NCBI GenBank assembly: GCA_029266615.1
Contig: JAQSWN010000023.1
Coordinates: 1 to 64,000 of the forward strand
Direction of reading: 5' to 3'
DNA length: 64,000 nt
Origin: Polyangiaceae bacterium
GTDB lineage: Bacteria; Myxococcota_A; Polyangia; Polyangiales; Polyangiaceae
A program made the position numbers and the translations under genes. The notes under the pieces are model-generated. The model did not search any database. It was not told where the DNA came from and was given only the letters and a program-made list of their open reading frames with translations. Shown here one piece after another: positions 1 through 64,000 of the stretch. How positions within the stretch are numbered: position 1 is the first letter of the stretch; each line of letters starts with the position of its first letter.

Positions 1-443
1 TGCGCGCGGCCCTGCGCGAGCTGCTGATTCACTTCTGGCGTCTCGATCTCGGCGAGCAGCTGGTCGGCCTTCACCTTGTCGCCCAAATCCACGAGCCAAC
101 GACCGACGTACCCGCTCGACCGCGCGTAAATGACGGCCTCCTCCAGCGGTTGAATGTTGGCGGGGAGCCGCAAGTTGCGCTCGCTCGCGACCAGCTTCGC
201 GGGGGCGACGGTGAGGCGCGGCGCAGCCCGGTCCGCCTCGGCCGCGCGCGTCTCGAGCTCGGCTCGAGCGGACTTGCGCGGAGCGAACGCCAGCACGAAG
301 GCGCCGCCTAGCACCGCTAAACCGATGACACCGAGGGTCAGGGCGCGCCCGCGCGAGAGCCGGGCCGGCTCCGGCAACGCGAAACCGAGATCCTCTTTAG
401 GGGCGTCGCTGGGGCGGGGCGAACGAGTCTCTTCCGTGGTCAC
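1..443 (-). CDS. HlyD/AcrA-family RND membrane fusion protein (partial, N-terminus)
   Basis: Only the first 147 codons are in the window; the gene runs off the left edge. Translation from the GTG at 443 gives a short cytoplasmic stretch, one membrane anchor at about residues 35-53 (LTLGVIGLAVLGGAFVLAF), a helical spacer, and the start of a lipoyl-like/barrel-sandwich domain (SSGYVGRWLVDLGDKVKA, about residues 111-128). This is the normal N-terminal layout of the periplasmic adaptor that joins an inner-membrane RND pump to an outer-membrane channel. The GTG overlaps the stop of the upstream permease as GTGA, so the two are almost certainly translationally coupled and work as one pump. A TolC-like channel gene could follow beyond the edge. 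Confidence 0.88.
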   Translation of the reverse strand, partial: MTTEETRSPRPSDAPKEDLGFALPEPARLSRGRALTLGVIGLAVLGGAFVLAFAPRKSARAELETRAAEADRAAPRLTVAPAKLVASERNLRLPANIQPLEEAVIYARSSGYVGRWLVDLGDKVKADQLLAEIETPEVNQQLAQGRA

Positions 444-3400
444 TGGGCTTCCTCCAACACGATTTCCCGAGGCGCCTCGCGGCGCAAGAGCGAGTACATC
501 ACCGGCACGAAGAACAAGGTGGAAACAGTGGCGCAGATCAGCCCGCCGATGACGGCCCGACCGAGGGGAGCGTTCTGCTCGCCGCCTTCGCCGAGCCCGA
601 GAGACATCGGCAGCATGCCGATGATCATCGCGAGCGCGGTCATCATCACCGGGCGAAGGCGCGTCATCCCCGCCGCCAGCGCCGCCGCGAGCGCGTCCAT
701 GCCCTGCTTGCGCTGTTGATTGGCGAAGCTCACGACCAGAATGCTGTTAGCGGTCGCGACCCCGACGCACATGATGGTCCCCATCTGCGCCGGCACGCTG
801 AACGTGGTGTGGGTGACGAACAGCATCCACGCGATGCCGGCGAGCGCGCCCGGGAGCGCCATCAAGATGATGAACGGGTCCAGCCACGACTGAAAGTTGA
901 CGACGATGAGCAGATAGACGAGCAGCACCGCGAAGAGCAGGCCGAAGCCGAGCGCGGTGAACGACGTCTCCATGCTCTCCACTTGGCCTTTGAGCGCGAG
1001 TTGCACGCCGCGCGGCAAGGTCGGCTTCGTCTCCGCCACGAGCTGTTTCAGCTTGTCCGCGACGGAGGCGAGGTCCACGCCGTCGACGTTGGCGTGCACG
1101 TCGTACGTCCGCGCGACGTTGTAGTGGGTGATGTTGGCGGCGTTGAACGTGCGGCTCACCTGCGCCATGTTGGACAAGAACTGCGGCGTTCCCCCGGTCG
1201 AGATCGGGGTCTGCTTCAGCGCGTCGATGGAGTCCACGCTGTACTGCGGGGTCTGCACCGCGACCAGGTATTGCACGCCGCGCTTCGGATCCACCCAGAA
1301 GTTCGGCGCCACCTGCCCGCTGGAGGAGAGCGAAACGAGGAGGTCGCTCGCGACGTCGCGCACGGAGAGGCCGAACTGGCTCGCCATCGTGCGGTCCACG
1401 TTGACCTTCAACGCGGGGACGCGCGTCACCTGCGCGAGCCGCACGTCTGCCGTTCCGGCGATCGCCTCCACTTTGCGACGGAGCTTCTCCGCCAAGTTGT
1501 AGGCTTCCTGCTCACGACCGGGCGCGCTCACTACCTGCAGGTCGATCGGCGCGGGCAAACCGAAGTTCAAGACCTGGGTCGAGATGTCCGGGGGAAGGAA
1601 GAAGAACGTGGACTCCGGGTAGTCGTGGTTCAGCTTGGTCCGCAGCGTGCGCACGTAGTCCGCGGTTTTGCCGTGACCCTCTTTGAGCGACACCATGATC
1701 TGGCCGTCCGCCGACGAGATGAGCGCGCCCTCGCTGAGCGAGAGGTTGATGCCGCTGTAAGGTACGCCAATGTTGTCGATCTGTGTTTCAATCTCCGCGG
1801 GCGGGATCACCTCGCGGATCGTGCTCTGAATGTTCGCGATGTGGCGCTCTGTTTCCTCGATGCGAGTGCCGGGGACACCGCGCACGTGAAGCTTGATCAA
1901 GCCGGCGTCCACGCTCGGGAAGAAGTCGCGACCAATGAGGGGGAACAAAGCGAGGGACGCGACGACGAAGGTCGCGAAGACGCCGATCGTGAGCGGACGG
2001 TGCCGCAACACCAACGCCAAGTAGCCGCCGTACCAGTCACGAAGGCGCTCGAAGCCCCGCTCGAACGCGGCGAAGAAGCCGGTGCGGTTCGAGTCGTGGC
2101 CAGCGTTGTGGTGCGCGGCGGCCTCCTTTTCCAAGAGGTACCGCACCATCGTCGGCACCAGGGTGCGCGACAGCAGGTAGCTCGTGAGCATCGCGAAGAC
2201 CACCGCAAGCGCCATGGGCGCGAACAGGTACTTGGCGGGACCGGTGATGAACGCCACCGGCACGAACACGATGCAGATGCAGAGCGTCGAAACGAGCGCG
2301 GGGACCGCGATCTCTTGCGCGCCGTCGATGATGGCCTGCAAAAACGGCTTCTTCTGCGCCATGTTGCGGTGGATGTTCTCGAGCGCCACCGTGGCGTCGT
2401 CCACCAAAATGCCCACTGCGAGCGACATGCCGCCGAGGGTCATCACGTTCAAGGTGTGACCCATCGCGTACAGGATGCTGATCGACACCAAGATCGAGAG
2501 CGGGATCGACACGACGACGATGAGGGTGCTCCGCCAGCTTCCGAGGAACAGGAAGATCATCAGCGCCGTGAGCGCGGCCGCGATGGCCGCCTCCTTGGCC
2601 ACGCCGTCTACCGCTGCCCGTACGAACAGTGACTGGTCGAAGAGTAGAGACGCTTTGATCTCCGGGGGCACCTTGGCCATCGTCGCGGGGAGCATTTCGC
2701 GGATGCGCGCCACCACGTCGAGCGTGCTCGCGCTGCCGAGCTTCATGATGCTCATGAGCACGGAGCGACGACCCTCCACGTGCACCATGCTCGTTTGCGG
2801 GGAGTTGCCGTCGCGAACGTTGGCGACGTCCCGCACGAAGACGGTGGTTCCGCGCACGGTTCTGATCGGAATCTGCCCGATCTCCTCCAGCAGCTCGGGA
2901 CTGGCGTTGAGCACCACCGGGTACTCCTGGGCGCCCATCTTGGCCGTGCCCGAGGGCAGCACCGCGTTGCCCAGGCCCAGCGCCGTGTTCACGTCCCGTG
3001 GCGAAAGGCCCCACGCGTACAGACGCTTGGGGTCGATGTCGATCATGACCTGGCGCTGCTTGCCGCCATAGGGCCACGGTACCTGCGCTCCTGGCACCGT
3101 GACGATATCCGCACGTACGAAGTTCACCCCCATGTCGAACAGCTGCTGCTCGCTGAGCGTTTCGCTACCCAGCGCCAGCTGCAAAATCGGGACGTTCGAC
3201 GCGCTATATCGGATGATCAGCGGGGGCGTGGCGCCGGGGGGCATCTGCCGGACCGCGCCCTGCGAGACGGCCGTGACCTGCGCGATGGCCTCTTCGATCT
3301 TCGCGTGCGGCTGAAAGAAGATTTTAACGACCGCGACGCCGGTGAGCGTTTGGCTCTCCACGTGGTCGATGTCGTTCACGACGGTCGTGAGGAAGCGCTC

Positions 3401-3601
3401 GAAATTGCTGGTGACCCGACGCTCCATCTCTTCCGGCGGCAAACCACCGTAGTTCCACACCACCGAAATCACGGGAATGTCGACGTTCGGGAAGATGTCC
3501 GTCGGCATCTTCACGATCGACAGCACGCCGACCACGATGATGAGCAGCGACATCACGACGAAGGTGTACGGGCGCTGCAGCGCCACTCGAACTAGCCACA
3601 T
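440..3601 (-). CDS. RND efflux transporter permease (AcrB/MdtB-type)
   Basis: This 1053-residue protein is the proton-driven inner-membrane pump of a tripartite RND system, full length for the family. TM1 lies at about residues 11-32, a large periplasmic loop follows, and the TM4 motif GILVDDATVALENIHR carries the paired aspartates D401/D402 that relay protons in HAE-1 pumps. A second periplasmic loop and a second TM block complete the internal duplication. The DD pair and MdtB-like sequence favour a drug/hydrophobe exporter over a CzcA metal pump, though the substrate cannot be read from sequence. It is followed by the adaptor in a GTGA overlap and is divergent from a LysR regulator, with a LysR-type palindrome in the shared promoter region. 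Confidence 0.95.
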   Translation of the reverse strand: MWLVRVALQRPYTFVVMSLLIIVVGVLSIVKMPTDIFPNVDIPVISVVWNYGGLPPEEMERRVTSNFERFLTTVVNDIDHVESQTLTGVAVVKIFFQPHAKIEEAIAQVTAVSQGAVRQMPPGATPPLIIRYSASNVPILQLALGSETLSEQQLFDMGVNFVRADIVTVPGAQVPWPYGGKQRQVMIDIDPKRLYAWGLSPRDVNTALGLGNAVLPSGTAKMGAQEYPVVLNASPELLEEIGQIPIRTVRGTTVFVRDVANVRDGNSPQTSMVHVEGRRSVLMSIMKLGSASTLDVVARIREMLPATMAKVPPEIKASLLFDQSLFVRAAVDGVAKEAAIAAALTALMIFLFLGSWRSTLIVVVSIPLSILVSISILYAMGHTLNVMTLGGMSLAVGILVDDATVALENIHRNMAQKKPFLQAIIDGAQEIAVPALVSTLCICIVFVPVAFITGPAKYLFAPMALAVVFAMLTSYLLSRTLVPTMVRYLLEKEAAAHHNAGHDSNRTGFFAAFERGFERLRDWYGGYLALVLRHRPLTIGVFATFVVASLALFPLIGRDFFPSVDAGLIKLHVRGVPGTRIEETERHIANIQSTIREVIPPAEIETQIDNIGVPYSGINLSLSEGALISSADGQIMVSLKEGHGKTADYVRTLRTKLNHDYPESTFFFLPPDISTQVLNFGLPAPIDLQVVSAPGREQEAYNLAEKLRRKVEAIAGTADVRLAQVTRVPALKVNVDRTMASQFGLSVRDVASDLLVSLSSSGQVAPNFWVDPKRGVQYLVAVQTPQYSVDSIDALKQTPISTGGTPQFLSNMAQVSRTFNAANITHYNVARTYDVHANVDGVDLASVADKLKQLVAETKPTLPRGVQLALKGQVESMETSFTALGFGLLFAVLLVYLLIVVNFQSWLDPFIILMALPGALAGIAWMLFVTHTTFSVPAQMGTIMCVGVATANSILVVSFANQQRKQGMDALAAALAAGMTRLRPVMMTALAMIIGMLPMSLGLGEGGEQNAPLGRAVIGGLICATVSTLFFVPVMYSLLRREAPREIVLEEAQ

Positions 3602-3690
3602 TGCTGCACCAAAACGCGGCGAACCATGGAGAGGCGGGGTTTGTAGAGACCAGGGACGGTAACGTCCAATATATGGGAGTGGGGGGTATG

Positions 3691-3705
3691 ATACCTTTTA
3701 GGTAT
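3691..3705. promoter_or_regulatory. Candidate LysR-type operator (T-N11-A palindrome)
   Basis: The sequence ATACCT-TTT-AGGTAT is a perfect inverted repeat with 6-base arms and contains the T-N11-A signature of LysR-family sites (T at 3692, A at 3704). A further GGTAT half-site at 3685-3689 makes a GGTATGAT direct repeat at 16-base spacing (3685-3692 and 3701-3708). It lies in the 177-base divergent region between the RND permease start (3601) and the LysR start (3779), where an autoregulating LysR protein normally binds. Confidence 0.7.
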
Positions 3706-3778
3706 GATTGACCCGGCGTCCGACACATTTGGTCACGAGCTCTCCCCGCGCGCTCGCCCTCACTCCGGGGGTTAGTCG

Positions 3779-4678
3779 ATGGACCTGCGCCACCTTCGTT
3801 ACTTCGCCGCGGTCGCAGAGGAGCGGCACTTCGGTCGCGCCGCCGAACGGCTGGGCATCGCGCAGCCACCGCTCAGCAAGCAGCTGCAAGATCTCGAATC
3901 CGAGCTCGGATACCCGCTCTTCGATCGCTCGCGGCGGCCGGTCGAGCTCACTGCCGCGGGTCTTACCCTGCTCGAGCACACGCGCAGCCTGTTGGAGTCG
4001 GTAGAGCTCGCGGTGCGCGAAACACGCCGCGCGGGCGCGGGTCACCGCGGACGCATGTCGATCGGCTATCCGTCATCGCTCGCGTACAGCGGTCTCACTC
4101 AGCTGCTGCGCGCCTTCAGAGAGCGCTCGCCGGACGTCGCGATAGAGGTGCGGGAGCTCGCCCCGGGGGATCAAATCGATGCGCTCAAGCGCGGTGACCT
4201 GGACGTCGGTTTCGTGCGCGGCGCACTGCACGAGCCCCAGCTCGCCTCCGAGAACATCCGCAACGAAAAGCTCGTGCTCGCCTTGCCCGCCGACCACCGG
4301 CTGGCGATCCGAGAGCGAATCTCGCTCAGCGCCGTCGCGCGCGAGCCGTTCGTGTTCTTCCCGCGCGCGCGTGGCCCGGGCTTCTTCGACCTCCTCGTCA
4401 GCTTCTGTCGCGACTCCGGCTTCACGCCGAACATCGTGCAAGAAGCTCCGCAGATAGACGTGCTGGCGCTGGTCGCGGCGGGCTTCGGCTTGAGCATCCT
4501 GCCCGAGTCCGTGCGCGAGCAACGCCGCGCGGACATCGTGCTCCGCCCGCTCATCGGCTCTCCGACGACGGAGCTTCGCCTCGTCTGGCGCAGCGCGGAC
4601 CCGTCCCCCGCCGTCGCGCGCTTCATCGAAACGGTGCGGCGCGTCGGCGTTAAACGCAGGCGTCGCAAAGTCCCCTGA
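3779..4678 (+). CDS. LysR-family transcriptional regulator
   Basis: The 299-residue protein begins with the classic LysR winged helix-turn-helix (MDLRHLRYFAAVAEERHFGR, then AAERLGIAQPPLSKQLQDLE; residues 1-60), followed by a linker helix and a periplasmic-binding-protein-like effector domain (about residues 90-290). Length and order match the family. It is divergent from the RND pump, so by the usual LysR arrangement it probably controls that pump and itself in response to a small molecule. The ATG at 3779 is the only start that keeps the complete HTH. The effector is unknown. Confidence 0.95.
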   Translation: MDLRHLRYFAAVAEERHFGRAAERLGIAQPPLSKQLQDLESELGYPLFDRSRRPVELTAAGLTLLEHTRSLLESVELAVRETRRAGAGHRGRMSIGYPSSLAYSGLTQLLRAFRERSPDVAIEVRELAPGDQIDALKRGDLDVGFVRGALHEPQLASENIRNEKLVLALPADHRLAIRERISLSAVAREPFVFFPRARGPGFFDLLVSFCRDSGFTPNIVQEAPQIDVLALVAAGFGLSILPESVREQRRADIVLRPLIGSPTTELRLVWRSADPSPAVARFIETVRRVGVKRRRRKVP

Positions 4679-4697
4679 ATTTGCGTAGACTCCGAGC

Positions 4698-5171
4698 GTG
4701 CCCGTCGAGATCGAGAAAGTCACCACGAGCGACCTCCCCGATGTCGCCAAGCTCGCGGGGGAGCTCGTGCGCCAGCACCTCGCCTTCGACGCGAAGCGCT
4801 TCTTGCACATCAAAGATCCGGAACGTGGCTACGAGGCGTGGTTCAATGAGGAGCTCCGCAACCCCAAGGCGCTCATTCTCTGCGCCAAGTTGGACGGCAA
4901 GGTGGTCGGCTACGCCTACGCGCGGGAAGAGCCGCGTGATTGGAACGCGTTGTTGGACAAACACTGCGCCCTTCACGACGTCCTCGTGGCGGAGTCCGCG
5001 CGGCAAAGAGGCGTCGGCAAGCAACTGCTGGAGCGCGTGCTGACGGAAATGAAAGCGCGCGGCGCGCCTCGCGTGGTGCTCCACACCGCGGTCCAGAACC
5101 TCGCGGCGCAGAAGCTGTTCGCCTCCGTCGGGTTCCGCCAGACGATGTTGGAGCTGACTCGAGAGCTATAG
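4698..5171 (+). CDS. GNAT-family N-acetyltransferase
   Basis: This 157-residue protein has the Gcn5-related acetyltransferase fold: a central strand with VAESARQRGVGKQLLERVL (about residues 97-115) matches the acetyl-CoA pyrophosphate-binding motif A (normally Q/R-x-x-G-x-G/A), and a later helix (NLAAQKLFASVGF) is the usual motif B. It would move an acetyl group from acetyl-CoA to an amine of a small molecule or protein; the acceptor cannot be told. Start is GTG at 4698, 19 bases after the LysR stop, so it may share that transcript. Confidence 0.88.
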   Translation: MPVEIEKVTTSDLPDVAKLAGELVRQHLAFDAKRFLHIKDPERGYEAWFNEELRNPKALILCAKLDGKVVGYAYAREEPRDWNALLDKHCALHDVLVAESARQRGVGKQLLERVLTEMKARGAPRVVLHTAVQNLAAQKLFASVGFRQTMLELTREL

Positions 5172-5348
5172 CGGTGGCTGCTCGAGCGCCGCGGTGGGGC
5201 GACGGCCGGCAAGCAACGGCTCTGAGCCGGCGTCGGTGGGTGTGGGACGGACGCGCCCTGCTACGAATTGCCCCCTGAGGACCGGCCGAGTTTCTCGCCG
5301 GGGGTTAACAGCGTGGCGCGACCAAACTTTTGATACGTTCGTGCGTAC

Positions 5349-8126
5349 GTGCTGTTCGTGCGCGATACGTCTTGGTTGGTTTGGTTGAGCTTGGCCTGCG
5401 CGGCGGGGTGTGGACGGGCGCCCGTGTCGACTCCGCAGGTGGTGACGAATGACCCGAAATTCCGGGATTACACGACCACGCGCATTGCATCGGTGCGGGA
5501 GCTTTTGACGTTGTCGGCGGCGGCTCCGGCGGAGCAACCGCTGCTGTCGGGGGCAAAGTTCGTGATCACGGGCTTTTCGGACTCGGCTCGGCGTCGCATC
5601 CACTTCTTGGATGGGCGGTACTATCGCTTTCACGACGAGTGGGCGTGGTTTCGGCAGTTCAATGGGCAGACCGTGCCGGGCTTGCCGCCGCTCGCGCCGC
5701 GCTCGTTCGCGACGCCCGAGGAGGCGCGGCAGTGGGCGTGGTCGCACGAAGGTGAGCTGCCGGAAGGGCTCGAGCTCACCGACGGCCGACTGTACTCGAA
5801 GCGCTTCTATGAGCTGAGCCTGCTCGCGAGCGGGCGCGAGCTCGGCGCGGGCAGCTTGATTCACGTCACGGCGCGGCCCGGGCGGCCGGAGCGGTGGGGG
5901 TTCGAGATTGAGTACGCGGACCCCGCGCGCGTGGCAGACGTGCTCGTGTTCTGGGAGGCGCTAGACGCGGCCGTGCCCCCGGAGGCGCGCGGTAAGTTGC
6001 ACTGGTTCGCGCGCTCGCCGGAGCAGCTGGCGGTGGGACGCGAGCTCGAGGCGCAGCGGCCGACTCTCATGGGGCGAGTGCTCACGTATGCGGACGTGAG
6101 CGTGCCGGGCGAGACCCAGGTGTACACGGGCGGCATCGTGGCGGGGCGCTTGAAGGCCTTTCGTGAGCTGTCGCGCTTGGCCGACGCGGAGCCGGAAGAC
6201 ATTCTGCTGCTGGGCGCGTTGCCAGAGTACTTGCCGCAGGCACGCGGGCTCGTGACCGCGATTCCGCAAACACCGCTCGCGCATCTGAACTTGCTCGCGA
6301 AGAGCCGGCAGATCGTCAACGCGTACCGCGGCGGCGTGCTCGACGATCCGGAAGTGCAGGACTTGGTTCGCAGCCGCGCGCCCGTCGTGCTCTCGGCGGA
6401 AGCGGGGCTTTTGCGTTTGCATCGCTTGACCGAGACCGAGTATGCGCGCTTCCTGGACGCCGCGAAGACCGAGCCGCCGACGGTGGCGACAGTCGATTGG
6501 CAGCGCGCGCCGTACCTCGTGGAGCTATCGCAGGTGCCGCTCGAGCGTTTGCCGAAGCTTGCGCCGCTGATCGGCGGCAAAAACACGGGCATGGTCAGAC
6601 TTTTGCGCGGCTTGGCCCCCGTCCCAAGCGGCGCGGGCACGCTGCAGGTGGACGTGCCGGATCGCCCCCTCGGGCTCACGATTCGCGCCTACCGCGAGCA
6701 CCTGGCCCCGCTGCGTGCCGAGTTGACGGCGCTGCTCGCCGACGACAACTTTCAAAAGTTCAAGAAGCTGAGATTTTTGGCGTTGGAGGGCGCGGAGGAG
6801 TTCGTCGCGAAGTTCCCCAGCCGTCAAGACCGAGATTTGGCGAAGAGCTACCAGGAGCCGAACGCGCTCGGCGCGATCGCCGCCGTGGTGCGCCAGGGCG
6901 GCGTCGCGCGCATGGTGCGGAAGGCGCCTCTCCCGGCGGCGCTGGAAGCGGAGCTAGAGCGGGTCTTGCCCGCGCACTTCGCGGCGTACTCGCCGGACCA
7001 AGGCTTGCGCTTCCGCTCTTCCAGCACGGTCGAGGACATCGAAGGCTTCAATGGCGCCGGTCTTTACGACTCCGTGACGGGCTTCTTGGTGCCGCGCAAG
7101 GCTACGAAAGAGCTGGAAAAGCGCAACAGCGTGGCGGACGCGGTGCGCAAGACGTGGGCGTCTTACTTCAGCTTCGAAGCTTTCGAGGAGCGGCACCAGA
7201 ACCGCATCGATCATTTGGCCGCGGACATGGCCGTGCTCATTCACGCGCGCTTCGACGACGAGCTGGAGCAAGCGAACGGCGTGTTCACGTTCACGCTCGG
7301 GCCGAGCGGGGGTGAGCTCGCGGTGGACGCGCAACCCGGAGCCGTGAGCGTGACGAACCCTCCAACGGACCGGGTCGTGATCCCGGAGAGCTCGCGGGTG
7401 AAGGCGGGGGCCGTGTCGAGGCAAACTCCCTCGTCGCTGACCAAGCCCGGCGAGCACGTCATGAGCGATGCCGAGCTGCGCGAGCTGTATGTGTTCGCAG
7501 AGAAGCTCACTCGCCAGCAACTCGCGGAGGAGAACGCCGGGGTCCCGGCAGCGCAGCAGCGTCGCGCGCTGGTGCTGGACTTCGAGTTCCGGCGCGTCGC
7601 GGAGGGCTGGCCGGCGTTGCGCCAGGGGCAGAAGCCGGCGCGCTTCGTGGTGAAACAAATGCGTCCGCTCGAGCCGAGCCCGCGCGTGAGCCCCGAGCTA
7701 CGCGAGGCGCCGATTCCGCGGGACGTGCTCTCCCGCGCGCGGCGCGTCGAGACTCGCGTCTGCCGCGGCGCCGGCCTCGAGCTTTCCGCGCTGCTCGTGT
7801 ACACGAATCCGGATGCGGCGCCGGACTTGGGCTACGGAAGGGAGCCCCTCGTTGCAGGCCTGGGCGTGAGTGAACGGGGTGCGGCCGGCCGAGTGTTCAC
7901 GCACCTGGAACAGCGCCGGGCTCAGGTGGCACCGGAAGGCTTGCTGGTGGAGCTTGCCCCTGGGCTTCAGCTCTCCAAGGTCGCGGTGGATGCGGGCGTG
8001 GCGACGCTCATTTCTTCCAAGGGAGCGAAGGTAAGCGCTCCCGTTAGCTGCGAAGTTATCGTCGACTTCGCGGAGCCCCGCGAGCTTTTGCGGAGTTTTC
8101 TGTCCAAGGCCCCCTCCCCAAAATAA
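5349..8126 (+). CDS. Exported lipoprotein with PEP/pyruvate-binding (PPDK N-terminal) domain
   Basis: The 925-residue protein opens with a signal peptide ending in a lipobox-like AAGC (Cys at about residue 21), so it should be a lipoprotein. The C-terminal half carries the ATP-grasp-type domain shared by pyruvate phosphate dikinase and PEP synthase: FRSSSTVEDIEGFNGAGLYD at about residue 556 corresponds to the family's RSS-x-x-ED...AG-x-[FY] signature. I do not see the swivelling phosphohistidine domain or TIM-barrel domain of a complete PPDK. The N-terminal half is unassigned. ATP-dependent phosphotransfer outside the cytoplasm would be unusual, so the domain may act on another nucleotide or be non-catalytic. 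GTG start at 5349 is chosen because it gives the signal peptide. Confidence 0.82.
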   Translation: MLFVRDTSWLVWLSLACAAGCGRAPVSTPQVVTNDPKFRDYTTTRIASVRELLTLSAAAPAEQPLLSGAKFVITGFSDSARRRIHFLDGRYYRFHDEWAWFRQFNGQTVPGLPPLAPRSFATPEEARQWAWSHEGELPEGLELTDGRLYSKRFYELSLLASGRELGAGSLIHVTARPGRPERWGFEIEYADPARVADVLVFWEALDAAVPPEARGKLHWFARSPEQLAVGRELEAQRPTLMGRVLTYADVSVPGETQVYTGGIVAGRLKAFRELSRLADAEPEDILLLGALPEYLPQARGLVTAIPQTPLAHLNLLAKSRQIVNAYRGGVLDDPEVQDLVRSRAPVVLSAEAGLLRLHRLTETEYARFLDAAKTEPPTVATVDWQRAPYLVELSQVPLERLPKLAPLIGGKNTGMVRLLRGLAPVPSGAGTLQVDVPDRPLGLTIRAYREHLAPLRAELTALLADDNFQKFKKLRFLALEGAEEFVAKFPSRQDRDLAKSYQEPNALGAIAAVVRQGGVARMVRKAPLPAALEAELERVLPAHFAAYSPDQGLRFRSSSTVEDIEGFNGAGLYDSVTGFLVPRKATKELEKRNSVADAVRKTWASYFSFEAFEERHQNRIDHLAADMAVLIHARFDDELEQANGVFTFTLGPSGGELAVDAQPGAVSVTNPPTDRVVIPESSRVKAGAVSRQTPSSLTKPGEHVMSDAELRELYVFAEKLTRQQLAEENAGVPAAQQRRALVLDFEFRRVAEGWPALRQGQKPARFVVKQMRPLEPSPRVSPELREAPIPRDVLSRARRVETRVCRGAGLELSALLVYTNPDAAPDLGYGREPLVAGLGVSERGAAGRVFTHLEQRRAQVAPEGLLVELAPGLQLSKVAVDAGVATLISSKGAKVSAPVSCEVIVDFAEPRELLRSFLSKAPSPK

Positions 8127-8169
8127 TTCGTTACCACTTGTGATCGCAACCGCCCTTTAGTCGTCACAG

Positions 8170-9216
8170 ATGCAGGTCATGCGCCCACCTAGCTTTGCTC
8201 TTTATCGGAATAGTGCAGTGTCGTTGTGCTTGGGGCTAAGTCTCGCCGCATGCGGCACGGACTCCGCCGACAACGCGGGTGGGGGCGGCAGCGCGAGCGC
8301 TGGAGGATCGGCCGGTAGCTCCAGCACCGTCGGCGGTGCATCCGGCGCTTCGGGCTCCGGAACCGCCGGCGCGTCTGCCGGTGCCGCGGGGGTGAACGCC
8401 ATGGGCGGCTCCGCCAGCGGAGGCAGTGCGGGTGCACCGAGCGGGGGCAGCGGCGCGGGCGGATCCGCGGGCGCGGCGGGTGGCGGCGGCGCGGGCGGGG
8501 ACGCAGGCTCGCTCGACAAGTTCAGCTTTTTCGTCACCAGCATGGCGGGTATGCAGCGCCTCGCGAAGAGCGAAAAGGGCTTCGGCGGCGACCTGCGTTA
8601 CGGCACCGGCGACGGGTTGATGGGCGCGGACAAGATCTGCGCGGAGCTCGCCGAATCTTCCATGCCCGGCGCGAGCGCCAAGCAGTGGCGAGCATTTCTG
8701 AGCACCAAGAAGGGACCCGTGCACGCCAAAGACCGGATCGGTGAGGGACCTTGGTACGACCGAGCGGGGCGCGTCGTCGCGATGAGCCTGACGGCGCTCA
8801 TCAAAACGCGCCCCGACGCGGACGCCGACATCAAGGAAGACTTGCCGAACGAGTTCGGGATCGGCAACCACCGCCCTAACCCAAACGCGCCCCCCGACGA
8901 CAACCACCACATTCTGACCGGCTCAGGCACCGACGGCACACTGTTCACGGCCGAAGGCAACATGGCAACGTGCTTGGATTGGACGAGCAGCAGCTCCGAC
9001 AACAGCACCACCGCGGCCGGCACGGGGCGGCCGCGCATCGGCTTTTCTTGGTCCGTTCAGAACCGCATTCACTGGATTTCCGGCCAGACCGAGGGCGGAT
9101 GTGGCGCGGGCGTGACAGGCGTCGGGGAGACGAATGGCGGCTCAGACCCCAACAATCCGATCGTCGGGTCGGGCGGCGGTTACGGCGGCATCTACTGTTT
9201 CGCGCTGGTCCCGTGA
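8170..9216 (+). CDS. Lipoprotein with Gly/Ser/Ala linker and lectin-like C-terminal domain
   Basis: The 348-residue protein has a signal peptide with lipobox LAAC (Cys at about residue 27-28), then about 85 residues of Gly/Ser/Ala-rich low complexity (typical of Polyangia surface lipoproteins), then a folded domain of about 230 residues. That domain (FFVTSMAGMQRLAKSEKGFG, GADKICAELAE, AKQWRAFLST, RIGFSWSVQNRIHWISGQTE, GGIYCFAL) resembles collagenase NC10/endostatin-like, C-type-lectin-fold domains (DUF1554-like) found in bacterial surface proteins: a conserved K/C/A-rich helix, then a W-R-A-F-L-S strand. It probably sits on the outer membrane; ligand unknown. A second ATG nine bases downstream is an equally possible start. 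Confidence 0.85.
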   Translation: MQVMRPPSFALYRNSAVSLCLGLSLAACGTDSADNAGGGGSASAGGSAGSSSTVGGASGASGSGTAGASAGAAGVNAMGGSASGGSAGAPSGGSGAGGSAGAAGGGGAGGDAGSLDKFSFFVTSMAGMQRLAKSEKGFGGDLRYGTGDGLMGADKICAELAESSMPGASAKQWRAFLSTKKGPVHAKDRIGEGPWYDRAGRVVAMSLTALIKTRPDADADIKEDLPNEFGIGNHRPNPNAPPDDNHHILTGSGTDGTLFTAEGNMATCLDWTSSSSDNSTTAAGTGRPRIGFSWSVQNRIHWISGQTEGGCGAGVTGVGETNGGSDPNNPIVGSGGGYGGIYCFALVP

Positions 9217-9258
9217 GCCGGGTTTAGCCGAAAAGCATTTCAGGCTAAGGCAGCTTCC

Positions 9259-9801
9259 ATGCTGCTGCTCGTCTTCGCTCACCCGTATCCGGATCGCTCG
9301 CGCGCCAACCAGGCGCTGCTGAAGGCGGTGGAGGACGTGGACGGGCTCGAGGTGCGTTCGCTCTACGATCTGTACCCGGCCTTCGACATCGACGTGCCGG
9401 CCGAGCAGGAAGCGCTGACCCGCGCCCGCGTCGTCATCTGGCAGCACCCGATTCATTGGTACGCGCCGCCGAGCTTGCTCAAGCACTGGTTCGACAAGGT
9501 GCTCCTGCGCGGCTGGGCCTACGGAGACGGGGGTGACGCCCTGCGCGGCAAGCGTTGCCTCTGGGTGACGACGACGGGCGGCGAGCCCGCGGCATACGGT
9601 CCAGACGGCATGCACCGCTTGCCGTTTTCGCACTACGTTCCGCCCGTCGAGCAAACGGCGCGCTTTTGCCAGATGAGCTGGGAGCCGCCGATCGTCGTCC
9701 AGGGCTCGCACCGTTTGAGCGACACCGAGCTCTCCAGCATGGGCCGCGAGTATCGCCGTCGCATCGAAACGCTGCGCACGGAAGTGGAGGCGACGTCGTG
9801 A
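9259..9801 (+). CDS. kefF: NAD(P)H oxidoreductase, KefF/MdaB-like flavodoxin-fold protein
   Basis: The 180-residue protein begins MLLLVFAHPYPDRSRANQAL, the first strand and phosphate loop of the NQO1/KefF/MdaB quinone reductases, and carries the family motif HPIHWYAPPSLLKHWFDKVL at about residues 58-77, plus the WVTTTGG strand. In E. coli KefF is the cytoplasmic ancillary subunit needed for full activity of the KefC potassium efflux system. Here the next gene is a KefC-like transporter that starts inside this gene's stop codon (GTGA overlap), which strongly supports the KefF role. ATG at 9259 has an AAGGCAG ribosome-binding site just upstream. Confidence 0.88.
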   Translation: MLLLVFAHPYPDRSRANQALLKAVEDVDGLEVRSLYDLYPAFDIDVPAEQEALTRARVVIWQHPIHWYAPPSLLKHWFDKVLLRGWAYGDGGDALRGKRCLWVTTTGGEPAAYGPDGMHRLPFSHYVPPVEQTARFCQMSWEPPIVVQGSHRLSDTELSSMGREYRRRIETLRTEVEATS

Positions 9802-11687
9802 GCGAGCACAGCATCTTATCGGACGCCATCGTCTACTTGGCCGCGGCCGTGATTTGCGTGCCGCTCGCGAGCCGCTCCAAGCTCGGCTCCGTGCTCGGCT
9901 ACCTCGCGGCGGGCTGCATCATCGGCCCGTTCGGACTGCGCTTCGTGGAAGACCCGGAGTCCACCCTGCACTTTGCCGAGATCGGGGTGGTGCTGATGCT
10001 CTTCGTGATCGGCCTCGAGCTGGATCCTTCCCACCTGTGGAAGATGCGACGTAGCGTGTTCGGCGGAGGCGCCATGCAGCTCTTCGCCTGCGCGATTCCG
10101 CTCGGCCTGGGGCTTTTGGCGCTGGGCTTGCCCTGGCAGGGAGCGCTGGTGGCAGGCTTGGCCCTCGGCCTGTCGTCGACGGCGGTGGCGATGCAGACCA
10201 TGGGCGAAAAGAGCCTGTTGTCCACGCCGGTCGGGAAGACATCGTTCGCCATTCTGCTCTTCCAGGACATCGCCGCGATCCCTCTGCTGGCGATGGTCCC
10301 GCTGCTCGCCGAGCGCGCCCCGGGCGCAGCGGCGTCCGGCTCCGGCTGGCTCGGCGCCGCGAAGGTGCTGGGGGCAGTGACGCTCGTGTTCGTGATCGGG
10401 CGCTTCCTGACGCGACCCATCTTGCGCATCCTCGCCGACACGGGCTTGCGTGAGGTGTTCACCGGCTTCGCGCTGCTGCTCGTGCTCGGTATCGCGCAGA
10501 TCATGGCCAGCGTCGGCATCTCGATGGCGCTAGGAGCCTTTCTGGCGGGGGTGCTCTTGGCCGGCTCCGAGTACCGGCACGCCCTGGAGAGCGACATCGA
10601 GCCGTTCAAAGGCCTCCTCATGGGGCTGTTCTTCATCGCCGTGGGGATGAGCATCGACTTTGGGCTGATGACGACGCGACCGCTGTTCGTGCTCGGGCTC
10701 GTGCTCGGCTTCCAGGTCCTGAAGGTGCTGGCCCTCCGCCTGGTGGCAGGGCCGCTGGGCATCGGCAACGCGCAGCGTTGGCTCATTGCGGCGCTGCTCG
10801 CGCAGGGCGGCGAGTTCGCGTTCGTGGTGTTCGGAGTGGCGCGCTCCGCGAAGCTGTTGCCCGGCGACTGGGACGCGCTGTTCACGCTCGCGGTCGCGCT
10901 GTCCATGGCGCTCACGCCGGTCTTGATGATCTTGCACGACAAGCTCGTGCTTTCGCGCCAGAAGCAAGAGCGGGAAGCCGATGAGATCGTCGACGAAGGC
11001 CGGCCCGTCATCATCGCCGGCTTCGGGCGCTTCGGGCAGATCGTGGGCCGGCTCCTGTTCGCGAGCGGTATGCAAGCCACCGTGCTCGATCACGACCCAG
11101 ATACGATTGACCTTTTGAAGCGCTTCAAATTCCGCGTCTACTACGGCGACGCGACTCGGCTCGACCTGCTGCACGCCGCCGGCGCGTCACGCGCCAAGCT
11201 GCTCGTGGTCGCTATCGACGACGTGGAGGCGAGCGTGCGGCTGGTGGAGAACGTGCGCGAGCATTTCCCGTCCCTCAAGATCGTCGCGCGCGCGCGCAAC
11301 GTAGGGCACTGGCAGCGGCTCCGCTCCCTCGGCGTGGAGATCGTGGAGCGCGAGACGTTCGAGGCGGCCATCATGGTCGGGCGCCACGCGCTGGAGATGC
11401 TCGGTGTGAGGCCCTACGACGCGAAGGAGCGCGCCGACGTGTTCCGTCGGCACAACGTCCGCGCCATGGAATCCGTCTTGCCGATTTGGCAGGACGTGGA
11501 GGCCCGCACCAAAATGGCGATTTCGTCTCGGGACCAGCTAGAACGGCAGATGGAGACCGACCGGAAAGCCGCGGAGCGCCACGTCGCGCGCGGCTGGCAC
11601 ACGGATCCGCCGCCACCCGGTGGTGAGGCGGAGATGAAGGCCGAAGAGGCCGCCGAGGAAGAAGCGGCGGGCGAGCCGCGGAGCTAG
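9798..11687 (+). CDS. kefC: KefC-like glutathione-gated/CPA2 potassium-proton antiporter with RCK domain
   Basis: The 629-residue protein has an N-terminal CPA2 cation/proton-antiporter membrane domain (about residues 1-385, many TM segments, FQDIAAIPLL in the ion-path region) and a cytosolic RCK/TrkA-N domain from about residue 402 (PVIIAGFGRFGQIVGRLL, a Rossmann GxGxxG NAD(H)-binding loop) ending in a charged tail. Order and length match E. coli KefC/KefB (about 600-620 residues). It would release K+ in exchange for H+ during electrophile stress. The GTG at 9798 overlaps the stop of the KefF-like gene; an upstream in-frame extension exists but would lie inside kefF and lacks sense. Confidence 0.9.
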   Translation: MSEHSILSDAIVYLAAAVICVPLASRSKLGSVLGYLAAGCIIGPFGLRFVEDPESTLHFAEIGVVLMLFVIGLELDPSHLWKMRRSVFGGGAMQLFACAIPLGLGLLALGLPWQGALVAGLALGLSSTAVAMQTMGEKSLLSTPVGKTSFAILLFQDIAAIPLLAMVPLLAERAPGAAASGSGWLGAAKVLGAVTLVFVIGRFLTRPILRILADTGLREVFTGFALLLVLGIAQIMASVGISMALGAFLAGVLLAGSEYRHALESDIEPFKGLLMGLFFIAVGMSIDFGLMTTRPLFVLGLVLGFQVLKVLALRLVAGPLGIGNAQRWLIAALLAQGGEFAFVVFGVARSAKLLPGDWDALFTLAVALSMALTPVLMILHDKLVLSRQKQEREADEIVDEGRPVIIAGFGRFGQIVGRLLFASGMQATVLDHDPDTIDLLKRFKFRVYYGDATRLDLLHAAGASRAKLLVVAIDDVEASVRLVENVREHFPSLKIVARARNVGHWQRLRSLGVEIVERETFEAAIMVGRHALEMLGVRPYDAKERADVFRRHNVRAMESVLPIWQDVEARTKMAISSRDQLERQMETDRKAAERHVARGWHTDPPPPGGEAEMKAEEAAEEEAAGEPRS

Positions 11688-11785
11688 GACGCCACGGGGC
11701 CGTTGCGCGTTTTGGTTATTTAAGTTGCGGGGCGCGCCCTCCGTTTGTTGGCCCAAGCCCCCGCCGCTCGTTACTTCCGAAGCCG

Positions 11786-13042
11786 ATGCGAGGCTTGCGC
11801 AGATGGATCGGAGTCGGCGCGGCGCTGGGCGTGATCGTGGCGCTCGTGCCGGTGGTGCGTGGAAGCATCGCCATCGACGCGCCACTGCGGAAGCTGTCTA
11901 GCGCGGTCGGCGCCGGTTCGAAAAGTAAAGAGCCGCCGAAGCTCGACGGCCTCGACTTGCTGCGGCTGGATCTGCGCCCGCAACGAGTGATGGCGCCCCT
12001 GAAGGACGGGCAAGTTGCCGAGCTCACGCTAGACCCCGTGGTGCAGCGAGCGGCGCGCGCGCAGATGCAGAAGTATCGCGTGCCGGAGAGCGGCGTGGTC
12101 GTCATGGACGTGAAGACGGGCAAGCTGCTCGCCTACGCGAGCCACGTGAACCAGGGAGAGGCGTTCGACGTCAACGTGCGCGCGGAAGCGCCCGCCGCCA
12201 GTGTCTTCAAGGTCATCACGGGCGCGGCGCTCGTGGAGCGAGCCAGCCTGAACGCGGAGAGCGAGCAGTGCTACCACGGCGGCAAGAGCCGGATTTTGCC
12301 CGACGAGCTCGTCGACGATCCACGTCGTGACAAGTGGTGCGCCACGCTCGCGATCGCGATGGGCCGCAGCCTGAACGTGGTCTTCGGGCGCATGGCTCAG
12401 AAGCACCTGACTCCGGAAGACGTCGCGCAAATGGGCGGCGCTTTCGGCTTCGGCGCGCCCCTACCCTTCGTCGTGCAAAACGAAGCCGCCAAGATCGAAA
12501 TCCCACAAGATGCCCTGGAGTTCGCGCGCGCCTCGGCCGGATTTTGGCACACCACCATGTCGCCGCTGCTCGGCGCCTCGATTGCGCAGACGGTGGCCAA
12601 CGGCGGCGTGACGCTCGAGCCCCGCATCGTGGCGGCGGTTTCCCGTGGCGGCGAAGAAGTGTGGCGTGAAGAGCGCGAGCCGCGGGTGTTGCGCCGCGCG
12701 ATCAAGCCGGACACCGCCGCTCAAGTAGCGCGGATGATGCGCGAAACGGTTTCGAACGGCTCCGCGTTCAAGAGCTTTCACGACGCGAAGGGTAAGCCGT
12801 ACCTGCCTGGCGTCGCCGTGTCGGGCAAAACCGGCACGTTGACCGATTACAAGCAGAATCGGTTTTACACCTGGTTCGTCGGGTTCGCGCCCGCCGACGC
12901 GCCCGAGGTCGCCATTTCCACGCTCGTCGTGAACACGCCCGAGTGGCAGATCAAAGCGCCGCAGCTGGCTCGTGAGGTGCTGCGCGCTTACTTCGAGAAG
13001 AAGGGCGTGTCGTCTCAGAAGCTCGCCGCCGCCGAACCGTGA
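11786..13042 (+). CDS. Penicillin-binding transpeptidase-domain protein
   Basis: This 418-residue protein has a single N-terminal membrane anchor (about residues 8-26) and a penicillin-binding transpeptidase domain with all three active-site motifs: S139-V-F-K142 (SxxK), S195-L-N197 (SxN) and K348-T-G350. It should act in the periplasm on peptidoglycan stem peptides as a DD-transpeptidase or carboxypeptidase. It is much shorter than class A or B PBPs and lacks a glycosyltransferase and any clear PBP-dimer domain, so it looks like a stand-alone transpeptidase, as with some PbpA/FtsI-like and sporulation-type enzymes in myxobacteria. It stands alone between the kef pair and the propeller operon. 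Confidence 0.9.
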   Translation: MRGLRRWIGVGAALGVIVALVPVVRGSIAIDAPLRKLSSAVGAGSKSKEPPKLDGLDLLRLDLRPQRVMAPLKDGQVAELTLDPVVQRAARAQMQKYRVPESGVVVMDVKTGKLLAYASHVNQGEAFDVNVRAEAPAASVFKVITGAALVERASLNAESEQCYHGGKSRILPDELVDDPRRDKWCATLAIAMGRSLNVVFGRMAQKHLTPEDVAQMGGAFGFGAPLPFVVQNEAAKIEIPQDALEFARASAGFWHTTMSPLLGASIAQTVANGGVTLEPRIVAAVSRGGEEVWREEREPRVLRRAIKPDTAAQVARMMRETVSNGSAFKSFHDAKGKPYLPGVAVSGKTGTLTDYKQNRFYTWFVGFAPADAPEVAISTLVVNTPEWQIKAPQLAREVLRAYFEKKGVSSQKLAAAEP

Positions 13043-13269
13043 AGCTATGACAGCTCAGCCAGGGGCCGTTTAGCACTCGACGCCTGGGAGGAAACTGCGG
13101 CGACGGCCAGTTGTGCCACCTTGGCCAGAGCCCGCCGCGCGACACGGATGTCGCGGCGAAGGCTCCCGCGAAGGATGAATGTTCGCCGTTTGTAAGCGTC
13201 TAAGGGGCGCTTCTCGGCGGCGCCGGAGGTGGCCCGCTGCTTGCAGTCTAGCGGTACCGAGGTACACGC

Positions 13270-15102
13270 ATGCACGGGGCAAAGCTTGGTTATGCCATCA
13301 TCGGCGGCGCGTTCGTCGTAGCGGCTTGTAGCAGCGGCGACTCGTCGGACTTTGCCGGGGTCGGCCCGAGTGGCGGCAACTCCGGGGGAAGCGGCTCTCT
13401 ACCTCCCGGAATGGGTTCGGGGGACCCCGAGCCGGAGCCCGAGCAGGAGCTCACGAGCGCGTTTCGTGTGCCCGTAGTGAGCGGGCATCGGGTGTGGACG
13501 GCGAATCCGCTCTCGGGCCGCGTGGCCCTCATCGACGCCAAGGACTTCACCGTGAAGACCGCGCTCGCAGGCGCAGGCCCGACCTACCTCACGGCGCTGC
13601 CTGCCGAAGCCGGGGGCTCGCGAGCGCTCGTCATCAACGCCCAGAGTAACGACGCGACGCTACTTGCTGCGGACGAAGACGGCGACATCGAGGTCCTGGC
13701 CACATCGCCGGTACACCAAGGGGCGAACGCATGGGCCGTGACGAGCGACGGCCGCTTCGCGGTCGCTTGGACCGACGCGAGCGCGGTGCCCGACGCGGAC
13801 GCGAGCGAGGGCTTTCAGGACGTGACGGTTCTGGACTTGAAGACGAAGGAGCCGACCTCCAAGCGCTTGAGCGTCGGGTACCGGCCCGCGCGGGTATTCG
13901 TGGATGACGACGACCGCCACGTGTACGTCGTGACGGACGCGGGCATTGACGTCGTCGCGCTCGACTCCGAAGAGGGAGCCATCGTCGAGCGGGAGGTGCA
14001 GCTCAGCGCGGATCCCGCGAACGATACGGCGGCGCGCGAAGTGAACATCACGCCGAACGGCGAATACGCCTTCGTGCGGCGCGAGGGGAAGGCCTACGTG
14101 ACGGCCGTGAGCTTGGAGCTCGGAACGTTCGTGGACGTTCAGCTTCCCGGTGCGGTCACGGACTTGGACTTGAGCGCGGACGCAACCTTGGCGGTTGCGG
14201 TCGTCCGCCAGAAGGATCTCGTCGCGGACGCGGCGGGTGCGGGGGCGGGCGCGGGAGCGGGGGGAAATGCGGGGGCGGGGGGAAATGCGGGGGCGGGGGG
14301 CGATGCGGGGGCGGGGTTCGGGGGAGACGGCGCCGTGGGGAACGAGGGCGGCGCCGTCGGGGAAGAGGGCGGGGCGGGGGGGCTGGGTGCGGGCGCGGAA
14401 GGCGGCGCCGGCATGGGCCCCGCGCCGGAGCCCGGGCGGCAATCGCTGGTCGCGCTCTTGCCTGTCGCCACCATCTTCACGGATCCGACCTCGTTCCAAA
14501 GCGTGCAGCTGGACGAGCTGTTCGGCAGCGTGGAGCTCGGGCGAGACGGCGACACGGCGCTGCTATTTTCCAACGGCATCGCGACCACGCACCTCACGAT
14601 GCTCGGTTTGGCCGCGGCCGCACATCGAACCGTGGACTTGAAGCTACCCATCTTCGATGCAACGCCGACTCCAGATGGCGCTCACGCGATTGCGTTGCTT
14701 CGCCCGCCGCCCGGCAGCACGCAGCCCGGAGCATTCGCGGTCGTGCCCGTGGCCAAGAACCTACCGCCGAAGATTCAAGGCACGCTCGCGGTCACGGTTC
14801 CGGAAGACCTGACCAAAGCCGCGCCGGCGATGGTCGCGGTCGGTAACGAACGCGCTCTGCTCACGGTCACGAACGGCAAAGACGTGAGCGTCAGCTACCT
14901 GATTCGCTTGCCCCAGCTCACGGTGGACGCCTTCCCGCTCGACAGCGTGCCCCTGCCGCGTGCGAGCGGTCTGGTTCCGGAGGCCAACCAGGCGTTCGTG
15001 GCGCAGCAGCACCCCGAAGGGCGCATCACCTTCATCGACTTGGAGACCAAGCAGCAGCACACGCTCACCGGCTTCGAGCTCGCGACCGAGGTGAGACAAT
15101 GA
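13270..15102 (+). CDS. Beta-propeller lipoprotein with Gly/Ala-rich insert (first gene of propeller operon)
   Basis: The 610-residue protein has a signal peptide with lipobox VAAC (Cys about residue 20), a short Gly/Ser/Pro linker, then repeated blade-like segments (RVWTANPLSGRVALIDAKDF, PTYLTALPAEAGGSRALVIN, ANAWAVTSDGRFAVAWT, PARVFVDDDDRHVYVVTDAG) of the YVTN/SMP-30 seven-bladed propeller type. A low-complexity Gly/Ala insert interrupts the propeller at about residues 323-382. The C-terminus ends HPEGRITFIDLETKQQHTLT, repeated almost exactly at the end of the next gene, showing they are paralogues. Its stop overlaps the next ATG (ATGA). Likely a surface or periplasmic binding platform; no enzyme motif seen. 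Confidence 0.85.
   Translation: MHGAKLGYAIIGGAFVVAACSSGDSSDFAGVGPSGGNSGGSGSLPPGMGSGDPEPEPEQELTSAFRVPVVSGHRVWTANPLSGRVALIDAKDFTVKTALAGAGPTYLTALPAEAGGSRALVINAQSNDATLLAADEDGDIEVLATSPVHQGANAWAVTSDGRFAVAWTDASAVPDADASEGFQDVTVLDLKTKEPTSKRLSVGYRPARVFVDDDDRHVYVVTDAGIDVVALDSEEGAIVEREVQLSADPANDTAAREVNITPNGEYAFVRREGKAYVTAVSLELGTFVDVQLPGAVTDLDLSADATLAVAVVRQKDLVADAAGAGAGAGAGGNAGAGGNAGAGGDAGAGFGGDGAVGNEGGAVGEEGGAGGLGAGAEGGAGMGPAPEPGRQSLVALLPVATIFTDPTSFQSVQLDELFGSVELGRDGDTALLFSNGIATTHLTMLGLAAAAHRTVDLKLPIFDATPTPDGAHAIALLRPPPGSTQPGAFAVVPVAKNLPPKIQGTLAVTVPEDLTKAAPAMVAVGNERALLTVTNGKDVSVSYLIRLPQLTVDAFPLDSVPLPRASGLVPEANQAFVAQQHPEGRITFIDLETKQQHTLTGFELATEVRQ
14236..14415 (+). repeat. Gly/Ala-coding low-complexity tract inside propeller lipoprotein
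   Basis: A run of G-rich near-tandem units (core GGGGGAAATGCGGGGGCGG and variants) encodes imperfect GNAGAGG/GDAGAGF/GGAVGEEGG repeats, about 60 residues. The paralogous downstream gene has no such insert at the equivalent point, so the tract probably expanded by slippage in one blade-to-blade loop. Confidence 0.8.
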
Positions 15103-16730
15103 GCCGCTCTCTCTCTCGACGGTTCGGTGTCGCCTTGCTCGGCGCGCTCTGCGTGAACTGCGGCATGGACTCGGACGCCGCTCCCCGCGCGAATGGCCAG
15201 ACGCCCGACGTGGGCGGCTCTCAAGGCTCCGCCCAGGGCGGCAGTATCAACTTAGGTCCTGGCGCAGGGGGCACCGCTACGGCCGGAGCCGGTGGAGGAG
15301 GCGGCTCGGGCCCCATCGTGGTGCCGCCGGAGACCGAGCTGGAACAGTCCTTCTTGGCCCCGGTCGTCACCGGAAAGTACGTGTTCAGCGCGAACCCGAA
15401 GAGCGGCCGAGTCGCGGTCATCGACGCGCAGAGCTACAAGGTGAGGCTGTTCAACGCCGGCTTCGGGCCGAAGTACTTGACGGCCTTGCCGAACGATCGC
15501 GGCGCGATCGTGATCAACGAGCTGTCGCACGACACGACCTTGTTCGAGCTCTCGGGCGACGAGGTCGCGGTTTCCGACCTCGCGTTACCGGTACACGACG
15601 GCGCCAACGCCTGGGCGGTCAGCCCCGACGGTCGCTTCGCGATCGCGTGGACGCGCACGGAGACCGCGCAAGCGCTGGACCCCACCGCTGGCTCTCAAAC
15701 CATCAGCGTGCTCGACCTACGGCGCGGACGAGCGACCGAGCTGACGGTCGGTTTTCATCCGACCCAAACCGTGGTGGACGCGCGGAGCGAACGCGCGTTC
15801 GTCGTGAGCGACGACGGCGTCAGTGTCGTCGCGCTCGGAGACGACCCGGAGGTGACGCTGCTCGCTCCCGTCTCCGAAGATCCGCTCGAAGAGCCGGCGG
15901 CTCGAGACGTGAGTATCTTGCCGGACGGCTCCTTCGCGGTCGTACGCATCGAGGGCAGCAGCCAGCTCCGCCTCGTGGATTTGAGCCGAGATGACGAGCT
16001 CGCCGCTTACGACTTGGGGGCGCCGATCGCGGACGTGGACCTGAGCCGCGACGGCACCTTGGCCCTGGCGTCGGTGCCGGGCATCGGCGAAGTCGTGTTG
16101 GTGCCGATGCCACCCGGCGATCAGACCGGCTTCGAACGCGTGAAGATTCCGAACGAAATCACGTCGAGCGTCTCTCTGTCCGAAGGTTCGGAGCTCGCCC
16201 TGCTCTACCAAAACGGCGCCGACAACAGCCACCTCACGGTGCTGGACCTGCGCCCCGAGCAGGGGCGCGCGCTGCGCACTTTGGATCTCAAGGGGCCGGT
16301 CGCGGCGGTCTTCGCGGCTCCGGGCGCCGAGTCTGCGATCGCGTTTCAAAAGCCGATCAGCGGCAGCACGCGCGCTGGCCTCTGGAGCGGCGTGCCCACC
16401 CTCGCCCGAAGGTCCGCGAAGGTCGTCGGGACGGACGCGGTGCCGAGCGCCCTCGCGTTCGATTCGGCGGGTGACTACGCGCTGGTCACGGTAGGTACCG
16501 AGAAGTCCGCAGTGTACGGCGTGTACCGGGTGGTGCTCCGCACGATGCAAGAAGACTTCGTCGAGCTCGCAAGCCCTCCCGCGGCTTCCGCCACCGGCAT
16601 CGTCGAAGGCGCGGGCCGCGGCTTCGTCGCGCAGTCGCACCCGGAAGGCCGCATCACTTTCGTGGACTTGGAGACGGCTCAGGCGCACACGATCACGGGC
16701 TTCGAGCTGGCCGCTCGCATTCTTCAATAG
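15099..16730 (+). CDS. Beta-propeller exported protein, paralogue of the preceding gene
   Basis: The 543-residue protein has an N-terminal signal peptide (SRRFGVALLGALCVNCGMD; Cys residues at its end suggest a lipoprotein, but the residues before Cys are not a textbook lipobox), a short Gly/Ala linker, and propeller blades matching the upstream protein: VFSANPKSGRVAVIDAQSYK, GPKYLTALPNDRGAIVIN, GANAWAVSPDGRFAIAWTRT, and the terminal HPEGRITFVDLETAQAHTIT. It lacks the Gly/Ala insert. ATG at 15099 overlaps the upstream stop. Gene duplication followed by divergence is the simplest origin. Function unknown; probably forms a complex with its operon partners. Confidence 0.84.
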   Translation: MSRSLSRRFGVALLGALCVNCGMDSDAAPRANGQTPDVGGSQGSAQGGSINLGPGAGGTATAGAGGGGGSGPIVVPPETELEQSFLAPVVTGKYVFSANPKSGRVAVIDAQSYKVRLFNAGFGPKYLTALPNDRGAIVINELSHDTTLFELSGDEVAVSDLALPVHDGANAWAVSPDGRFAIAWTRTETAQALDPTAGSQTISVLDLRRGRATELTVGFHPTQTVVDARSERAFVVSDDGVSVVALGDDPEVTLLAPVSEDPLEEPAARDVSILPDGSFAVVRIEGSSQLRLVDLSRDDELAAYDLGAPIADVDLSRDGTLALASVPGIGEVVLVPMPPGDQTGFERVKIPNEITSSVSLSEGSELALLYQNGADNSHLTVLDLRPEQGRALRTLDLKGPVAAVFAAPGAESAIAFQKPISGSTRAGLWSGVPTLARRSAKVVGTDAVPSALAFDSAGDYALVTVGTEKSAVYGVYRVVLRTMQEDFVELASPPAASATGIVEGAGRGFVAQSHPEGRITFVDLETAQAHTITGFELAARILQ

Positions 16731-18407
16731 GTGAGAAAAATGAACAGATGGACGAAGGCGAAGGGCCTGTGGGGGCTCTCTCTGTTGTGCAGTGTTGGCT
16801 GCGGTGGTCGACCTGACGCGTGGGATACCGCGTTCACGCCCACCCCAATTGCGGCCGCGGACCCCGCGATGGATCCGAGCGGCGGCTACGCGCTGCGTGG
16901 CCTCACTGGGTCGATCGCGGTGCTCGATCGCAGTCAGAACGAGGTGCTGATGCTCACCTCACCGGGACGGTTGCAGCTCGCGGCGACTCGCTTGCCGGTA
17001 GGCCGAGACGTCGTCCGGTTCGAGAGCTCGGCGGCGCGCGACCGACTGTTCGTGCTTTCGCGCGGCGTCACCCCTCGCTACCGAGATACGGACGAGCCGC
17101 CGCAGCTCCTCGTGTTCGACGGAGGCATCGCCCCGGTCCCGCAAGCGCGCTACGCGCTCAAGGATCCGTACGATCAGCTAGTCATCGACCCGCTCGGAAA
17201 ATGGCTGATCGTGCACGGCAGCGAAGGCCTCGTTTCGAACCCGAACGAGCTCCTGCTCGTCGACTTGGCGGAGGTGGCGGACGGCGACGAACCCCGCACG
17301 CCGCGCAGCGTGACGCTCAACAGCTACGGCGGTAAGCCCAAACGCTTCGTCTTCACCAGCGAGCTGACCATGCCGAACGACGAGCGGCACCGCCTCCTCG
17401 TCGTGCAGCGCGAGAAGGACCTCGCCATCATCGACTTGGACGACGAGGACGCGAAGGAGATCACGGTCGGCCTGCCCCAGGATGCGAGCGGCGGCTTCGA
17501 GTCGCCGGTGGACGTCGTCTTCCACGACGCCATCCCCGGCGAAGTAGGGGCGATGCTCGCGGTGCAGCTCGCGGAAGATCCGAACGTGTACATCTTGCCG
17601 ATTCAACCGTCGGAGAGCGACGAGCACGCGTTCTCCCTCGGCTCCAACCTGGTGGACGTCGGGGGTAACCCCAGCATGCTGGACTTCGTGCGCACCAGCA
17701 AAGACGGCGGGCTAAGGCTCGCCGCGCTCGTGCCGAGCAAGCAAGCCGCGCGCCTCATCGACCCCACCTCCAGCAAAGTGACCGACGTCGCGCTGCCGGC
17801 ACCGTTTCGGAAGATTCGCCGTGTCACGGGCGAGGTGAGCGACGACACCGAGCAAGACATCGCGTTGCTCTACGGAGCGACCACGAACACCATCGCCTTC
17901 TGGCAGTTGGGAGTCACGGTCGGTACGCCCTACCGCAGCATCGACGCGTACGATCTCGGCGTCAGCGTGGATCAGGTGCTGGACGTTCCGACCGGCGAAT
18001 CCGCAGAGTTCGCGAGCCGCAAGATCTTGGCGGGCAAGGACGCGCGGCAGTTCTACGTGCTGGACCTGCCTTCGCGGAAGAGCTTCCCCCTCGACACGTT
18101 GAGCAACCTGACGTTGAACCTTTCGCCCAACGGCGAGCAGCTGTGGGCGTTCCAGCCCGGCGCAACCGGCTTCGCGCAGCTCACGTTCGACCCCCTCCAA
18201 CCGGCCTCTATTTACACGCAGCAGCCGATCGCCTTCGTGCACGACTTCGCCACAAGGAACGGACAAAACGAGCGCAGCGCGATCGCGCTGCATCTGGTCT
18301 CCGACGGCACGCGCTCCTCGCTGGGCGCGACGCTCTTCGACGGCAACGAACCGCGCACGGACGAGACCGCGTACTACCCGGCGCTCGAGCTGGAGGGGAT
18401 CCGATGA
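16731..18407 (+). CDS. Beta-propeller-like lipoprotein, third gene of propeller operon
   Basis: The 558-residue protein begins with a signal peptide and lipobox SVGC (about residue 24). The mature part is rich in short beta strands with repeated blade-like stretches (GSIAVLDRSQNEVLMLTS, KWLIVHGSEGLVSNPNELLL, KDLAIIDLDDEDAKEI, KSFPLDTLSNLTLNLSPNGE), suggesting a more diverged propeller than the two before it. The GTG at 16731 follows the upstream stop with no gap; an ATG nine bases on (16740) is an alternative start. Its stop overlaps the next gene (ATGA). No catalytic motif recognised. Confidence 0.8.
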   Translation: MRKMNRWTKAKGLWGLSLLCSVGCGGRPDAWDTAFTPTPIAAADPAMDPSGGYALRGLTGSIAVLDRSQNEVLMLTSPGRLQLAATRLPVGRDVVRFESSAARDRLFVLSRGVTPRYRDTDEPPQLLVFDGGIAPVPQARYALKDPYDQLVIDPLGKWLIVHGSEGLVSNPNELLLVDLAEVADGDEPRTPRSVTLNSYGGKPKRFVFTSELTMPNDERHRLLVVQREKDLAIIDLDDEDAKEITVGLPQDASGGFESPVDVVFHDAIPGEVGAMLAVQLAEDPNVYILPIQPSESDEHAFSLGSNLVDVGGNPSMLDFVRTSKDGGLRLAALVPSKQAARLIDPTSSKVTDVALPAPFRKIRRVTGEVSDDTEQDIALLYGATTNTIAFWQLGVTVGTPYRSIDAYDLGVSVDQVLDVPTGESAEFASRKILAGKDARQFYVLDLPSRKSFPLDTLSNLTLNLSPNGEQLWAFQPGATGFAQLTFDPLQPASIYTQQPIAFVHDFATRNGQNERSAIALHLVSDGTRSSLGATLFDGNEPRTDETAYYPALELEGIR

Positions 18408-19129
18408 ACCGCACGAGCATCGCTTGCGCCGCGACCGTCGCGCTGTCACTCACGACCGGCGCCGCGTTCGCGCAAGCTACCAGTGACCAAGAACCGCCGA
18501 GCGAGGACTCGAACGCGCTCGGCAATCACCAACGCCACGTGCGCGTGGACATCGGCGTGCGCACGCAGTTCGTTCGAAGCGCCGGTCTCGACCCCTTCGC
18601 AAGCAATGACGTCATGCCGCAGCTCACCCTCGCGGCGTCGTACTACTTCTGGGCTCACGACCGGCTGAGCTTGGGCGGAGTGCTCGCGTTCGACTACGGC
18701 GCTCGGTCGGACGATGCGCGCAGCGGTGAGGCGACGCTGGACACACGGCGCTTCCTGCTCGCGCCGGAGGCTCGCTACCACGTGTTGCGAGTGCTCGCGC
18801 TGACGGCCAAAGTCGGGCCAACCTTGACGCGTCAGGACGCGACCTACTCCGGCCCCCAGACTCAGCTCTCCAAAACTGCGTGGAAGGCGGGCTTCGATGC
18901 CACGGCCGGCGCGGCCTTCGAGATCTTCGGCTATGCGAGCGGCAAATCCAACAAGCCGCGGCTCTGGCTCACGGCCGAAGGGGGGTACGGCTGGACGGCC
19001 TCGAACCGCCTGCGCCTGGAAGCGGATGAATCCGCCGCGGCCCCACAGCGCCTCACTCCACTGGATCTCGGCTCGCTTTCCCTGAGCGGGCCGCTGTTCC
19101 GGGTGACGGCCGCCTTGAGCTTTTGGTGA
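18404..19129 (+). CDS. Outer-membrane beta-barrel protein, last gene of propeller operon
   Basis: The 241-residue protein has a clear signal peptide (cleavage near AAFAQA, about residue 23), then alternating amphipathic strands (HVRVDIGVRTQFVRSAG, LTLAASYYFWAHDRLSLGGV, RFLLAPEARYHVLRVLALTA, LWLTAEGGYGW) and ends in the aromatic SFW expected of an outer-membrane barrel recognised by BamA. Size suggests an 8-10 strand barrel. ATG at 18404 overlaps the stop of the preceding lipoprotein gene, so all four genes from 13270 should be made together; the barrel may anchor or export the propeller lipoproteins. An in-frame extension upstream lies wholly inside the previous gene and is rejected. Confidence 0.84.
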   Translation: MNRTSIACAATVALSLTTGAAFAQATSDQEPPSEDSNALGNHQRHVRVDIGVRTQFVRSAGLDPFASNDVMPQLTLAASYYFWAHDRLSLGGVLAFDYGARSDDARSGEATLDTRRFLLAPEARYHVLRVLALTAKVGPTLTRQDATYSGPQTQLSKTAWKAGFDATAGAAFEIFGYASGKSNKPRLWLTAEGGYGWTASNRLRLEADESAAAPQRLTPLDLGSLSLSGPLFRVTAALSFW

Positions 19130-19235
19130 AAATACCTATCCGAAAGCCAGGCGAAAAAAAGAGCCGAAGCACACATCCGCCGACATTTCGCGCACTTGCG
19201 AGCGGCCGTATGAAGCAAAGAGAAGCAACTGCTCG

Positions 19236-19523
19236 GTGGACTCAACGATGGACCTTGCTAGAGTAAGCCCTGTGCAAGTCGTGCTCCGGAAGCTCGGTCG
19301 CGGTTCGCGAGCCGTAGCCGGTCGCCTGGTGAGGGCCCCGCGCAAGGGCTCCGTCGTGGTGATCGAGTTCTCGGACGGCATGCACGAATACGTAACGACT
19401 CCGGTTAAACGCGTGCTGCGCGTCGCTGCGCGAGACGTCTTCTACATCGAGACGGTCAATAGCCGCTATCGGTTGGAAGTGCGTGACCGCGAGCGCGCCC
19501 TCGAAGACGCGTCCAGCGGCTGA
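19236..19523 (+). CDS. Small hypothetical protein (95 aa)
   Basis: I do not recognise this protein. It is basic at the N-terminus (VVLRKLGRGSRAVAGRLVRA) and then carries a compact strand-rich part (GSVVVIEFSDGMHEYVTTPV, RVLRVAARDVFYIETVNSRY), like a small SH3-type barrel. GTG at 19236 is preceded by AGAAG at ten bases; an ATG at 19248 is a possible alternative. It lies just upstream of a hairpin and the small basic protein gene at 19568. Confidence 0.6.
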   Translation: MDSTMDLARVSPVQVVLRKLGRGSRAVAGRLVRAPRKGSVVVIEFSDGMHEYVTTPVKRVLRVAARDVFYIETVNSRYRLEVRDRERALEDASSG

Positions 19524-19527
19524 ACCC

Positions 19528-19561
19528 CCCTAGCGCTTCGCGGAGAAGCGCAGTACTAGGG
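19528..19561 (+). terminator. Hairpin between two small genes (candidate terminator or leader)
   Basis: GCGCTTC (19533-19539), loop GCGGA, GAAGCGC (19545-19551) form a perfect 7-bp stem; outer arms CCCTA (19528-19532) and TAGGG (19557-19561) can extend it across a 5-base bulge. It begins five bases after the stop at 19523 and ends seven bases before the ATG at 19568. No T-run follows, so it could instead be a 5' structure of the next gene. Confidence 0.5.
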
Positions 19562-19567
19562 CCGGCC

Positions 19568-19720
19568 ATGGGCAAATTCGACAGCCGTGCTTCCGTGAAG
19601 ATGACCCGCCGCAAGGCGCAGGCGAAGAAGAAGGCGCGTCTCGCGCGCAAGGCCGAGGCGACCAAGGCCACGCGCAAGGCCACGGCCAAGCCGAGCCGCA
19701 AGAAGACGGCGGCGAGCTGA
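19568..19720 (+). CDS. Very small Lys/Arg/Ala-rich basic protein (50 aa)
   Basis: ATG at 19568 opens a 50-residue frame, MGKFDSRASVKMTRRKAQAK onward, made almost only of Lys, Arg, Ala, Thr and Ser and ending TRKATAKPSRKKTAAS. About 40 percent of residues are Lys or Arg. The composition resembles nucleic-acid-binding tails (histone H1-like or small ribosome-associated proteins), and the low-complexity is protein-level rather than simple DNA repeat. I do not recognise a named family. It is preceded by a stable hairpin that might control its expression. Confidence 0.6.
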   Translation: MGKFDSRASVKMTRRKAQAKKKARLARKAEATKATRKATAKPSRKKTAAS

Positions 19721-19727
19721 GCTACCG

Positions 19728-20222
19728 CTATTCGGTGACGGCCGCACCATCCTCGTGGATGGTGCGCGTCGCGAACTGCTTGTCGGGTTGAGGCGGAGGC
19801 GCCGCCGGCATGGGCTCGCCGAGAAGCCCCACGTCGCCGCTGAGGCGCCGTTCACGCACCAAGCGCCAGCCGGCGTCGTCCTTCCAGTGTTGCTCGACGC
19901 GGGTCGCTCGCATCGTCCCTTCGTTGCTCTTCACCCAGGCGTAGTCGACGAGCACGATGGCGCGGTCGGACTCGGGCAGGGACAGACTTGCCATCTCGAC
20001 GTCCACGATGCGCAGGCTCTGGCCCCACGCGGCGTGCCGACGCATGAACTCGCTCCGCTCCGTCTTGGCGGCGCGCGCGACCGCGACGTCCAGTTGGTTG
20101 AAGCGCGCGGCGACGTTGAGCGCCATCGCCGCCTCCGTGATGCGCTCGGCGGGCGACGGCGGCGCCATGCAGCCGAGCAGACCGAACAGAGAGGCCGCGG
20201 CGATGACCCGGAGAGTGCGCAT
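19728..20222 (-). CDS. Lipoprotein with NTF2/SnoaL-like domain
   Basis: The 164-residue protein has a signal peptide with lipobox LLGC (Cys18) and a mature domain with an N-terminal helix (ERITEAAMALNVAARFNQLD) followed by strands containing AIVLVDYAWVKSNEGTMRAT and EQHWKDDAGWRLVRERRL, the pattern of a small alpha+beta cone fold such as NTF2/SnoaL-like lipoproteins. Probably binds a small ligand or is structural; function unknown. It converges with the small basic protein gene and is followed on the same strand by none before 19720. Confidence 0.82.
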   Translation of the reverse strand: MRTLRVIAAASLFGLLGCMAPPSPAERITEAAMALNVAARFNQLDVAVARAAKTERSEFMRRHAAWGQSLRIVDVEMASLSLPESDRAIVLVDYAWVKSNEGTMRATRVEQHWKDDAGWRLVRERRLSGDVGLLGEPMPAAPPPQPDKQFATRTIHEDGAAVTE

Positions 20223-20270
20223 GGGGTGGGGCTAGCAGCCGGGGCGCGTTCCGGGAAAGTATTCGGCGAC

Positions 20271-23231
20271 TCAGAACGCGCTGGAGAGCACTAGGTACGT
20301 CTGAATTCCCGAGGGAGCTTCCGCGCTCAGCCCTCGCGCCGCGCCGAGCCTGAGGTTGCCGTACGTGTAGTAACCGACGTAGAGGTCGAGCCACAGCTCG
20401 GCGCCCACCGCCCCGTGGAAGGGCTTCAAAGGGTCGCGCAGATCGAGCCGGTTGTACGCGGCACCATAGTCGAAGAAAACTGCGCCCGCGACCGAACGCA
20501 AGAACACCGGCAGCGTGCTGACTCCGCGATCTGCGTACCAGATGGGCGCGCGGTACTCCACGTTGAGCAGGTTGAAGTCGGTGCCGTAAAACTGCTGCGG
20601 CTCGTAGCCGCGCAACCTGAACGCGCTCTGGCGCAGGTTGTTGCGGAACGAATCCAAGAGCGGCATGTCGGCATAGCCGCCAATCGAGAAGCCGCGGCCG
20701 GGGTACGTGCCGCTCGCCGTACCGCCGGACAGCGCCGCCGCCAAGACGTGGTGGTGCAGCCACGGCATGAGCACGTAGCCGGTCGCGGTTGCCGTGAACG
20801 AGGCGAGACTCCTGTCGCTGCCTAGGATTCGATCGGCGTAGTCGAAGCCGAAGGCGAGCTCGAAGCCGCGCTCTTTGCTGATGGCGTAGCTGCTGCTCTC
20901 GACGTTCGAGTAGCCGTAGCCGAGGTGAAGCAACCCCAAGAGGCCGCGGTACGGCTCCCGGCCGAGCGCGGAGTACGGATCCGGCGAGGGGACCCGAAGC
21001 TGCTGATAGACCTGGACCACGCTGTAGCTGAGCGACGCGCTCTGCGATTCGTTGTCGCCCGGTAAAGTGGCCGATACACCCGTGCTCACGCCGGTCAGGT
21101 GCTCGACGGTCGCGAGCGGCGTCTCGTTGACGATGTAGTCATCTGGGTGCCGCGGCCTGGAGTTGCGAAAGCCGGAGAGCCGCAGGTAGTACGGTCGACG
21201 CGAGTACGCGTAGTCGAGCGAGACCGCCGGCTCCGTGCGCTCCTGCTGGCGAGTGACCGGCACGCTGATCGCGCCCGCAACCCCGTGCAGGCCCGCGATG
21301 TCGTAGCCGCTCGTGGTGACGGTGAGCTGCTGCCCGAACGCGCCTGGTCCGTACTCGACGTAGTATTGGCGGGGGCGCAACGTCTGCAGGGGATCGTACG
21401 GACGAATCGGGTAGCGGTAGAGAACCGAGTCCGGACCTTGGCCGCGCCCTCCCACGTAGGGCACGGCGGGCAGCCAGCGAGCGGGTTCGTTGTCCATGAC
21501 GAATAGGTCCCACCCCCGCGACGTGTAGCCGGTGTAGACGAGCGTACGACCGTCCGCCGAAACTTCCGGAAAGTACGCGCCGTTGATGACGTTGGTGACT
21601 TGGGACAGCGCGCCCGTACCGAGCTCGTACGCGTACACGTTGGCGACGCCGCTCCGGTCGCTCGTGAAGTACAAGTACCGTCCGTCGCGGGAGAACGTCG
21701 GCTGTTGGTCGATGGCGCGATCGTGGAACAGCTCACGGAAGCGGCCCGTCGCGGCGTCTACGACTCGCACGTCACGGTAGCCTCCCGTCGTCCACGCGCT
21801 GTAGGCGACGCTACGGCCGTCGGGCGAGAAGCGCGGCGTGTACGCCTGCTCGAAGCGCGCGCTCGGCACCAAGGCGCGCACGTTCGTGAGCTCGAAGCTC
21901 GGAGACAGATCCGCGATTCTGAGCGTGCTGGTGCTGCGATCGTTGGTGACGAACACGACGCGCCTGCCGTCGGGGCTGACGTCGGCGTGGCGCGCGCGCA
22001 AACCTTGCGTGATGCGGGTCCGCGTGTCGCCTTCCTCGCGCGAGGAGGTGCCTGGCAATTGCCGAAACAGGTCTTGGAAATAGTAACGGCGCTGCGAGAC
22101 CGCGCCGCTGTCGAACACGATCGAGCAATCGGGGGCCAGGCTGACCTGCGCTCCGCTCGCGCGCGCCCTCAGCTTGCCTTCGGGGTGCGAGCCGTCGAGC
22201 GCGACCTCGTACACGCCCCCGATGGTGTTGCCGTCGTTGCGCTCGTAGAGCAGGCTCGGCTTGCCCAGCGTGGAGCAGCCTTCGGTCAGGCGTGCCCCAG
22301 AGGCGCTCTCACCACGCGCGGTGAGCCGTCGCCCTTCGCGCAGCCCCCGCGCCCGGATCGCCGCCGCTTGCGCGGCGTAACGCTTCTCCAGTGTCTCGCG
22401 CCAGCCTTCGTACAGCTCCTCGTAGGTTCGACCCGTCACACGCCGGATCGAGCGGTTGATGCCCCACGGAGCGACCTGCGCGCCGTAGTCGTCCGCGACG
22501 GCCGCGAACGTGTTCGGCCCGTAGGTGTCGTTGATGAACGCAACGAAGGCGGAGCCGTAGAGGTACCAGACGTTGCCCCCCGGAAAGCGGCGCGGCGACC
22601 CGGACATCTTGTCGAGGCCAGCAAAGCGGTGCTCGAGCACGTCCGCGCGCAGGTACATGTCGAACTGGCTGGAGCGTAGTCGGCCGCCGCTCGTGTGCGC
22701 GGTCTCCATCGCCACCGCGAGGCCTTCCAAGATCCAGCGCGGCTGCCACTGGTTGGGGATCGCGGTTTTACCGATGACCTTGTTGAGCAGCGCGGGCAAC
22801 CCGGACACGTTGTCCACGTGAAGGATGTGCGTGTACTCGTGGGTGAGCAGCTCGTTCAGCCAGTCGTCGTAGTCGCCGAGCGCGGACATGTCGTCCGGCG
22901 CCGTCGCGTACAAGCGGATGGTGTTGTACGGCACGGCGCCCGCGGAGCCGTTCGCGAAGTCCGAGTCGTCGGTCAGCAGGACCTCGACCAGCTCACTCGG
23001 GACCTGGTCGAGGTTTTTCCCGAGCACCGTGTACGCGCGCTCGGCCATGGCCGCCGCGCGTCGCGCGAGTGGCTCGAGCCCGCCGTGGAAGCTCACCCGG
23101 AAGTGCGGCGTCTCCAGCGTGTACCACTGGAGACGCGGGTCCCCCGCGCGCGCGTCGCGCACCCCCGCACCAAGCGTGAGCGCAGCGAGCAAAGCGGTGA
23201 GGAGCTTCTTCACGCTCGAACGAGACCCCAA
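20271..23231 (-). CDS. Protease-like/TolB-propeller/outer-membrane barrel fusion protein
   Basis: This 986-residue exported protein (signal peptide ending about ARA-G, residue 30) joins three parts. Residues about 35-290 are a peptidase-MA-like gluzincin domain with H131-E-Y-T-H135 and a downstream E169 in WILEGLAVAME, the zinc ligands of the family. Residues about 300-620 contain PD40/WD40-type repeats of a TolB-like propeller (HADVSPDGRRVVFVTNDRS, YTPRFSPDGRSVAYSAW, PTFSRDGRYLYFTSDRSG, PEVSADGRTLVYTGYTS). The C-terminal ~350 residues are strand-rich, with FRLRGYEPQQFYGTDFNLLN, and end LVLSSAF, as in Omp85/surface-antigen barrels. It is probably an outer-membrane protein presenting a protease domain. 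Single-gene unit. Confidence 0.85.
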   Translation of the reverse strand: MGSRSSVKKLLTALLAALTLGAGVRDARAGDPRLQWYTLETPHFRVSFHGGLEPLARRAAAMAERAYTVLGKNLDQVPSELVEVLLTDDSDFANGSAGAVPYNTIRLYATAPDDMSALGDYDDWLNELLTHEYTHILHVDNVSGLPALLNKVIGKTAIPNQWQPRWILEGLAVAMETAHTSGGRLRSSQFDMYLRADVLEHRFAGLDKMSGSPRRFPGGNVWYLYGSAFVAFINDTYGPNTFAAVADDYGAQVAPWGINRSIRRVTGRTYEELYEGWRETLEKRYAAQAAAIRARGLREGRRLTARGESASGARLTEGCSTLGKPSLLYERNDGNTIGGVYEVALDGSHPEGKLRARASGAQVSLAPDCSIVFDSGAVSQRRYYFQDLFRQLPGTSSREEGDTRTRITQGLRARHADVSPDGRRVVFVTNDRSTSTLRIADLSPSFELTNVRALVPSARFEQAYTPRFSPDGRSVAYSAWTTGGYRDVRVVDAATGRFRELFHDRAIDQQPTFSRDGRYLYFTSDRSGVANVYAYELGTGALSQVTNVINGAYFPEVSADGRTLVYTGYTSRGWDLFVMDNEPARWLPAVPYVGGRGQGPDSVLYRYPIRPYDPLQTLRPRQYYVEYGPGAFGQQLTVTTSGYDIAGLHGVAGAISVPVTRQQERTEPAVSLDYAYSRRPYYLRLSGFRNSRPRHPDDYIVNETPLATVEHLTGVSTGVSATLPGDNESQSASLSYSVVQVYQQLRVPSPDPYSALGREPYRGLLGLLHLGYGYSNVESSSYAISKERGFELAFGFDYADRILGSDRSLASFTATATGYVLMPWLHHHVLAAALSGGTASGTYPGRGFSIGGYADMPLLDSFRNNLRQSAFRLRGYEPQQFYGTDFNLLNVEYRAPIWYADRGVSTLPVFLRSVAGAVFFDYGAAYNRLDLRDPLKPFHGAVGAELWLDLYVGYYTYGNLRLGAARGLSAEAPSGIQTYLVLSSAF

Positions 23232-23273
23232 TCGAACCCGCGCGCCGGAAACCCTTAGCCGGCGCCGTTGCCC

Positions 23274-24368
23274 TCAGAGGTCGTCGTGAAAGAGTGGCTC
23301 GCGGTTGCGAACGTAGCGATACACGAGCTGCCGGCCCTCGGGCGAAATCTGCGTGAACTGCGCGCCGAAGCCGGGCGGTGAATCCGAGCCGGAGAGCGCC
23401 GACTCACGGGTCCACCGCACGACGGCGAGTGCTTCGAACTCGTAGCCGCCCGGCATGGACACCCTCACCACGACGTTTTGCCCGATCTTCGGCAGCTGGT
23501 AGGTGGCGACGAAGATACCGCCGGAGTCGATGACGTCGTTGCCGCTCAGGCCCTTGTAGAAGTTCGTGGTGCTGTGCGCGCCGAGCTCTGCTTCCACGCG
23601 CAGCGGAGCGTTGCCGCCCGTGGGCTGCGGCGGCGGAGCGTAGGCGTTGGGCGAAGGCGAAGGCGCAGCCGCAGCCGCCGGTGCGGCGGCGGGGGGCGCT
23701 TGGTACGCGGCAGGAGCTGGCGCGGCCGCAGGTGGCGGCTGATACGCCGGCGGCTGCTGATAACCCGGCGCAGGCTGCTGATAGCCTGGCGCAGGCTGCT
23801 GATAGCCGGGGGCGGGCTGCTGGTACTGCGGCGGCGCGCCCTGCGGGTAACCGGGAGCAGCGGGCGGCTGATATTGCGGCGGTGCGCCTTGCGGGTAACC
23901 AGGAGCCGGCTGTTGGTAGTGACCGGGTTGCGGGGGGTAGGCCGGCGGCTGTTGCGGCTGCTGTCCCCAACCCTGGGGCGGTTGCGCGGGCGCTGCACCG
24001 GGCGGCATCGCCATCGTCCCGGCGAACGCGGGATTCGGTTGGGCGGCGGCCGCGGGCGCTTGCGCAAGTTGGTGAATCAAGTTCAGCGAGCCCGCGATGG
24101 CCTCCAGCGCTTGATCCACGGCGGGGTAGCCGGGCGGTTGTTGCTGCAGCATCGCCAACGCTTGCCGCGCGGCGACGAGCGCGGCCGGACCTGCTTCCGC
24201 CTGCGCGGCGCCATGCGACGCCTCGACGCGGTGCAGAGCGCTCATGGCGCTCGCAATTGGCTCCGCAACGGCCATCACTTGCGGCGGCACGGAAGGGCCC
24301 TGCAGCGCCCCTAGGCCGCGAGCAAGATTTTCGCGGGCGGCTCGAGCCAGACTCACCGGATCAGACAT
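23274..24368 (-). CDS. PilZ-domain protein with Pro/Gln-rich linker
   Basis: The 364-residue protein has an N-terminal helical part (about residues 1-110), a long Pro/Gln/Tyr/Ala-rich linker with repeated GYQQPAP units (about residues 150-250), and a C-terminal PilZ domain (LRVEAELGAHSTTNFYKGLSGN onward, GGIFVATYQLPKIGQNVVVRVSMPGG). PilZ domains normally bind cyclic di-GMP through an RxxxR and D/NxSxxG motif; the second is represented by DSGG, while the arginine box is not obvious, so binding is uncertain. The start at 24368 has an excellent CGGAGGA ribosome-binding site; a longer in-frame extension to 24425 lacks one. This family is common in myxobacteria. Confidence 0.85.
   Translation of the reverse strand: MSDPVSLARAARENLARGLGALQGPSVPPQVMAVAEPIASAMSALHRVEASHGAAQAEAGPAALVAARQALAMLQQQPPGYPAVDQALEAIAGSLNLIHQLAQAPAAAAQPNPAFAGTMAMPPGAAPAQPPQGWGQQPQQPPAYPPQPGHYQQPAPGYPQGAPPQYQPPAAPGYPQGAPPQYQQPAPGYQQPAPGYQQPAPGYQQPPAYQPPPAAAPAPAAYQAPPAAAPAAAAAPSPSPNAYAPPPQPTGGNAPLRVEAELGAHSTTNFYKGLSGNDVIDSGGIFVATYQLPKIGQNVVVRVSMPGGYEFEALAVVRWTRESALSGSDSPPGFGAQFTQISPEGRQLVYRYVRNREPLFHDDL
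23748..23830 (-). repeat. 21-bp tandem repeats encoding GYQQPAP
   Basis: About four in-frame copies of a 21-base unit in the PilZ gene encode GYQQPAP. Unit differences are mostly silent, so length may vary between strains by slippage. Confidence 0.75.
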
Positions 24369-24426
24369 GAATCCTCCGAAGATACAGGCGTCGGAGTCTA
24401 TCATCCGAGCCTCGGATTCCAACACT

Positions 24427-25314
24427 TTACGGCTGCGCGAGCCGCTTCAGTAGGTGAGCGACGTCCGCCGCCGTCGCGGCTTCCTCTTCCAACTCGGGAA
24501 AGAACGCGCGCGTGACCCGCACGGCGCCGTCACCCGTTCGCAAGCTCAGCTCGGCGGAAATGTGTGCTTCGCCCGGCAATAGCGCGGTCAGATAGTCACG
24601 TTGGGCCTCCGCGCGAGTGACGAACAGCTCGACCCCCTCCACCGAAAGCGCCACACCCGGGGTAGGTGAAAGGGCGCGAACCCTCCGCAGCACCCGCTCG
24701 GTCGTCCAGCCGAAGTCGACGCGCAGCTCGTCACCGCTCGGCTCTGGCGCCCAAGTCACCAGCGCCGGGTCTTGCTCCTCCTCGGGCACGGGCTCACCCT
24801 GGGAGAGTCGCGCGACCGTCGTTCGCAGGACCTCGAGTGATGGGCGGTCCAACGCGCGCGCCAGTTGCCAGGCGTCGCGCGAGCCGACCGGTATGCTCTT
24901 GGCGCCGAGCAGCCTGCCCGTGTCGTACTCCGCTTCGAGCCGATGGACGGTGACGCCCGTCACCGCGTCGCCCGCGTCGATGCTCCAGAAGTAAGGATTG
25001 GGTCCGCGGTGACGCGGCAAAAGCGAGGGGTGCACGCCGATGGCGCCTCGCGGCTGCGACAGCCAACGCGACGGCAGCTTGCGCGTCCAGAACCAGGAGG
25101 CGAGTAAATCTGGCCGCTCGTCGGCGAGCGCGGCGTCTACCTGCTCTTCCAGCTCGGAGCCGAGCGCGCTTGCGTCCAGCAGGTGAGGGTACGCCCGCGT
25201 GAGCCGACGGCGGCCCGGCGCGTCGACCGGCGCGAGCACGACCGGGCCGAGCCGGTGGCCGTCCGCGGCGAGGAGGAGCGCGCCCAGCGGCAAACCGAAA
25301 TACGCGATCTTCAA
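24427..25314 (-). CDS. Formyltransferase-fold protein, catalytic Asn replaced by Gly
   Basis: The 295-residue protein matches the methionyl-tRNA/sugar N-formyltransferase family: an N-terminal Rossmann domain, the folate-site block VHPSLLPRHRGPNP and a DTG motif (D131), then a C-terminal domain. The catalytic triad of the family is Asn-x-His...Asp; here His95 and Asp131 are present, but the Asn position is Gly93 (I-G-V-H). It may therefore be inactive, or use other chemistry. It could also be a divergent sugar formyltransferase. The start is TTG at 25314, supported by a GAGGAGAGG ribosome-binding site; longer frames run over the divergent ftsE start. Confidence 0.8.
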   Translation of the reverse strand: MKIAYFGLPLGALLLAADGHRLGPVVLAPVDAPGRRRLTRAYPHLLDASALGSELEEQVDAALADERPDLLASWFWTRKLPSRWLSQPRGAIGVHPSLLPRHRGPNPYFWSIDAGDAVTGVTVHRLEAEYDTGRLLGAKSIPVGSRDAWQLARALDRPSLEVLRTTVARLSQGEPVPEEEQDPALVTWAPEPSGDELRVDFGWTTERVLRRVRALSPTPGVALSVEGVELFVTRAEAQRDYLTALLPGEAHISAELSLRTGDGAVRVTRAFFPELEEEAATAADVAHLLKRLAQP

Positions 25315-25317
25315 GCG

Positions 25318-25326
25318 CCTCTCCTC
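25318..25326 (-). promoter_or_regulatory. Strong ribosome-binding site fixing a TTG start
   Basis: GAGGAGAGG lies upstream of the TTG at 25314 on the minus strand, with its AGGAG core about six bases from the start. There is no ATG or GTG in register nearby, so this site is the reason for choosing the TTG. Confidence 0.7.
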
Positions 25327-25408
25327 TATCAGTGCCGGGCCGCCGCGGCACGGGGCGGTTCGCAGAAAAGTTTCCCGAAAGGCGCCAGCCTGATTAGCTC
25401 GGGGCGGC

Positions 25409-26206
25409 ATGGAACCGGCTGGCAAAAGTCGTCCGTACCGCCCCGCGCTGCGTGAGGGCGGCCGCTTCGACCCGCTCGCGGCTGGGCGGCCTATCCTCAC
25501 CTTCGAGGACGTTCACAAGTGTTACCGCGTGGACGCGCCGGTGCTCAAAGGCTTGAGCCTGAGCATTGCGCGCGGCGAGTTCGTGTTCGTGACGGGCCCG
25601 TCCGGCGCCGGCAAGAGCACGCTGCTGCGCCTCTTGTATGCCGCGGAGACGGTGGACTCCGGTCGCATCTTGTTTTTGGGGCGAGAGGTGGGGCGGCTCA
25701 CGGACGCCTCAATCCCGTTTTTGCGCCGCAACATCGGCATCGTCTTCCAAGACTTCAAGCTCGTGAAAAACTGGACGGTGCTGGAGAACGTTGCGCTGCC
25801 GCTCGAGGTGCTCGGCCTTCCGGAGCGCCTCGCGCGCGCGAGGGTGGGGGAAGCGTTGGAGCGCGTCGGCCTGGCGGGGCGCGGCTCCGAGCTGGCGGGC
25901 ACGCTTTCCGGAGGCGAGCAGCAGCGCGTCGCCGTCGCGCGCGCCATCGTCGGCGAGCCGGCGCTACTCCTCGCAGACGAGCCGACCGGCAACCTGGATC
26001 CTCAGCTCGCCGTGGACATCCTGGGCCTGCTGGAAGACATCAACGAAACCGGCGTGACGGTCGTGTTTGCCACCCACGACCGGAGCTTGCTCGACATTCG
26101 TCCGCGCCGCGTCGTCGTGCTGGACGATGGCAAGGCGACGGACGTGCCGTCCGGTTTGGACGACATGCTCGAGGCGCCGAGCGATGGCAGCCGGAGGGTG
26201 GCGTAG
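25409..26206 (+). CDS. ftsE: Cell division ATP-binding protein FtsE
   Basis: The 265-residue ATPase is FtsE, which with FtsX forms an ABC-type complex at the division septum that activates peptidoglycan hydrolases. Walker A is GPSGAGKST at residues 63-71, then a Q-loop ([20 protein letters not shown]), the signature [15 protein letters not shown], Walker [13 protein letters not shown] and the switch His in THD. It carries an N-terminal extension of about 28 residues compared with E. coli FtsE. The next gene is ftsX, starting one base into the stop (TAGTG), and then an EnvC-like gene. Confidence 0.96.
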
Positions 26207-27081
26207 TGGCGCAGAGCCCCGTACGGCGCGCTTTCCGCGGCGCCAAGAACGACTGGCGATTGCACGCGCTCAGCGTGTTCTCCGTCGCGGTCGCGTTCGT
26301 GTGTTTGGCGGCCGCGCTCTTGCTCGTGGTGAACGTGGGCAAGGTGCGAGCGCGCTGGGCCGAGAGCGGGCGCGCCTCGGTCTATCTGCGCAAGAACGCG
26401 ACCGCCGACCAAGTGGCGGCCATCGAAAGAGCCTTGAAACAGAGCGAAGGCGTGACGGCAGTGCGCGTCGTTTCGAGCGAAGACGCTCGGCGCGAGCTCG
26501 TGGGGCTCACCAACGACCCGGTGCTGGATTCGCTGCCCACCGACGCGTTTCCAGCTTCTCTCGAGGTCGCGATCGAGAGCAGCGTCGCGACCGCGCGTCT
26601 CGGCAAGCTTTCGGCCCAGCTCTCCGCGCTGCCGGCGGTGGAAAGCGTCGAGACCTACGGCGCCTGGAGCGACCGCCTCGCGGCCCTCTTGACCGGCGGC
26701 GTCAGCGCATCCCTGCTCCTGGCCGGCGTCGTGCTTGCGGCGGTAGTCAGCGTCGTCTCCTCGACGATCCGGATGAGCCTGCAGCGACGTCGCATCGAGG
26801 TCGAGGTGATGAAGCTCGTCGGCGCCACCGACACCTACGTGCGAAGCCCGTTCGTGGTCGAAGGCGCGGCCCAGGGTGGCTTCGGCGCGCTCCTCGCGAT
26901 CGCGCTCCTCGGCTGTCTGTTCGCCATCGTTCAGAGCCACTTCGACAGCAACTTGGCCGCGCTGCTCGGCGCGACGCCGGTGTTCCTGCCCTGGACGGCG
27001 ATGATTGGCTTGATCACGGCCGGCGCGCTGCTCGGCGCGGTCGCGGCCTACGGAAGCCTGCGCAAGCTGCTGGTCGTATGA
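26206..27081 (+). CDS. ftsX: Cell division protein FtsX
   Basis: The 291-residue membrane protein has the FtsX layout: TM1 at about residues 22-45 (SVFSVAVAFVCLAAALLLVV), an extracytoplasmic domain of about 130 residues (RASVYLRKNATADQVAAIER, the segment that contacts the hydrolase activator), then three C-terminal TM segments with MSLQRRRIEVEVMKLVGAT between TM2 and TM3, the family's best conserved motif. Start is GTG at 26206 overlapping the ftsE stop. FtsX carries the conformational signal from FtsE across the membrane to the EnvC-like protein encoded next. Confidence 0.95.
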   Translation: MAQSPVRRAFRGAKNDWRLHALSVFSVAVAFVCLAAALLLVVNVGKVRARWAESGRASVYLRKNATADQVAAIERALKQSEGVTAVRVVSSEDARRELVGLTNDPVLDSLPTDAFPASLEVAIESSVATARLGKLSAQLSALPAVESVETYGAWSDRLAALLTGGVSASLLLAGVVLAAVVSVVSSTIRMSLQRRRIEVEVMKLVGATDTYVRSPFVVEGAAQGGFGALLAIALLGCLFAIVQSHFDSNLAALLGATPVFLPWTAMIGLITAGALLGAVAAYGSLRKLLVV

Positions 27082-28040
27082 AGGCGTCGCTACTCCCGCC
27101 GCTCTCCGTGCTGCTCGTCGCCGTCTCCGCCTCCGCGGTCACGCTCGACGCGCCGCCAGCGCCGCCAGCGCCGCAAGATCCGCAAGGGATGGACGTGGAG
27201 CGCGAGCTTGCCGCACTGTCACGCCAAGAGGCGAGCGCCAAGGTGGAGCTGGAAGCGCTCTCGCGCGAGAGCGAGGTGCTCAAAGCGACGACGCTGGCGC
27301 GCGGTCGCGCCTACGCGCGCTTGGCGCGCGCGGGGCTTCTGCCGGTTGGCGGCGGGTTCCAAGCGTTCGTCGAGCACGCGGCGCGCCTCGAACGCCTGCA
27401 CCGCTCTTTGGCTCGCGACTTGGCGCAGGAGCGGCAAGTCGCGGAGCGGCGAGCGGCGGTCGCCAAGCTCCTCTCCAGCATTACCGCCAAGCGCGCGCCG
27501 CTCGCGCTTCAACAGCGAACGTTGGCGCAGGCCGAGACCGCGCTGCTCGCCGCGCGCGACCGTGATCAGGCGTTCCAGCGAGCTTTTCTCGGCGGCGGCT
27601 CTTTCGACGATCACACGGCCGTCTACGGCGCGCCATCGAGCAGCCTTGCGGCCCCTGCTTCCGGCTTCGCCGCGTTGAAGGGCAACATGCCGTTTCCGCT
27701 ATCCGGACGAAGCGAGATCCGTTCTGCTCGCCGCAACGGTTCTGGCCCTGGCCTCACGATGCGCGCCCCCGGCGGCTCTGCGGTGCGCGCGGTTTTTCCA
27801 GGGCGTGTGGCGTTTGCAGACACCTATGCCGACTACGGTAGCACGGTGATTTTGGACCACGGCGGTGGCTACTACACCGTCAGCGCGAGCCTCGGCGAGA
27901 TCGAGGTGAAGGTGGGCGAAGACGTGAAGGGCGGCGCGCGCATCGCCACGCTCGGCGGTGGTTCAACTGGCTCGACGCTCTACTTCGAGGTAAGGATTGG
28001 CCAGGAGACGGCCGACCCGGCGGAGTGGTTTGGGATTTGA
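27078..28040 (+). CDS. envC: EnvC-like murein hydrolase activator (degenerate LytM domain)
   Basis: The 320-residue exported protein has a signal peptide, a long coiled coil (about residues 38-170, RELAALSRQEASAKVELEAL onward), and a C-terminal LytM/M23-like domain (about 220-320) with VILDHGGGYYTVSASLG and TLYFEVRIG. In active M23 enzymes the last strand carries HxH; here it is Y302 in LYFEVR, and the first H...D motif is also absent. EnvC of E. coli is degenerate in the same way and acts as an amidase activator at the septum, recruited by FtsEX. The ATG overlaps the ftsX stop (ATGA), completing an ftsE-ftsX-envC operon. Confidence 0.93.
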   Translation: MKASLLPPLSVLLVAVSASAVTLDAPPAPPAPQDPQGMDVERELAALSRQEASAKVELEALSRESEVLKATTLARGRAYARLARAGLLPVGGGFQAFVEHAARLERLHRSLARDLAQERQVAERRAAVAKLLSSITAKRAPLALQQRTLAQAETALLAARDRDQAFQRAFLGGGSFDDHTAVYGAPSSSLAAPASGFAALKGNMPFPLSGRSEIRSARRNGSGPGLTMRAPGGSAVRAVFPGRVAFADTYADYGSTVILDHGGGYYTVSASLGEIEVKVGEDVKGGARIATLGGGSTGSTLYFEVRIGQETADPAEWFGI

Positions 28041-28053
28041 GCCGACGTATGTC

Positions 28054-28863
28054 TTGAGGAGACACTGGTTAGGGTGGGGGGCACGGTTTGCAGCGTTCGT
28101 GTGGGCCGCGTCGTCGTGGAGCGCGCACGCGCATGCCCAATCTTCGGGCAGCTTCCCGGAGCCCGCTCCACCTGCGACCGCGCCACGAGCAGCGCCACCG
28201 CCGCCGTCGCCACCACCGCCACCCGCGGTCGTCACGGCGTCGCCTCGGCCCGCGGCGCCCCCTCCTCCCGTGCCCCCTCCGCCCGCCGCCGCCACCGCGC
28301 CTTCGCCACTGCCGCCCGCTGCTGCGAACACGCCCGCCCCGGCAGTGCCGCAGTACCGCCCGCCGACTCCGTTCGATAGCCTTCCTCCCATCCTGCCCTA
28401 CAAAAAAGGGCTCCCGGTGCCGCCGGGGTACCGCGTCGTCGATCGCACGAGCGGCCTGGTGCTCGGAGGCGGGCTCACGCTCTTGGCCGGCTATGCCGCG
28501 GGTTTGGGTCTCGCGGCGAGCCAAGACTTCGAACGGGGCACCGGCTACGTGGCAATTCCGGTGGTGGGGCCGTGGGCGGCCATCGGCGCGCGTAGCTTCT
28601 CCTGCAGAGTACCGATCAGCATCAACGTGGACGGCGCGACCGTGCAGCGTGAGCTCAACAAGTGCGTGGGCCAGGCTTTCGATGAAGTGACGACCGTCGT
28701 CTTCCTAACCGTGGACGGCTTGATTCAGGCGACGGGCGCGGTGCTCTTTTTCGTCGGGCTCGGGAGCAGCTACAAGGAGCTCGTGCGTGAGGATTTGCCG
28801 AAGACCGCCGTCACCGTGCTGCCCGAGGGCGGCATGGCGCTGAGCGTTTCCGGAAAATTTTAG
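28054..28863 (+). CDS. Exported Pro/Ala-rich protein with two hydrophobic segments
   Basis: The 269-residue protein starts at a TTG at 28054, 13 bases after the EnvC-like stop; this gives an ordinary signal peptide (RRHWLGWGARFAAFVWAASS, cleavage about HAHA-Q). The mature part has about 80 residues of Pro/Ala, then two hydrophobic segments (GLVLGGGLTLLAGYAAGLGL; VVFLTVDGLIQATGAVLFFV) around a small domain with two Cys (RSFSCRVPISINVDG, LNKCVGQAFDE). The start is uncertain because an in-frame extension continues into the EnvC gene. Family unknown but of a kind frequent in Polyangia; might be co-transcribed with ftsEX. Confidence 0.7.
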   Translation: MRRHWLGWGARFAAFVWAASSWSAHAHAQSSGSFPEPAPPATAPRAAPPPPSPPPPPAVVTASPRPAAPPPPVPPPPAAATAPSPLPPAAANTPAPAVPQYRPPTPFDSLPPILPYKKGLPVPPGYRVVDRTSGLVLGGGLTLLAGYAAGLGLAASQDFERGTGYVAIPVVGPWAAIGARSFSCRVPISINVDGATVQRELNKCVGQAFDEVTTVVFLTVDGLIQATGAVLFFVGLGSSYKELVREDLPKTAVTVLPEGGMALSVSGKF

Positions 28864-29927
28864 CTGGGTGGGCTCGGCGCGGGCAGGGCTTCTTTGGTTG
28901 GCCCCCCTACGCGCACGTCGTCCGCTGTCCACGAGGCGTGACCGGTAGTGTGCACCGCGTGGAGCTGACGGCTGCTCGCGTCGCCGACGCGGCTCTCCAT
29001 GTTGCGCATCCGAACCAGCAAGTCTTCCAGTAGGCGCCGGTTGGCGGCCAAAAGCTCGGCCAGCATCGCCACGAGGCCGACCACGAACGCGAGGATGATC
29101 GCGGTCGTGCCGACCAACAGCGATTGAATCTTCCCGGCCGCGGTGCCGCGCGTCACGAAGTAGTACAGAAAGCGCCCCCACGTCAGCGCGCCGATGGCAA
29201 ACAGCACGAACGCGATGCGCGAGAACACCTGCACGGGCCGGTACATTGCGTAGGCGCGGAACATCACTCCGCCCGCCTTCTTCAGGTAGTCCGGGATGTT
29301 CTTGAACAAGCGGGACTCGCGCGTCTTGTGGTTCGTGCGCACCTTCACGTTTTCGACCGCGATGCCGGCGCGGCCCGCCTGGATCACGGTCTCCAGCGTG
29401 TACGTGAAGCGGTTGTGAACGAACAACCCGAGCGCTGCGCGCCGGCTGATGGCGCGGAAGCCACTCGGCGAGTCGGAGACGCTCGTGGCCGATAGCTGCC
29501 GCACGACGCCGGAGCCCCAGCGCTGCAGCAGCTTCTTGATCGGCGAGAAATGGGCGATGCCATCGGTTTGGCGATCACCGATCACGAACTCCGCGCGGCC
29601 GGCCAAAATGGGCGCGACGAGCAGCGCGATGTCCGTACCCTCATATTGATTATCCGCGTCCGTATTGACGATGATGTCCGCGCCCAGCTTGACGCACGCG
29701 TCGATGCCGGCGGTGAAAGCGCGCGCGAGCCCGCGGTTCTGCGGAAAGCGCAGCACGTGATGGACGCCCAGCTCTGCCGCGCGCTCGGCCGTGCCGTCCG
29801 TGCTCCCGTCGTCGATGATCAGCACCTCGATCTCGTCGATACCCGGGATGTGCCGCGGCAGCGCCGCGATTGTCTCCGGCAGCGTCTCGCGCTCGTTGAG
29901 ACAGGGGATTTGGATGATGAGCTTCAA
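28860..29927 (-). CDS. Family 2 glycosyltransferase with C-terminal membrane segments
   Basis: The 355-residue protein has a GT-A catalytic domain with IDDGSTDGT (about residues 38-46) and the metal-binding DAD in NTDADNQYEGTD (about residue 90), then two C-terminal TM segments (AFVLFAIGALTWGRFLYYFV; SLLVGTTAIILAFVVGLVAM). This is the dolichol-phosphate mannosyltransferase/GtrB-like type that often makes polyprenyl-phosphate sugars, using a nucleotide sugar on the cytoplasmic face. It marks the left end of the glycan region. Its stop overlaps the stop of the convergent gene at 28863 by four bases. Confidence 0.9.
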   Translation of the reverse strand: MKLIIQIPCLNERETLPETIAALPRHIPGIDEIEVLIIDDGSTDGTAERAAELGVHHVLRFPQNRGLARAFTAGIDACVKLGADIIVNTDADNQYEGTDIALLVAPILAGRAEFVIGDRQTDGIAHFSPIKKLLQRWGSGVVRQLSATSVSDSPSGFRAISRRAALGLFVHNRFTYTLETVIQAGRAGIAVENVKVRTNHKTRESRLFKNIPDYLKKAGGVMFRAYAMYRPVQVFSRIAFVLFAIGALTWGRFLYYFVTRGTAAGKIQSLLVGTTAIILAFVVGLVAMLAELLAANRRLLEDLLVRMRNMESRVGDASSRQLHAVHTTGHASWTADDVRVGGPTKEALPAPSPPS

Positions 29928-30152
29928 GGCGACCCAGGCGGCAATTCTAACGGAGGTGCGTAGCAGGGGTTTACGGGACCGGCAAGCGCTGGCAACCCTT
30001 GACGACCGAACGTGGCCGGCACGACCGCCGCGGGAGGGCCGCGGGAAACCTCGCGAAGCGCCGCGTCAGGAGCGGCCTGCGCACCTTCCCTGCAGCCGCG
30101 TGATCAGTTTGCTTTGCGAGCGAACGGACGATGCGGTACCTGCTCTGCAAGC

Positions 30153-31292
30153 ATGATTGGCTTCAAAATCCCGTTCAACAAGGCCTCTTTGGAGGGCGAC
30201 GAGATCGCGAACGTGCTGAAAGCGTTCAGCGACATGCACGTCGCTGGAGACGGCGGCTTCACTCGCCAGTGCCACGAGCTCCTGCAGGCTGCGATTGGAG
30301 CCCCGAAAGCGCTGCTCACCACTTCGTGCACCCACGCGCTCGAGATGGCCGCGCTGCTTTTGGATATTCAGCCGGGGGACGAGGTGATCGCTCCCTCTTT
30401 TACGTTCGTGAGCACGGTCAACGCCTTCGTGCTGCGCGGCGCGCGTCCGGTTTTCGTGGACATTCGCCCCGATACGCTCAACCTCGACGAGCGGCAGATC
30501 GAAGCGAAATTGACGGCGAAGACCCGCGCTATCGTGCCGGTTCACTACGCGGGCGTCGGTTGTGAGATGGATCTCATCTGCCGGTTAGCGTCGGCGCGCG
30601 GCATCGCGATCGTGGAGGACAACGCTCACGGTCTGTTCGGCAGTTACAAGGGGCGCAAGCTGGGGAGCTTCGGCCAGTTCTCGACGCTCAGCTTCCACGA
30701 GACGAAGAACATCACCTGCGGTGAGGGCGGCGCGCTGATCATCAACGATTCGAAGTTCGTGGAGCGCGCCGAGATCATCCGCGAAAAGGGCACGAATCGC
30801 AGCCAGTTCTTCCGGGGTCAGGTCGACAAATACGGCTGGGTGGACGTCGGCTCCAGCTACCTGCCGTCGGAGGTGCTCGCGGCCTTCTTGGTCGCGCAGC
30901 TCGAGGTGTCTGAGAGCATCCAGCGTCGCCGGCACGGCGCCTGGTCCCGCTACCAAACGGAGCTCCAGAGCTGGGCGGATGGGCTAGGCGTGGGCCTGCC
31001 GTTCGTGCCGGCTGAGGCAGACCACCCGGCTCACATGTTCTACCTGCTCATGCCGACCTTGGCGCAGCGGCAGGCGTTCATCGCGCACATGTGGGAAGCC
31101 AGGATCGTGACGCCGTTTCATTACGTACCGCTGCACACGTCCCTCATGGGTCGTAAGCTCGGCTACGTGGAGGGTGATTGTCCCATCACGGAAAGCGTGA
31201 GCGACCGTCTGGTCCGCCTCCCGCTCTACGCATCCATCTCGAGCGAGGACCAATCGAAGGTCATCGAACAGGTGTTGGCCTTCCGCGGCTGA
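30153..31292 (+). CDS. wecE: dTDP-4-keto-6-deoxy-sugar 4-aminotransferase (WecE-type)
   Basis: The 379-residue PLP enzyme is close to E. coli WecE/RffA: SCTHALEMAALLLDIQPGDE, then APSFTFVSTVNAFVLRGARP, the PLP lysine K185 in SFHETKN, and EIIREKGTNRSQFFRGQVDK. WecE converts dTDP-4-keto-6-deoxyglucose to dTDP-4-amino-4,6-dideoxygalactose (Fuc4N) using glutamate. The ATG at 30153 gives the conserved MIGFKIPFNKAS N-terminus; an upstream in-frame extension is poor. It stands before an ATP-grasp ligase, GT2 and other sugar-modifying genes, so it probably supplies a 4-amino sugar to that module. dTDP-glucose synthesis genes are not in the window. Confidence 0.92.
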   Translation: MIGFKIPFNKASLEGDEIANVLKAFSDMHVAGDGGFTRQCHELLQAAIGAPKALLTTSCTHALEMAALLLDIQPGDEVIAPSFTFVSTVNAFVLRGARPVFVDIRPDTLNLDERQIEAKLTAKTRAIVPVHYAGVGCEMDLICRLASARGIAIVEDNAHGLFGSYKGRKLGSFGQFSTLSFHETKNITCGEGGALIINDSKFVERAEIIREKGTNRSQFFRGQVDKYGWVDVGSSYLPSEVLAAFLVAQLEVSESIQRRRHGAWSRYQTELQSWADGLGVGLPFVPAEADHPAHMFYLLMPTLAQRQAFIAHMWEARIVTPFHYVPLHTSLMGRKLGYVEGDCPITESVSDRLVRLPLYASISSEDQSKVIEQVLAFRG

Positions 31293-31304
31293 CTCGGCGA
31301 GCTG

Positions 31305-31697
31305 TTACTTGGTGGGTACGAGCAGCGCGGTTCCCGTGATGATCAATACGGCTCCGAACCACATCTTCGGGGTCGGGGCCTCTCCCAAAAGGACCACGCT
31401 CAGGAGGGACACCAGCAAGGCGGAGCCACACGCAACGGTGTACGCGTAGCTCAGGTCGAGCTTGCTCAGGCAGGCCATCCACGCCAAAAATCCGAACCCG
31501 ACTCCTACCGCGAACAGGCCCACTTTCCACAACCGGGAGAGCACGAGGAGCTGCTGCAGCTTGCCCGCGAGTGTCTGCGTGCCGTCCAACTCCGTCATCA
31601 GAGACTTGAGAGCGACTTGCCCGATCGACGAGGACAGCACGGACAGACCGAGGAAGACGTTCCCCCAGAAGAACTTGGACATGGGCATACCAAGCAT
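31305..31697 (-). CDS. Small 4-TM transporter, EmrE/ArnE-like (EamA/SMR fold)
   Basis: The 130-residue protein is mostly four TM helices (FFWGNVFLGLSVLSSSIGQV; LWKVGLFAVGVGFGFLAWMA; YAYTVACGSALLVSLLSVVL; MWFGAVLIITGTALLVP). The SLSKLDLSYAYTV-like segment and LLGEAP loop fit the small multidrug resistance/EamA half-size family, to which ArnE and ArnF (flippase of undecaprenyl-phosphate-aminoarabinose) belong. Three in-frame ATGs (31697, 31688, 31682) are candidate starts. It lies convergent to the WecE-like gene, inside a module whose other parts also resemble Arn proteins, so a lipid-linked sugar flippase role is inferred. Confidence 0.85.
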   Translation of the reverse strand: MLGMPMSKFFWGNVFLGLSVLSSSIGQVALKSLMTELDGTQTLAGKLQQLLVLSRLWKVGLFAVGVGFGFLAWMACLSKLDLSYAYTVACGSALLVSLLSVVLLGEAPTPKMWFGAVLIITGTALLVPTK

Positions 31698-31861
31698 AGT
31701 GCAGTGGCCGTGAGCGGCGAGCCGCGCCGTTTGCCGGCCACGTGGCCAGGAAACCACTGATGTGTCGTGAAGCGCTCGATGTCGTGGCGCATTTACTTTA
31801 CCCTCCGCGCAGGCGGTGCGGGACAAACCAGCGCCGCCTTGATCCCGAGGCTCACGTCGAC

Positions 31862-33070
31862 ATGACGAAAACGGTGCTCTTTCTCGGCGGCTCCAACCAG
31901 CAACTTGCTCCCATCGAGTACGCGAGGCGGGCCGGCTATCGAGTCATTACTTGCGACAACCGACCGGAGAGCCCTGGGCACGTGCTTGCAGACCGGTATC
32001 ACGACGTCAGTACGACGGATATGGCTGGTGTCCTGCGCGTCGCCCGCGAGGAGCGGGTAGACGCTGTCGTTTGCTATGCCTCGGACGTCTCCGCACCCAC
32101 CGCGGCCTACGTCGCGGAGCAACTGCAGCTGCCGGGCAATCCGTTGGCCTCGGTCCGCACCCTGACGGACAAGGCACAGTTTCGTCAGTTTCAAGCGGCG
32201 CACGGTTACTTCGTCCCGCGCCATTTGGCCTTCGCCGAAGCCCAGCTCACGGACGAGGCCGCCGCTTCGGCCACGGTCGCCGAGGCACTGCGCCTGCCAG
32301 TCATCGTCAAGCCGGTGGACGCGAGCGGCAGCAAGGGAGTCACCAAAGTGCGCCGGCCCGAGGAACTGGTGCCGGCCATGCGCAATGCCGTCGGCTATTC
32401 ACTCACTCGTACGGTGATCGTCGAGGAGCTGATTGTCGCCGAGGGTTACCAAGTCTGCGGTGAAGGATTTTTGCAAGATGGTCAGATCGTGTTCCAGGCG
32501 TTCGCCAACGAGCACTTTTGCCCTGACATCGTGGTGCCCGTCGGCGAATCCTTCCCGTCAATGTTCGACGACGCGCAGGTGGCGAAAGGCGTCGACGTCC
32601 TGCAGAGCATATTTTCTCGGCTGGGTATGCGTCAGGGGCCCTTCAATTTCGATCTGATGTTTACCCCCGAGGGCGAGGTGTTCGTCATCGAGATCGGTCC
32701 TCGCAACGGAGGCAATCGTATGCCCGAGGCCATCCGCTACGCCACCGGTGTGGACACGATCGCGGCGACCGTGGAAGGGGCCCTCGGTCTGAGCTTCGAT
32801 TTGTCCAAGCGGACGAATTTCTTCTACGCGACCTACTCCGTGCACGCCAAGCGAGACGGGACCCTGACGGCTATTCACTATGCTCCCGAAATCCGAGCGC
32901 GGATCGTGGACGAGCTGACTTTCGTCATGCCGGGGCAGCCGGTGAAGCGATTCAACATGGGCAGCTTGATGCTGAGTAACTTGATTCTCGCCTTTGATAC
33001 ATACGCGGAGATGCTGTCGACGTTGGACCACATGGATGACTACGTCACCGTCGACATCGAAGGAGCATGA
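31862..33070 (+). CDS. ATP-grasp carboxylate-amine ligase-like protein
   Basis: The 402-residue protein has the ATP-grasp order: N-terminal preATP-grasp Rossmann-like domain (TKTVLFLGGSNQQLAPIEYA), central ATP loop (PVIVKPVDASGSKGVTKV, about residues 142-159), and C-terminal metal site FNFDLMFTPEGEVFVIEIGP followed by RNGGNRMPE. Family members join a carboxylate to an amine or thiol with ATP. Context suggests attachment of an amino acid or acyl group to an amino sugar, since a WecE-type aminotransferase is near; this is inference. ATG at 31862 is chosen because the N-terminal fold starts there. GC content (35 of 60 in the sampled line 32401-32460) is a little below the window average. Confidence 0.87.
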   Translation: MTKTVLFLGGSNQQLAPIEYARRAGYRVITCDNRPESPGHVLADRYHDVSTTDMAGVLRVAREERVDAVVCYASDVSAPTAAYVAEQLQLPGNPLASVRTLTDKAQFRQFQAAHGYFVPRHLAFAEAQLTDEAAASATVAEALRLPVIVKPVDASGSKGVTKVRRPEELVPAMRNAVGYSLTRTVIVEELIVAEGYQVCGEGFLQDGQIVFQAFANEHFCPDIVVPVGESFPSMFDDAQVAKGVDVLQSIFSRLGMRQGPFNFDLMFTPEGEVFVIEIGPRNGGNRMPEAIRYATGVDTIAATVEGALGLSFDLSKRTNFFYATYSVHAKRDGTLTAIHYAPEIRARIVDELTFVMPGQPVKRFNMGSLMLSNLILAFDTYAEMLSTLDHMDDYVTVDIEGA

Positions 33071-33188
33071 GGTTGCCCGCGCGTCCTCGCCCGTGTCGCA
33101 CCGACGGTGTCGAGCCGACTCGCATTTGCGCGGTTAGGTCCGCGCTGCTAACTTCGCGTGCATCTGCACGAATGGCTCGCGAAGTCTG

Positions 33189-34196
33189 ATGTCTGCGCAA
33201 GGTGTCCAGCATCCTCCCGCGGTGGGCGCGGGGGAGGTGGTGTCGCTCTCGATCGTCGCGACGCTCTACCGTTCGGAGCCGTACGTAGTCGAGTTCTGCG
33301 ATCGCGCCGCCGCCGCGGCCCGCGCCATAGGCAAGGACTTCGAGATCATCTTGGTGAACGACGGCTCGCCGGACGGCGCGCTTCGCGTTGCCAAAGAGTA
33401 CGCAGACGTGCACCCCGAGGTGACCGTCGTCGACTTGTCTCGGAACTTTGGTCACCACCAGGCGATGATGGCGGGCCTCTCCCACAGCCACGGCTCGCTC
33501 GTCTTCCTCATCGACAGCGACCTGGAAGAAGAGCCGGAGTGGCTGATCGACTTCTCGAAGAAGCTCTCCGAGAGCGGGGCCGACGTCGTCTATGGCGTGC
33601 AAGCGGCGCGCCGCGGGGGGCTCTTCGAGCGTGTTTCGGGCTACCTGTACTACGTAGTCGTCCAGGCCCTTACCGGCTTGCCGATCCCTTCCAACCTCGT
33701 CACGGCACGCTTGATGACGCGGCGTTACGTGGATGCGCTCACCCGCTTCGAGGAGCGGGAGATTGACATCGCAGGGCTCTGGGCGCTCACGGGTTTTCTC
33801 CAAGTCCCTCACACGATCAAGAAGCATTCGACGAGCGCGACTACGTACACACTCGCTCTCAAAGTGAGGTTGCTCATCGACTCTGTGTCATCCTTTAGTA
33901 GCGCCCCTCTGATTGGCATCTTCTACTTCGGAGTGCTCGTCTCGGCGCTCGCGGGGCTGTTCCTGTGCTACCTGATCTTGAATCGTTACTTCTTGGACAC
34001 GCCGTTGAGTGGTTGGACCTCGGTCATGGCGTCCGTCTGGCTCCTCGGGGGGCTGCAGATTTCGTTCATCGGCGTCATCGGCATCTATCTGGCCAAGGTG
34101 TTCACGGAGGCGAAGCGGCGGCCGAACACCATCGTCCGCGAGATTTATGCGCAGCCGCAAACGCGGGCGAAGAGTGAGAGTGCAAATGCCGAGTGA
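33189..34196 (+). CDS. Polyprenyl-phosphate glycosyltransferase-like GT2 (ArnC/GtrB type)
   Basis: The 335-residue protein has the GT2 catalytic domain (LSIVATLYRSEPYVVEFCDR; VNDGSPDGAL at about residue 57; DSD metal site in LIDSDLEEEPEWL, about residue 110) and two C-terminal TM helices (APLIGIFYFGVLVSALAGLF; VWLLGGLQISFIGVIGIYLA). This is the order in ArnC, GtrB and DpmA-like enzymes, which move a sugar from a nucleotide carrier to undecaprenyl phosphate. It overlaps the following methyltransferase by 11 bases. It is likely to lipid-link the sugar built by its neighbours. Confidence 0.9.
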   Translation: MSAQGVQHPPAVGAGEVVSLSIVATLYRSEPYVVEFCDRAAAAARAIGKDFEIILVNDGSPDGALRVAKEYADVHPEVTVVDLSRNFGHHQAMMAGLSHSHGSLVFLIDSDLEEEPEWLIDFSKKLSESGADVVYGVQAARRGGLFERVSGYLYYVVVQALTGLPIPSNLVTARLMTRRYVDALTRFEEREIDIAGLWALTGFLQVPHTIKKHSTSATTYTLALKVRLLIDSVSSFSSAPLIGIFYFGVLVSALAGLFLCYLILNRYFLDTPLSGWTSVMASVWLLGGLQISFIGVIGIYLAKVFTEAKRRPNTIVREIYAQPQTRAKSESANAE

Positions 34197-34833
34197 CTAT
34201 TTTACGCGCTACGAGGCGCTGCTAGCCGAGGTCAAGGCGTTCAACGGCGAGCAGCTGGACGAGCACGGCATCACGCCCCAGGGCGTGGGGTGGAATAGCG
34301 TGGAGGCTCAGGTCGTACGGTTCGACCAAGTGCTGAAGGTCCTCCCCGCCTGCACCGAATCCGTCGTGTCCTTGAATGATATCGGCTGCGGCTACGGCGC
34401 CCTACTCGACTACCTCGCGGAACGCGGGCAGAGCGTCGACTACCGGGGGTTCGAGGTGTCAGAGCGGACCCTGGCACGCGCCAAGTCGCTCCACGTGGAG
34501 TCGCCGACGTGCTCGTTCAAGCCGCTCGAAGAGCTCTCGCCGGCAGACTATTCGGTCGCGAGCGGTATCTTCGGTCTGAGCTTCTCGCACAGTGACGAGG
34601 CTTGGCACCGCTACGTGCTGGATACGCTGGATCTGTTCGACCAAAACAGCTCCAAAGGCTTCGCTTTCAACATGCTCACGTCCTACTCGGACGAAGACAA
34701 GAAGCGGAGCGAGCTGCACTACGCGGACCCTTGCGTCATCTTCGACCTGTGTAAGCGTAAGTTCTCGCGGAACGTCGCGCTCTATCACGACTACTCCCTG
34801 TTCGATTTCACGATCGTAGTCAGGAAGGCGTGA
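34186..34833 (+). CDS. SAM-dependent methyltransferase (class I)
   Basis: The 215-residue protein has the class I methyltransferase glycine loop LNDIGCGYGALLDYL (about residues 64-78) and the acidic strand end VDYRGFEVSE where SAM ribose is held. It would methylate a hydroxyl, amine or carboxyl of the neighbouring pathway's product. ATG at 34186 is inside the 3' end of the GT2 gene (11-base overlap). A much longer in-frame extension exists but lies within the GT2 gene in another frame and is rejected. Confidence 0.85.
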   Translation: MPSDYFTRYEALLAEVKAFNGEQLDEHGITPQGVGWNSVEAQVVRFDQVLKVLPACTESVVSLNDIGCGYGALLDYLAERGQSVDYRGFEVSERTLARAKSLHVESPTCSFKPLEELSPADYSVASGIFGLSFSHSDEAWHRYVLDTLDLFDQNSSKGFAFNMLTSYSDEDKKRSELHYADPCVIFDLCKRKFSRNVALYHDYSLFDFTIVVRKA

Positions 34834-34840
34834 GGCTGTC

Positions 34841-35767
34841 GTGACGCCCCCGCTGAGGGTGATCCTGACTGCCGATATCGGTCCGGCCGCCGCTGTGCTC
34901 GGGGCCGGGCACACGACGGACAGCCGTTGGGAGGAGACGCAGTCCGGACTCGCTGTCAGCACCGAGGTGCTGCGATCCATTCAAGACCGCTTCCAGGTCG
35001 CCTTGCCAGTGACCTGGTTCATTCGGGCGGACCGGCTGATTTTGCAGCAGTTCGGAGACCGCTTGGCGATTTTCGACATGTTCGCGGACTTCACGCAGCA
35101 GGCGCTGAAAGACGGGCACGAGGTCGGCTGGCTTCCGCAGGTCTACGGAGGGGGCGACGCCGGAATAAGCTACGAGGACTTGTCGACGACGCACGGAGCG
35201 CTCACGAGGGCCGCGCTGGCGCCCCGAAGCGTGCGCATGGGCAATTGCTTTCACGACAATCGCACGATGGCGATCCTCGACGAGCTAGGAGTGCGGAGCG
35301 ACAGCTCCGCCATCCCGGGGCGAACGAAGGACGACCTCGGCTGGCGTATGGATTGGACCGGCACGCCCGCGGCGCCGTACCACCCGGCCGTCGCCGACTA
35401 CCGAGCTCCAGGAGCTCCGCAGCTAGGCATCTTGGAAGTACCGCTGACGGTGCGTCCGCTCAAAGCTCCGTACGACCAGGCGCCGCTGCTTCGCTACGTG
35501 AACCCTTGCATGCATCGCGAGTTTTTCGGCCAGAACTTGGGCGAGATCATCGAGTCTAGGTCGTACTTGCTCTGCATCTTCCACCCGGACGAAGCGGTAC
35601 CACCGCGGAGTGGGAACGGACACCCGCTCGTCGCGTACGCGAAGGAAGAGCTCGCTTTCAACCTGGCGCAACTGTTCGCCCTCGCCGACTCGGCAGGGCG
35701 CGCGGTCACGTTCCACACGCTCGAGAGCTTCTCACGCACGGCCGTTGCCGACGCGTCGTGTCGCTGA
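34841..35767 (+). CDS. NodB-like polysaccharide deacetylase homologue, metal site degenerate
   Basis: The 308-residue protein has a deacetylase-like beta/alpha barrel pattern: LTADIGP at residues 9-15 (position of the NodB TFDDG motif, one Asp kept), ALPVTWFIRADRLI (strand 2), DGHEVGWLPQVYGGG (position of the HxxxH zinc motif, which is absent), RMGNCFHDNRTM (the R-P-P-Y-like motif 3 region), SDSSAIPGR, and LLCIFHPDEAVPP (last motif with His). Canonical NodB zinc ligands are not all present, so it is either a different deacylase or binding protein. In the Arn pathway the same position is held by ArnD. Start is GTG at 34841, seven bases after the methyltransferase stop. Confidence 0.75.
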   Translation: MTPPLRVILTADIGPAAAVLGAGHTTDSRWEETQSGLAVSTEVLRSIQDRFQVALPVTWFIRADRLILQQFGDRLAIFDMFADFTQQALKDGHEVGWLPQVYGGGDAGISYEDLSTTHGALTRAALAPRSVRMGNCFHDNRTMAILDELGVRSDSSAIPGRTKDDLGWRMDWTGTPAAPYHPAVADYRAPGAPQLGILEVPLTVRPLKAPYDQAPLLRYVNPCMHREFFGQNLGEIIESRSYLLCIFHPDEAVPPRSGNGHPLVAYAKEELAFNLAQLFALADSAGRAVTFHTLESFSRTAVADASCR

Positions 35768-35774
35768 CGTCGTA

Positions 35775-35792
35775 TCCACGCTCCCGCGTGGA
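35775..35792. terminator. Hairpin between convergent genes
   Basis: TCCACGC-TCCC-GCGTGGA is a perfect 7-bp stem with a 4-base loop, placed 7 bases after the deacetylase-like stop and 2 bases before the end of the convergent oxygenase gene. On the plus strand a TATTTAT-like A/T stretch follows. It could end both transcripts. Confidence 0.6.
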
Positions 35793-35794
35793 AG

Positions 35795-36589
35795 CTATTT
35801 ATCGAGATCGACGGAGTTGGCGACGTTGGGGTTGTCGAACAGCTTGTTCACGGCCAAAAGCGCCATCCAGCGTCCTTCGAACGAGAGCCAGTCTTCTTTG
35901 GCGTCCGGATCGATGCGCAGGACCCCGTGCGGGATCTGCGAGTTGTAATAGATGATGTCGCCTTCATCGGCATAGTCGTCGAGAATGTATTTCTCGCCGT
36001 CATACCTTTCGATGAAGGCGCCGCCTTCTTGGAAGTGCTTGCCCTTCTTCGAACACACCACGATCGGTAGCGCCAGTTGGTGCTCGTCCGTCGAATCACG
36101 GTGCTTGTTCAGCTCCCCAATACCTTTGGGATAGAACTGGAAGGCGACTCTGGCGATGCAGTTGTCGTCTGCCTTACGACCCAGGAACTTGGTTTTCGAA
36201 TAACCGTTGAGCGTGTTTTGCGCGTGGAAGATTTTCTCGAACATCACGAAAAAGTCGAAGAAGTCCTGGTTCCACGGGAAGAACGCGAACTGGTGAAAAC
36301 AACCCTTCACGTAAGAACGCTCGTCGATGCGGTTCAAGCGATGGAAATTGGGGCAGGACTGCTCGAGGCGCTGGTAGTTGGGTAGCGAGGCGCGTCCAAC
36401 GCCCGCCAAGTAGTCGCGAATCTTGCCGATCGTCTCGCGGGGGACGTAATTCTTCACGATGAACGCGTCGCCATCGCGAAGCTGCTGGCGCATCTCCGCG
36501 ACTTGGTCCGCATCATCCGCGATGCGGTCGTGGCCCTTCAAGACATGCAGTTTCCCCGAAAAAGCGGGTCTTTCGACAACCGTGCTCAT
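35795..36589 (-). CDS. Fe(II)/2-oxoglutarate-dependent oxygenase (phytanoyl-CoA dioxygenase-like)
   Basis: The 264-residue protein has the 2OG-oxygenase facial triad: H163-R-D165 in NKHRDS and a distal H221 in SQIPHGVLRI, with an Arg nearby (R225) able to bind 2-oxoglutarate. Such enzymes hydroxylate, desaturate or epimerise using O2. Base composition is unlike its neighbours: lines 35941, 36121 and 36181 have 27, 32 and 28 G+C of 60, against 36 (line 1921) and 43 (line 10141) elsewhere. This suggests recent transfer. It lies opposite the sugar-module genes, ATG with an AGAGAGA site upstream. Substrate unknown; a sugar or its acyl decoration is the contextual guess. Confidence 0.87.
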   Translation of the reverse strand: MSTVVERPAFSGKLHVLKGHDRIADDADQVAEMRQQLRDGDAFIVKNYVPRETIGKIRDYLAGVGRASLPNYQRLEQSCPNFHRLNRIDERSYVKGCFHQFAFFPWNQDFFDFFVMFEKIFHAQNTLNGYSKTKFLGRKADDNCIARVAFQFYPKGIGELNKHRDSTDEHQLALPIVVCSKKGKHFQEGGAFIERYDGEKYILDDYADEGDIIYYNSQIPHGVLRIDPDAKEDWLSFEGRWMALLAVNKLFDNPNVANSVDLDK

Positions 36590-36903
36590 GATCTCTCTTT
36601 AGCTTCTTTATGGTCCATAGCAAACGCTCCAATCGAGAGCGGCGCGAATGTCATGAAGGAGCCTCGCCACTGGCGCATCGACGCTCGTAGAGCCTCCGGA
36701 GCGCTCGAACCATCCCCTTCCGCCGCCAGTCTCGGCATGAGAGGACGAGCCCGAACCGGACCAAGTCGCCGAACGTCAGGGCTTTCCACGAAACGCTGAC
36801 GGAGCGGTCGGAGCGCCCCTCGCCGGACGCGAATGAAAGACCATGTAGGTAAAGGTGTCTGTGCTCGTGCGAAACGCATGCGCGGATGAAGCCCGTTCGC
36901 GAG
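36590..36903. other. Gene-free stretch, 314 bases
   Basis: This lies between the start of the oxygenase gene (minus strand) and the stop of the membrane-protein gene (minus strand). It must hold the oxygenase promoter. I see no supported reading frame, no clear hairpin and no repeat. Confidence 0.5.
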
Positions 36904-38643
36904 TCAACGGCAAGCGCCGCTCCGCCTTGCCGGCGGCTCCAGGATCTCGAAAAAGTCGTTGCTCCACGTCCGTTTGTAATCGTGCTCTCGTAGAAAGGCT
37001 CCGATTACCTTGCGCACTCTCCGCTGAACGGTGCGCTTCTCCAAGCCGCGAGGATTTTGCGGCCACCCCGCTCCGCGCGTGCTTTGGCGCGTCGAAACGA
37101 CGACTGGCAAGCAGCCGGTGCGCCTCGGCGCCGCGGCTGCGATACGTTTTATCTCGGTTGCCGACTCGGCCGCGCCCATGAGCCAGGCGCGGTTGAGGTA
37201 GGGGCGGGTGCGGGTCAGGTACTGGAGGAGAGGAGTGCCCTCGTAGGCAAGCAAGTAGTCGCCCGGCGCGACGCGTTGCTTGAGCGCCTGCAGGACCTCC
37301 GTGACTACTTTTGCGCGCGCGGGGGTGGTGAGCTGAGCGCGCAGTTGCCGGTCGCGGACACGCGCGACGAGCTCGATGCGAGGCGCGTCGCGATAGGTGT
37401 ACGTCGCCGCCCGGTGTAGACCTTCGCCGCCGAGCACCAAGCCGGCGATGACCGCAAGCTTTGGTCCTTGCCCGACTAGCCACTTGGCGTGGACCGAGCC
37501 GATCACGGAGAGCACGAGCGGCAGCGCTAGCCACAGACCCACGTGCGCATTCAGGATGCCATTGTTGCTGCCCAGCGGCGCGATGACGAGCACGACGAGC
37601 GCGACGAAAGCGTGGGCGCGCAGCTCCGAGCTTCCGCGGCCGAGTCCCAACACGACGCCGCCCAGCAGCCAGTACGCGGTACCCGGTACGACGACGCTCC
37701 AAAGCTCGTCCGTGCCGGAGAGACCGTACCCTCCGAGCGCGGAGACCACTGCGATCAGTAACCAGCCGACTCGCTTTGGAAGCACCGCCAACGCGCGTGC
37801 CAACACAGTGCCGGCCGCGCACGTCCCTAGCCCCCAGGCCAGCGCGCGCGCGTTGTCGCGGAAGAAGCTGACAATCAGCTTGTCCGTCCCGTAGCCGGCG
37901 TCCTCCATACCCGGCGCGAACAGATCTTTGATTGCCTGGAAGAAGAGCGGCGAGTGCCCCAGCGCGTGGATTAGTGACAGCATACCGGCGACTCCCAGCG
38001 CGACCCCTCCCAACATCACCGCCAAGTCGCCGACGAGCCGCTTGCGGCGTGGCGCCTCGAGGAGCGCCCCGAGCACGGGCGCGGCCAAGAGCGCGACGGC
38101 GAGCACGTTCGGAATACGCGCGAACGGAAGCACACCGATGAGCGCGCCAGTTGCCAGCAGCAGCGAGCGACGCTGGAGGGCGATGCCGCCAACCAAGCAC
38201 GTGGCCGTGCCGACAAATAGGACGGAAGACGACGTGTTGTACGAAAACCAGGTTTCGCGGCGATCGCTCAAGAACACGCTCGCGGCAACCAAAGCGAGGC
38301 TGGCCGCACGCTCGCTGCTGACGCGTGCCACGAGGCGGAACGACAGCAGCAGACCGACGGAAGAGCAGGTCGCCCACAGGGCGCGCATCCCGACCACGCC
38401 GAACCTCCCCCAGACCCAGTCCCACACCGCTCCGACGAAGCTCGTGAGCCAGAACGTGCCCGCGTCTGGCGTCGTCTCAGGGTACCGCAAGAAGCAGCGG
38501 TACGTCGTAAGGAGGTAGCCTTGGTCGGTGAAGTCCAGCCCCTGCCAGATGAATAGCCACGGCACGATGAGGGCCAGAGCCAGGAGCGCTTCCGTGGTTC
38601 GGTCAGGCTTGCGAGCGTCCATGGCGAGGAGTCGCAGCCTCAC
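36904..38643 (-). CDS. Multi-pass membrane protein, GT39/ArnT-like glycosyltransferase fold
   Basis: The 579-residue protein has about 11-12 hydrophobic segments in its first 430 residues (ALLALALIVPWLFIWQGLDF; LWATCSSVGLLLSFRLVA; LAVMLGGVALGVAGMLSLIH and others) then a soluble C-terminal domain. The first loop after TM1 has DFTDQGYLL, the place of the acidic DxD/DE residues in GT-C lipid-linked sugar transferases such as ArnT. It may transfer a sugar from undecaprenyl phosphate to an acceptor outside the inner membrane. The start GTG at 38643 overlaps the upstream GT2 stop (GTGA); ATG at 38622 is an alternative. Acidic motif identity is not certain. Confidence 0.78.
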   Translation of the reverse strand: MRLRLLAMDARKPDRTTEALLALALIVPWLFIWQGLDFTDQGYLLTTYRCFLRYPETTPDAGTFWLTSFVGAVWDWVWGRFGVVGMRALWATCSSVGLLLSFRLVARVSSERAASLALVAASVFLSDRRETWFSYNTSSSVLFVGTATCLVGGIALQRRSLLLATGALIGVLPFARIPNVLAVALLAAPVLGALLEAPRRKRLVGDLAVMLGGVALGVAGMLSLIHALGHSPLFFQAIKDLFAPGMEDAGYGTDKLIVSFFRDNARALAWGLGTCAAGTVLARALAVLPKRVGWLLIAVVSALGGYGLSGTDELWSVVVPGTAYWLLGGVVLGLGRGSSELRAHAFVALVVLVIAPLGSNNGILNAHVGLWLALPLVLSVIGSVHAKWLVGQGPKLAVIAGLVLGGEGLHRAATYTYRDAPRIELVARVRDRQLRAQLTTPARAKVVTEVLQALKQRVAPGDYLLAYEGTPLLQYLTRTRPYLNRAWLMGAAESATEIKRIAAAAPRRTGCLPVVVSTRQSTRGAGWPQNPRGLEKRTVQRRVRKVIGAFLREHDYKRTWSNDFFEILEPPARRSGACR

Positions 38644-39431
38644 ACGCGTCGGAACGCGTCGAATCCCTCGGCGCTGCGCCGCCAGAGAGCCTTCTCCCGC
38701 CACAGCGTCAAGTAGCCAAGCGCGGTGCGTGCGACTTTCATCTTGCTTTTGCCCGCGCGTCGGGACGTATCCAGCTTCATGGCGACTTCCGACACGCTCA
38801 TGCGCAGGTAGACGATTTTGAGGAGCAGCTCGATCATGCTCTCGAAGCCGCTGCGGTCGATGATTTCCGGGCCGAACGCGGCCTGCAGCCGCATGAAGGC
38901 TGAGCCGCGGTAGAGCCGGAAGAACGAGCTCATGGTCACGATGCCGTGAAGGCCCAGGCCTTCCTTGACGAACACGTTCGCTACGTGGCTCAAGAAGACT
39001 CGGTAGGCATTGGTGTTGGAGATGCCGCCTCCGTACAAGTACGGGCTCGCCAGGACGACGTCGAATCCTTCGGCCGCGCGCGTCATCATCTGCTGGAGGA
39101 GCTCGAGCCGGGAGGTGTTGTCACCCTCGATCGTGACGACCCAGTCCGTTTCGCGAAGCTGCGGCGCGAGGTGGCGGAAAGCGGCGGCGAAAGCGCGACC
39201 CGGGCCTTGGTTGACCGACAGACGCAGCACCTCTAGCGGCAGGCCTCCCGCGGCCTGCTTTGCGGCCTCGCTCGTGCCGTCGGTGCTGCCGTCGTCCACG
39301 AGGACGAACCGGACCGCGTGGCGCGCGCCGAGCTCGCGGTGGATGTCGGAGCAGGCGTCGAACAGGCGGTCCATGTTCGCCGCCTCGTTGAACACGGGCA
39401 CGACCACGAACAGCTGCTGCAGGTCAGACAT
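38640..39431 (-). CDS. Family 2 glycosyltransferase
   Basis: The 263-residue protein is a soluble GT-A enzyme: MSDLQQLFVVVPVFNEAANM at the N-terminus, VDDGSTDGTSE at about residue 45, and IEGDNTSRLELLQQM (metal site region) at about residue 100; no TM segments. It resembles DPM1-like transferases without a membrane tail. ATG at 39431 overlaps the upstream epimerase stop by 8 bases, and its own stop overlaps the GT39-like gene start, giving a three-gene minus-strand operon (40425 to 36904). Confidence 0.9.
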   Translation of the reverse strand: MSDLQQLFVVVPVFNEAANMDRLFDACSDIHRELGARHAVRFVLVDDGSTDGTSEAAKQAAGGLPLEVLRLSVNQGPGRAFAAAFRHLAPQLRETDWVVTIEGDNTSRLELLQQMMTRAAEGFDVVLASPYLYGGGISNTNAYRVFLSHVANVFVKEGLGLHGIVTMSSFFRLYRGSAFMRLQAAFGPEIIDRSGFESMIELLLKIVYLRMSVSEVAMKLDTSRRAGKSKMKVARTALGYLTLWREKALWRRSAEGFDAFRRV

Positions 39432-40425
39432 GCGGTAGGTCCGGCGTGGCGATGCCGAGCGCGCGGCGCCGCTCGACCTGCCAGCGAATCGTGCGCCGAA
39501 GGCCGTCCTCGAGGTCCACCTTTGGCTCGAAGCCGAGCAACGTGCGCGCACGCGTGATGTCCGGCACTCGACGCATCACGTCTTCGTACTTACCGAACGA
39601 CTCGTAAGGACGAAGCTTGATTTTCGGTGTCTCCCCTGGCCGGACCATGCCCCAAATCAGCTCGGCCAAGCCCCGGATGGTGATTTCGCGGGTGTTGCCG
39701 AGGTTGAACACCTTGTCGTCCGCCTCCGGCATCTCCACGCAGCGGGTGATGCCGTCGACGTGATCCGACACGTAGGTGAAGGAGCGAGTTTGGGAGCCGT
39801 CCCCGTGCAGCTCGAGCTCTTTGTCGTCCAGCGCGCTGTCGATGAACACGGATTGCGGGCCGCCCCACCACGTGAGGTTTTGGTTCGGCCCGTAGCCGCC
39901 GAAGAAACGCATTGCGACGACGCGGAGCTGATGACGATCGCGGAACGCGAACATCGTCTGCTCTTCGTACATTTTCGAGATGGCGTAGGCCCAGCGTTTC
40001 ACGTCCGGGTTGCCGATCACCAGGTTCGAATCCTCCGTGAACGGCACGTTCGGGTTTTTGCCGTACACGTCCGAGGTCGACGCCGCGACGAACTTGGCGC
40101 CGACGGTCAGCGCCGCCTCCAGCATGTTCTCCGACCCGTGAGCGTTGGTGCGCAGTGTATCCAGCGCGTCCGAGTAGCGAGGAATCTTGTACGCGGCCAG
40201 GTGGACGACCGCGTCGCAACCGGTGACGAGCCGCCGCATCGCGGCCGCGTCACGAATGTCTTCCTGGTGGAATTCGTACGCCGGGTGCTCGGCGAAGCTC
40301 GCCATATTCAGGCGCTCGCCTTGGGACAGGTTGTCCACGCCGACGACGGCGTGGCCCCGTTCTAGGAGGGCGTGGGTCAGATTGGAGCCGATGAAGCCCG
40401 CGACACCGGTGACGAGCAACCTCAC
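39424..40425 (-). CDS. NAD-dependent sugar epimerase/dehydratase (extended SDR)
   Basis: The 333-residue protein has the extended short-chain dehydrogenase features: GVAGFIG (GxxGxxG NAD loop, residues 7-13), ASTSDVYGK (substrate Ser/Thr strand), the catalytic Y-A-I-S-K at about residue 147, and RFFGGYGPNQ. These are shared by UDP-glucose 4-epimerases and nucleotide-sugar dehydratases. It probably changes a sugar nucleotide for the neighbouring GT2. The precise substrate cannot be read. It is the first gene of its operon after 145 non-coding bases. Confidence 0.9.
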   Translation of the reverse strand: MRLLVTGVAGFIGSNLTHALLERGHAVVGVDNLSQGERLNMASFAEHPAYEFHQEDIRDAAAMRRLVTGCDAVVHLAAYKIPRYSDALDTLRTNAHGSENMLEAALTVGAKFVAASTSDVYGKNPNVPFTEDSNLVIGNPDVKRWAYAISKMYEEQTMFAFRDRHQLRVVAMRFFGGYGPNQNLTWWGGPQSVFIDSALDDKELELHGDGSQTRSFTYVSDHVDGITRCVEMPEADDKVFNLGNTREITIRGLAELIWGMVRPGETPKIKLRPYESFGKYEDVMRRVPDITRARTLLGFEPKVDLEDGLRRTIRWQVERRRALGIATPDLPHV

Positions 40426-40570
40426 GACGATGACCTCTGAAACCGGCTCGCGAACGCCGCTTCTGAGCGTTCAAGCTCGACTAAATTCCCGTAATTCATG
40501 CCCAATTCAGCACCACTCCTCGAGCCGTACGTAGCCTCGGGTAACCCCGCGGTCAAGGCAAGGCACGGGA

Positions 40571-42385
40571 TCAGCCAGGGCGAGGTTGCCTGCGGACCAA
40601 CAGCTCTACCGGCCCATCCTTAATGACGTGAAAAGGCGAGCCGAGGCGCCGGAAGACGCGCGAGCTGCTGATCAGATCACTGGCCTCGACCCACGGCGGC
40701 CAGCGACCTTCACGCCGGTCCTGCTTTCGATCGCCGGCGAGCACGAGGACGTAGTCCGCCTCCTGGATTACCCGTTCCGCCCACGCCGCGGGAGTGATGG
40801 CTTTGTCGCCGACCACCTTGGCGTCCCAGGCCCAGGGGTCGGCCACCAGCGGGGTTACGATGAGCGGATTGGTGGCGCGGCGCTTCGGTTGATAGTTGGG
40901 CGCTGCGACGCGCATGCCCATGTCCATGACGAGCGCGTCGATCAGCGCCGCGTCGTGCAGAGCTCCCCAGTGCACCAACGCTAGAGTGACTTTTTTCCGT
41001 CCCGCACCGGCGGCGTCTTGACGCATCGTCTCTAGCGCGGCGACGGTGGAGCGTTTGTTGTCTTTCGTGGGCGTGTGGTCCGCATGGAGGCGGCCGAGGA
41101 ATGCCCAACAGCTGAAAGAACACGCCACCGTTAGCACCGCGGCGTAGCGACCGCGTTGCAGGGTCGCCACGGACTTCCCGAACGGAAAGAGCAAGGCGAC
41201 GAACACACCGAACAGACAGGCGGCCCCGTAAGGTTGAAAGGTAGTGCCCATATGCGAGAGCACCGCCAAGGGGACAATCGCCGCCCAGAGCGCGCTGAAG
41301 TTGAAGTCCCGGAAGCGGCCTTCCCTCGCGAGAAGGCTGACGGCGAGCGGCCAGGTGAGCACGCACGCCAGCGCTAGGTTTTCGGCGAGCGCGGCTTTGG
41401 GAAACCTCAGCCACTGCCACATGCCGTTGCTGAAAGTCGCGTGGTTCAGCACCCCGGCGCTACCGTACTGAGTCGGGTAGGCGAGCAGCGCTTGCCAGTG
41501 CGCTCGCAAGAACCAGCCGCATATCGCGACGGCAGCGGCGAGCGCTATCGACCCGCCGAGCACGGACGCAAACACGTCCCGCCACGAGCGGCGCCAGAAG
41601 CAGGACAGCACGTATGGCAGCATCGCGGGCGCGATCACGCCGAGCGTGTACACACGGCCCAGGCACAGGCAGCCGAGGAACACTCCCGTGAGCACGCTCG
41701 GAACGACGCGCTGAAAGCGATCGCTCAGCACGGTGCAGCAAAGCGCGCTCGTCCCCAACATGAAGCCGACCAGATTCGGATCCATACTGGTGATGCCGTA
41801 CTGAACGGTCGGGAGGAAGGGGTTTGCGACGAGGTAGGCGATCGTCAGGATCGCCGAGGTCGCCCATCTGCCGATGCGTGACCAGAACAGTGTGTAGAGC
41901 GAGAGCGCCATCGCCACGAACCAGACGCCGTTGAGCAGCACCGCCATCGCCGGTCGCAACGGTAGGTGGTGACGGAGGAACCAAGCCGCGAACGTTTGCA
42001 GCACGTAGACGCCGGTGCCGCCGTCCGACGTCGGCATCGGTGCCGGGTGGTTCACGATGCGGTTGAGGCGAAAGTCGTTTTTTCCGCTGACGACGAGCGA
42101 CGCGCTCATGAGGTAATACGACGTATCCGAGGCGACGAGGCGCTTCTCGTAGTAGCGGTCGCTCGCGCGGAAAGCCAAGAACAGCAGCCCGAAGCAGAAC
42201 AACAGCACGACGATGATCCCCGGCAGGGAGCCTCGGGAGAGCACGCTGCTACGTGTGGGTTTCAGCGACTCGGCGAGGCGACAGACACGCGCCAACGCTA
42301 CCGAGGATGCACGCTTCACGAATCGCCGCCTTGGGCCGAGGTGAAGCACGGGGCCTAGGGGCTCCCGGGCGGCGACGTCGTCCAC
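40571..42385 (-). CDS. Multi-pass membrane protein, GT39-like
   Basis: The 604-residue protein has about 10-12 hydrophobic segments (VVLLFCFGLLFLAFRASDRY; LLNGVWFVAMALSLYTLFW; ALAAAVAICGWFLRA and others) and a C-terminal soluble region (about residues 430-604) with ADYVLVLAGD. The loop after TM1 contains LVASDTSYYLMSAS, an acidic position like the catalytic loop of GT-C transferases. Function is inferred from similarity in layout to the two other such genes here. The start is a GTG at 42385, but the N-terminal about 50 residues are poorly conserved-looking and a later start is possible. Confidence 0.78.
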   Translation of the reverse strand: MDDVAAREPLGPVLHLGPRRRFVKRASSVALARVCRLAESLKPTRSSVLSRGSLPGIIVVLLFCFGLLFLAFRASDRYYEKRLVASDTSYYLMSASLVVSGKNDFRLNRIVNHPAPMPTSDGGTGVYVLQTFAAWFLRHHLPLRPAMAVLLNGVWFVAMALSLYTLFWSRIGRWATSAILTIAYLVANPFLPTVQYGITSMDPNLVGFMLGTSALCCTVLSDRFQRVVPSVLTGVFLGCLCLGRVYTLGVIAPAMLPYVLSCFWRRSWRDVFASVLGGSIALAAAVAICGWFLRAHWQALLAYPTQYGSAGVLNHATFSNGMWQWLRFPKAALAENLALACVLTWPLAVSLLAREGRFRDFNFSALWAAIVPLAVLSHMGTTFQPYGAACLFGVFVALLFPFGKSVATLQRGRYAAVLTVACSFSCWAFLGRLHADHTPTKDNKRSTVAALETMRQDAAGAGRKKVTLALVHWGALHDAALIDALVMDMGMRVAAPNYQPKRRATNPLIVTPLVADPWAWDAKVVGDKAITPAAWAERVIQEADYVLVLAGDRKQDRREGRWPPWVEASDLISSSRVFRRLGSPFHVIKDGPVELLVRRQPRPG

Positions 42386-42521
42386 TCGTTCCCTGACACG
42401 GGCACGGGCGTAGCTCTCCTCTTTCAGCGTGTCAACCGCGGAGCCGGCGCGCTAGGTGTGGAGCGCAGTGGCCTTCGCGCGCGGCGCGGGATTGCGGTAA
42501 TGAGCAAGCTCGGAGCCTCGC

Positions 42522-43616
42522 ATGAAGATCCTGACCGTCGTCGGCGCCCGGCCGCAGTTCGTAAAAGCCGCTACCGTGAGCGCGGCCATCGCTGCTCACA
42601 AGAAGCGCGGCGCAGATTTGGAGGAGGTGATGGTGCACACCGGTCAGCACTACGACCCGAACATGAGCCAGATCTTCTTCGACCAGCTGGAGGTGCCGCG
42701 CCCCAAGTACAACCTCGCGGTCGGCTCCGGCTCACACGGCGCCATGACGGGCAAGATGTTGAGCGCGATCGAGCAAATCTTGGTCGACGAGAAGCCACGC
42801 TGGCTTTTGGTGTACGGCGATACGAACTCCACGCTGGCGGGCGCATTGGCGGCGGCCAAGTTGCACGTGCCGGTGTGCCATGTGGAGGCCGGCTTACGCT
42901 CGTTCGACAAGGGAATGCCGGAGGAAGTCAACCGTATCCTCACCGATCATGTTTCGGAGCTGCTCCTGTGTCCGACCCGAGCCGCGCTCGTGAACCTAGC
43001 GAACGAAGGAGTGACGCGCGGGGTGCACCACGTGGGGGACGTCATGTATGACGCCGCGCGGATGTTCGCGCGGGCCGCCGACGCTCCCGCACATGTTCTC
43101 TCTCGATACGGTGTCGCCGCGGGTCGCTTTCAGCTCGCAACCGTGCATCGCGCCGAGAATACGGACGACCCACGACGCTTGGAGGGCATCATGACCGCGC
43201 TTTTTGCGCTGGCCAGTGAGGCGTGCCCGGTGCTCTTGCCGCTCCACCCTCGGACTCGCGCCATCCTCGGAAGCGCGGGCCTTTGGCCGCTGTTCGAGCG
43301 AAACCCTGCGCTGAAGGTCGTGGAGCCGGCGCCGTTCCTCGACATGATCGTGCTGGAGCAGCAAGCCAAGCTCATCCTCACGGACTCCGGGGGCGTCCAA
43401 AAGGAAGCCTACTTCCACGGCGTCCCTTGCATCACCTTGCGGGACGAAACGGAGTGGGTCGAGACGGTGGCAGCCGGCTGGAACCAGCTGGCAGGAGCCG
43501 ACAGCGCGCGTATCCAGGAAGCCGCCGCCGTCGCCAAGCCGGGCCACGTCATCGACGAGTACGGTGACGGCAATGCGGCCGCCAAAGTCGTCGAGCTACT
43601 CCTCGCGCCGAGTTGA
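42522..43616 (+). CDS. wecB: Non-hydrolysing UDP-sugar 2-epimerase (WecB/WbpI family)
   Basis: The 364-residue enzyme begins MKILTVVGARPQFVKAATVS and has HTGQHYDPNMS, LVYGDTNSTLAGALAAAKLH, HVEAGLRSFDKGMPEEVNR, and DSGGVQKEA, all typical of the two-Rossmann-domain 2-epimerase family. WecB converts UDP-GlcNAc to UDP-ManNAc; WbpI does the equivalent on UDP-GlcNAc3NAcA. The ARPQFVKA, MPEEVNR and TNSTLAGALAAAKLHVP segments look more WbpI-like than E. coli WecB. With WbpE-, WbpB- and WbpD-like genes at 51-54 kb, a WbpI role is likely. ATG at 42522. Confidence 0.93.
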   Translation: MKILTVVGARPQFVKAATVSAAIAAHKKRGADLEEVMVHTGQHYDPNMSQIFFDQLEVPRPKYNLAVGSGSHGAMTGKMLSAIEQILVDEKPRWLLVYGDTNSTLAGALAAAKLHVPVCHVEAGLRSFDKGMPEEVNRILTDHVSELLLCPTRAALVNLANEGVTRGVHHVGDVMYDAARMFARAADAPAHVLSRYGVAAGRFQLATVHRAENTDDPRRLEGIMTALFALASEACPVLLPLHPRTRAILGSAGLWPLFERNPALKVVEPAPFLDMIVLEQQAKLILTDSGGVQKEAYFHGVPCITLRDETEWVETVAAGWNQLAGADSARIQEAAAVAKPGHVIDEYGDGNAAAKVVELLLAPS

Positions 43617-43642
43617 GCCTTGAGCTAGCGTCACGCGTGCCA

Positions 43643-44785
43643 ATGAAGCTCGCGTGCGTTCCCGTCTGCAACTATTTCACCGCCGATAGCCGAGTGAAGC
43701 GGACGTGCCTGTTCCTGATGAAGCATGGCTTCGAGGTGCACGTGCTGGCCATCGGGCGCACGGACTTGCCGGAGCACGAGGTGATCGACGGCATTCACGT
43801 GCACCGCTACCGTTCGGGGGCGAAGCAACCGATCCGTCGCGGCGTCAACCTCACGGCCCTGCGCGCGTTCGACGCCTACGTGCGCGGCTGCGTACAGTGG
43901 GTGCGGAAGCATCGTCCGAGCGTCGTGCACTACAACGATTGGAATACTCTGTTCTTGGGGCCGCTGTCGCGCGTGCCGCATCGCTCCATCTACGACATGC
44001 ACGAGCTGTTTCAGGATCTCGACTACTTGAATTTCCCGAAGGCCATCAATCGGGTCATCGCGGGCGTGGATCTCCAGGGCCTGCGCCGCGCAGAGGCCGT
44101 CATTTGCGTGTCCGAGCCCATCGCGGCCGAGCTGCGCGCTCTGACGGAAAAGCCGGTCTACGTGGTTCGCAACGTGCCGGAGCCTCGGTTCAGCGTGGGC
44201 CCCGGGCGCGCCGACATCACGGCCCGGCTGCGGGACGGCCGCCGTCACTTGGTCTACCTCGGCGCGCTGCAGAAGGAGAAGGGCGCGCTCGACATGCTGC
44301 AGGTCTTGTCGCGCTTACCGGCGGAGTACGCTTTGGATTGCTTTTCCGGCGTCACGCCGAAGAACGCCTTCTTCCGCGAAGTCGCCGAGTCCATGGGTCT
44401 CACGAACCGGGTGCAAGTTTGGGAAACGCTGCCGCTCGACGAGCTCTACGCGAGCATTCGTCACGGCTTCGCGGGGTTGAGCTTCTTCGTGCCTAGCTCG
44501 CGCATCTACGAGTATGCGCTGCCGAACAAGATCTTCGAGTATTTCCTGGCCGGGCTACCCGTCGTCGTCTCGGAGGCGCGCGCGCAAGCGGAGCTCGTCG
44601 CCGAAACGGGGCTAGGGCTCGTCGTCGAGCTCCGTGATCCAGAGCGCGCCGCGGAAAAGATCCTGAGTTGGGCTCCGCCCACCGTGTCCCGTGAGCTCGT
44701 GGAGCGGTTCGGGCTCACGTGGGAGCAAGAGGAAGCCGCGCTGGAGCGCGTCTACCGCGACCTGGGGATCATCCCCGCGAGCTAG
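43643..44785 (+). CDS. Family 4 (GT-B) glycosyltransferase
   Basis: The 380-residue protein has the GT-B two-domain form: N-terminal acceptor domain (KLACVPVCNYFTADSRVKRT), RPSVVHYNDWNTLFL, linker, and C-terminal donor domain with HLVYLGALQKEKGALDMLQV and the GT4 catalytic-site region SRIYEYALPNKIFEYFLAGL followed by VVVSEARAQAELV. It transfers an activated sugar to a glycan under construction. ATG at 43643 is preferred; a TTG at 43613 overlaps the upstream stop and is possible. It converges with the next gene (17-base overlap of ends). Confidence 0.88.
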   Translation: MKLACVPVCNYFTADSRVKRTCLFLMKHGFEVHVLAIGRTDLPEHEVIDGIHVHRYRSGAKQPIRRGVNLTALRAFDAYVRGCVQWVRKHRPSVVHYNDWNTLFLGPLSRVPHRSIYDMHELFQDLDYLNFPKAINRVIAGVDLQGLRRAEAVICVSEPIAAELRALTEKPVYVVRNVPEPRFSVGPGRADITARLRDGRRHLVYLGALQKEKGALDMLQVLSRLPAEYALDCFSGVTPKNAFFREVAESMGLTNRVQVWETLPLDELYASIRHGFAGLSFFVPSSRIYEYALPNKIFEYFLAGLPVVVSEARAQAELVAETGLGLVVELRDPERAAEKILSWAPPTVSRELVERFGLTWEQEEAALERVYRDLGIIPAS

Positions 44786-45848
44786 TGTTGCCCGGCGAGA
44801 ATGACGCGAGGGGCGCGCCGGCCTCCAGGTAGCGCGTGAACCACTCGGCGACGTCCACGTTCTCCGCCAGGAGGCGCCGGTGACCTTCCGCGAGGCTCTC
44901 GCGCAGCTTGGCCTCGGCGAGCCAGATTTCCAGCTGGCTCATCAGCTCCGGCAGCTGGGTCGTCTTGTACTGGTACATCAGCCCGTAGCGCTGCTCTATT
45001 TCGCCCAGCAACGCCAAGCGGCCCGCCCAAGTCGACAAGTGCAGATTGGGAGTGCCGAGCACCGCCGCTTCCGCCGCCATCGTCGCGCTGTCACCGATGA
45101 GCAGGTCGGCGAACGCGAGCGCGTCGTGCAGCTTGTCGGGGGGGAGGGGAAAACGGAGCTCTTCCAGCTCCTTCGGGAAGAGCCCTTCGTGGGTGATGAA
45201 GACGCGGCCGTGCTGACGTAACCGCGAGAGCAACGTGCGCTTCGCATCCGGCGTGAAGCCGCTCTCCCCGCCGTCGTGACTGGCGACCATGTCGACGAGG
45301 CGGACCAGGAAGAACCGCTCGCCCGGCGAGACGCCGAGCGCGGGGAGCACGCTCGGATCCGGAGTGAAATGGTTGGGGTGGAGGTACGCCGTCTGCTTGT
45401 ACCCCGGGTACTTCACGTGCTTGTGGCCGTAGCTTTCGGGCAAGCACGCGGGCGTCGTGATGACGTGCGCAAAGGGCGCCGCAGACCAAAAATGGATGCC
45501 CGCCGTCGCGCCGTTGTCCGTATCGAAGACAGCGGGGATGCCGAGCAAGCGCCCGGCTTGAGCCCCCGCCGGGTTCCGCGTGGCGATCACGTCCGGCCGG
45601 AAGTCGCGGGCGATTCGCGCGAGCGCGTAATCGCGCGTGAGCAGTTCCGCGGCCTGCGCGAAGTAGCTCTTCTTGCCGCTCTGCCCGACGGTTTCGTAGG
45701 GGAAGCCGAGGCGGTCCAGCAAGGTCGTCGTGACGTCTTTCTCCCGCGCGACGATGCGCGTCGCATGGCCGCGCTCTTGGAGCGAGCGGATGACATGCTT
45801 GAAGAAGTGAACATGGGCGGGATGAACGACGTCGAATAGAACCTTCAT
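44769..45848 (-). CDS. DUF354-family glycosyltransferase-like protein
   Basis: The 359-residue protein starts MKVLFDVVHPAHVHFFKHVI, the hallmark of the DUF354 family of GT-B-fold proteins, and has VIATRNPAGAQAGRLLGIP, AFADLLIGDSATMAAEAAVLG (the donor-site region) and GTPNLHLSTWAGR. These proteins sit in polysaccharide loci of archaea and bacteria and resemble UDP-GlcNAc 2-epimerase/glycosyltransferases. Catalysis is unproven. ATG at 45848 lies nine bases after the stop of the upstream frameshifted gene. Confidence 0.85.
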   Translation of the reverse strand: MKVLFDVVHPAHVHFFKHVIRSLQERGHATRIVAREKDVTTTLLDRLGFPYETVGQSGKKSYFAQAAELLTRDYALARIARDFRPDVIATRNPAGAQAGRLLGIPAVFDTDNGATAGIHFWSAAPFAHVITTPACLPESYGHKHVKYPGYKQTAYLHPNHFTPDPSVLPALGVSPGERFFLVRLVDMVASHDGGESGFTPDAKRTLLSRLRQHGRVFITHEGLFPKELEELRFPLPPDKLHDALAFADLLIGDSATMAAEAAVLGTPNLHLSTWAGRLALLGEIEQRYGLMYQYKTTQLPELMSQLEIWLAEAKLRESLAEGHRRLLAENVDVAEWFTRYLEAGAPLASFSPGNTSSRG

Positions 45849-45856
45849 CTGACTGA

Positions 45857-47229
45857 CTACTTTTTCTTGGGCTGACAATGCCACAACCCGTGCAAGCCAT
45901 CCCCCACCTCGAGGTGCTCAACTTGGGCGCACGCGCGGCGGGTACTGACTTCGACGGCGGAGTCCTTGCGCCTATCCGTAAGTAAGACCCAAAAGTCGTC
46001 CTTGCGACGAGCTTGCGCGGAAATGCTTTTAGCCAGCCGGCTGCCGACGCACTTGCCCGTGAACCGTTTGCGAATTTGGGGCGCGGTGGTCTTCTCCAGC
46101 CGAGAGTCGTAGCCGGAATAGAACTTCCACGGGCGGCAGCTGGAGTTCTCCATCAGCACGAGGGTGCGCCCGCGCTGCTTCGGAGTTTGGACCAGGGCTT
46201 CGAACACCTCGTCGAAATGGCCGGGCCGCGCGAAGGTGCCTTTTCGGAACCAGTCTGGGCGGAGCAGCAAGGGCGGCGCCATCACCAGCAAGCCGCCCAG
46301 CGGTAGTAGTACGCGCGCCAGCCGAGGGCGGAGGCCGGTCGCTGCGTCCAGCCCGAAAGCGGCGAGAAACAGCGTGAACGGCACGATACCGGCATTCACA
46401 CGGAATGCGCCCGCCGGCCACCGCCCGATGACGTTGAACAGCGTCATCATCCATAGAGGAGACCACAGCCACAGCAACTCTCGCAGCCGCCGCTGCCGGA
46501 TGAGCCAAAAAATGCCGAGCCCATGCAAGCCGAGCCAGAAAACCCGGTCGACGTCCGCGATGCGCAACAGCGTTTCGTCGCTCACGCGCTTCGAAGTCCA
46601 GCGCTCTCGCCCGAAGTTCGGCAAGGTCGCGACCGCGACGTACTTCTTCGCGCTCCACACGGCGCGGCTTTCGTCAGGGTTGGGGACGTAGAAGACGTCG
46701 TACTTGCTGCCCCACTTCTTCTCGGCGCGACCCTTGTCGATGTGCCGCCAGGTGGTGAAGTAGATGGTGACGATCGTGGCGAGGCAGAACAGCGCCGTGC
46801 CGAGCGCGGCGAGCAACGTACGGAGCTGCTTTGCCTTGTAGGCATCCCACACGAGGACGCCGAAGAGGGCTGGATATAGGAATATGATGATGATCGAGAA
46901 GAAGAACGCAGCCCACGCGAGCGCCAACAAGAGCGCGAGGCGTCGCCCGCGAGCGACGCGATGAAGGGCAGCGCGCGAAACGTGAAGTCGTTGGGCCCCA
47001 GCCAGGTGACCAAGCCCTTCGAGAGCAGCAAGAAACCCGGGGGGCGAAACGACTGAGTCAACACCGGCAGGGTGAGCGTCTTCCACGCCCAATACGCCTC
47101 GTCCTCCCACATCGTGGAGGAGCGAATAGCGTACAGATAGATCCGCAAGAACAGGCCCAGACCCACCGCCGCGAACGTCGCTACCCTCAGCGCGCGCTGT
47201 CCGTCGTCGGACCCTAGTCGTGCCCACAT
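45857..47229 (-). pseudogene. GT39-like membrane protein gene, disrupted by a one-base frameshift
   Basis: The coding sense switches frame. From ATG at 47229 the first about 96 codons read MWARLGSDDGQRALRVATFA, WEDEAYWAWKTLTLPVLT and NDFTFRALPFIASLAGD, a typical GT-C N-terminus with acidic loop WEDE. After about position 46940 this frame becomes Ser/Arg-rich nonsense, while the frame one base off carries LALLLALAWAAFFFSIIIIF and the rest of the membrane protein to the stop at 45857. A single missing base at about 46936-46950 would join them into about 457 residues. It is either a real inactivating mutation or a sequencing/assembly error. Confidence 0.75.
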
Positions 47230-47272
47230 CCTGCTTGGGCAGCTACTCACTTCTCCAGGGGGGCGCAAGGCA

Positions 47273-49804
47273 ATGTGTGTGGCCCTCCAAGGGGAGGCTC
47301 GACGCTGGCTCCTCGAGACCATTTTGTCTAAGCTCCCGCGACCCTCCGTCATGTTGCCACGGCTAGCCGTTTCTCCCCGGATTCAAGGCCTAATGGCGGG
47401 GCTCGCGGCCACGCTCGTCTGCGGGGTCGGTACGTATCTGTTCGGTCAAGCCGTCGACGCGCGTTACCCCGTCGCGGAGTGGCTCGTGTGGCGCTTGGCT
47501 CCCATCTGGGGCTACACGCTCCTTTTCAATTTCAGCGCGGTCGCCTTCGGCGCGTTTTTGCTGCGCCGCTTGCTGGGTGAGCGCGAGCTACCAGCGCTCG
47601 AGCGGCTGCTGCAGAGCATGGTGCTCGGGCTGACCGGCTTCATCCTGCTTTGGTACGGCTTGGGCTTCGTCGGCTTGTTCAAGCCCTGGACGGCGATTGG
47701 CTTGCCGCTGGCACTTCTCCTCGTGGGGGCGACGGACGGGCGAGCGTTGGCGAGGGAACTCCTGGCGTGGCGGGCGAGTATCGCGGTGCCGTCGGCGCTG
47801 CAGCGCGTTCTCGGCACGTTGGCGGCCATGGCCGGGGCCATCGCGCTGTGCTTCCTGTACTTGGAGGCGCTGGACGTCTCGGTCCTGAACTTCGACGCGG
47901 TCTGGTACCACTATCCGACGGCGCAGGACTACGCGCGCCTTGGCCGCATCGTTGCTTTCCCGGGCGAGCACCACCGCGCGTTTCCGCACCTCACCAGCAT
48001 GGTGCACACCTGGGCGCTCCTGGTGCCCAAGCTGAAGTACTTGCCCCAGCATTGGATGCTGTCGCTCCACCTCGAGTACACCATCGTGGTGTGGCGCATC
48101 GTCGGCGCGGCGGCGCTCGCGCGGTTTCTGCTCGGCGGGCGCGACGTGCGGGGGCTCTGGGCGGGCTTTTTCTTGTTTCCGTCCATCTTCGTCTACGATC
48201 AATCGATCGGGGGGTCGGCTGACCACTTCTTGGGCTTTTTCGCGGCTCCGGTGCTGCTCGCGGCCGCGCGTGCCCTCAAGAATTTCGACGTGCGTTGGGG
48301 CGTGTTGCTCGGCGCCGCGCTCGGCGGCCATTTGCTGGTGAAGTATCAGGCGGCGTACCTGGTCGCCGGGGTCGGAGTCGCGGTCGTGGCGCGCTTGGGC
48401 TGGCTCCTGGGCGTGCATGCCTACCATCGCGTACGCAAGACGAGCGTGGAGCCGGTTCCGGTGCGACGTCTCGCAAAGGGCGGGGGCGCCATCCTCGTCA
48501 CGCTGCTGCTCGTCAGCGCGCCGCACTTCGCGAAGAACGTCGCCTTCTACAACAACCCCTATTATCCGTTCGCGCAGAAGGTCTTCAAAAGCAGCAATCC
48601 GAAGCCCACGCCCGGGTTCTACCAAGAAGCCCCCTCCACGGGTGTCTTCTCCCCGAAATCCAGCGGCTTGGGCCGGCAACTTTGGGCGTTCAAGAAGGTG
48701 TTCACCTACTCCTTCACGACCGCGAATCGCTCGCTGACGAATCGGCGCCCCTACATGGGTTCGCTATTTTCCCTGCTCCTTCCGTGCGCGCTGCTCCTCA
48801 GCGGTCGTAAACGCTTCTTGGGTATTGCGGGCGTGCTGGTCGTCGCCTTCATGATGTGGGCGAACACCGCTGCCAACGATCGCTACCTGCTCAGCTTCTA
48901 CGACGGCTGCATCGGCATGGCGTTGGCTCTCATGGTCGCGGTGTGGGAGCTCAATTGGCTCGCGCGTCTCGGACTCATCCCGTTGGTAGCCTCGCAGCTG
49001 ATTTGGGGCGGGGACGCGATGCTTTTTTACGGCCGGAAAGAGCTTGAAGCGGGCTTGGACCTCATCGGCCAGGGTTATAGCGGACGCTATGACGAAGCTC
49101 GCTTCGTGGAGCGAGGCGCCCAGAAGCAAATCACCGAAGCGACCCCGAAGAACGCGGTGATTCTGTCACGCAACTACAAAGGCCTCCTTGGCCTGAACCG
49201 CACCGTCATCAGCGACATCCGCGCTGCGAGTCACTACACGAGCTACTCCGGCTTGAAGGAGCCTCGCGACTTTTACGACATGCTGAAGGCGCGCGGGGTG
49301 ACGCACCTGATGTACCCGCCGGGACAGCGCCGACCCACGCGCTGGAACAACATCGTACTCTTCGACGAGCTGTTCGTTCACTATGGGCAAAATGCGCGGC
49401 GGTTCGGCAAGCTGAAGCTCGCAGAGTTGCCGAGCACGCCGCCACCACGGCTCGGCCAATACCTCGTGCTCGTCTCCGGCGTCCGCGAGTACCCGGAAGG
49501 AATTTACGGCGTCGAGCAGCTGGACATCGACTCGAAATCGCCGGAGCTATTCTCGCCGAAGCCGAAGCCGCGGCAGCGCCTGCACGCGGACGCCATCGCG
49601 GAGCAGATGGCGGAGGTCAACGCCATCGCCGTCGGTCGGAACCGCTTGCCAAAGAACCTGCCCGCGGACATCCTCGCGCAGTTCGAGGTCGTCGAGAAGT
49701 GGGACGGGGACCAGCTTTACCTCCGCAAGCGCCCTGCAACCCCGTCCGCGGATTCGGACGCCACCGCGGGCGACGATCAAGCCGACGACGACTCCGACGA
49801 CTGA
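47273..49804 (+). CDS. Large multi-pass membrane protein, GT39-like
   Basis: The 843-residue protein has about 12 TM segments in its first 560 residues, with the acidic loop VLNFDAVWYHYPTAQDYARL after an early TM and RAFPHLTSMVHTWA, in the position of the GT-C catalytic loop, then a soluble C-terminal domain rich in basic and polar residues with TTP-x-RLGQYLVL, and an acidic tail (DSDATAGDDQADDD). It probably moves a lipid-linked sugar at the periplasmic face. ATG at 47273 is taken; a second in-frame ATG at 47351 lies just before the hydrophobic start and is equally plausible. Divergent from the frameshifted gene, 43 bases away. Confidence 0.82.
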   Translation: MCVALQGEARRWLLETILSKLPRPSVMLPRLAVSPRIQGLMAGLAATLVCGVGTYLFGQAVDARYPVAEWLVWRLAPIWGYTLLFNFSAVAFGAFLLRRLLGERELPALERLLQSMVLGLTGFILLWYGLGFVGLFKPWTAIGLPLALLLVGATDGRALARELLAWRASIAVPSALQRVLGTLAAMAGAIALCFLYLEALDVSVLNFDAVWYHYPTAQDYARLGRIVAFPGEHHRAFPHLTSMVHTWALLVPKLKYLPQHWMLSLHLEYTIVVWRIVGAAALARFLLGGRDVRGLWAGFFLFPSIFVYDQSIGGSADHFLGFFAAPVLLAAARALKNFDVRWGVLLGAALGGHLLVKYQAAYLVAGVGVAVVARLGWLLGVHAYHRVRKTSVEPVPVRRLAKGGGAILVTLLLVSAPHFAKNVAFYNNPYYPFAQKVFKSSNPKPTPGFYQEAPSTGVFSPKSSGLGRQLWAFKKVFTYSFTTANRSLTNRRPYMGSLFSLLLPCALLLSGRKRFLGIAGVLVVAFMMWANTAANDRYLLSFYDGCIGMALALMVAVWELNWLARLGLIPLVASQLIWGGDAMLFYGRKELEAGLDLIGQGYSGRYDEARFVERGAQKQITEATPKNAVILSRNYKGLLGLNRTVISDIRAASHYTSYSGLKEPRDFYDMLKARGVTHLMYPPGQRRPTRWNNIVLFDELFVHYGQNARRFGKLKLAELPSTPPPRLGQYLVLVSGVREYPEGIYGVEQLDIDSKSPELFSPKPKPRQRLHADAIAEQMAEVNAIAVGRNRLPKNLPADILAQFEVVEKWDGDQLYLRKRPATPSADSDATAGDDQADDDSDD

Positions 49805-49822
49805 ACGGGCTCGTCGCGCCGC

Positions 49823-51274
49823 TTACTTCGCGCTGCGGCGCGCGAGGAAGCTCGAAACCTCGCGCTTGGCGAACTCCCAGTCGAGGGCCAGCGCCAGCGC
49901 CGGTATGACGCCGCACAGGGCGAGACGAATCGGAAACGCCGTGCCCTCGGGCACCACGACGAGCGCGGTGGAGGCCAGCAATAGGCATGAAATCGCGGCA
50001 TATCGGAACGGTACGGCCTTCACGGCGCGAGCCATGGCCACCGTGAAGAGCAGGTTGAAGACCATCGCTACCGTGGTCGCCCAGCACGCGCCGAGCGCGC
50101 CCCAGCGCGGAATCCACCACACGTTGAGCCCGATGTTGATGACGGCTGCGGGCAGCGACGCGAGCCAGATGCGAGAGGAGCCCCTCTCGCTGCTGAGCAC
50201 GGTCGCGCCCGCCGTCTGCGCACCGGTGCGTAGCAGGGTGCCGAGGCAGAGCACGCTCGTGACGGCGGCGGCGGTCCCGTAACCCCCGGGAGTGATGAGA
50301 TCCACGACCTCCGGCGCCGTCAGAGAGAGGAGGGACACGAACGCGGCCATGCCGGCCATGCTCCAAAAGGAGAGGTGGCGCACGCTGTGCCACGCCTTCT
50401 CGTCGTTCAGGTTCGCGGCCTTGAAGAAGAAGGGCAGCCAGGCGCGCTGCATGCCGAGTCCGAGCATCATCGCGCCGGACGCGATGCGCGAGCCGACGGA
50501 GTAGATTCCCGCCGCTTCCAAGCCGTGGCCTTCGGACGCGGCCAGCATGAACTTGTCGAGCGCTTGGAAAACGTACGCGGCCGCGAGGTGTGGCATGAGC
50601 GGTATGCCGTAGCGCAGCACCCGCTTGAGCAGAGGCCAGTCGATCATCGGCTTAAGCCCCCCGGGCAGCTGCCGCGCGAGCAGGGCGCTGGACAGCCAGT
50701 AGGAGAGCGACGCGGAGAGCAGGAGCGCGGTGACGCCGAGGTCCGTGAGCAACAGCAAGGGCACGCCGAACGCGATGTTCAGGCCCGTGCGCAGCGCTTG
50801 ATAGACGGTGTGCCGGCGGGCCTGCCCTTGCACCTGAAAGTAGGCGGACAGAGACTGGAACGCGGCCATACCCGCCACCGTGGTGAGGGAGCACACGCCC
50901 GCGGGCCAAAGCGGGATGCCACCGAAGAGGCTACCCGCCCAAGGCCAAACGAGCGCGCCCAGCAGCGCGAAGGTGGCGCCGCTGATCACCATCCAGGTCG
51001 TCGTCGTGGAGACGAGGCGAAGCTGCCGTTCCGGCTCCTCGTGCAGATCCATCCCAATCTTGACCAGCGTCTCCATGCCTCCGGCCATGGTCAAGATGAC
51101 GAGCAACTGTACCAGCTGCTCGAGCACGCCCAGCGCGCCGTAGTCCTCTTTGGACAGTGTGCGCAGATAAAGCGGCAGCAAGACGAGGTTGGCGAACCTC
51201 GTTGCCGCAATACCTAGGGTGTAGAGAGTCGTCTGCTTGACGAGTCGTACGCCGGCTCGTCCTTGCTCGGCCAC
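49823..51274 (-). CDS. Polysaccharide flippase, Wzx/MATE-like
   Basis: The 483-residue protein has about 12-14 TM helices and the N-terminal block TLYTLGIAATRFANLVLLPL, LYLRTLSKEDYGALGVLEQL of the Wzx/oligosaccharide flippase family. It would move an undecaprenyl-PP-linked repeat unit across the inner membrane. The GTG at 51274 is fixed by a CTGAAGGACCTC ribosome-binding site. A longer in-frame extension upstream lies within the aminotransferase gene and is rejected. Third gene of the minus-strand operon 54038-49823. Confidence 0.9.
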   Translation of the reverse strand: MAEQGRAGVRLVKQTTLYTLGIAATRFANLVLLPLYLRTLSKEDYGALGVLEQLVQLLVILTMAGGMETLVKIGMDLHEEPERQLRLVSTTTTWMVISGATFALLGALVWPWAGSLFGGIPLWPAGVCSLTTVAGMAAFQSLSAYFQVQGQARRHTVYQALRTGLNIAFGVPLLLLTDLGVTALLLSASLSYWLSSALLARQLPGGLKPMIDWPLLKRVLRYGIPLMPHLAAAYVFQALDKFMLAASEGHGLEAAGIYSVGSRIASGAMMLGLGMQRAWLPFFFKAANLNDEKAWHSVRHLSFWSMAGMAAFVSLLSLTAPEVVDLITPGGYGTAAAVTSVLCLGTLLRTGAQTAGATVLSSERGSSRIWLASLPAAVINIGLNVWWIPRWGALGACWATTVAMVFNLLFTVAMARAVKAVPFRYAAISCLLLASTALVVVPEGTAFPIRLALCGVIPALALALDWEFAKREVSSFLARRSAK

Positions 51275-51282
51275 GAGGTCCT

Positions 51283-52371
51283 TCAGCCCAGCGACTTCTT
51301 CACGGCTTCCACGACCTTGTCTTGGTCCGCTTCGCTCAGGTAGGGGTGCATCGGCAGGCTGATGACCTCCCGCGACGCCTTCTCCGACTCGGGCAGCGTA
51401 CCCCACGCGGAGGTCCCCGCGAACACCGGCTGCTCGTGCAGGCACTTCGGGTAGTATACCGCGCTCGGAATTCCCGCTTCCTTGAGCTTGGCGCCTAGGG
51501 CTTCGCGGTCCTTCACCCGGATCGTGTATTGCGCGTAAACGTGCGTGTTGCCGGCCATGACCTCCGGCACGACGCACACGTCGCGCAAGAGCTCCGAGTA
51601 ACGAGCGCCGATACGGTTGCGCTCCGCGACCTCCCACTCGAAGTGCGGCAGCTTGCCGAGGAGCACGGCTGCTTGCAGCGTGTCGAAGCGGCCGTTGGTT
51701 CCCACCATGGTGTGGTGGTGGCGCTTTTCGCCGCCGTGGGTGCGAATCGCCTTCATTTTACCGGCGAGCGCGTCGTCGTTGGTGAACAGCGCGCCGCCGT
51801 CGCCATAGCAGCCGAGCGGCTTGGCGGGGAAGAAGCTCGTGCTGCCGATGAGCGTGACGCCGCAGCTGCGTTGACCATTCTGCGTCGCGCCGAAGCTCTG
51901 CGCGCCGTCTTCGATCACGGGGATCCCGTGCTTCTGCCCGAGCGCATTGATGGCGGCGTAGTCCGGCATTTGGCCGAACAAGCTCACCGGCATGATGGCT
52001 TTGGTGCGCGGCGTGATCGCCTGCTCCACCTTGCTCACGTCCAGATTGAATCCGACCGGCTCGATGTCCACGAAGACCGGCTTGGCGCCGACCACGGGGA
52101 CGACCTCCGCCGAGCTGATCCACGTGAACGCGACCGTGATGACTTCGTCGCCCGGCCCGATGCCGAGCGCGCGCAGCGCGATCTCCAAGCTGTGCGTGCC
52201 GCTGGACGTCGTGATGGCGTGCTTGACGCCGACGTAGCTAGCGAGCTGCTTTTCTACCTCCGCGATTTCCGGACCCATGATGAACGCTCCGTGCTCCAGC
52301 ACGGCGTTCATGCGGCCTTCGATCTCGGCCTTGTACTTTTGATGCGGGGTCTTGAGGTCGATGAACTGCAT
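51283..52371 (-). CDS. wbpE: DegT/DnrJ/EryC1 sugar aminotransferase (WbpE/WlbC-like)
   Basis: The 362-residue PLP enzyme has MQFIDLKTPHQKYKAEIEGR, TSSGTHSLEIALRALGIGP, FTWISSAEVV, DGAQSFGATQNGQ and the PLP lysine K184 in FFPAKPLGCYGDGGA, all of the sugar-aminotransferase family. WbpE/WlbC makes UDP-GlcNAc(3NH2)A from the 3-keto acid made by WbpB-type dehydrogenase. The next gene upstream encodes WbpB fused to WbpD, and a WbpI-like epimerase is at 42.5 kb, which together fit the UDP-ManNAc3NAcA route. Two-base gap (TGACCATG) to the fusion gene. Confidence 0.9.
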   Translation of the reverse strand: MQFIDLKTPHQKYKAEIEGRMNAVLEHGAFIMGPEIAEVEKQLASYVGVKHAITTSSGTHSLEIALRALGIGPGDEVITVAFTWISSAEVVPVVGAKPVFVDIEPVGFNLDVSKVEQAITPRTKAIMPVSLFGQMPDYAAINALGQKHGIPVIEDGAQSFGATQNGQRSCGVTLIGSTSFFPAKPLGCYGDGGALFTNDDALAGKMKAIRTHGGEKRHHHTMVGTNGRFDTLQAAVLLGKLPHFEWEVAERNRIGARYSELLRDVCVVPEVMAGNTHVYAQYTIRVKDREALGAKLKEAGIPSAVYYPKCLHEQPVFAGTSAWGTLPESEKASREVISLPMHPYLSEADQDKVVEAVKKSLG

Positions 52372-52373
52372 GG

Positions 52374-54038
<1,665 letters not shown>

Positions 54039-54264
54039 TTACTAGCCTTTCCTCCACGTAGGTAGCGCGCGAACCATGGCGCAGAAAGCCACGCGCGTCC
54101 ACCGCACCCCATTTGTCGGGCCGTCGCGCGGCAAGCCGCCGGTGGGCAGCGCAAAGGGCGAGCTTCGCCTTGCGCGCCCGCGCCCGCATCACTTCCCGCT
54201 AACTTTTTCCGCAACTGCCCCCGTCCCGGACCGAAGGGTGAGCCACCTAACCAAGGAGCATGCA

Positions 54265-54768
54265 ATGACGACCAGAATCGGGACGGGTGGGCCAGCGACG
54301 GGAGTTTCGACGACGGAGAGCGCGACGCGCGTCACCGCGCCATCCGGGCAGCCGTTCAGGGCGATGATGGGCACCGGCGCGAGAGCTATCCTTACTGGTG
54401 CCGAGCAGGCGGTCACTCGCTTGCCAGGAGGGCCGATTTTGGCAGCGGCGCTGCGTCCCACGGCCGGCCTTGGCGACCCCGGCGCCATCGGTCGCACTCC
54501 GGCAATGGTTTCGGCCGGGGGGGTGGGGGCGTCCACACCTGAAGGCGGAGCGGGGACCAGCGGCATCGCGGGCGGAGCTGCGGCAGCGGGCGGAACCGGG
54601 GTAGACGGCGGCATCGAAACTGCGCTGAGCCAATCCGCGAACCAGAACCTCTACTTTCTGGAGCTGCAGGAGCGCATGGGCGCGGAGAGCCGCAACTATT
54701 CCGCCATTTCCAACGTGCTCAAGGCGCGGCACGACACGGTCAAGAACGCGATCGGCAACATTCGCTGA
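54265..54768 (+). CDS. Small hypothetical protein with helical C-terminus (167 aa)
   Basis: I do not recognise this protein. The N-terminal two thirds are Gly/Ala/Thr-rich low complexity; the C-terminal about 45 residues (NQNLYFLELQERMGAESRNY, SAISNVLKARHDTVKNAIGN) form an amphipathic helix, loosely like the C-terminal helices of type III needle/rod or other surface-assembly proteins, without clear identity. ATG at 54265 is fixed by AAGGAG six bases upstream; a longer in-frame frame starting at 54076 lacks such a site. Next gene, 116 residues, is also small; the pair may work together. Confidence 0.7.
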   Translation: MTTRIGTGGPATGVSTTESATRVTAPSGQPFRAMMGTGARAILTGAEQAVTRLPGGPILAAALRPTAGLGDPGAIGRTPAMVSAGGVGASTPEGGAGTSGIAGGAAAAGGTGVDGGIETALSQSANQNLYFLELQERMGAESRNYSAISNVLKARHDTVKNAIGNIR

Positions 54769-54804
54769 ATCACGCTACAGTCCGCACACAAACGCGGGTT
54801 TCCC

Positions 54805-55155
54805 ATGAGCATCGACGGCATCGGTAAACGTGGCGGCGTCACGCCTGGAGCCCCTCTCCCCGGCGTCACGCCGGCGCAGGGCGACTTTCAAGTCGGCCTG
54901 TCATCGGCGCCCGCCGCGGACCCGTCGGCGGCCGTCGCCGGGAGCGACGCCTTTCAGGCTCTAGAACGGGGGGAGATCAACGTCGCGCAGTACTTGGACG
55001 CGAGGGTGGAGGGCGCGGTGGCGCCGCTCTTGTCCAAGCTGTCTCCAGAACAGCTGGAGTTCGTGCGCGCGGAGCTGCGCGCCGCGCTCGAGACGGATCC
55101 GGTGCTGGTGGAGCTGGTCCGGAAAACGACGGCCGGCGCCGTCTCGAGCGGATGA
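54805..55155 (+). CDS. Small hypothetical protein (116 aa)
   Basis: The 116-residue protein begins MSIDGIGKRGGVTPG and has a Gly/Pro/Ala-rich N-terminus and a helical C-terminal part (DAFQALERGEINVAQYLDAR; LSPEQLEFVRAELRAALETD). No family recognised; no TM or signal peptide seen. Its stop overlaps the ATG of the pseudouridine synthase (ATGA), and it follows the 167-residue gene by 36 bases, so all three could be one transcript. Confidence 0.72.
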   Translation: MSIDGIGKRGGVTPGAPLPGVTPAQGDFQVGLSSAPAADPSAAVAGSDAFQALERGEINVAQYLDARVEGAVAPLLSKLSPEQLEFVRAELRAALETDPVLVELVRKTTAGAVSSG

Positions 55156-56057
55156 GCTCGCCGCTGTTTCGGTGGGTGGTCGCGTCGCCGCTGGACCTTT
55201 CGCGGCTCCTCACCGAGCAAGGGCTCGTCAGCGCCTTGCAAGACGGCCGTGTTTTCGTGGACGGCAAGCGCGCCGGGGGGGACCTGCCGCTCCCCGCGAA
55301 CGCGGTCGTGGAGGTGTTCGCCCCGCGCCCGCGCGCCACCATCGAAGTTTTGGCCGAGGAGGAAGGCGTCTTCGCGGTCCACAAACCGGCGCCGTTACCG
55401 ACCGAGCCGGACAAGAGCGGCGCGGACTGCGTGCTGTCGCAACTTGCGCGCAAGCTGCGGGTGGAGCCAGAAGGCCTGTTCGCGGTGTCACGCTTGGACG
55501 TCGGCGTGAGCGGCGTGCTCTTGGTCACGTTGGGCGCGAAGAGCCGAGAACGCCTACTGAAAGAGCGTAGCGCGGGGCGTCTGCGGCGACGCTACTTGGC
55601 GCTCGCGAGCGGTGTACCCGCGCCGGCAGAGGGGCTCTGGGCGGAAGCGCTGGGTAAGGCGGGCCCAGCGCGTCGCGGTGTGGAAGGCAAAGACGCCCAG
55701 CGCGCCGAGTCGCAGTATCGCGTCGTGGCAACGGCGAGGCCGGCCCAGAGCGGCGGCGCGCGGAGCGCTCTGCTCGCGCTCACGCCTCTCACCGGCCGCA
55801 CCCACCAGCTGCGCGTTCACGCTTCGGCGCACGGCGCACCCATCTTGGGCGATCGCAAATACGGCGGGCCCCCGCGCATGACGACGGCTGACGGCGCGGT
55901 GCGCGCCTTCTCGCAAATTCTGCTGCACGCGGCGTGGGTGGAGTGGGGTGACGGAGAGCGGCGTTTGCGAGCCGCGTCCGAGCCCGTAGCGGAGCTGTGC
56001 GACTCCTGGCTCGCGCTCGGGGGAGATCTCGCGGACATTCAGCGCGCGCTCGACTGA
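55152..56057 (+). CDS. RluA-family pseudouridine synthase
   Basis: The 301-residue enzyme isomerises uridine to pseudouridine in RNA. It has an N-terminal S4-like RNA-binding region (about residues 1-58, LTEQGLVSALQDGRVFVDGK), the catalytic motif SRLDVGVSG with the nucleophile D116 (family form HRLDxxTSG), and GRTHQLRVH followed by GDRKYGG (substrate-binding KLGRTHQIR-type motif). The first His of HRLD is Ser here, as in some RluA members. Substrate (rRNA or tRNA position) cannot be assigned. ATG at 55152 overlaps the upstream stop. Confidence 0.92.
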   Translation: MSSPLFRWVVASPLDLSRLLTEQGLVSALQDGRVFVDGKRAGGDLPLPANAVVEVFAPRPRATIEVLAEEEGVFAVHKPAPLPTEPDKSGADCVLSQLARKLRVEPEGLFAVSRLDVGVSGVLLVTLGAKSRERLLKERSAGRLRRRYLALASGVPAPAEGLWAEALGKAGPARRGVEGKDAQRAESQYRVVATARPAQSGGARSALLALTPLTGRTHQLRVHASAHGAPILGDRKYGGPPRMTTADGAVRAFSQILLHAAWVEWGDGERRLRAASEPVAELCDSWLALGGDLADIQRALD

Positions 56058-56090
56058 GCCGACGCACGAGGCTACGGTGCCTGCGCTTTC

Positions 56091-56780
56091 GTGAAACACG
56101 CCCCCTCGTTCGTTGCCCTGTTCATGATCGCCATCGGCTGCTCGACTGCGCGCTACTCGACCGAGCCCGGCGGTCCGTCTTTGGTGATGCCCGCTCACTT
56201 CGCCGAGGGCAAAGGCGAGCCGAGCGCCGCCCCCCGTGCTTCGGCGGCTGCGCGCCCGACTGCGTCCGCGACCGCAGCTGCGGTACCGGCAGAACCGGCG
56301 CCGGACGCGGCGCAGCCGTTGCCCACCCCGGCCACGCCCAGCACCTTGCCGGATCCGACCGCGCTGCGCCAAGCCGAACAGGTTGAGTACGAGCTGGAGC
56401 TCAAGGAAGGCAAAGTGACGGTGGTCTCCGTAAAAGCCGTGAAGCTGCCGGCGCCCATCGTCACTCCGCGTCGCATAGGTCGCTACGCCATCGAGCTCGG
56501 CATCGGGAAAGAGCTGATTGAGCGGCTGCGCTTCGACTTTCCCGGCACCGCGGCGGACGAGCCGCAAGTCGGTACGAAAAAGCCGTTGTACGCGCCGCTC
56601 ACGCTGGGCGAGCGCGCCATCGCCCGGGTCAAGTTGCACGTGCCGCAAAGCCCGCGCGTGCGCCGCGCCCTGCTCGTCGACCGCGCGCAGAACACCGCGA
56701 CGGAGCTGGCGTGGCCACTACCAGAGGTCGTGAAAGCGCCGGCCAGCGCTGCAAAGCCGGCTAAGCTGCCTCAGCCCTGA
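56091..56780 (+). CDS. Exported Pro/Ala-rich lipoprotein
   Basis: The 229-residue protein has a signal peptide with a lipobox-like AIGC (Cys17), a Pro/Ala/Thr-rich linker (about residues 45-95) and a C-terminal region with alternating charged residues (VEYELELKEGKVTVVSVKAV; RRIGRYAIELGIGKELIERL) of unknown fold. GTG start at 56091. Ends overlap the Uma2-like gene on the other strand by 10 bases. Role unknown. Confidence 0.75.
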   Translation: MKHAPSFVALFMIAIGCSTARYSTEPGGPSLVMPAHFAEGKGEPSAAPRASAAARPTASATAAAVPAEPAPDAAQPLPTPATPSTLPDPTALRQAEQVEYELELKEGKVTVVSVKAVKLPAPIVTPRRIGRYAIELGIGKELIERLRFDFPGTAADEPQVGTKKPLYAPLTLGERAIARVKLHVPQSPRVRRALLVDRAQNTATELAWPLPEVVKAPASAAKPAKLPQP

Positions 56781-57505
56781 GTGCGCCGCAGCGCTTCCTC
56801 GAGCTCGCGGATGCGCCGCTCGGCGCGCTGCCGCGCTTCGGCTTCGGCTTGGCGCGCTTCGGCTTCGGCTTGGCGCGCTTCGGCTTCGGCTTGGCGCGCT
56901 TCGGCTTCGGCTTCGGCGGGAGTTGGGAAGAGCAGCACCCCGGCGGCGTCACGCGCGAGCCGTAGCGCAGGGCCGTACTTCGCGTGTTGGACGACGACCC
57001 AGTAGCCGGGCAACACCGTGCTCGCCCCGTTGCCGGGCTCACGCTCGAGCAAGTCGTCTTCGACCCGGTCCCAAATCCGAAGCCGCGGGGGCTGGCTCTC
57101 GCCGTCGAAGGCGACGAGCTCTCGCACCCCGATGTGGATGTACTTGACGACCTTCTGCTCGATGGTGCTCGCGTCCGAGTCGCTGAGGATCTCGATGGCG
57201 AGCTCCGGGGCGCCGCGCTCCCAAACCTTCCATGTTTTGAAGCGGTCGTCGGGCTGGCCGAGCCGCACGAAGGCGTCCGGGGCGAGGCACTGCCGCGGAT
57301 CGCCGGCATCCCAATAAATGAACTGGTCGCCGCCGACGCAGTGCTCCTTTTCGAATGCGTGACGGAGCAGGGCGCGGAGCAACGCGCACAGGTCTTCGTG
57401 GAAGCGGCTCTCAGGCACTTCCGCCGAGTCCGGAAAATGAAGCGGCTTGGGCGCCCGCAGGTAGCGGATGCCTCCAATCACGACGCCGCCGCTCGACATG
57501 TCCAT
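56771..57505 (-). CDS. Uma2-family PD-(D/E)xK nuclease-like protein with C-terminal coiled coil
   Basis: The 244-residue protein matches the Uma2/DUF820 family of putative restriction-endonuclease-fold proteins: FHEDLCALLRALLRHAFEKE, then CLAPDAFVRLGQPD (PD of the PD-(D/E)xK core) and PELAIEILSDSD, EQKVVKYIHIGVRELVAFDG (E-x-K part). Residues about 190-235 are four tandem AEAEARQ heptad-like units that form a coiled coil, unusual for the family. Uma2 proteins are very abundant in cyanobacteria and some myxobacteria but their targets are unknown. No toxin/antitoxin partner is apparent. Confidence 0.88.
   Translation of the reverse strand: MDMSSGGVVIGGIRYLRAPKPLHFPDSAEVPESRFHEDLCALLRALLRHAFEKEHCVGGDQFIYWDAGDPRQCLAPDAFVRLGQPDDRFKTWKVWERGAPELAIEILSDSDASTIEQKVVKYIHIGVRELVAFDGESQPPRLRIWDRVEDDLLEREPGNGASTVLPGYWVVVQHAKYGPALRLARDAAGVLLFPTPAEAEAEARQAEAEARQAEAEARQAEAEARQRAERRIRELEEALRRTQG
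56831..56915 (-). repeat. 21-bp tandem repeats encoding AEAEARQ
   Basis: About four copies of a 21-base unit (minus strand, coding AEAEARQ) are nearly identical, differing by single bases. They build the coiled coil of the Uma2-like protein, and copy number could change by slippage while keeping frame. Confidence 0.8.
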
Positions 57506-57829
57506 ACGGTACCGCTCCTCCGTTCATGCCACCACTCGGCCGGGCGCCGGGGCCGGTTGCGGGCGGTGCGGCGGTTCGGCAGCGCGGCGGATTGTTACGG
57601 ATGCCCTGCCGTCGCCGACACCGCCTTACCCGTCAGCGAGCAACAAAGCCCGGAAGGAAATGCTGCAAAAGGCGCGGGGCTTCTTCCCGCGCGAAGCGAG
57701 CGGAGCGAGCGGAGCGTAGCGAGACAGAGCGCCTAGCTGGTTCGGACCAGGCTCCCTAGATCCGAGCGGGGCCTGGCGCGTCCAATGTTGGTGCTTCCGG
57801 CCGTCACTCATGCAAATCTCGGCAGCCTC
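57506..57829. other. Divergent gene-free stretch, 324 bases
   Basis: This lies between the starts of the Uma2-like gene and the kinase gene and must contain both promoters. It has short repeats of GAGCGGAGCG at about 57698-57718. No supported reading frame or strong hairpin is seen. Confidence 0.5.
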
Positions 57830-59566
57830 ATGAAGTGCGATGCGTGCGGTCATGAAAATATCGATGGTGCGCGCTTCTGCGCCAAGTGCGGCGGCTTGAT
57901 GCCGGTCGAGCCCGAGAAGGGGCAAGACGCGATGATCGGCCAGCTCATCGGCGGCCGGTACCGAATCACGGGCATCCTCGGCGAAGGCGGGATGGGCATC
58001 GTCTACGTGGGCGAGCAGCAAATGGGCTCGACCGTGCGCAAGGTCGCGATCAAGACCTTGCACCAGCACCTCTCCAAGGACCCATCCGTGCTGGCGCGCT
58101 TCCACCGCGAGTGCGGCACCGTCGCGCAGCTGGAGCACCCCAACACCATCAAGTTCTACGACTTCGGCGCGACCGCGGACGGCACGCTCTACATCGCGAT
58201 GGAGTTCGTCGCCGGGAGGCCCTTGGCGGACTTGGTGCAAGAAGGGCCGATGCCGCCGGATCGCGTGATCAAGATCATGCGGCAGGTGTGCGGTGCGCTG
58301 GACGAAGCGCACATGCAGGGCGTCATTCACCGCGACTTGAAGCCGGAAAACATCGTCCTCACGAACCGGGCGGGGGAGACGGATTTCGTCAAGGTGCTGG
58401 ACTTCGGCATCGCTGCGCGCACGGAGTCGGCCGACGCCGCGAAGGAAGCGAAGCTCACTCAACAGGGCATGGTGCTCGGCACACCGCCTTACATGAGCCC
58501 CGAGCAATTCACCGGCAAAGCGTTGGACGCCCGCAGCGACATCTACTCGCTGGCGGTGATGTCCTACGAGATGCTCACCGGAAAGCTGCCGTTCGAGGCG
58601 GACACGCCGTGGCAGTGGGCGACGCAGCACATGACCGCGCAGCCCATCCCGTTCGAGGTCTCCGCGCCGGCCAAGAACATTCCGGAGGGAATGCGCCGCG
58701 CGATCCTCAAGGGCCTGTCCAAGGACCGCGACCAGCGCGAGTCGAGCGCGCGCGAGTTCTTCACGGACCTTTCGGACGGCGGCCGCATGACCGTGGAAGC
58801 GAACCCGGCGGAGACCGCCGCGGCCGCGCGCACCGGCACGGCCGCGATGGACGCCGTGCCTGCGTTCGTATCGTCTCCGGCTGCCGCGGGGCCACTGATG
58901 GGCTCGCCCCACCCGGCTCCGACGCCCATGGCGGTCTCAGCCGCTCCAGTACCGCGCGCGCCGCAACGAACGGCGGGCGGCGGCGGCGGCAGTGGCAAAG
59001 GCCTCATCTTCGGCCTCGTCGGTGTGGCCGCCGTGCTCCTCGGCGCCATCGGCATCATCCTCATGAAGGGCAGCAAGCAGGACAACACGGACCTGCCGCC
59101 CATCGCCGTCAACACCACGCCGGCGACCACCTCGGCCGCCGGCCCTGCCGAGATCAAGCCGCTCGACCCCGTTCCGGAGCCCACCCCCACCACGGATCCG
59201 GCGCCGAGCACGGGCGGCACCACCGGAAGCACGGCGGAGCCCAATAAGCCGGCCACGGGCGGCACCACTAAGCCGACGACCCCGTCGACCACCACGCCCA
59301 AGCCTCCCGCTGGCGATCCGTGTGACGCTTGCAAGGCCGCCGCCGCGAGCGGAAACGCCACCGGGGTTCAAGCTGCCATCAACCGCTGCACGGACGCGGG
59401 CAAGCAGGCCGAGTGCCGCTCGGCGTTGTCCCGCACGGCGGTCAGCACCATTCAATCCACCGCCCGAAACGGCAATTGCGACCGCGCCAAAGCGCTGGTT
59501 GCGGCGGCCGAAGCAGCCGGCGTTAAGGGTGCGGCCCGTGGGCTGAACGGCACGAGCTGCAAGTAA
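57830..59566 (+). CDS. Ser/Thr protein kinase with N-terminal zinc ribbon, TM and Cys-rich C-terminus
   Basis: The 578-residue protein starts MKCDACGHENIDGARFCAKC, a four-cysteine zinc ribbon (C3, C6, C17, C20), then a eukaryotic-type kinase domain: glycine loop GEGGMGIVY, VAIK, HRDLKPENI (catalytic Asp), DFG in VLDFGIA, and GTPPYMSPEQF. A TM follows at about residues 391-413 (GLIFGLVGVAAVLLGAIGII), then a Pro/Thr-rich linker and a Cys-rich external domain (CDACKAAAASGN onward, six or more Cys). It is a membrane sensor kinase typical of myxobacteria. ATG at 57830 is preferred because it begins exactly at the zinc ribbon; the longer start at 57785 adds 15 residues. Confidence 0.93.
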   Translation: MKCDACGHENIDGARFCAKCGGLMPVEPEKGQDAMIGQLIGGRYRITGILGEGGMGIVYVGEQQMGSTVRKVAIKTLHQHLSKDPSVLARFHRECGTVAQLEHPNTIKFYDFGATADGTLYIAMEFVAGRPLADLVQEGPMPPDRVIKIMRQVCGALDEAHMQGVIHRDLKPENIVLTNRAGETDFVKVLDFGIAARTESADAAKEAKLTQQGMVLGTPPYMSPEQFTGKALDARSDIYSLAVMSYEMLTGKLPFEADTPWQWATQHMTAQPIPFEVSAPAKNIPEGMRRAILKGLSKDRDQRESSAREFFTDLSDGGRMTVEANPAETAAAARTGTAAMDAVPAFVSSPAAAGPLMGSPHPAPTPMAVSAAPVPRAPQRTAGGGGGSGKGLIFGLVGVAAVLLGAIGIILMKGSKQDNTDLPPIAVNTTPATTSAAGPAEIKPLDPVPEPTPTTDPAPSTGGTTGSTAEPNKPATGGTTKPTTPSTTTPKPPAGDPCDACKAAAASGNATGVQAAINRCTDAGKQAECRSALSRTAVSTIQSTARNGNCDRAKALVAAAEAAGVKGAARGLNGTSCK

Positions 59567-59590
59567 CCCCTCAGACTTACGTGACAAATT

Positions 59591-59630
59591 AACGGTTGCA
59601 GTGTAGCTGGAAAAGCTACTTCTGGCCGTT
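59591..59630 (+). ncRNA. Nested hairpin downstream of kinase gene (candidate structured RNA)
   Basis: AACGG (59591-59595) can pair with CCGTT (59626-59630), and inside it GTAGCT (59603-59608) pairs perfectly with AGCTAC (59614-59619) around a GGAAA loop. The two stems are separated by a 7 x 6 base internal loop. There is no T-run after it. It lies 24 bases after the kinase stop and could be a terminator-like or regulatory structure. Confidence 0.4.
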
Positions 59631-59803
59631 CCCTTGACGGACTCGGGGACCTAGTCTTAACTCCAGCTCGTTAACCCGGACATGGCCACCTGCCGTCCAA
59701 TAAGTGTTCGAGAAACCGCCTCAATCCGCAGGTTTCTAGCGTTGTGCGCAGAGGGGAGTTCTGCCGCCAAGACGCGTCTTTCTCGCGAAGGTGATTCCCC
59801 TGC

Positions 59804-60076
59804 ATGACTAGCCGTATGACCTGGCCCGACCTCTGTAAGTCGGAGCGCTACAAGGGCCTCTGGGTCGCCATCGACAACTGTCGCTACGACCAATCCACCC
59901 GCCAGCCCGTCGAAGGGGACGTCGTGGATTCGGACGAAGAGCTCTCCGAGCTGTGCGCGCGGATGCGCGAAGCCGGCCGCTCATCCTGCACCATCGTGTT
60001 CTGCGAAAGCGCGGTCTACGTGTCCGAGCCGGCCAGCACTCGCCGCCCGACCGCTGACCGTCGCGCCGCTTCGTGA
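59804..60076 (+). CDS. Small hypothetical protein, possibly DUF5678-like (90 aa)
   Basis: The 90-residue protein has WPDLCKSERYKGLWVAIDNC, GDVVDSDEELSELCARM and SSCTIVFCESAVYVSE, a short strand-helix-strand pattern similar to the small DUF5678 proteins, with three Cys. Identity is only a resemblance. The basic tail (STRRPTADRRAAS) is less regular. ATG at 59804. Confidence 0.65.
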   Translation: MTSRMTWPDLCKSERYKGLWVAIDNCRYDQSTRQPVEGDVVDSDEELSELCARMREAGRSSCTIVFCESAVYVSEPASTRRPTADRRAAS

Positions 60077-60767
60077 TCTTCTCGTAGGGCAGTACGCGCC
60101 AGGCGCAAGCCTCATTCCCCCCTTTCTCGGGTAGGCCCAGTTTCCGTTCCTTACGGCCGCCGCCCAGCTGGGCAGCGTTCACGCCGCCGTAACGAGCCCG
60201 CCCGGCCGTCGTCACGGCGCTTGGATCTTTAGCGCGCCACGCCCGACGTCGGCTGGCAGCGCACGGCTACTGACCACGCCCGGCGTCGGCTGGCAGCGCA
60301 CGGCTACTGATCACGCCCGGCGTCGGCTGGCAGCGCACGGCTACTGGCCACGCCCGGCGTCGGCTGGCAGCGCACGGCTACTGACCACGCCCGGCGTCGG
60401 CTCGCAGCGCACCGCCGCTGCCGCACGCTCCACGGGACTCGCTCGCTCGCTACGCCTCGCGCGAAAACGTTCGCTCGAAAAAAGATGCTCTGCGTGGACT
60501 CGGATCGCAGTCGCAGGACTGACGAAATCTCGCCGAACGATTTCGAGACCAGCGGCCCTCGGAGCCGACCAGTTGCAAGGGTGACCATCTCCAGAAGCAT
60601 GCTCGGGTTGTCACCGTTGCGACTAAGTCGTGAGGTGCGGTCGCGCGCCCGAAATCATTCGGCTAATTTAGTCCGAATCGCGACATCGTCCCGAGTCTCG
60701 AACACCCCCTCTCTTTTCAAAGATGTCGAACGTGCTGTCGAGAAACGAGCCCACAGGCGGCGCCACC
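60077..60767. other. Gene-poor stretch, 691 bases, containing tandem repeats
   Basis: The only ordered feature here is the five-copy 37-bp tandem array at 60237-60421. On either side no supported reading frame, hairpin terminator or RNA gene is seen. The stretch separates the small protein at 59804 from the convergent coiled-coil gene at 60768. Confidence 0.6.
60237..60421. repeat. Five tandem copies of a 37-bp unit
   Basis: Copies start at 60237, 60274, 60311, 60348 and 60385, each 37 bases apart. The core is CCACGCCCGGCGTCGGCTGG then CAGCGCACGGCTACTGA; the fifth copy diverges after its first half. There are no spacers, so it is not a CRISPR, and 37 is not a multiple of 3, so it is not coding. 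Confidence 0.88.
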
Positions 60768-62351
60768 TCAGCGGACAATCGGTTTGACGACGGCTTTCCC
60801 GTCTTTGATCACCACGTCGAACTCGATCTTTCGATTCTTGTGCTGCTCGCGGAGCCTGGCCTCCGTGGCGCGAATCGACTTGGCGAGGCCCTCGAAGGAG
60901 ACGTTCGCCTCCTTCGTTTGCTGCTTGGCCTGCTGAAGGCGCGAATGCAGATCGCGGAGGCGCGCGTCGTCGGCGTCGGCTCCTCCCGAGCTACCGCCGG
61001 GTGCAGGCTTGGGGGCGGGAGGTTTGACGGCGGACGTAGTCGTCGGTGCGGGGGGCGCGACGGGACGGGCCATGACGGGGTGTGCCGCCGCCGCGGGCGG
61101 GGCCGGCTGCGGCCTCGCGGCAGCAGCCGGTGAGCCGAGCGATGCGGGAGAGACCGCGGGTGAGGCTGCCGGAGGAGTGGGTTTCGGACTGGCGGGCGCC
61201 GACGGCATAGCCGCGACGGGCCTCGGCGGCGGAGGAGCGGCTGGCTTCATGGGCGACGTCACCGAGGCAGGCGCGGGCGCGGGAGCCGCGACGGGGCTGG
61301 TCGCAGGGGCGGCGACTGTCCGAGCCGCGGGGGGAGCGGCTGGCTTGGCCGCGGGAGGAATGCGCGGCGCCAGAGGGATGCGAGGGGACGCTGGCGTGCG
61401 AGGAACGAGCGGTGCTGTGGGAGGACGTGTCGACGTGGGGCGCGGCGGGGCCGCGACCGGCGACGGCGGGATAGACGCTGGGCGCGCCTCCGCACTGGGC
61501 GGCCGCGGCAGAGGCTGAACGCGGGGCGGGGCGCCGGGCGGGCTCGCGGGCGGAGTCGCCGCGGAAGGAGGCTTGGGCTTGGGGGCCGCGGCTTGCGGTT
61601 TCGCGGGGGGGGGGTGCGCGACTGGATCCCAGTCCCCCATGAAGTCCATGTCCAGATCCAGGCTTTCGAACTTAGCGCTGGGCGACGGCGCCAAGGGACG
61701 CGCGGGCGGGAGCGGCTTGGCAGCGCCAGTGGCTGGAGCGGGAGCAGGGCCCGCTGCTGCAGCGGCGGCGACCTGCGCGGTGGCCCCGACGGGAGCGGCG
61801 GTGAGCTCGCCGGGTCGTGAAGGAAGGGGCGGGCGGCGGGGGGGGAGCGGCGGTGCGCCGAAGGGGCGCGGCGGTGCGGCGGCCGGCGCCTCGGGTCGTG
61901 GAGCAAGCGGCTCACTCGGCGCCGGGGGCAGCAGCGCGGCGGGAGGCTCACTCCGCGCGGCCGGCGGCTGGCTGGGTACCGGCGCGGGCGACTCATTGGC
62001 GAACGCTTGCCTACCGAGCCGCTTGCGCGCGGCGATGGTCAATAGCTCGCCGTTCTTTTGGGCGCGGAGCAGGTGGCGCTTGTATGTCCCGTTCTCGATC
62101 TCGCGGCAGATGCGCTGCCAGTACTGCTGGAACGTGTTGTAGCGCTGGATGATCGTCTGCAGCTTGAAGCGCTTCGCGGTGTTGCGAATCTTCTCGCGGC
62201 GAAGCACGTAGATGCGGCGGTCGACGTCCTTGCGCGCGATCGCGGGCTCGATTTTTTCGAGGCCCATGAAGTACTGCTCGTAGAGCGCGCGCAGGCGCTC
62301 GAGCCGGGTCTCCAGCTCCTCCAGCGCTACGTCGAGCTCGGCCGCTTCCAC
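60768..62351 (-). CDS. Pro/Ala-rich coiled-coil protein (MXAN_5187-like)
   Basis: The 527-residue protein has a structured N-terminus (VALEELETRLERLRALYEQY; DRRIYVLRREKIRNTAKRFK; IIQRYNTFQQYWQRICREIE) that matches a domain conserved in myxobacteria (Myxococcus MXAN_5187 C-terminal-type), about 320 residues of Pro/Ala-rich disorder, and a coiled-coil/charged C-terminus (DARLRDLHSRLQQAKQQTKE, IEFDVVIKDGKAVVKPIVR). No enzyme motif. It probably forms an elongated scaffold or polymer-interacting protein. Start GTG near 62351, unconfirmed. Confidence 0.8.
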   Translation of the reverse strand: MEAAELDVALEELETRLERLRALYEQYFMGLEKIEPAIARKDVDRRIYVLRREKIRNTAKRFKLQTIIQRYNTFQQYWQRICREIENGTYKRHLLRAQKNGELLTIAARKRLGRQAFANESPAPVPSQPPAARSEPPAALLPPAPSEPLAPRPEAPAAAPPRPFGAPPLPPRRPPLPSRPGELTAAPVGATAQVAAAAAAGPAPAPATGAAKPLPPARPLAPSPSAKFESLDLDMDFMGDWDPVAHPPPAKPQAAAPKPKPPSAATPPASPPGAPPRVQPLPRPPSAEARPASIPPSPVAAPPRPTSTRPPTAPLVPRTPASPRIPLAPRIPPAAKPAAPPAARTVAAPATSPVAAPAPAPASVTSPMKPAAPPPPRPVAAMPSAPASPKPTPPAASPAVSPASLGSPAAAARPQPAPPAAAAHPVMARPVAPPAPTTTSAVKPPAPKPAPGGSSGGADADDARLRDLHSRLQQAKQQTKEANVSFEGLAKSIRATEARLREQHKNRKIEFDVVIKDGKAVVKPIVR

Positions 62352-62369
62352 CAGTCTTCCTTCGACTAC

Positions 62370-63140
62370 TCAGCTCGGTAAAGGTTCTACGACTAGACGG
62401 TCGAAGCAGACCGGAGTTTCCCAATCGTTGAACGCAAAATGATCGTGCCCCGTTCCTTGCAAGGGTAGCGGATCCGTGAAGCTGAGCATCTCCACGTCGT
62501 CGACCCAGAAGCGTAGCGTGCGCCCGTCCGTGCGTTCCAGCTTCAAACGATAGCGGCGGCCTCGCGATACCGGCTGGAGGCGTGGGTCGTCGCTGCCCGG
62601 CACGATCCGCAACTGGGGCCTGTCCTTCGCGTGCTCATCCAAGCGGGCGAGCACGTGGTAGCGGTTCTTCCAGCCGCCAAAGATGGCAAGATAGCTCGTG
62701 GCGTCGGTGTAGGAGATGCGCGTCGCGGCGGCCTGACCGTCTCCCCACGCCTCGAGCTTGATGTCGCCGTCGTCGCTCCGGGCCTCGGCTTCCACCTGAA
62801 TACGGGCGTTTCGGGGCAGCCGGTGGCGGAGCCAGAGGGGGTGATTGCGCGCGCCTTCGACGCAAAGCTGCCCCTTGTCGATGCGGAAGTGGTCGCCGGT
62901 GGCGAAATAGTCATGGCCAACCTCTTCGCGCTCGAAGTCGTCTCGAAACGGAGCGCTCAACGTCGGCAGAAGGTCGACCGGTTCTGGGCCGGCTTCGAGC
63001 TCGCCCGTGACTTCTAGGGGCGTCAGCGCCGATCGAGGCTTGGCGGCGGTCGGCCGCGGAGAATCTTGCTCCGCCGGGCGCTCTGCGGGCACGCACCAGC
63101 ACAGCGCGAGCGGGAAAGCGAAGGCGGCCGGCCTGAACAC
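62370..63140 (-). CDS. Exported beta-sandwich protein
   Basis: The 256-residue protein has an N-terminal signal peptide (RPAAFAFPLALCWCVPAER; a Cys near its end could make it a lipoprotein, but the lipobox is not standard) and a strand-rich domain with FRDDFEREEVGHDYFATGDH, NHPLWLRHRLPRNARIQVEA, SYTDATSYLAIFGGWKNRYH and YRLKLERTDGRTLRFWVDDV, the pattern of concanavalin/LamG-like beta sandwiches. It may bind carbohydrate. GTG start at 63140. It lies 18 bases upstream of the coiled-coil gene on the same strand and could share its transcript. Confidence 0.78.
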   Translation of the reverse strand: MFRPAAFAFPLALCWCVPAERPAEQDSPRPTAAKPRSALTPLEVTGELEAGPEPVDLLPTLSAPFRDDFEREEVGHDYFATGDHFRIDKGQLCVEGARNHPLWLRHRLPRNARIQVEAEARSDDGDIKLEAWGDGQAAATRISYTDATSYLAIFGGWKNRYHVLARLDEHAKDRPQLRIVPGSDDPRLQPVSRGRRYRLKLERTDGRTLRFWVDDVEMLSFTDPLPLQGTGHDHFAFNDWETPVCFDRLVVEPLPS

Positions 63141-63390
63141 GGACGCGCGAGCTTAGCACGCGGGCTCGGAGGGTCGCCGGAGCCGGCCCACGCGGCTGGC
63201 CAGTCGGATGGCTCGGAGGCGCAAGAGCTCGGCGCGAAAAAAGTTCGCGGCCTTTGAACGATCCGTTTGAGGTGGGGCACGGAGGCTCGAAGTGGCGGTC
63301 ATGTCGCTTCGACCCGGTCCGCGTCATGCCCCTGGGCACTGCGCGCGGACCCACTGACGAGCGGCGGCTTGCCCGCTCCGGGAGTCGTGC

Positions 63391-64000
63391 GTGCGAAAGT
63401 ACATTTTCCTCTCCAGCCTCAGTGTGGCCAGCGCGGGCTTGTGCTTCGCGCCGCCTCTCGGCGCGCAAGAGCCGCCGGCAGAAGCACCACGCGCGCAGCC
63501 GGGCGCTCCCGCGCCGAGCGACGCCGCTCCGGACGCGCCGGCTCCGTCCGCAGGGACTGCTGCGGCACCTGCGCCGACTCCCCCTGTCGAAGCCGAAGTC
63601 GAAGCCGAAGAAGAGCTCGAGTTCGAAGGCACCGCGGAAGTGGAAGCGCCGCCTCGCGAAGTGACGAAGCGCTCCGTCGACGCCGAAGTCGTGCAGCAGA
63701 TGCCGGGGACGCGCGGCGACGCGCTCCGCGCTATCGAGATCATGCCTGGCGTCGCGCGCACCTCGATCGGACAAGGCGAGCCGATCCTGCGCGGCGCTGC
63801 CGCGGGCGAGTCCCAAGTCTACTTGGACGGTATTCCGGTGCCGTTCATGTTCCACTTCGGTGGCCTCACCAGCTTCATGAGCTCGCGCCTCGTGAAGAAG
63901 CTGGACGTCTATCCGGGCAATTTTTCAGCGCGCTACGGCCGCGCCGTGGGCGGCGTCATCGACATCACGTCGCGGGACCCGAGCTCGGAGCGCTTCCGCG
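63391..64000 (+). CDS. TonB-dependent outer-membrane receptor (partial, N-terminus)
   Basis: From GTG at 63391 the frame stays open to the right edge: a signal peptide (RKYIFLSSLSVASAGLCFAP), a Pro/Ala-rich stretch of about 40 residues, an acidic segment with VEAEVEAEEELEFEG, and then a plug domain: RGDALRAIEIMPGVARTSIG (with PGV), PILRGAAAGESQVYLDGIPV, and ARYGRAVGGVIDITSRD (RYG..GGVI). It is the N-terminal part of a siderophore/vitamin or polysaccharide uptake receptor; the barrel lies outside the window. The Pro/Ala and acidic stretch before the plug is longer than usual. Confidence 0.88.
   Translation, partial: MRKYIFLSSLSVASAGLCFAPPLGAQEPPAEAPRAQPGAPAPSDAAPDAPAPSAGTAAAPAPTPPVEAEVEAEEELEFEGTAEVEAPPREVTKRSVDAEVVQQMPGTRGDALRAIEIMPGVARTSIGQGEPILRGAAAGESQVYLDGIPVPFMFHFGGLTSFMSSRLVKKLDVYPGNFSARYGRAVGGVIDITSRDPSSERFR

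Follow-up and report, generated by a model that had tools for sequence, protein, structure and literature searches.

The eight genes considered here raise the question of what an Arn-like amino-sugar pathway might produce when an ATP-grasp ligase occupies the position of the formylating enzyme. They lie within the window, i.e., the whole 64,000-nucleotide stretch of Polyangiaceae DNA that was analyzed. Rereading confirmed that the set is present in a single stretch and that its members belong together:

30153..31292, + strand: WecE-type dTDP-4-amino-4,6-dideoxygalactose (Fuc4N) transaminase, over the cut-offs of NF008687 and TIGR02379
31305..31682, - strand: small membrane protein of the SMR / ArnE-ArnF-like kind (EamA), possibly a flippase subunit
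31862..33070, + strand: ATP-grasp carboxylate-amine ligase (PF13535), proposed to N-acylate (aminoacylate) the 4-amino group
33189..34196, + strand: ArnC/GtrB/PgfS-type GT2, candidate polyprenyl-phosphate Fuc4N-acyl transferase (PF00535)
34186..34833, + strand: SAM-dependent methyltransferase (PF08241), overlapping the 3' end of the GT2 gene
34841..35767, + strand: CE4/NodB-fold protein lacking the motif-2 histidines typical of CE4 (fold match 3qbu, 3rxz)
35795..36589, - strand: Fe(II)/2-oxoglutarate-type oxygenase, proposed hydroxylase of the acyl group or sugar (HxD...H...R)
36904..38622, - strand: polytopic membrane protein of possible GT-C type (eight hydrophobic segments), a candidate for transfer to an acceptor outside the cytoplasm

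I judge it fairly likely, from the sequences considered below, that the product of this module is an N-acylated Fuc4N linked to polyprenyl phosphate and exported, that the acyl group is kept, and that the acceptor is something other than lipid A.

Predicted Sugar

The WecE-type 4-aminotransferase named in the initial annotation is borne out by curated models. The protein exceeds the NCBIfam cut-offs of NF008687 (562.1 bits; cut-off 375) and TIGR02379 (519.5 bits; cut-off 434.85), and the solved structures closest to it, 6blg and 4piw, are entries for dTDP-Fuc4N transaminases. Against the model for ArnB, the UDP-Ara4O aminotransferase (NF008658), it scores 210.8 bits, below the cut-off of 631. 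Judged by the transaminase model, the sugar of the module is dTDP-Fuc4N rather than UDP-Ara4N, which makes the core a cross of the ECA route (WecE) with the Arn route (ArnC, ArnE/F, GT-C). RmlB, above the model cut-off, is encoded in the same genome, outside the module.

The N-Capping Position

The ligase, also part of the set as first described, matches Pfam ATP-grasp_4 (PF13535) with 41.6 bits (cut-off 27). Among the eight proteins of the module there is no match to the formyltransferase family PF00551 and none to a GNAT family that might represent WecD. The PF00551 gene nearest to the module, at 24427-25500, lies outside it.

The occupant of the same position in relatives was tabulated for 40 of the 42 WecE places, leaving out the window and one place whose match falls at a contig end. 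In the 26 other loci of the phylum that have both WecE and ArnC, the nearby N-capping gene is a WecD-like GNAT in 11, a member of the present ATP-grasp family in four, a putative other ATP-grasp in one, a formyltransferase in one, and undetected in nine. Each of the four GNATs tested has dTDP-Fuc4N acyltransferase as its best NCBIfam match, always below cut-off; the formyltransferase matches PF00551 at 82.9 bits; and the other ATP-grasp-like gene reaches 19.1 bits in Pfam (cut-off 19.8), with no firm match in PDB or NCBIfam. The occupants overlap at a few named loci, GNAT with ATP-grasp at two and formyltransferase with ATP-grasp at one. The alternation supports the initial proposal that the ATP-grasp protein stands in place of the formylating enzyme.

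Recurrence of the Gene Set

The order WecE, ATP-grasp, ArnC-like GT2, methyltransferase, NodB-like is kept in Ancylobacter amanitiformis (L036) and in two Advenella species. The five-gene order in loci L036, L037, and L038 comes with 46-64% identity to the proteins of the window, and the methyltransferase counterparts, in the same position, are 58%, 49%, and 49% identical, respectively. A locus titled Ruminiclostridium shows 96% DNA identity to Advenella over 7.8 kb and is probably a contamination or duplicate of it, adding no independent case.

A tblastn scan of named relatives (80 of 94 kept) found WecE, ATP-grasp, and ArnC together at 24 of 80 loci, a rate biased by the alignment used, which was picked from members near ArnC or WecE. 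When the ATP-grasp of the window served as sole query against 282 genomes, WecE was found within 10 kb of four of the nine places detected, its own included. The gene set thus recurs, and the possibility that its members are never found together elsewhere did not hold.

Even so, the product of the module might be a modified dTDP-sugar used by an ordinary cytoplasmic glycosyltransferase in O-antigen or exopolysaccharide synthesis, with the ArnC-like GT2 belonging to a separate system of the glucosylation type. In the window, other glycosyltransferases, WecB, a second transaminase, and a Wzx-like protein (assigned by eye) make up a polysaccharide cluster around the module, which fits this reading, as do the many family members that adjoin other DegT genes without ArnC. 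The latter arrangement was seen at 24 of the 80 named loci, at 13 of them within 300 bp; two such transaminases were tested, and both scored best to DesI, below cut-off. Neither a transaminase nor ArnC was found at 16 loci, some on short contigs, and at one locus the ArnC matches are weak only. However, ATP-grasp lies within 300 bp of ArnC at 18 of the 80 loci, an ArnE/F-like gene is present in several of these neighborhoods, and in two genomes ArnC and ATP-grasp form a single stop-free reading frame of 735 and 736 aa. I consider use by a cytoplasmic glycosyltransferase unlikely, and return to a sugar loaded onto a lipid carrier. The pairing of ATP-grasp with other DegT transaminases in the absence of ArnC suggests that acylation would take place at the nucleotide stage.

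Fate of the Acyl Group

The protein originally placed in the role of ArnD has a CE4-like fold. A PDB search with its AlphaFold model (mean pLDDT 67, pTM 0.75) has deacetylases at ranks one to six, with TM-scores of 0.37-0.61. Its sequence finds no match in Pfam, NCBIfam, or PDB, a profile against PDB sequences gives chance matches only, and none was found in viral contigs. At motif 2, all four module proteins, two of which are near-identical and from Advenella, read GW[LM]PQ, and a homologue from another locus reads GWHHH, the histidines at that position being those that I take to be the usual CE4 motif 2.

In classical Arn logic, the ATP-grasp would add a temporary acyl group, the NodB-like protein would take it off once the sugar is on the lipid, and unprotected Fuc4N would be attached outside. 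A CE4-fold gene is indeed found in the module of the window, Ancylobacter, and Advenella, and a Pfam deacetylase lies some 8-9 kb away in both Advenella loci, but the motif-2 histidines are replaced in the module proteins, and Pfam deacetylases occur within 10 kb of ATP-grasp at only four of the 24 loci with WecE, ATP-grasp, and ArnC, adjacent to it at none. On these two grounds a temporary protecting group with a NodB-like deacylase was rejected, and the classical scheme as a whole seems to me decidedly improbable. The same two observations indicate that the acyl group is probably kept. Of the two branches of the original proposal, the one in which the acyl group is retained and decorated fits better than the one in which it serves as temporary protection.

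The Ligase and Its Probable Acyl Donor

Residues K149, E276, and N284 of the ATP-grasp protein (initial Met uncounted), presumably catalytic, are invariant in five of five and in 20 of 20 aligned proteins. The nearest solved structures are 4dim and then the L-amino acid ligase 3vot. Of 20 family members chosen by hand, the protein of the window plus 19 from the 80 named loci, 10 have the domain LAL_C2 (PF18603) at E <= 0.01; in the other 10, which include the protein of the window, it was not detected. Tandem second ATP-grasps with LAL_C2 are joined to a PLP enzyme in both cases tested. Since the closest characterized ATP-grasps are L-amino acid ligases, the family relationships suggest an amino-acid-like donor.

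A PurT-like ligase, formylating the 4-amine with formate and ATP, would restore chemistry like that of Arn, and PurT is among the matches (NF006766, 56.3 bits; structure 1kj8). This reading is very improbable, as 4dim (214.9 bits) and 3vot (128.8 bits) outscore PurT (68.9 bits) when the ATP-grasp profile is compared to PDB sequences, scores that pertain to the whole profile and not to formate-binding residues, and as half of the members examined carry LAL_C2.

Members of the ATP-grasp family adjoin sugar transaminases across many bacterial phyla, and methanogens have such neighbors as well. The family is present at E <= 1e-30 in seven of 72,556 plasmids, six from Brachyspira hyodysenteriae and one from Bacteroides finegoldii. 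On a tree of 84 rows (the window, 79 of the 80 named, and four unnamed), the association is spread out yet clustered: well-supported branches force at least 10 changes, and in 500 shuffles of the labels the number of changes was always higher than with the real ones. The named row left out is, by coordinates, L097, whose main match is shorter than 800 bases; another row, on a very long branch, is a doubtful member.

That two kinds of gene common in polysaccharide islands came together by chance, with no joint pathway, is scarcely credible and was rejected, for although the genes of the window lie on both strands (the SMR gene and the GT-C/2OG pair opposite to the others) and the GC content of the module is below that of most of the remaining window, as in mobile sugar islands, the order is conserved in three named species, ArnC and ATP-grasp are fused, and the association is clustered on the tree.

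Proposed Decoration, Export, and Acceptor

The remaining proteins bear on what would become of the acylated sugar. The GT2 matches Pfam Glycos_transf_2 (PF00535) with 89 bits, and its best NCBIfam matches are PgfS (NF047588, 142.9 bits) and ArnC (NF007986, 115.9 bits), both below cut-off (529 for ArnC); a hydropathy scan gives two hydrophobic segments. Matches of the methyltransferase to class-I methyltransferases are weak, PF08241 giving 21.3 bits against a cut-off of 21.2. The Fe/2OG protein finds no family in Pfam or NCBIfam, no relevant match as a single sequence against PDB sequences, and chance matches only as a profile. H163, D165, H221, and R240 are invariant in six of six aligned proteins, and I take this HxD...H triad plus Arg to be the iron / 2OG-binding motif. 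Homologues adjoin ATP-grasp at one locus and lie inside WecE/ArnC/ATP-grasp loci at two others.

The small membrane protein, readable from 31826 with a likely ATG at 31682, had been described as a four-TM SMR/ArnE-like protein. The family assignment is upheld by EamA (32.7 bits; cut-off 28.2), but a crude hydropathy scan passes two segments, not four. Its best NCBIfam matches, ArnF (27.4 bits; cut-off 99) and ArnE (22.4 bits), are far below cut-off, and an Advenella counterpart, at 51.8 bits to ArnF, is likewise under it. Counterparts adjoin the module in Ancylobacter and Advenella.

A GT39/ArnT-like membrane protein was not recovered as such: the sequence has no match in Pfam or NCBIfam that would support membership of GT39, and GT-C folds appear only through a model of low confidence (pLDDT 48). 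Five of the first seven PDB matches to that model are GT-C enzymes (ALG9, ArnT, PglB twice, and OST-A), the other two are chains of translocon complexes, and none has an E-value under 0.001, so the model gives no more than a hint of a GT-C-like fold. Homologues 23-25% identical adjoin ATP-grasp at two loci that lack WecE and ArnC, on the opposite strand at one and on the same strand at the other.

Searches of the source genome, rated 98.2% complete, detected no LpxC and no LpxB. Lipid A, the end point of the original proposal, is therefore an unlikely acceptor and was rejected.

Proposed Pathway and Relation to Known Systems

The pathway that I infer, from donor to acceptor, would begin with RmlB supplying dTDP-4-keto-6-deoxyglucose, which WecE would aminate to dTDP-Fuc4N. 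The ATP-grasp ligase would convert an amino-acid-like carboxylate to an acyl phosphate and join it to the 4-amine, and the ArnC-like GT2 would load polyprenyl phosphate with the acylated sugar. Either the sugar or its acyl group might be trimmed by the methyltransferase and 2OG oxygenase, the SMR protein would flip the lipid-linked product, and the GT-C protein would pass the acylated sugar to an outside acceptor other than lipid A.

More tentatively, and at rather less than even confidence, the module may exemplify a widespread, undescribed route in which an ATP-grasp of the L-amino-acid-ligase type couples an amino acid to dTDP-Fuc4N (and to dTDP-Qui4N in relatives). Assembly of the aminoacyl sugar would proceed on polyprenyl phosphate, an ArnE/F-like protein would flip it, and its acceptors would be at the cell surface. 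Some lineages would combine the ligase with the lipid-loading enzyme in a single polypeptide, and gut Clostridia would produce the amino acid itself with a PLP enzyme that is fused to a second ligase.

With the Arn pathway (ArnA-F, ArnT) the module would share a 4-aminotransferase, N-acylation, ArnC-type transfer to polyprenyl phosphate, an SMR-type flippase subunit, and a GT-C-like protein. It differs in its predicted sugar (dTDP-Fuc4N, not UDP-Ara4N), in having an ATP-grasp instead of a formyltransferase, in lacking a CE4 enzyme with the usual histidines, and in residing in a genome without detected LpxC or LpxB. With the WecE and WecD steps of ECA it would share the sugar, and relatives have WecD-like GNATs at the position of the ATP-grasp, but the amide would be formed by an ATP-grasp ligase, and lipid carrier and export would be Arn-like. 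The L-amino acid ligases (BL00235, BacD) are sequence relatives with solved structures and share LAL_C2 with half of the members examined; in contrast to them, the module family is tied to sugar transaminases and a lipid-phosphate glycosyltransferase, and LAL_C2 is undetected in the protein of the window.

A further likeness, by description, is to SfmE (SO_3265), an ATP-grasp gene of flagellin glycosylation in Shewanella oneidensis that, like the module, is accompanied by a methyltransferase gene. According to excerpts of PMC3765264, its deletion shifts the mass of flagellin, slightly less than deletion of other genes, and the flagellin glycan bears a methylated moiety. That glycan is a nonulosonic acid on flagellin, and those excerpts draw no tie to WecE or ArnC. 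Nor was the present module recognized in the excerpted text of PMC3765264, PMC9933511, or PMC12419801.

Within the literature searched, most subscription journals lying outside it, I found no description of the module. If the proposal is true, the Arn-like systems would gain a member in which the product retains a decorated acyl group and is directed to something other than lipid A.

In many bacterial glycans, Fuc4N or Qui4N is acylated with amino acids or hydroxy acids. Few of the enzymes that make these amides appear to be known. The ATP-grasp family offers a concrete, testable candidate for the enzymes that form them.

The gene module

All eight genes that the initial annotation had listed were re-identified, with starts slightly corrected, in a genome of 8.88 Mb (444 contigs, completeness 98.2%, contamination 7.04%). 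They and the other genes of the window considered here are as follows.

30153-38622: WecE, SMR, ATP-grasp, ArnC-like GT2, methyltransferase, NodB-like, 2OG and GT-C-like genes, the SMR gene and the last two on the minus strand
38640-40425: SDR gene and second GT2 gene, upstream of the 2OG and GT-C genes
24427-25500, minus strand: gene for a formyltransferase-like protein (74.5 bits with PF00551, under the cut-off of the fmt equivalog), 5 kb before WecE and adjoined by a PilZ-domain gene
42522-43616 and 51283-54038: WecB (over cut-off), a second DegT transaminase and a Gfo/Idh-hexapeptide acetyltransferase fusion, which together resemble a pathway of the Wbp/Wlb type, leading to a UDP-2,3-diacetamido sugar

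The firmest assignment is WecE, which exceeds both NCBIfam WecE cut-offs and whose closest solved structures are dTDP-Fuc4N transaminase entries. RmlB is encoded (over cut-off) on a different contig, and its presence makes it probable that the host can make the substrate of WecE. The genes for the ArnC-like GT2, the methyltransferase and the NodB-like protein follow each other tightly in one direction: the first two overlap, GT2 end with methyltransferase start, and the third begins 8 bases past the methyltransferase end. To judge from coordinates, the spacing of the 2OG, GT-C, SDR and second GT2 genes would allow one transcription unit.

Recurrence of the module

The module is real and recurring. 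When 84,980 species genomes were scanned with a five-member ATP-grasp profile, 80 loci were kept; the profile is biased in that four of its members had been chosen at WecE loci and one at an ArnC locus. Five genes (WecE, ATP-grasp, GT2, methyltransferase, NodB-like) keep their order and strand in Ancylobacter amanitiformis and two Advenella species (46-64% identity to the window), where the SMR gene lies at either end; genes like RmlA, RmlB and RmlC, identified by eye from translations, lie nearby in A. alkanexedens. By tblastn, 24 of the 80 loci have both WecE and ArnC, 8 WecE without ArnC, 8 ArnC without WecE, 24 another DegT transaminase without ArnC, and 16 neither; when profiles and a limit on distance are used, 23 WecE loci have ArnC. 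Homologues of 2OG (48-51%) occur inside WecE/ArnC/ATP-grasp loci of two MAGs, one Melainabacteria and one Halobacteriovoraceae, and GT-C homologues adjoin ATP-grasp on the opposite strand in Labilibacter and on the same strand in a Prevotellaceae MAG, both lacking WecE and ArnC at the locus.

Among the 282 genomes of the phylum, ATP-grasp (E <= 1e-30) was found in nine, with WecE within 10 kb in four places (the window, G205, G124 and G171). In G250 ArnC adjoins ATP-grasp and WecE is on a different contig; neither gene occurs at the remaining four places, of which three are truncated by a contig edge (ArnC-type matches of 42-44 bits at locus L030 were left out of the ArnC count). In two congeneric species, G124 and G171, ArnC and ATP-grasp form a single open frame without internal stop (735 and 736 aa). 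The NodB-like query matched five of the 282 genomes, including its own and just one other strongly, and the 2OG query four; a 2OG homologue adjoins ATP-grasp in G156. A cluster in G264 (locus L020) combines a NodB-like gene, ATP-grasp, two DegT genes, an SDR and a methyltransferase.

A maximum-likelihood tree built from 84 rows places the window's ATP-grasp with those of Ancylobacter and Advenella (support 100/100). The presence of both WecE and ArnC requires 15 changes on the tree, at least 10 of them forced by well-supported branches, as compared to a mean of 23.7 in label shuffles (0 of 500 as low as 15). The association is old or repeated, rather than a single recent event.

Several further loci were observed. 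Parallel clusters at L048:7413-13496 and L083:7459-11992 contain an additional oxygenase-like gene (its L048 protein resembling ectoine hydroxylase, below cut-off), an unnamed gene coding for about 310 aa that separates 2OG from ATP-grasp, and a further gene whose L048 copy weakly matches amidohydrolases. A contig titled Ruminiclostridium MAG (L039) shares 96% DNA identity with Advenella and is probably contamination. Plasmids of Brachyspira hyodysenteriae (32-34 kb; hits H1-H6) carry a member of the ATP-grasp family that is 38% identical. Archaeal members occur at L090, L094, L095 (Methanolobus) and L079, with a DegT transaminase directly upstream in all but L095.

The N-capping slot

WecE (TIGR02379, E <= 1e-100) was found at 42 places in 41 of the 282 phylum genomes, and 40 regions (37 new, 3 earlier; the window and G025 excluded) were tabulated for ArnC within 8 kb and for an acylating gene no more than 2.5 kb from either WecE or ArnC, using profiles built in this analysis. 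ArnC was present in 26, accompanied by a GNAT (11), a module-type ATP-grasp (4), a putative other ATP-grasp (1), a formyltransferase (1; clear, PF00551 82.9 bits) or no acylating gene found within that distance (9). The 14 regions without ArnC, several on short contigs, showed a GNAT in two and nothing detected in 12. The idea that ATP-grasp stands in place of the formylating enzyme is therefore supported, the same slot holding a GNAT or a formyltransferase in relatives. All four GNATs tested (L150, L158, L160, L167) match dTDP-Fuc4N acyltransferase (WecD) best in NCBIfam, at 37.6-96.3 bits, below the cut-off of 219. L152, counted among the four with ATP-grasp, has a very long branch on the tree, and its family membership is doubtful. 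No locus among the 40 has two kinds of capping gene, and 3 of 32 named WecE loci do (GNAT with ATP-grasp in two, formyltransferase with ATP-grasp in one).

The putative other ATP-grasp, in a WecE and ArnC locus of G186 (L147:2787-7624), is a divergent gene, ATP-grasp-like by eye and just under the Pfam cut-off; no model exceeded cut-off in Pfam, NCBIfam and PDB comparisons. The locus also has a methyltransferase-like gene, a gene resembling TenA/PqqC by eye and a 2OG homologue, and may be a further solution of this type.

Donor, stage and fate of the acyl group

Against PDB, the ATP-grasp family profile ranks the uncharacterised 4dim first (214.9 bits), then L-amino acid ligase BL00235 (3vot; 128.8), carbamoyl-phosphate synthase (113.6), L-amino acid ligase 4wd3, BacD (72.1) and PurT (68.9). 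Pfam LAL_C2 is present in 10 of 20 scanned members and was not detected by Pfam in that of the window; the Pfam family "sugar-transfer associated ATP-grasp" is matched by 13 of the 20 (E <= 0.01), and by the window's protein at 20.6, below the cut-off of 31.4. Some gut Clostridia have a second, adjoining ATP-grasp, with LAL_C2 and a fused PLP-enzyme domain (PF00291) in both of the two scanned.

Second ATP-grasp genes
L053:11216-13408, PALP fusion (Pfam)
L058:11155-13365, PALP fusion (by inspection)
L067:11023-13365, PALP fusion (Pfam)
L082:7442-9856, two ATP-grasp domains in one frame

These tandem genes suggest that such Clostridia make the attached amino acid in-house and, together with LAL_C2 and the likeness to L-amino acid ligases, point to an amino-acid-like donor, perhaps non-standard in gut Clostridia. 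A formate donor, of the PurT type, is a much less likely alternative. The 24 loci in which another transaminase occurs without ArnC (two of two tested score best with DesI, below its cut-off) suggest that the ligase would work on the nucleotide sugar, ahead of lipid transfer.

The acyl group had been proposed to be either a protection, later removed, or a lasting decoration. The NodB-like model (mean pLDDT 67, pTM 0.75) has HP0310 and other polysaccharide deacetylases as its top fold matches. All four NodB-like members of the module have GW[LM]PQ where the L020 homologue has GWHHH, positions that I take from CE4 motifs to be the metal histidines. A Pfam deacetylase (PF01522) is located no further than 10 kb from ATP-grasp in 4 of the 24 WecE and ArnC loci, some on short contigs, and adjacent to it in none of the 24.

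PF01522 deacetylases near ATP-grasp
L036 (Ancylobacter amanitiformis), about 5 kb, weak
L037 and L038 (Advenella), about 8-9 kb
L109, about 5 and 8 kb

The replaced motif and the rarity and distance of deacetylases favor decoration over protection: the acyl group is probably retained on the product.

Acceptor and overall reading

Attachment to lipid A, as in the Arn pathway, is unlikely because LpxC (PF03331) and LpxB (PF02684) had no match in this incomplete, partly contaminated assembly, in a search that detected them in 4 and 6 of 14 control genomes, respectively, Escherichia coli included. The organism may be without lipid A.

ATP-grasp amidoligases are said to have been predicted in surface polysaccharide clusters by Iyer et al. 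in 2009. The literature search found no paper linking ATP-grasp with Fuc4N, Qui4N, ArnC or WecE. The closest experimentally tested case found, likened by description, is SfmE of Shewanella oneidensis, which shares the pairing of ATP-grasp and methyltransferase genes; it belongs to a flagellin glycan operon, and its deletion causes a flagellin mass shift slightly smaller than those caused by deleting the other genes (PMC3765264). The module most likely serves the Arn-like export of N-acyl-Fuc4N; the acyl group would be retained, and an ATP-grasp ligase would replace formylation or acetylation.
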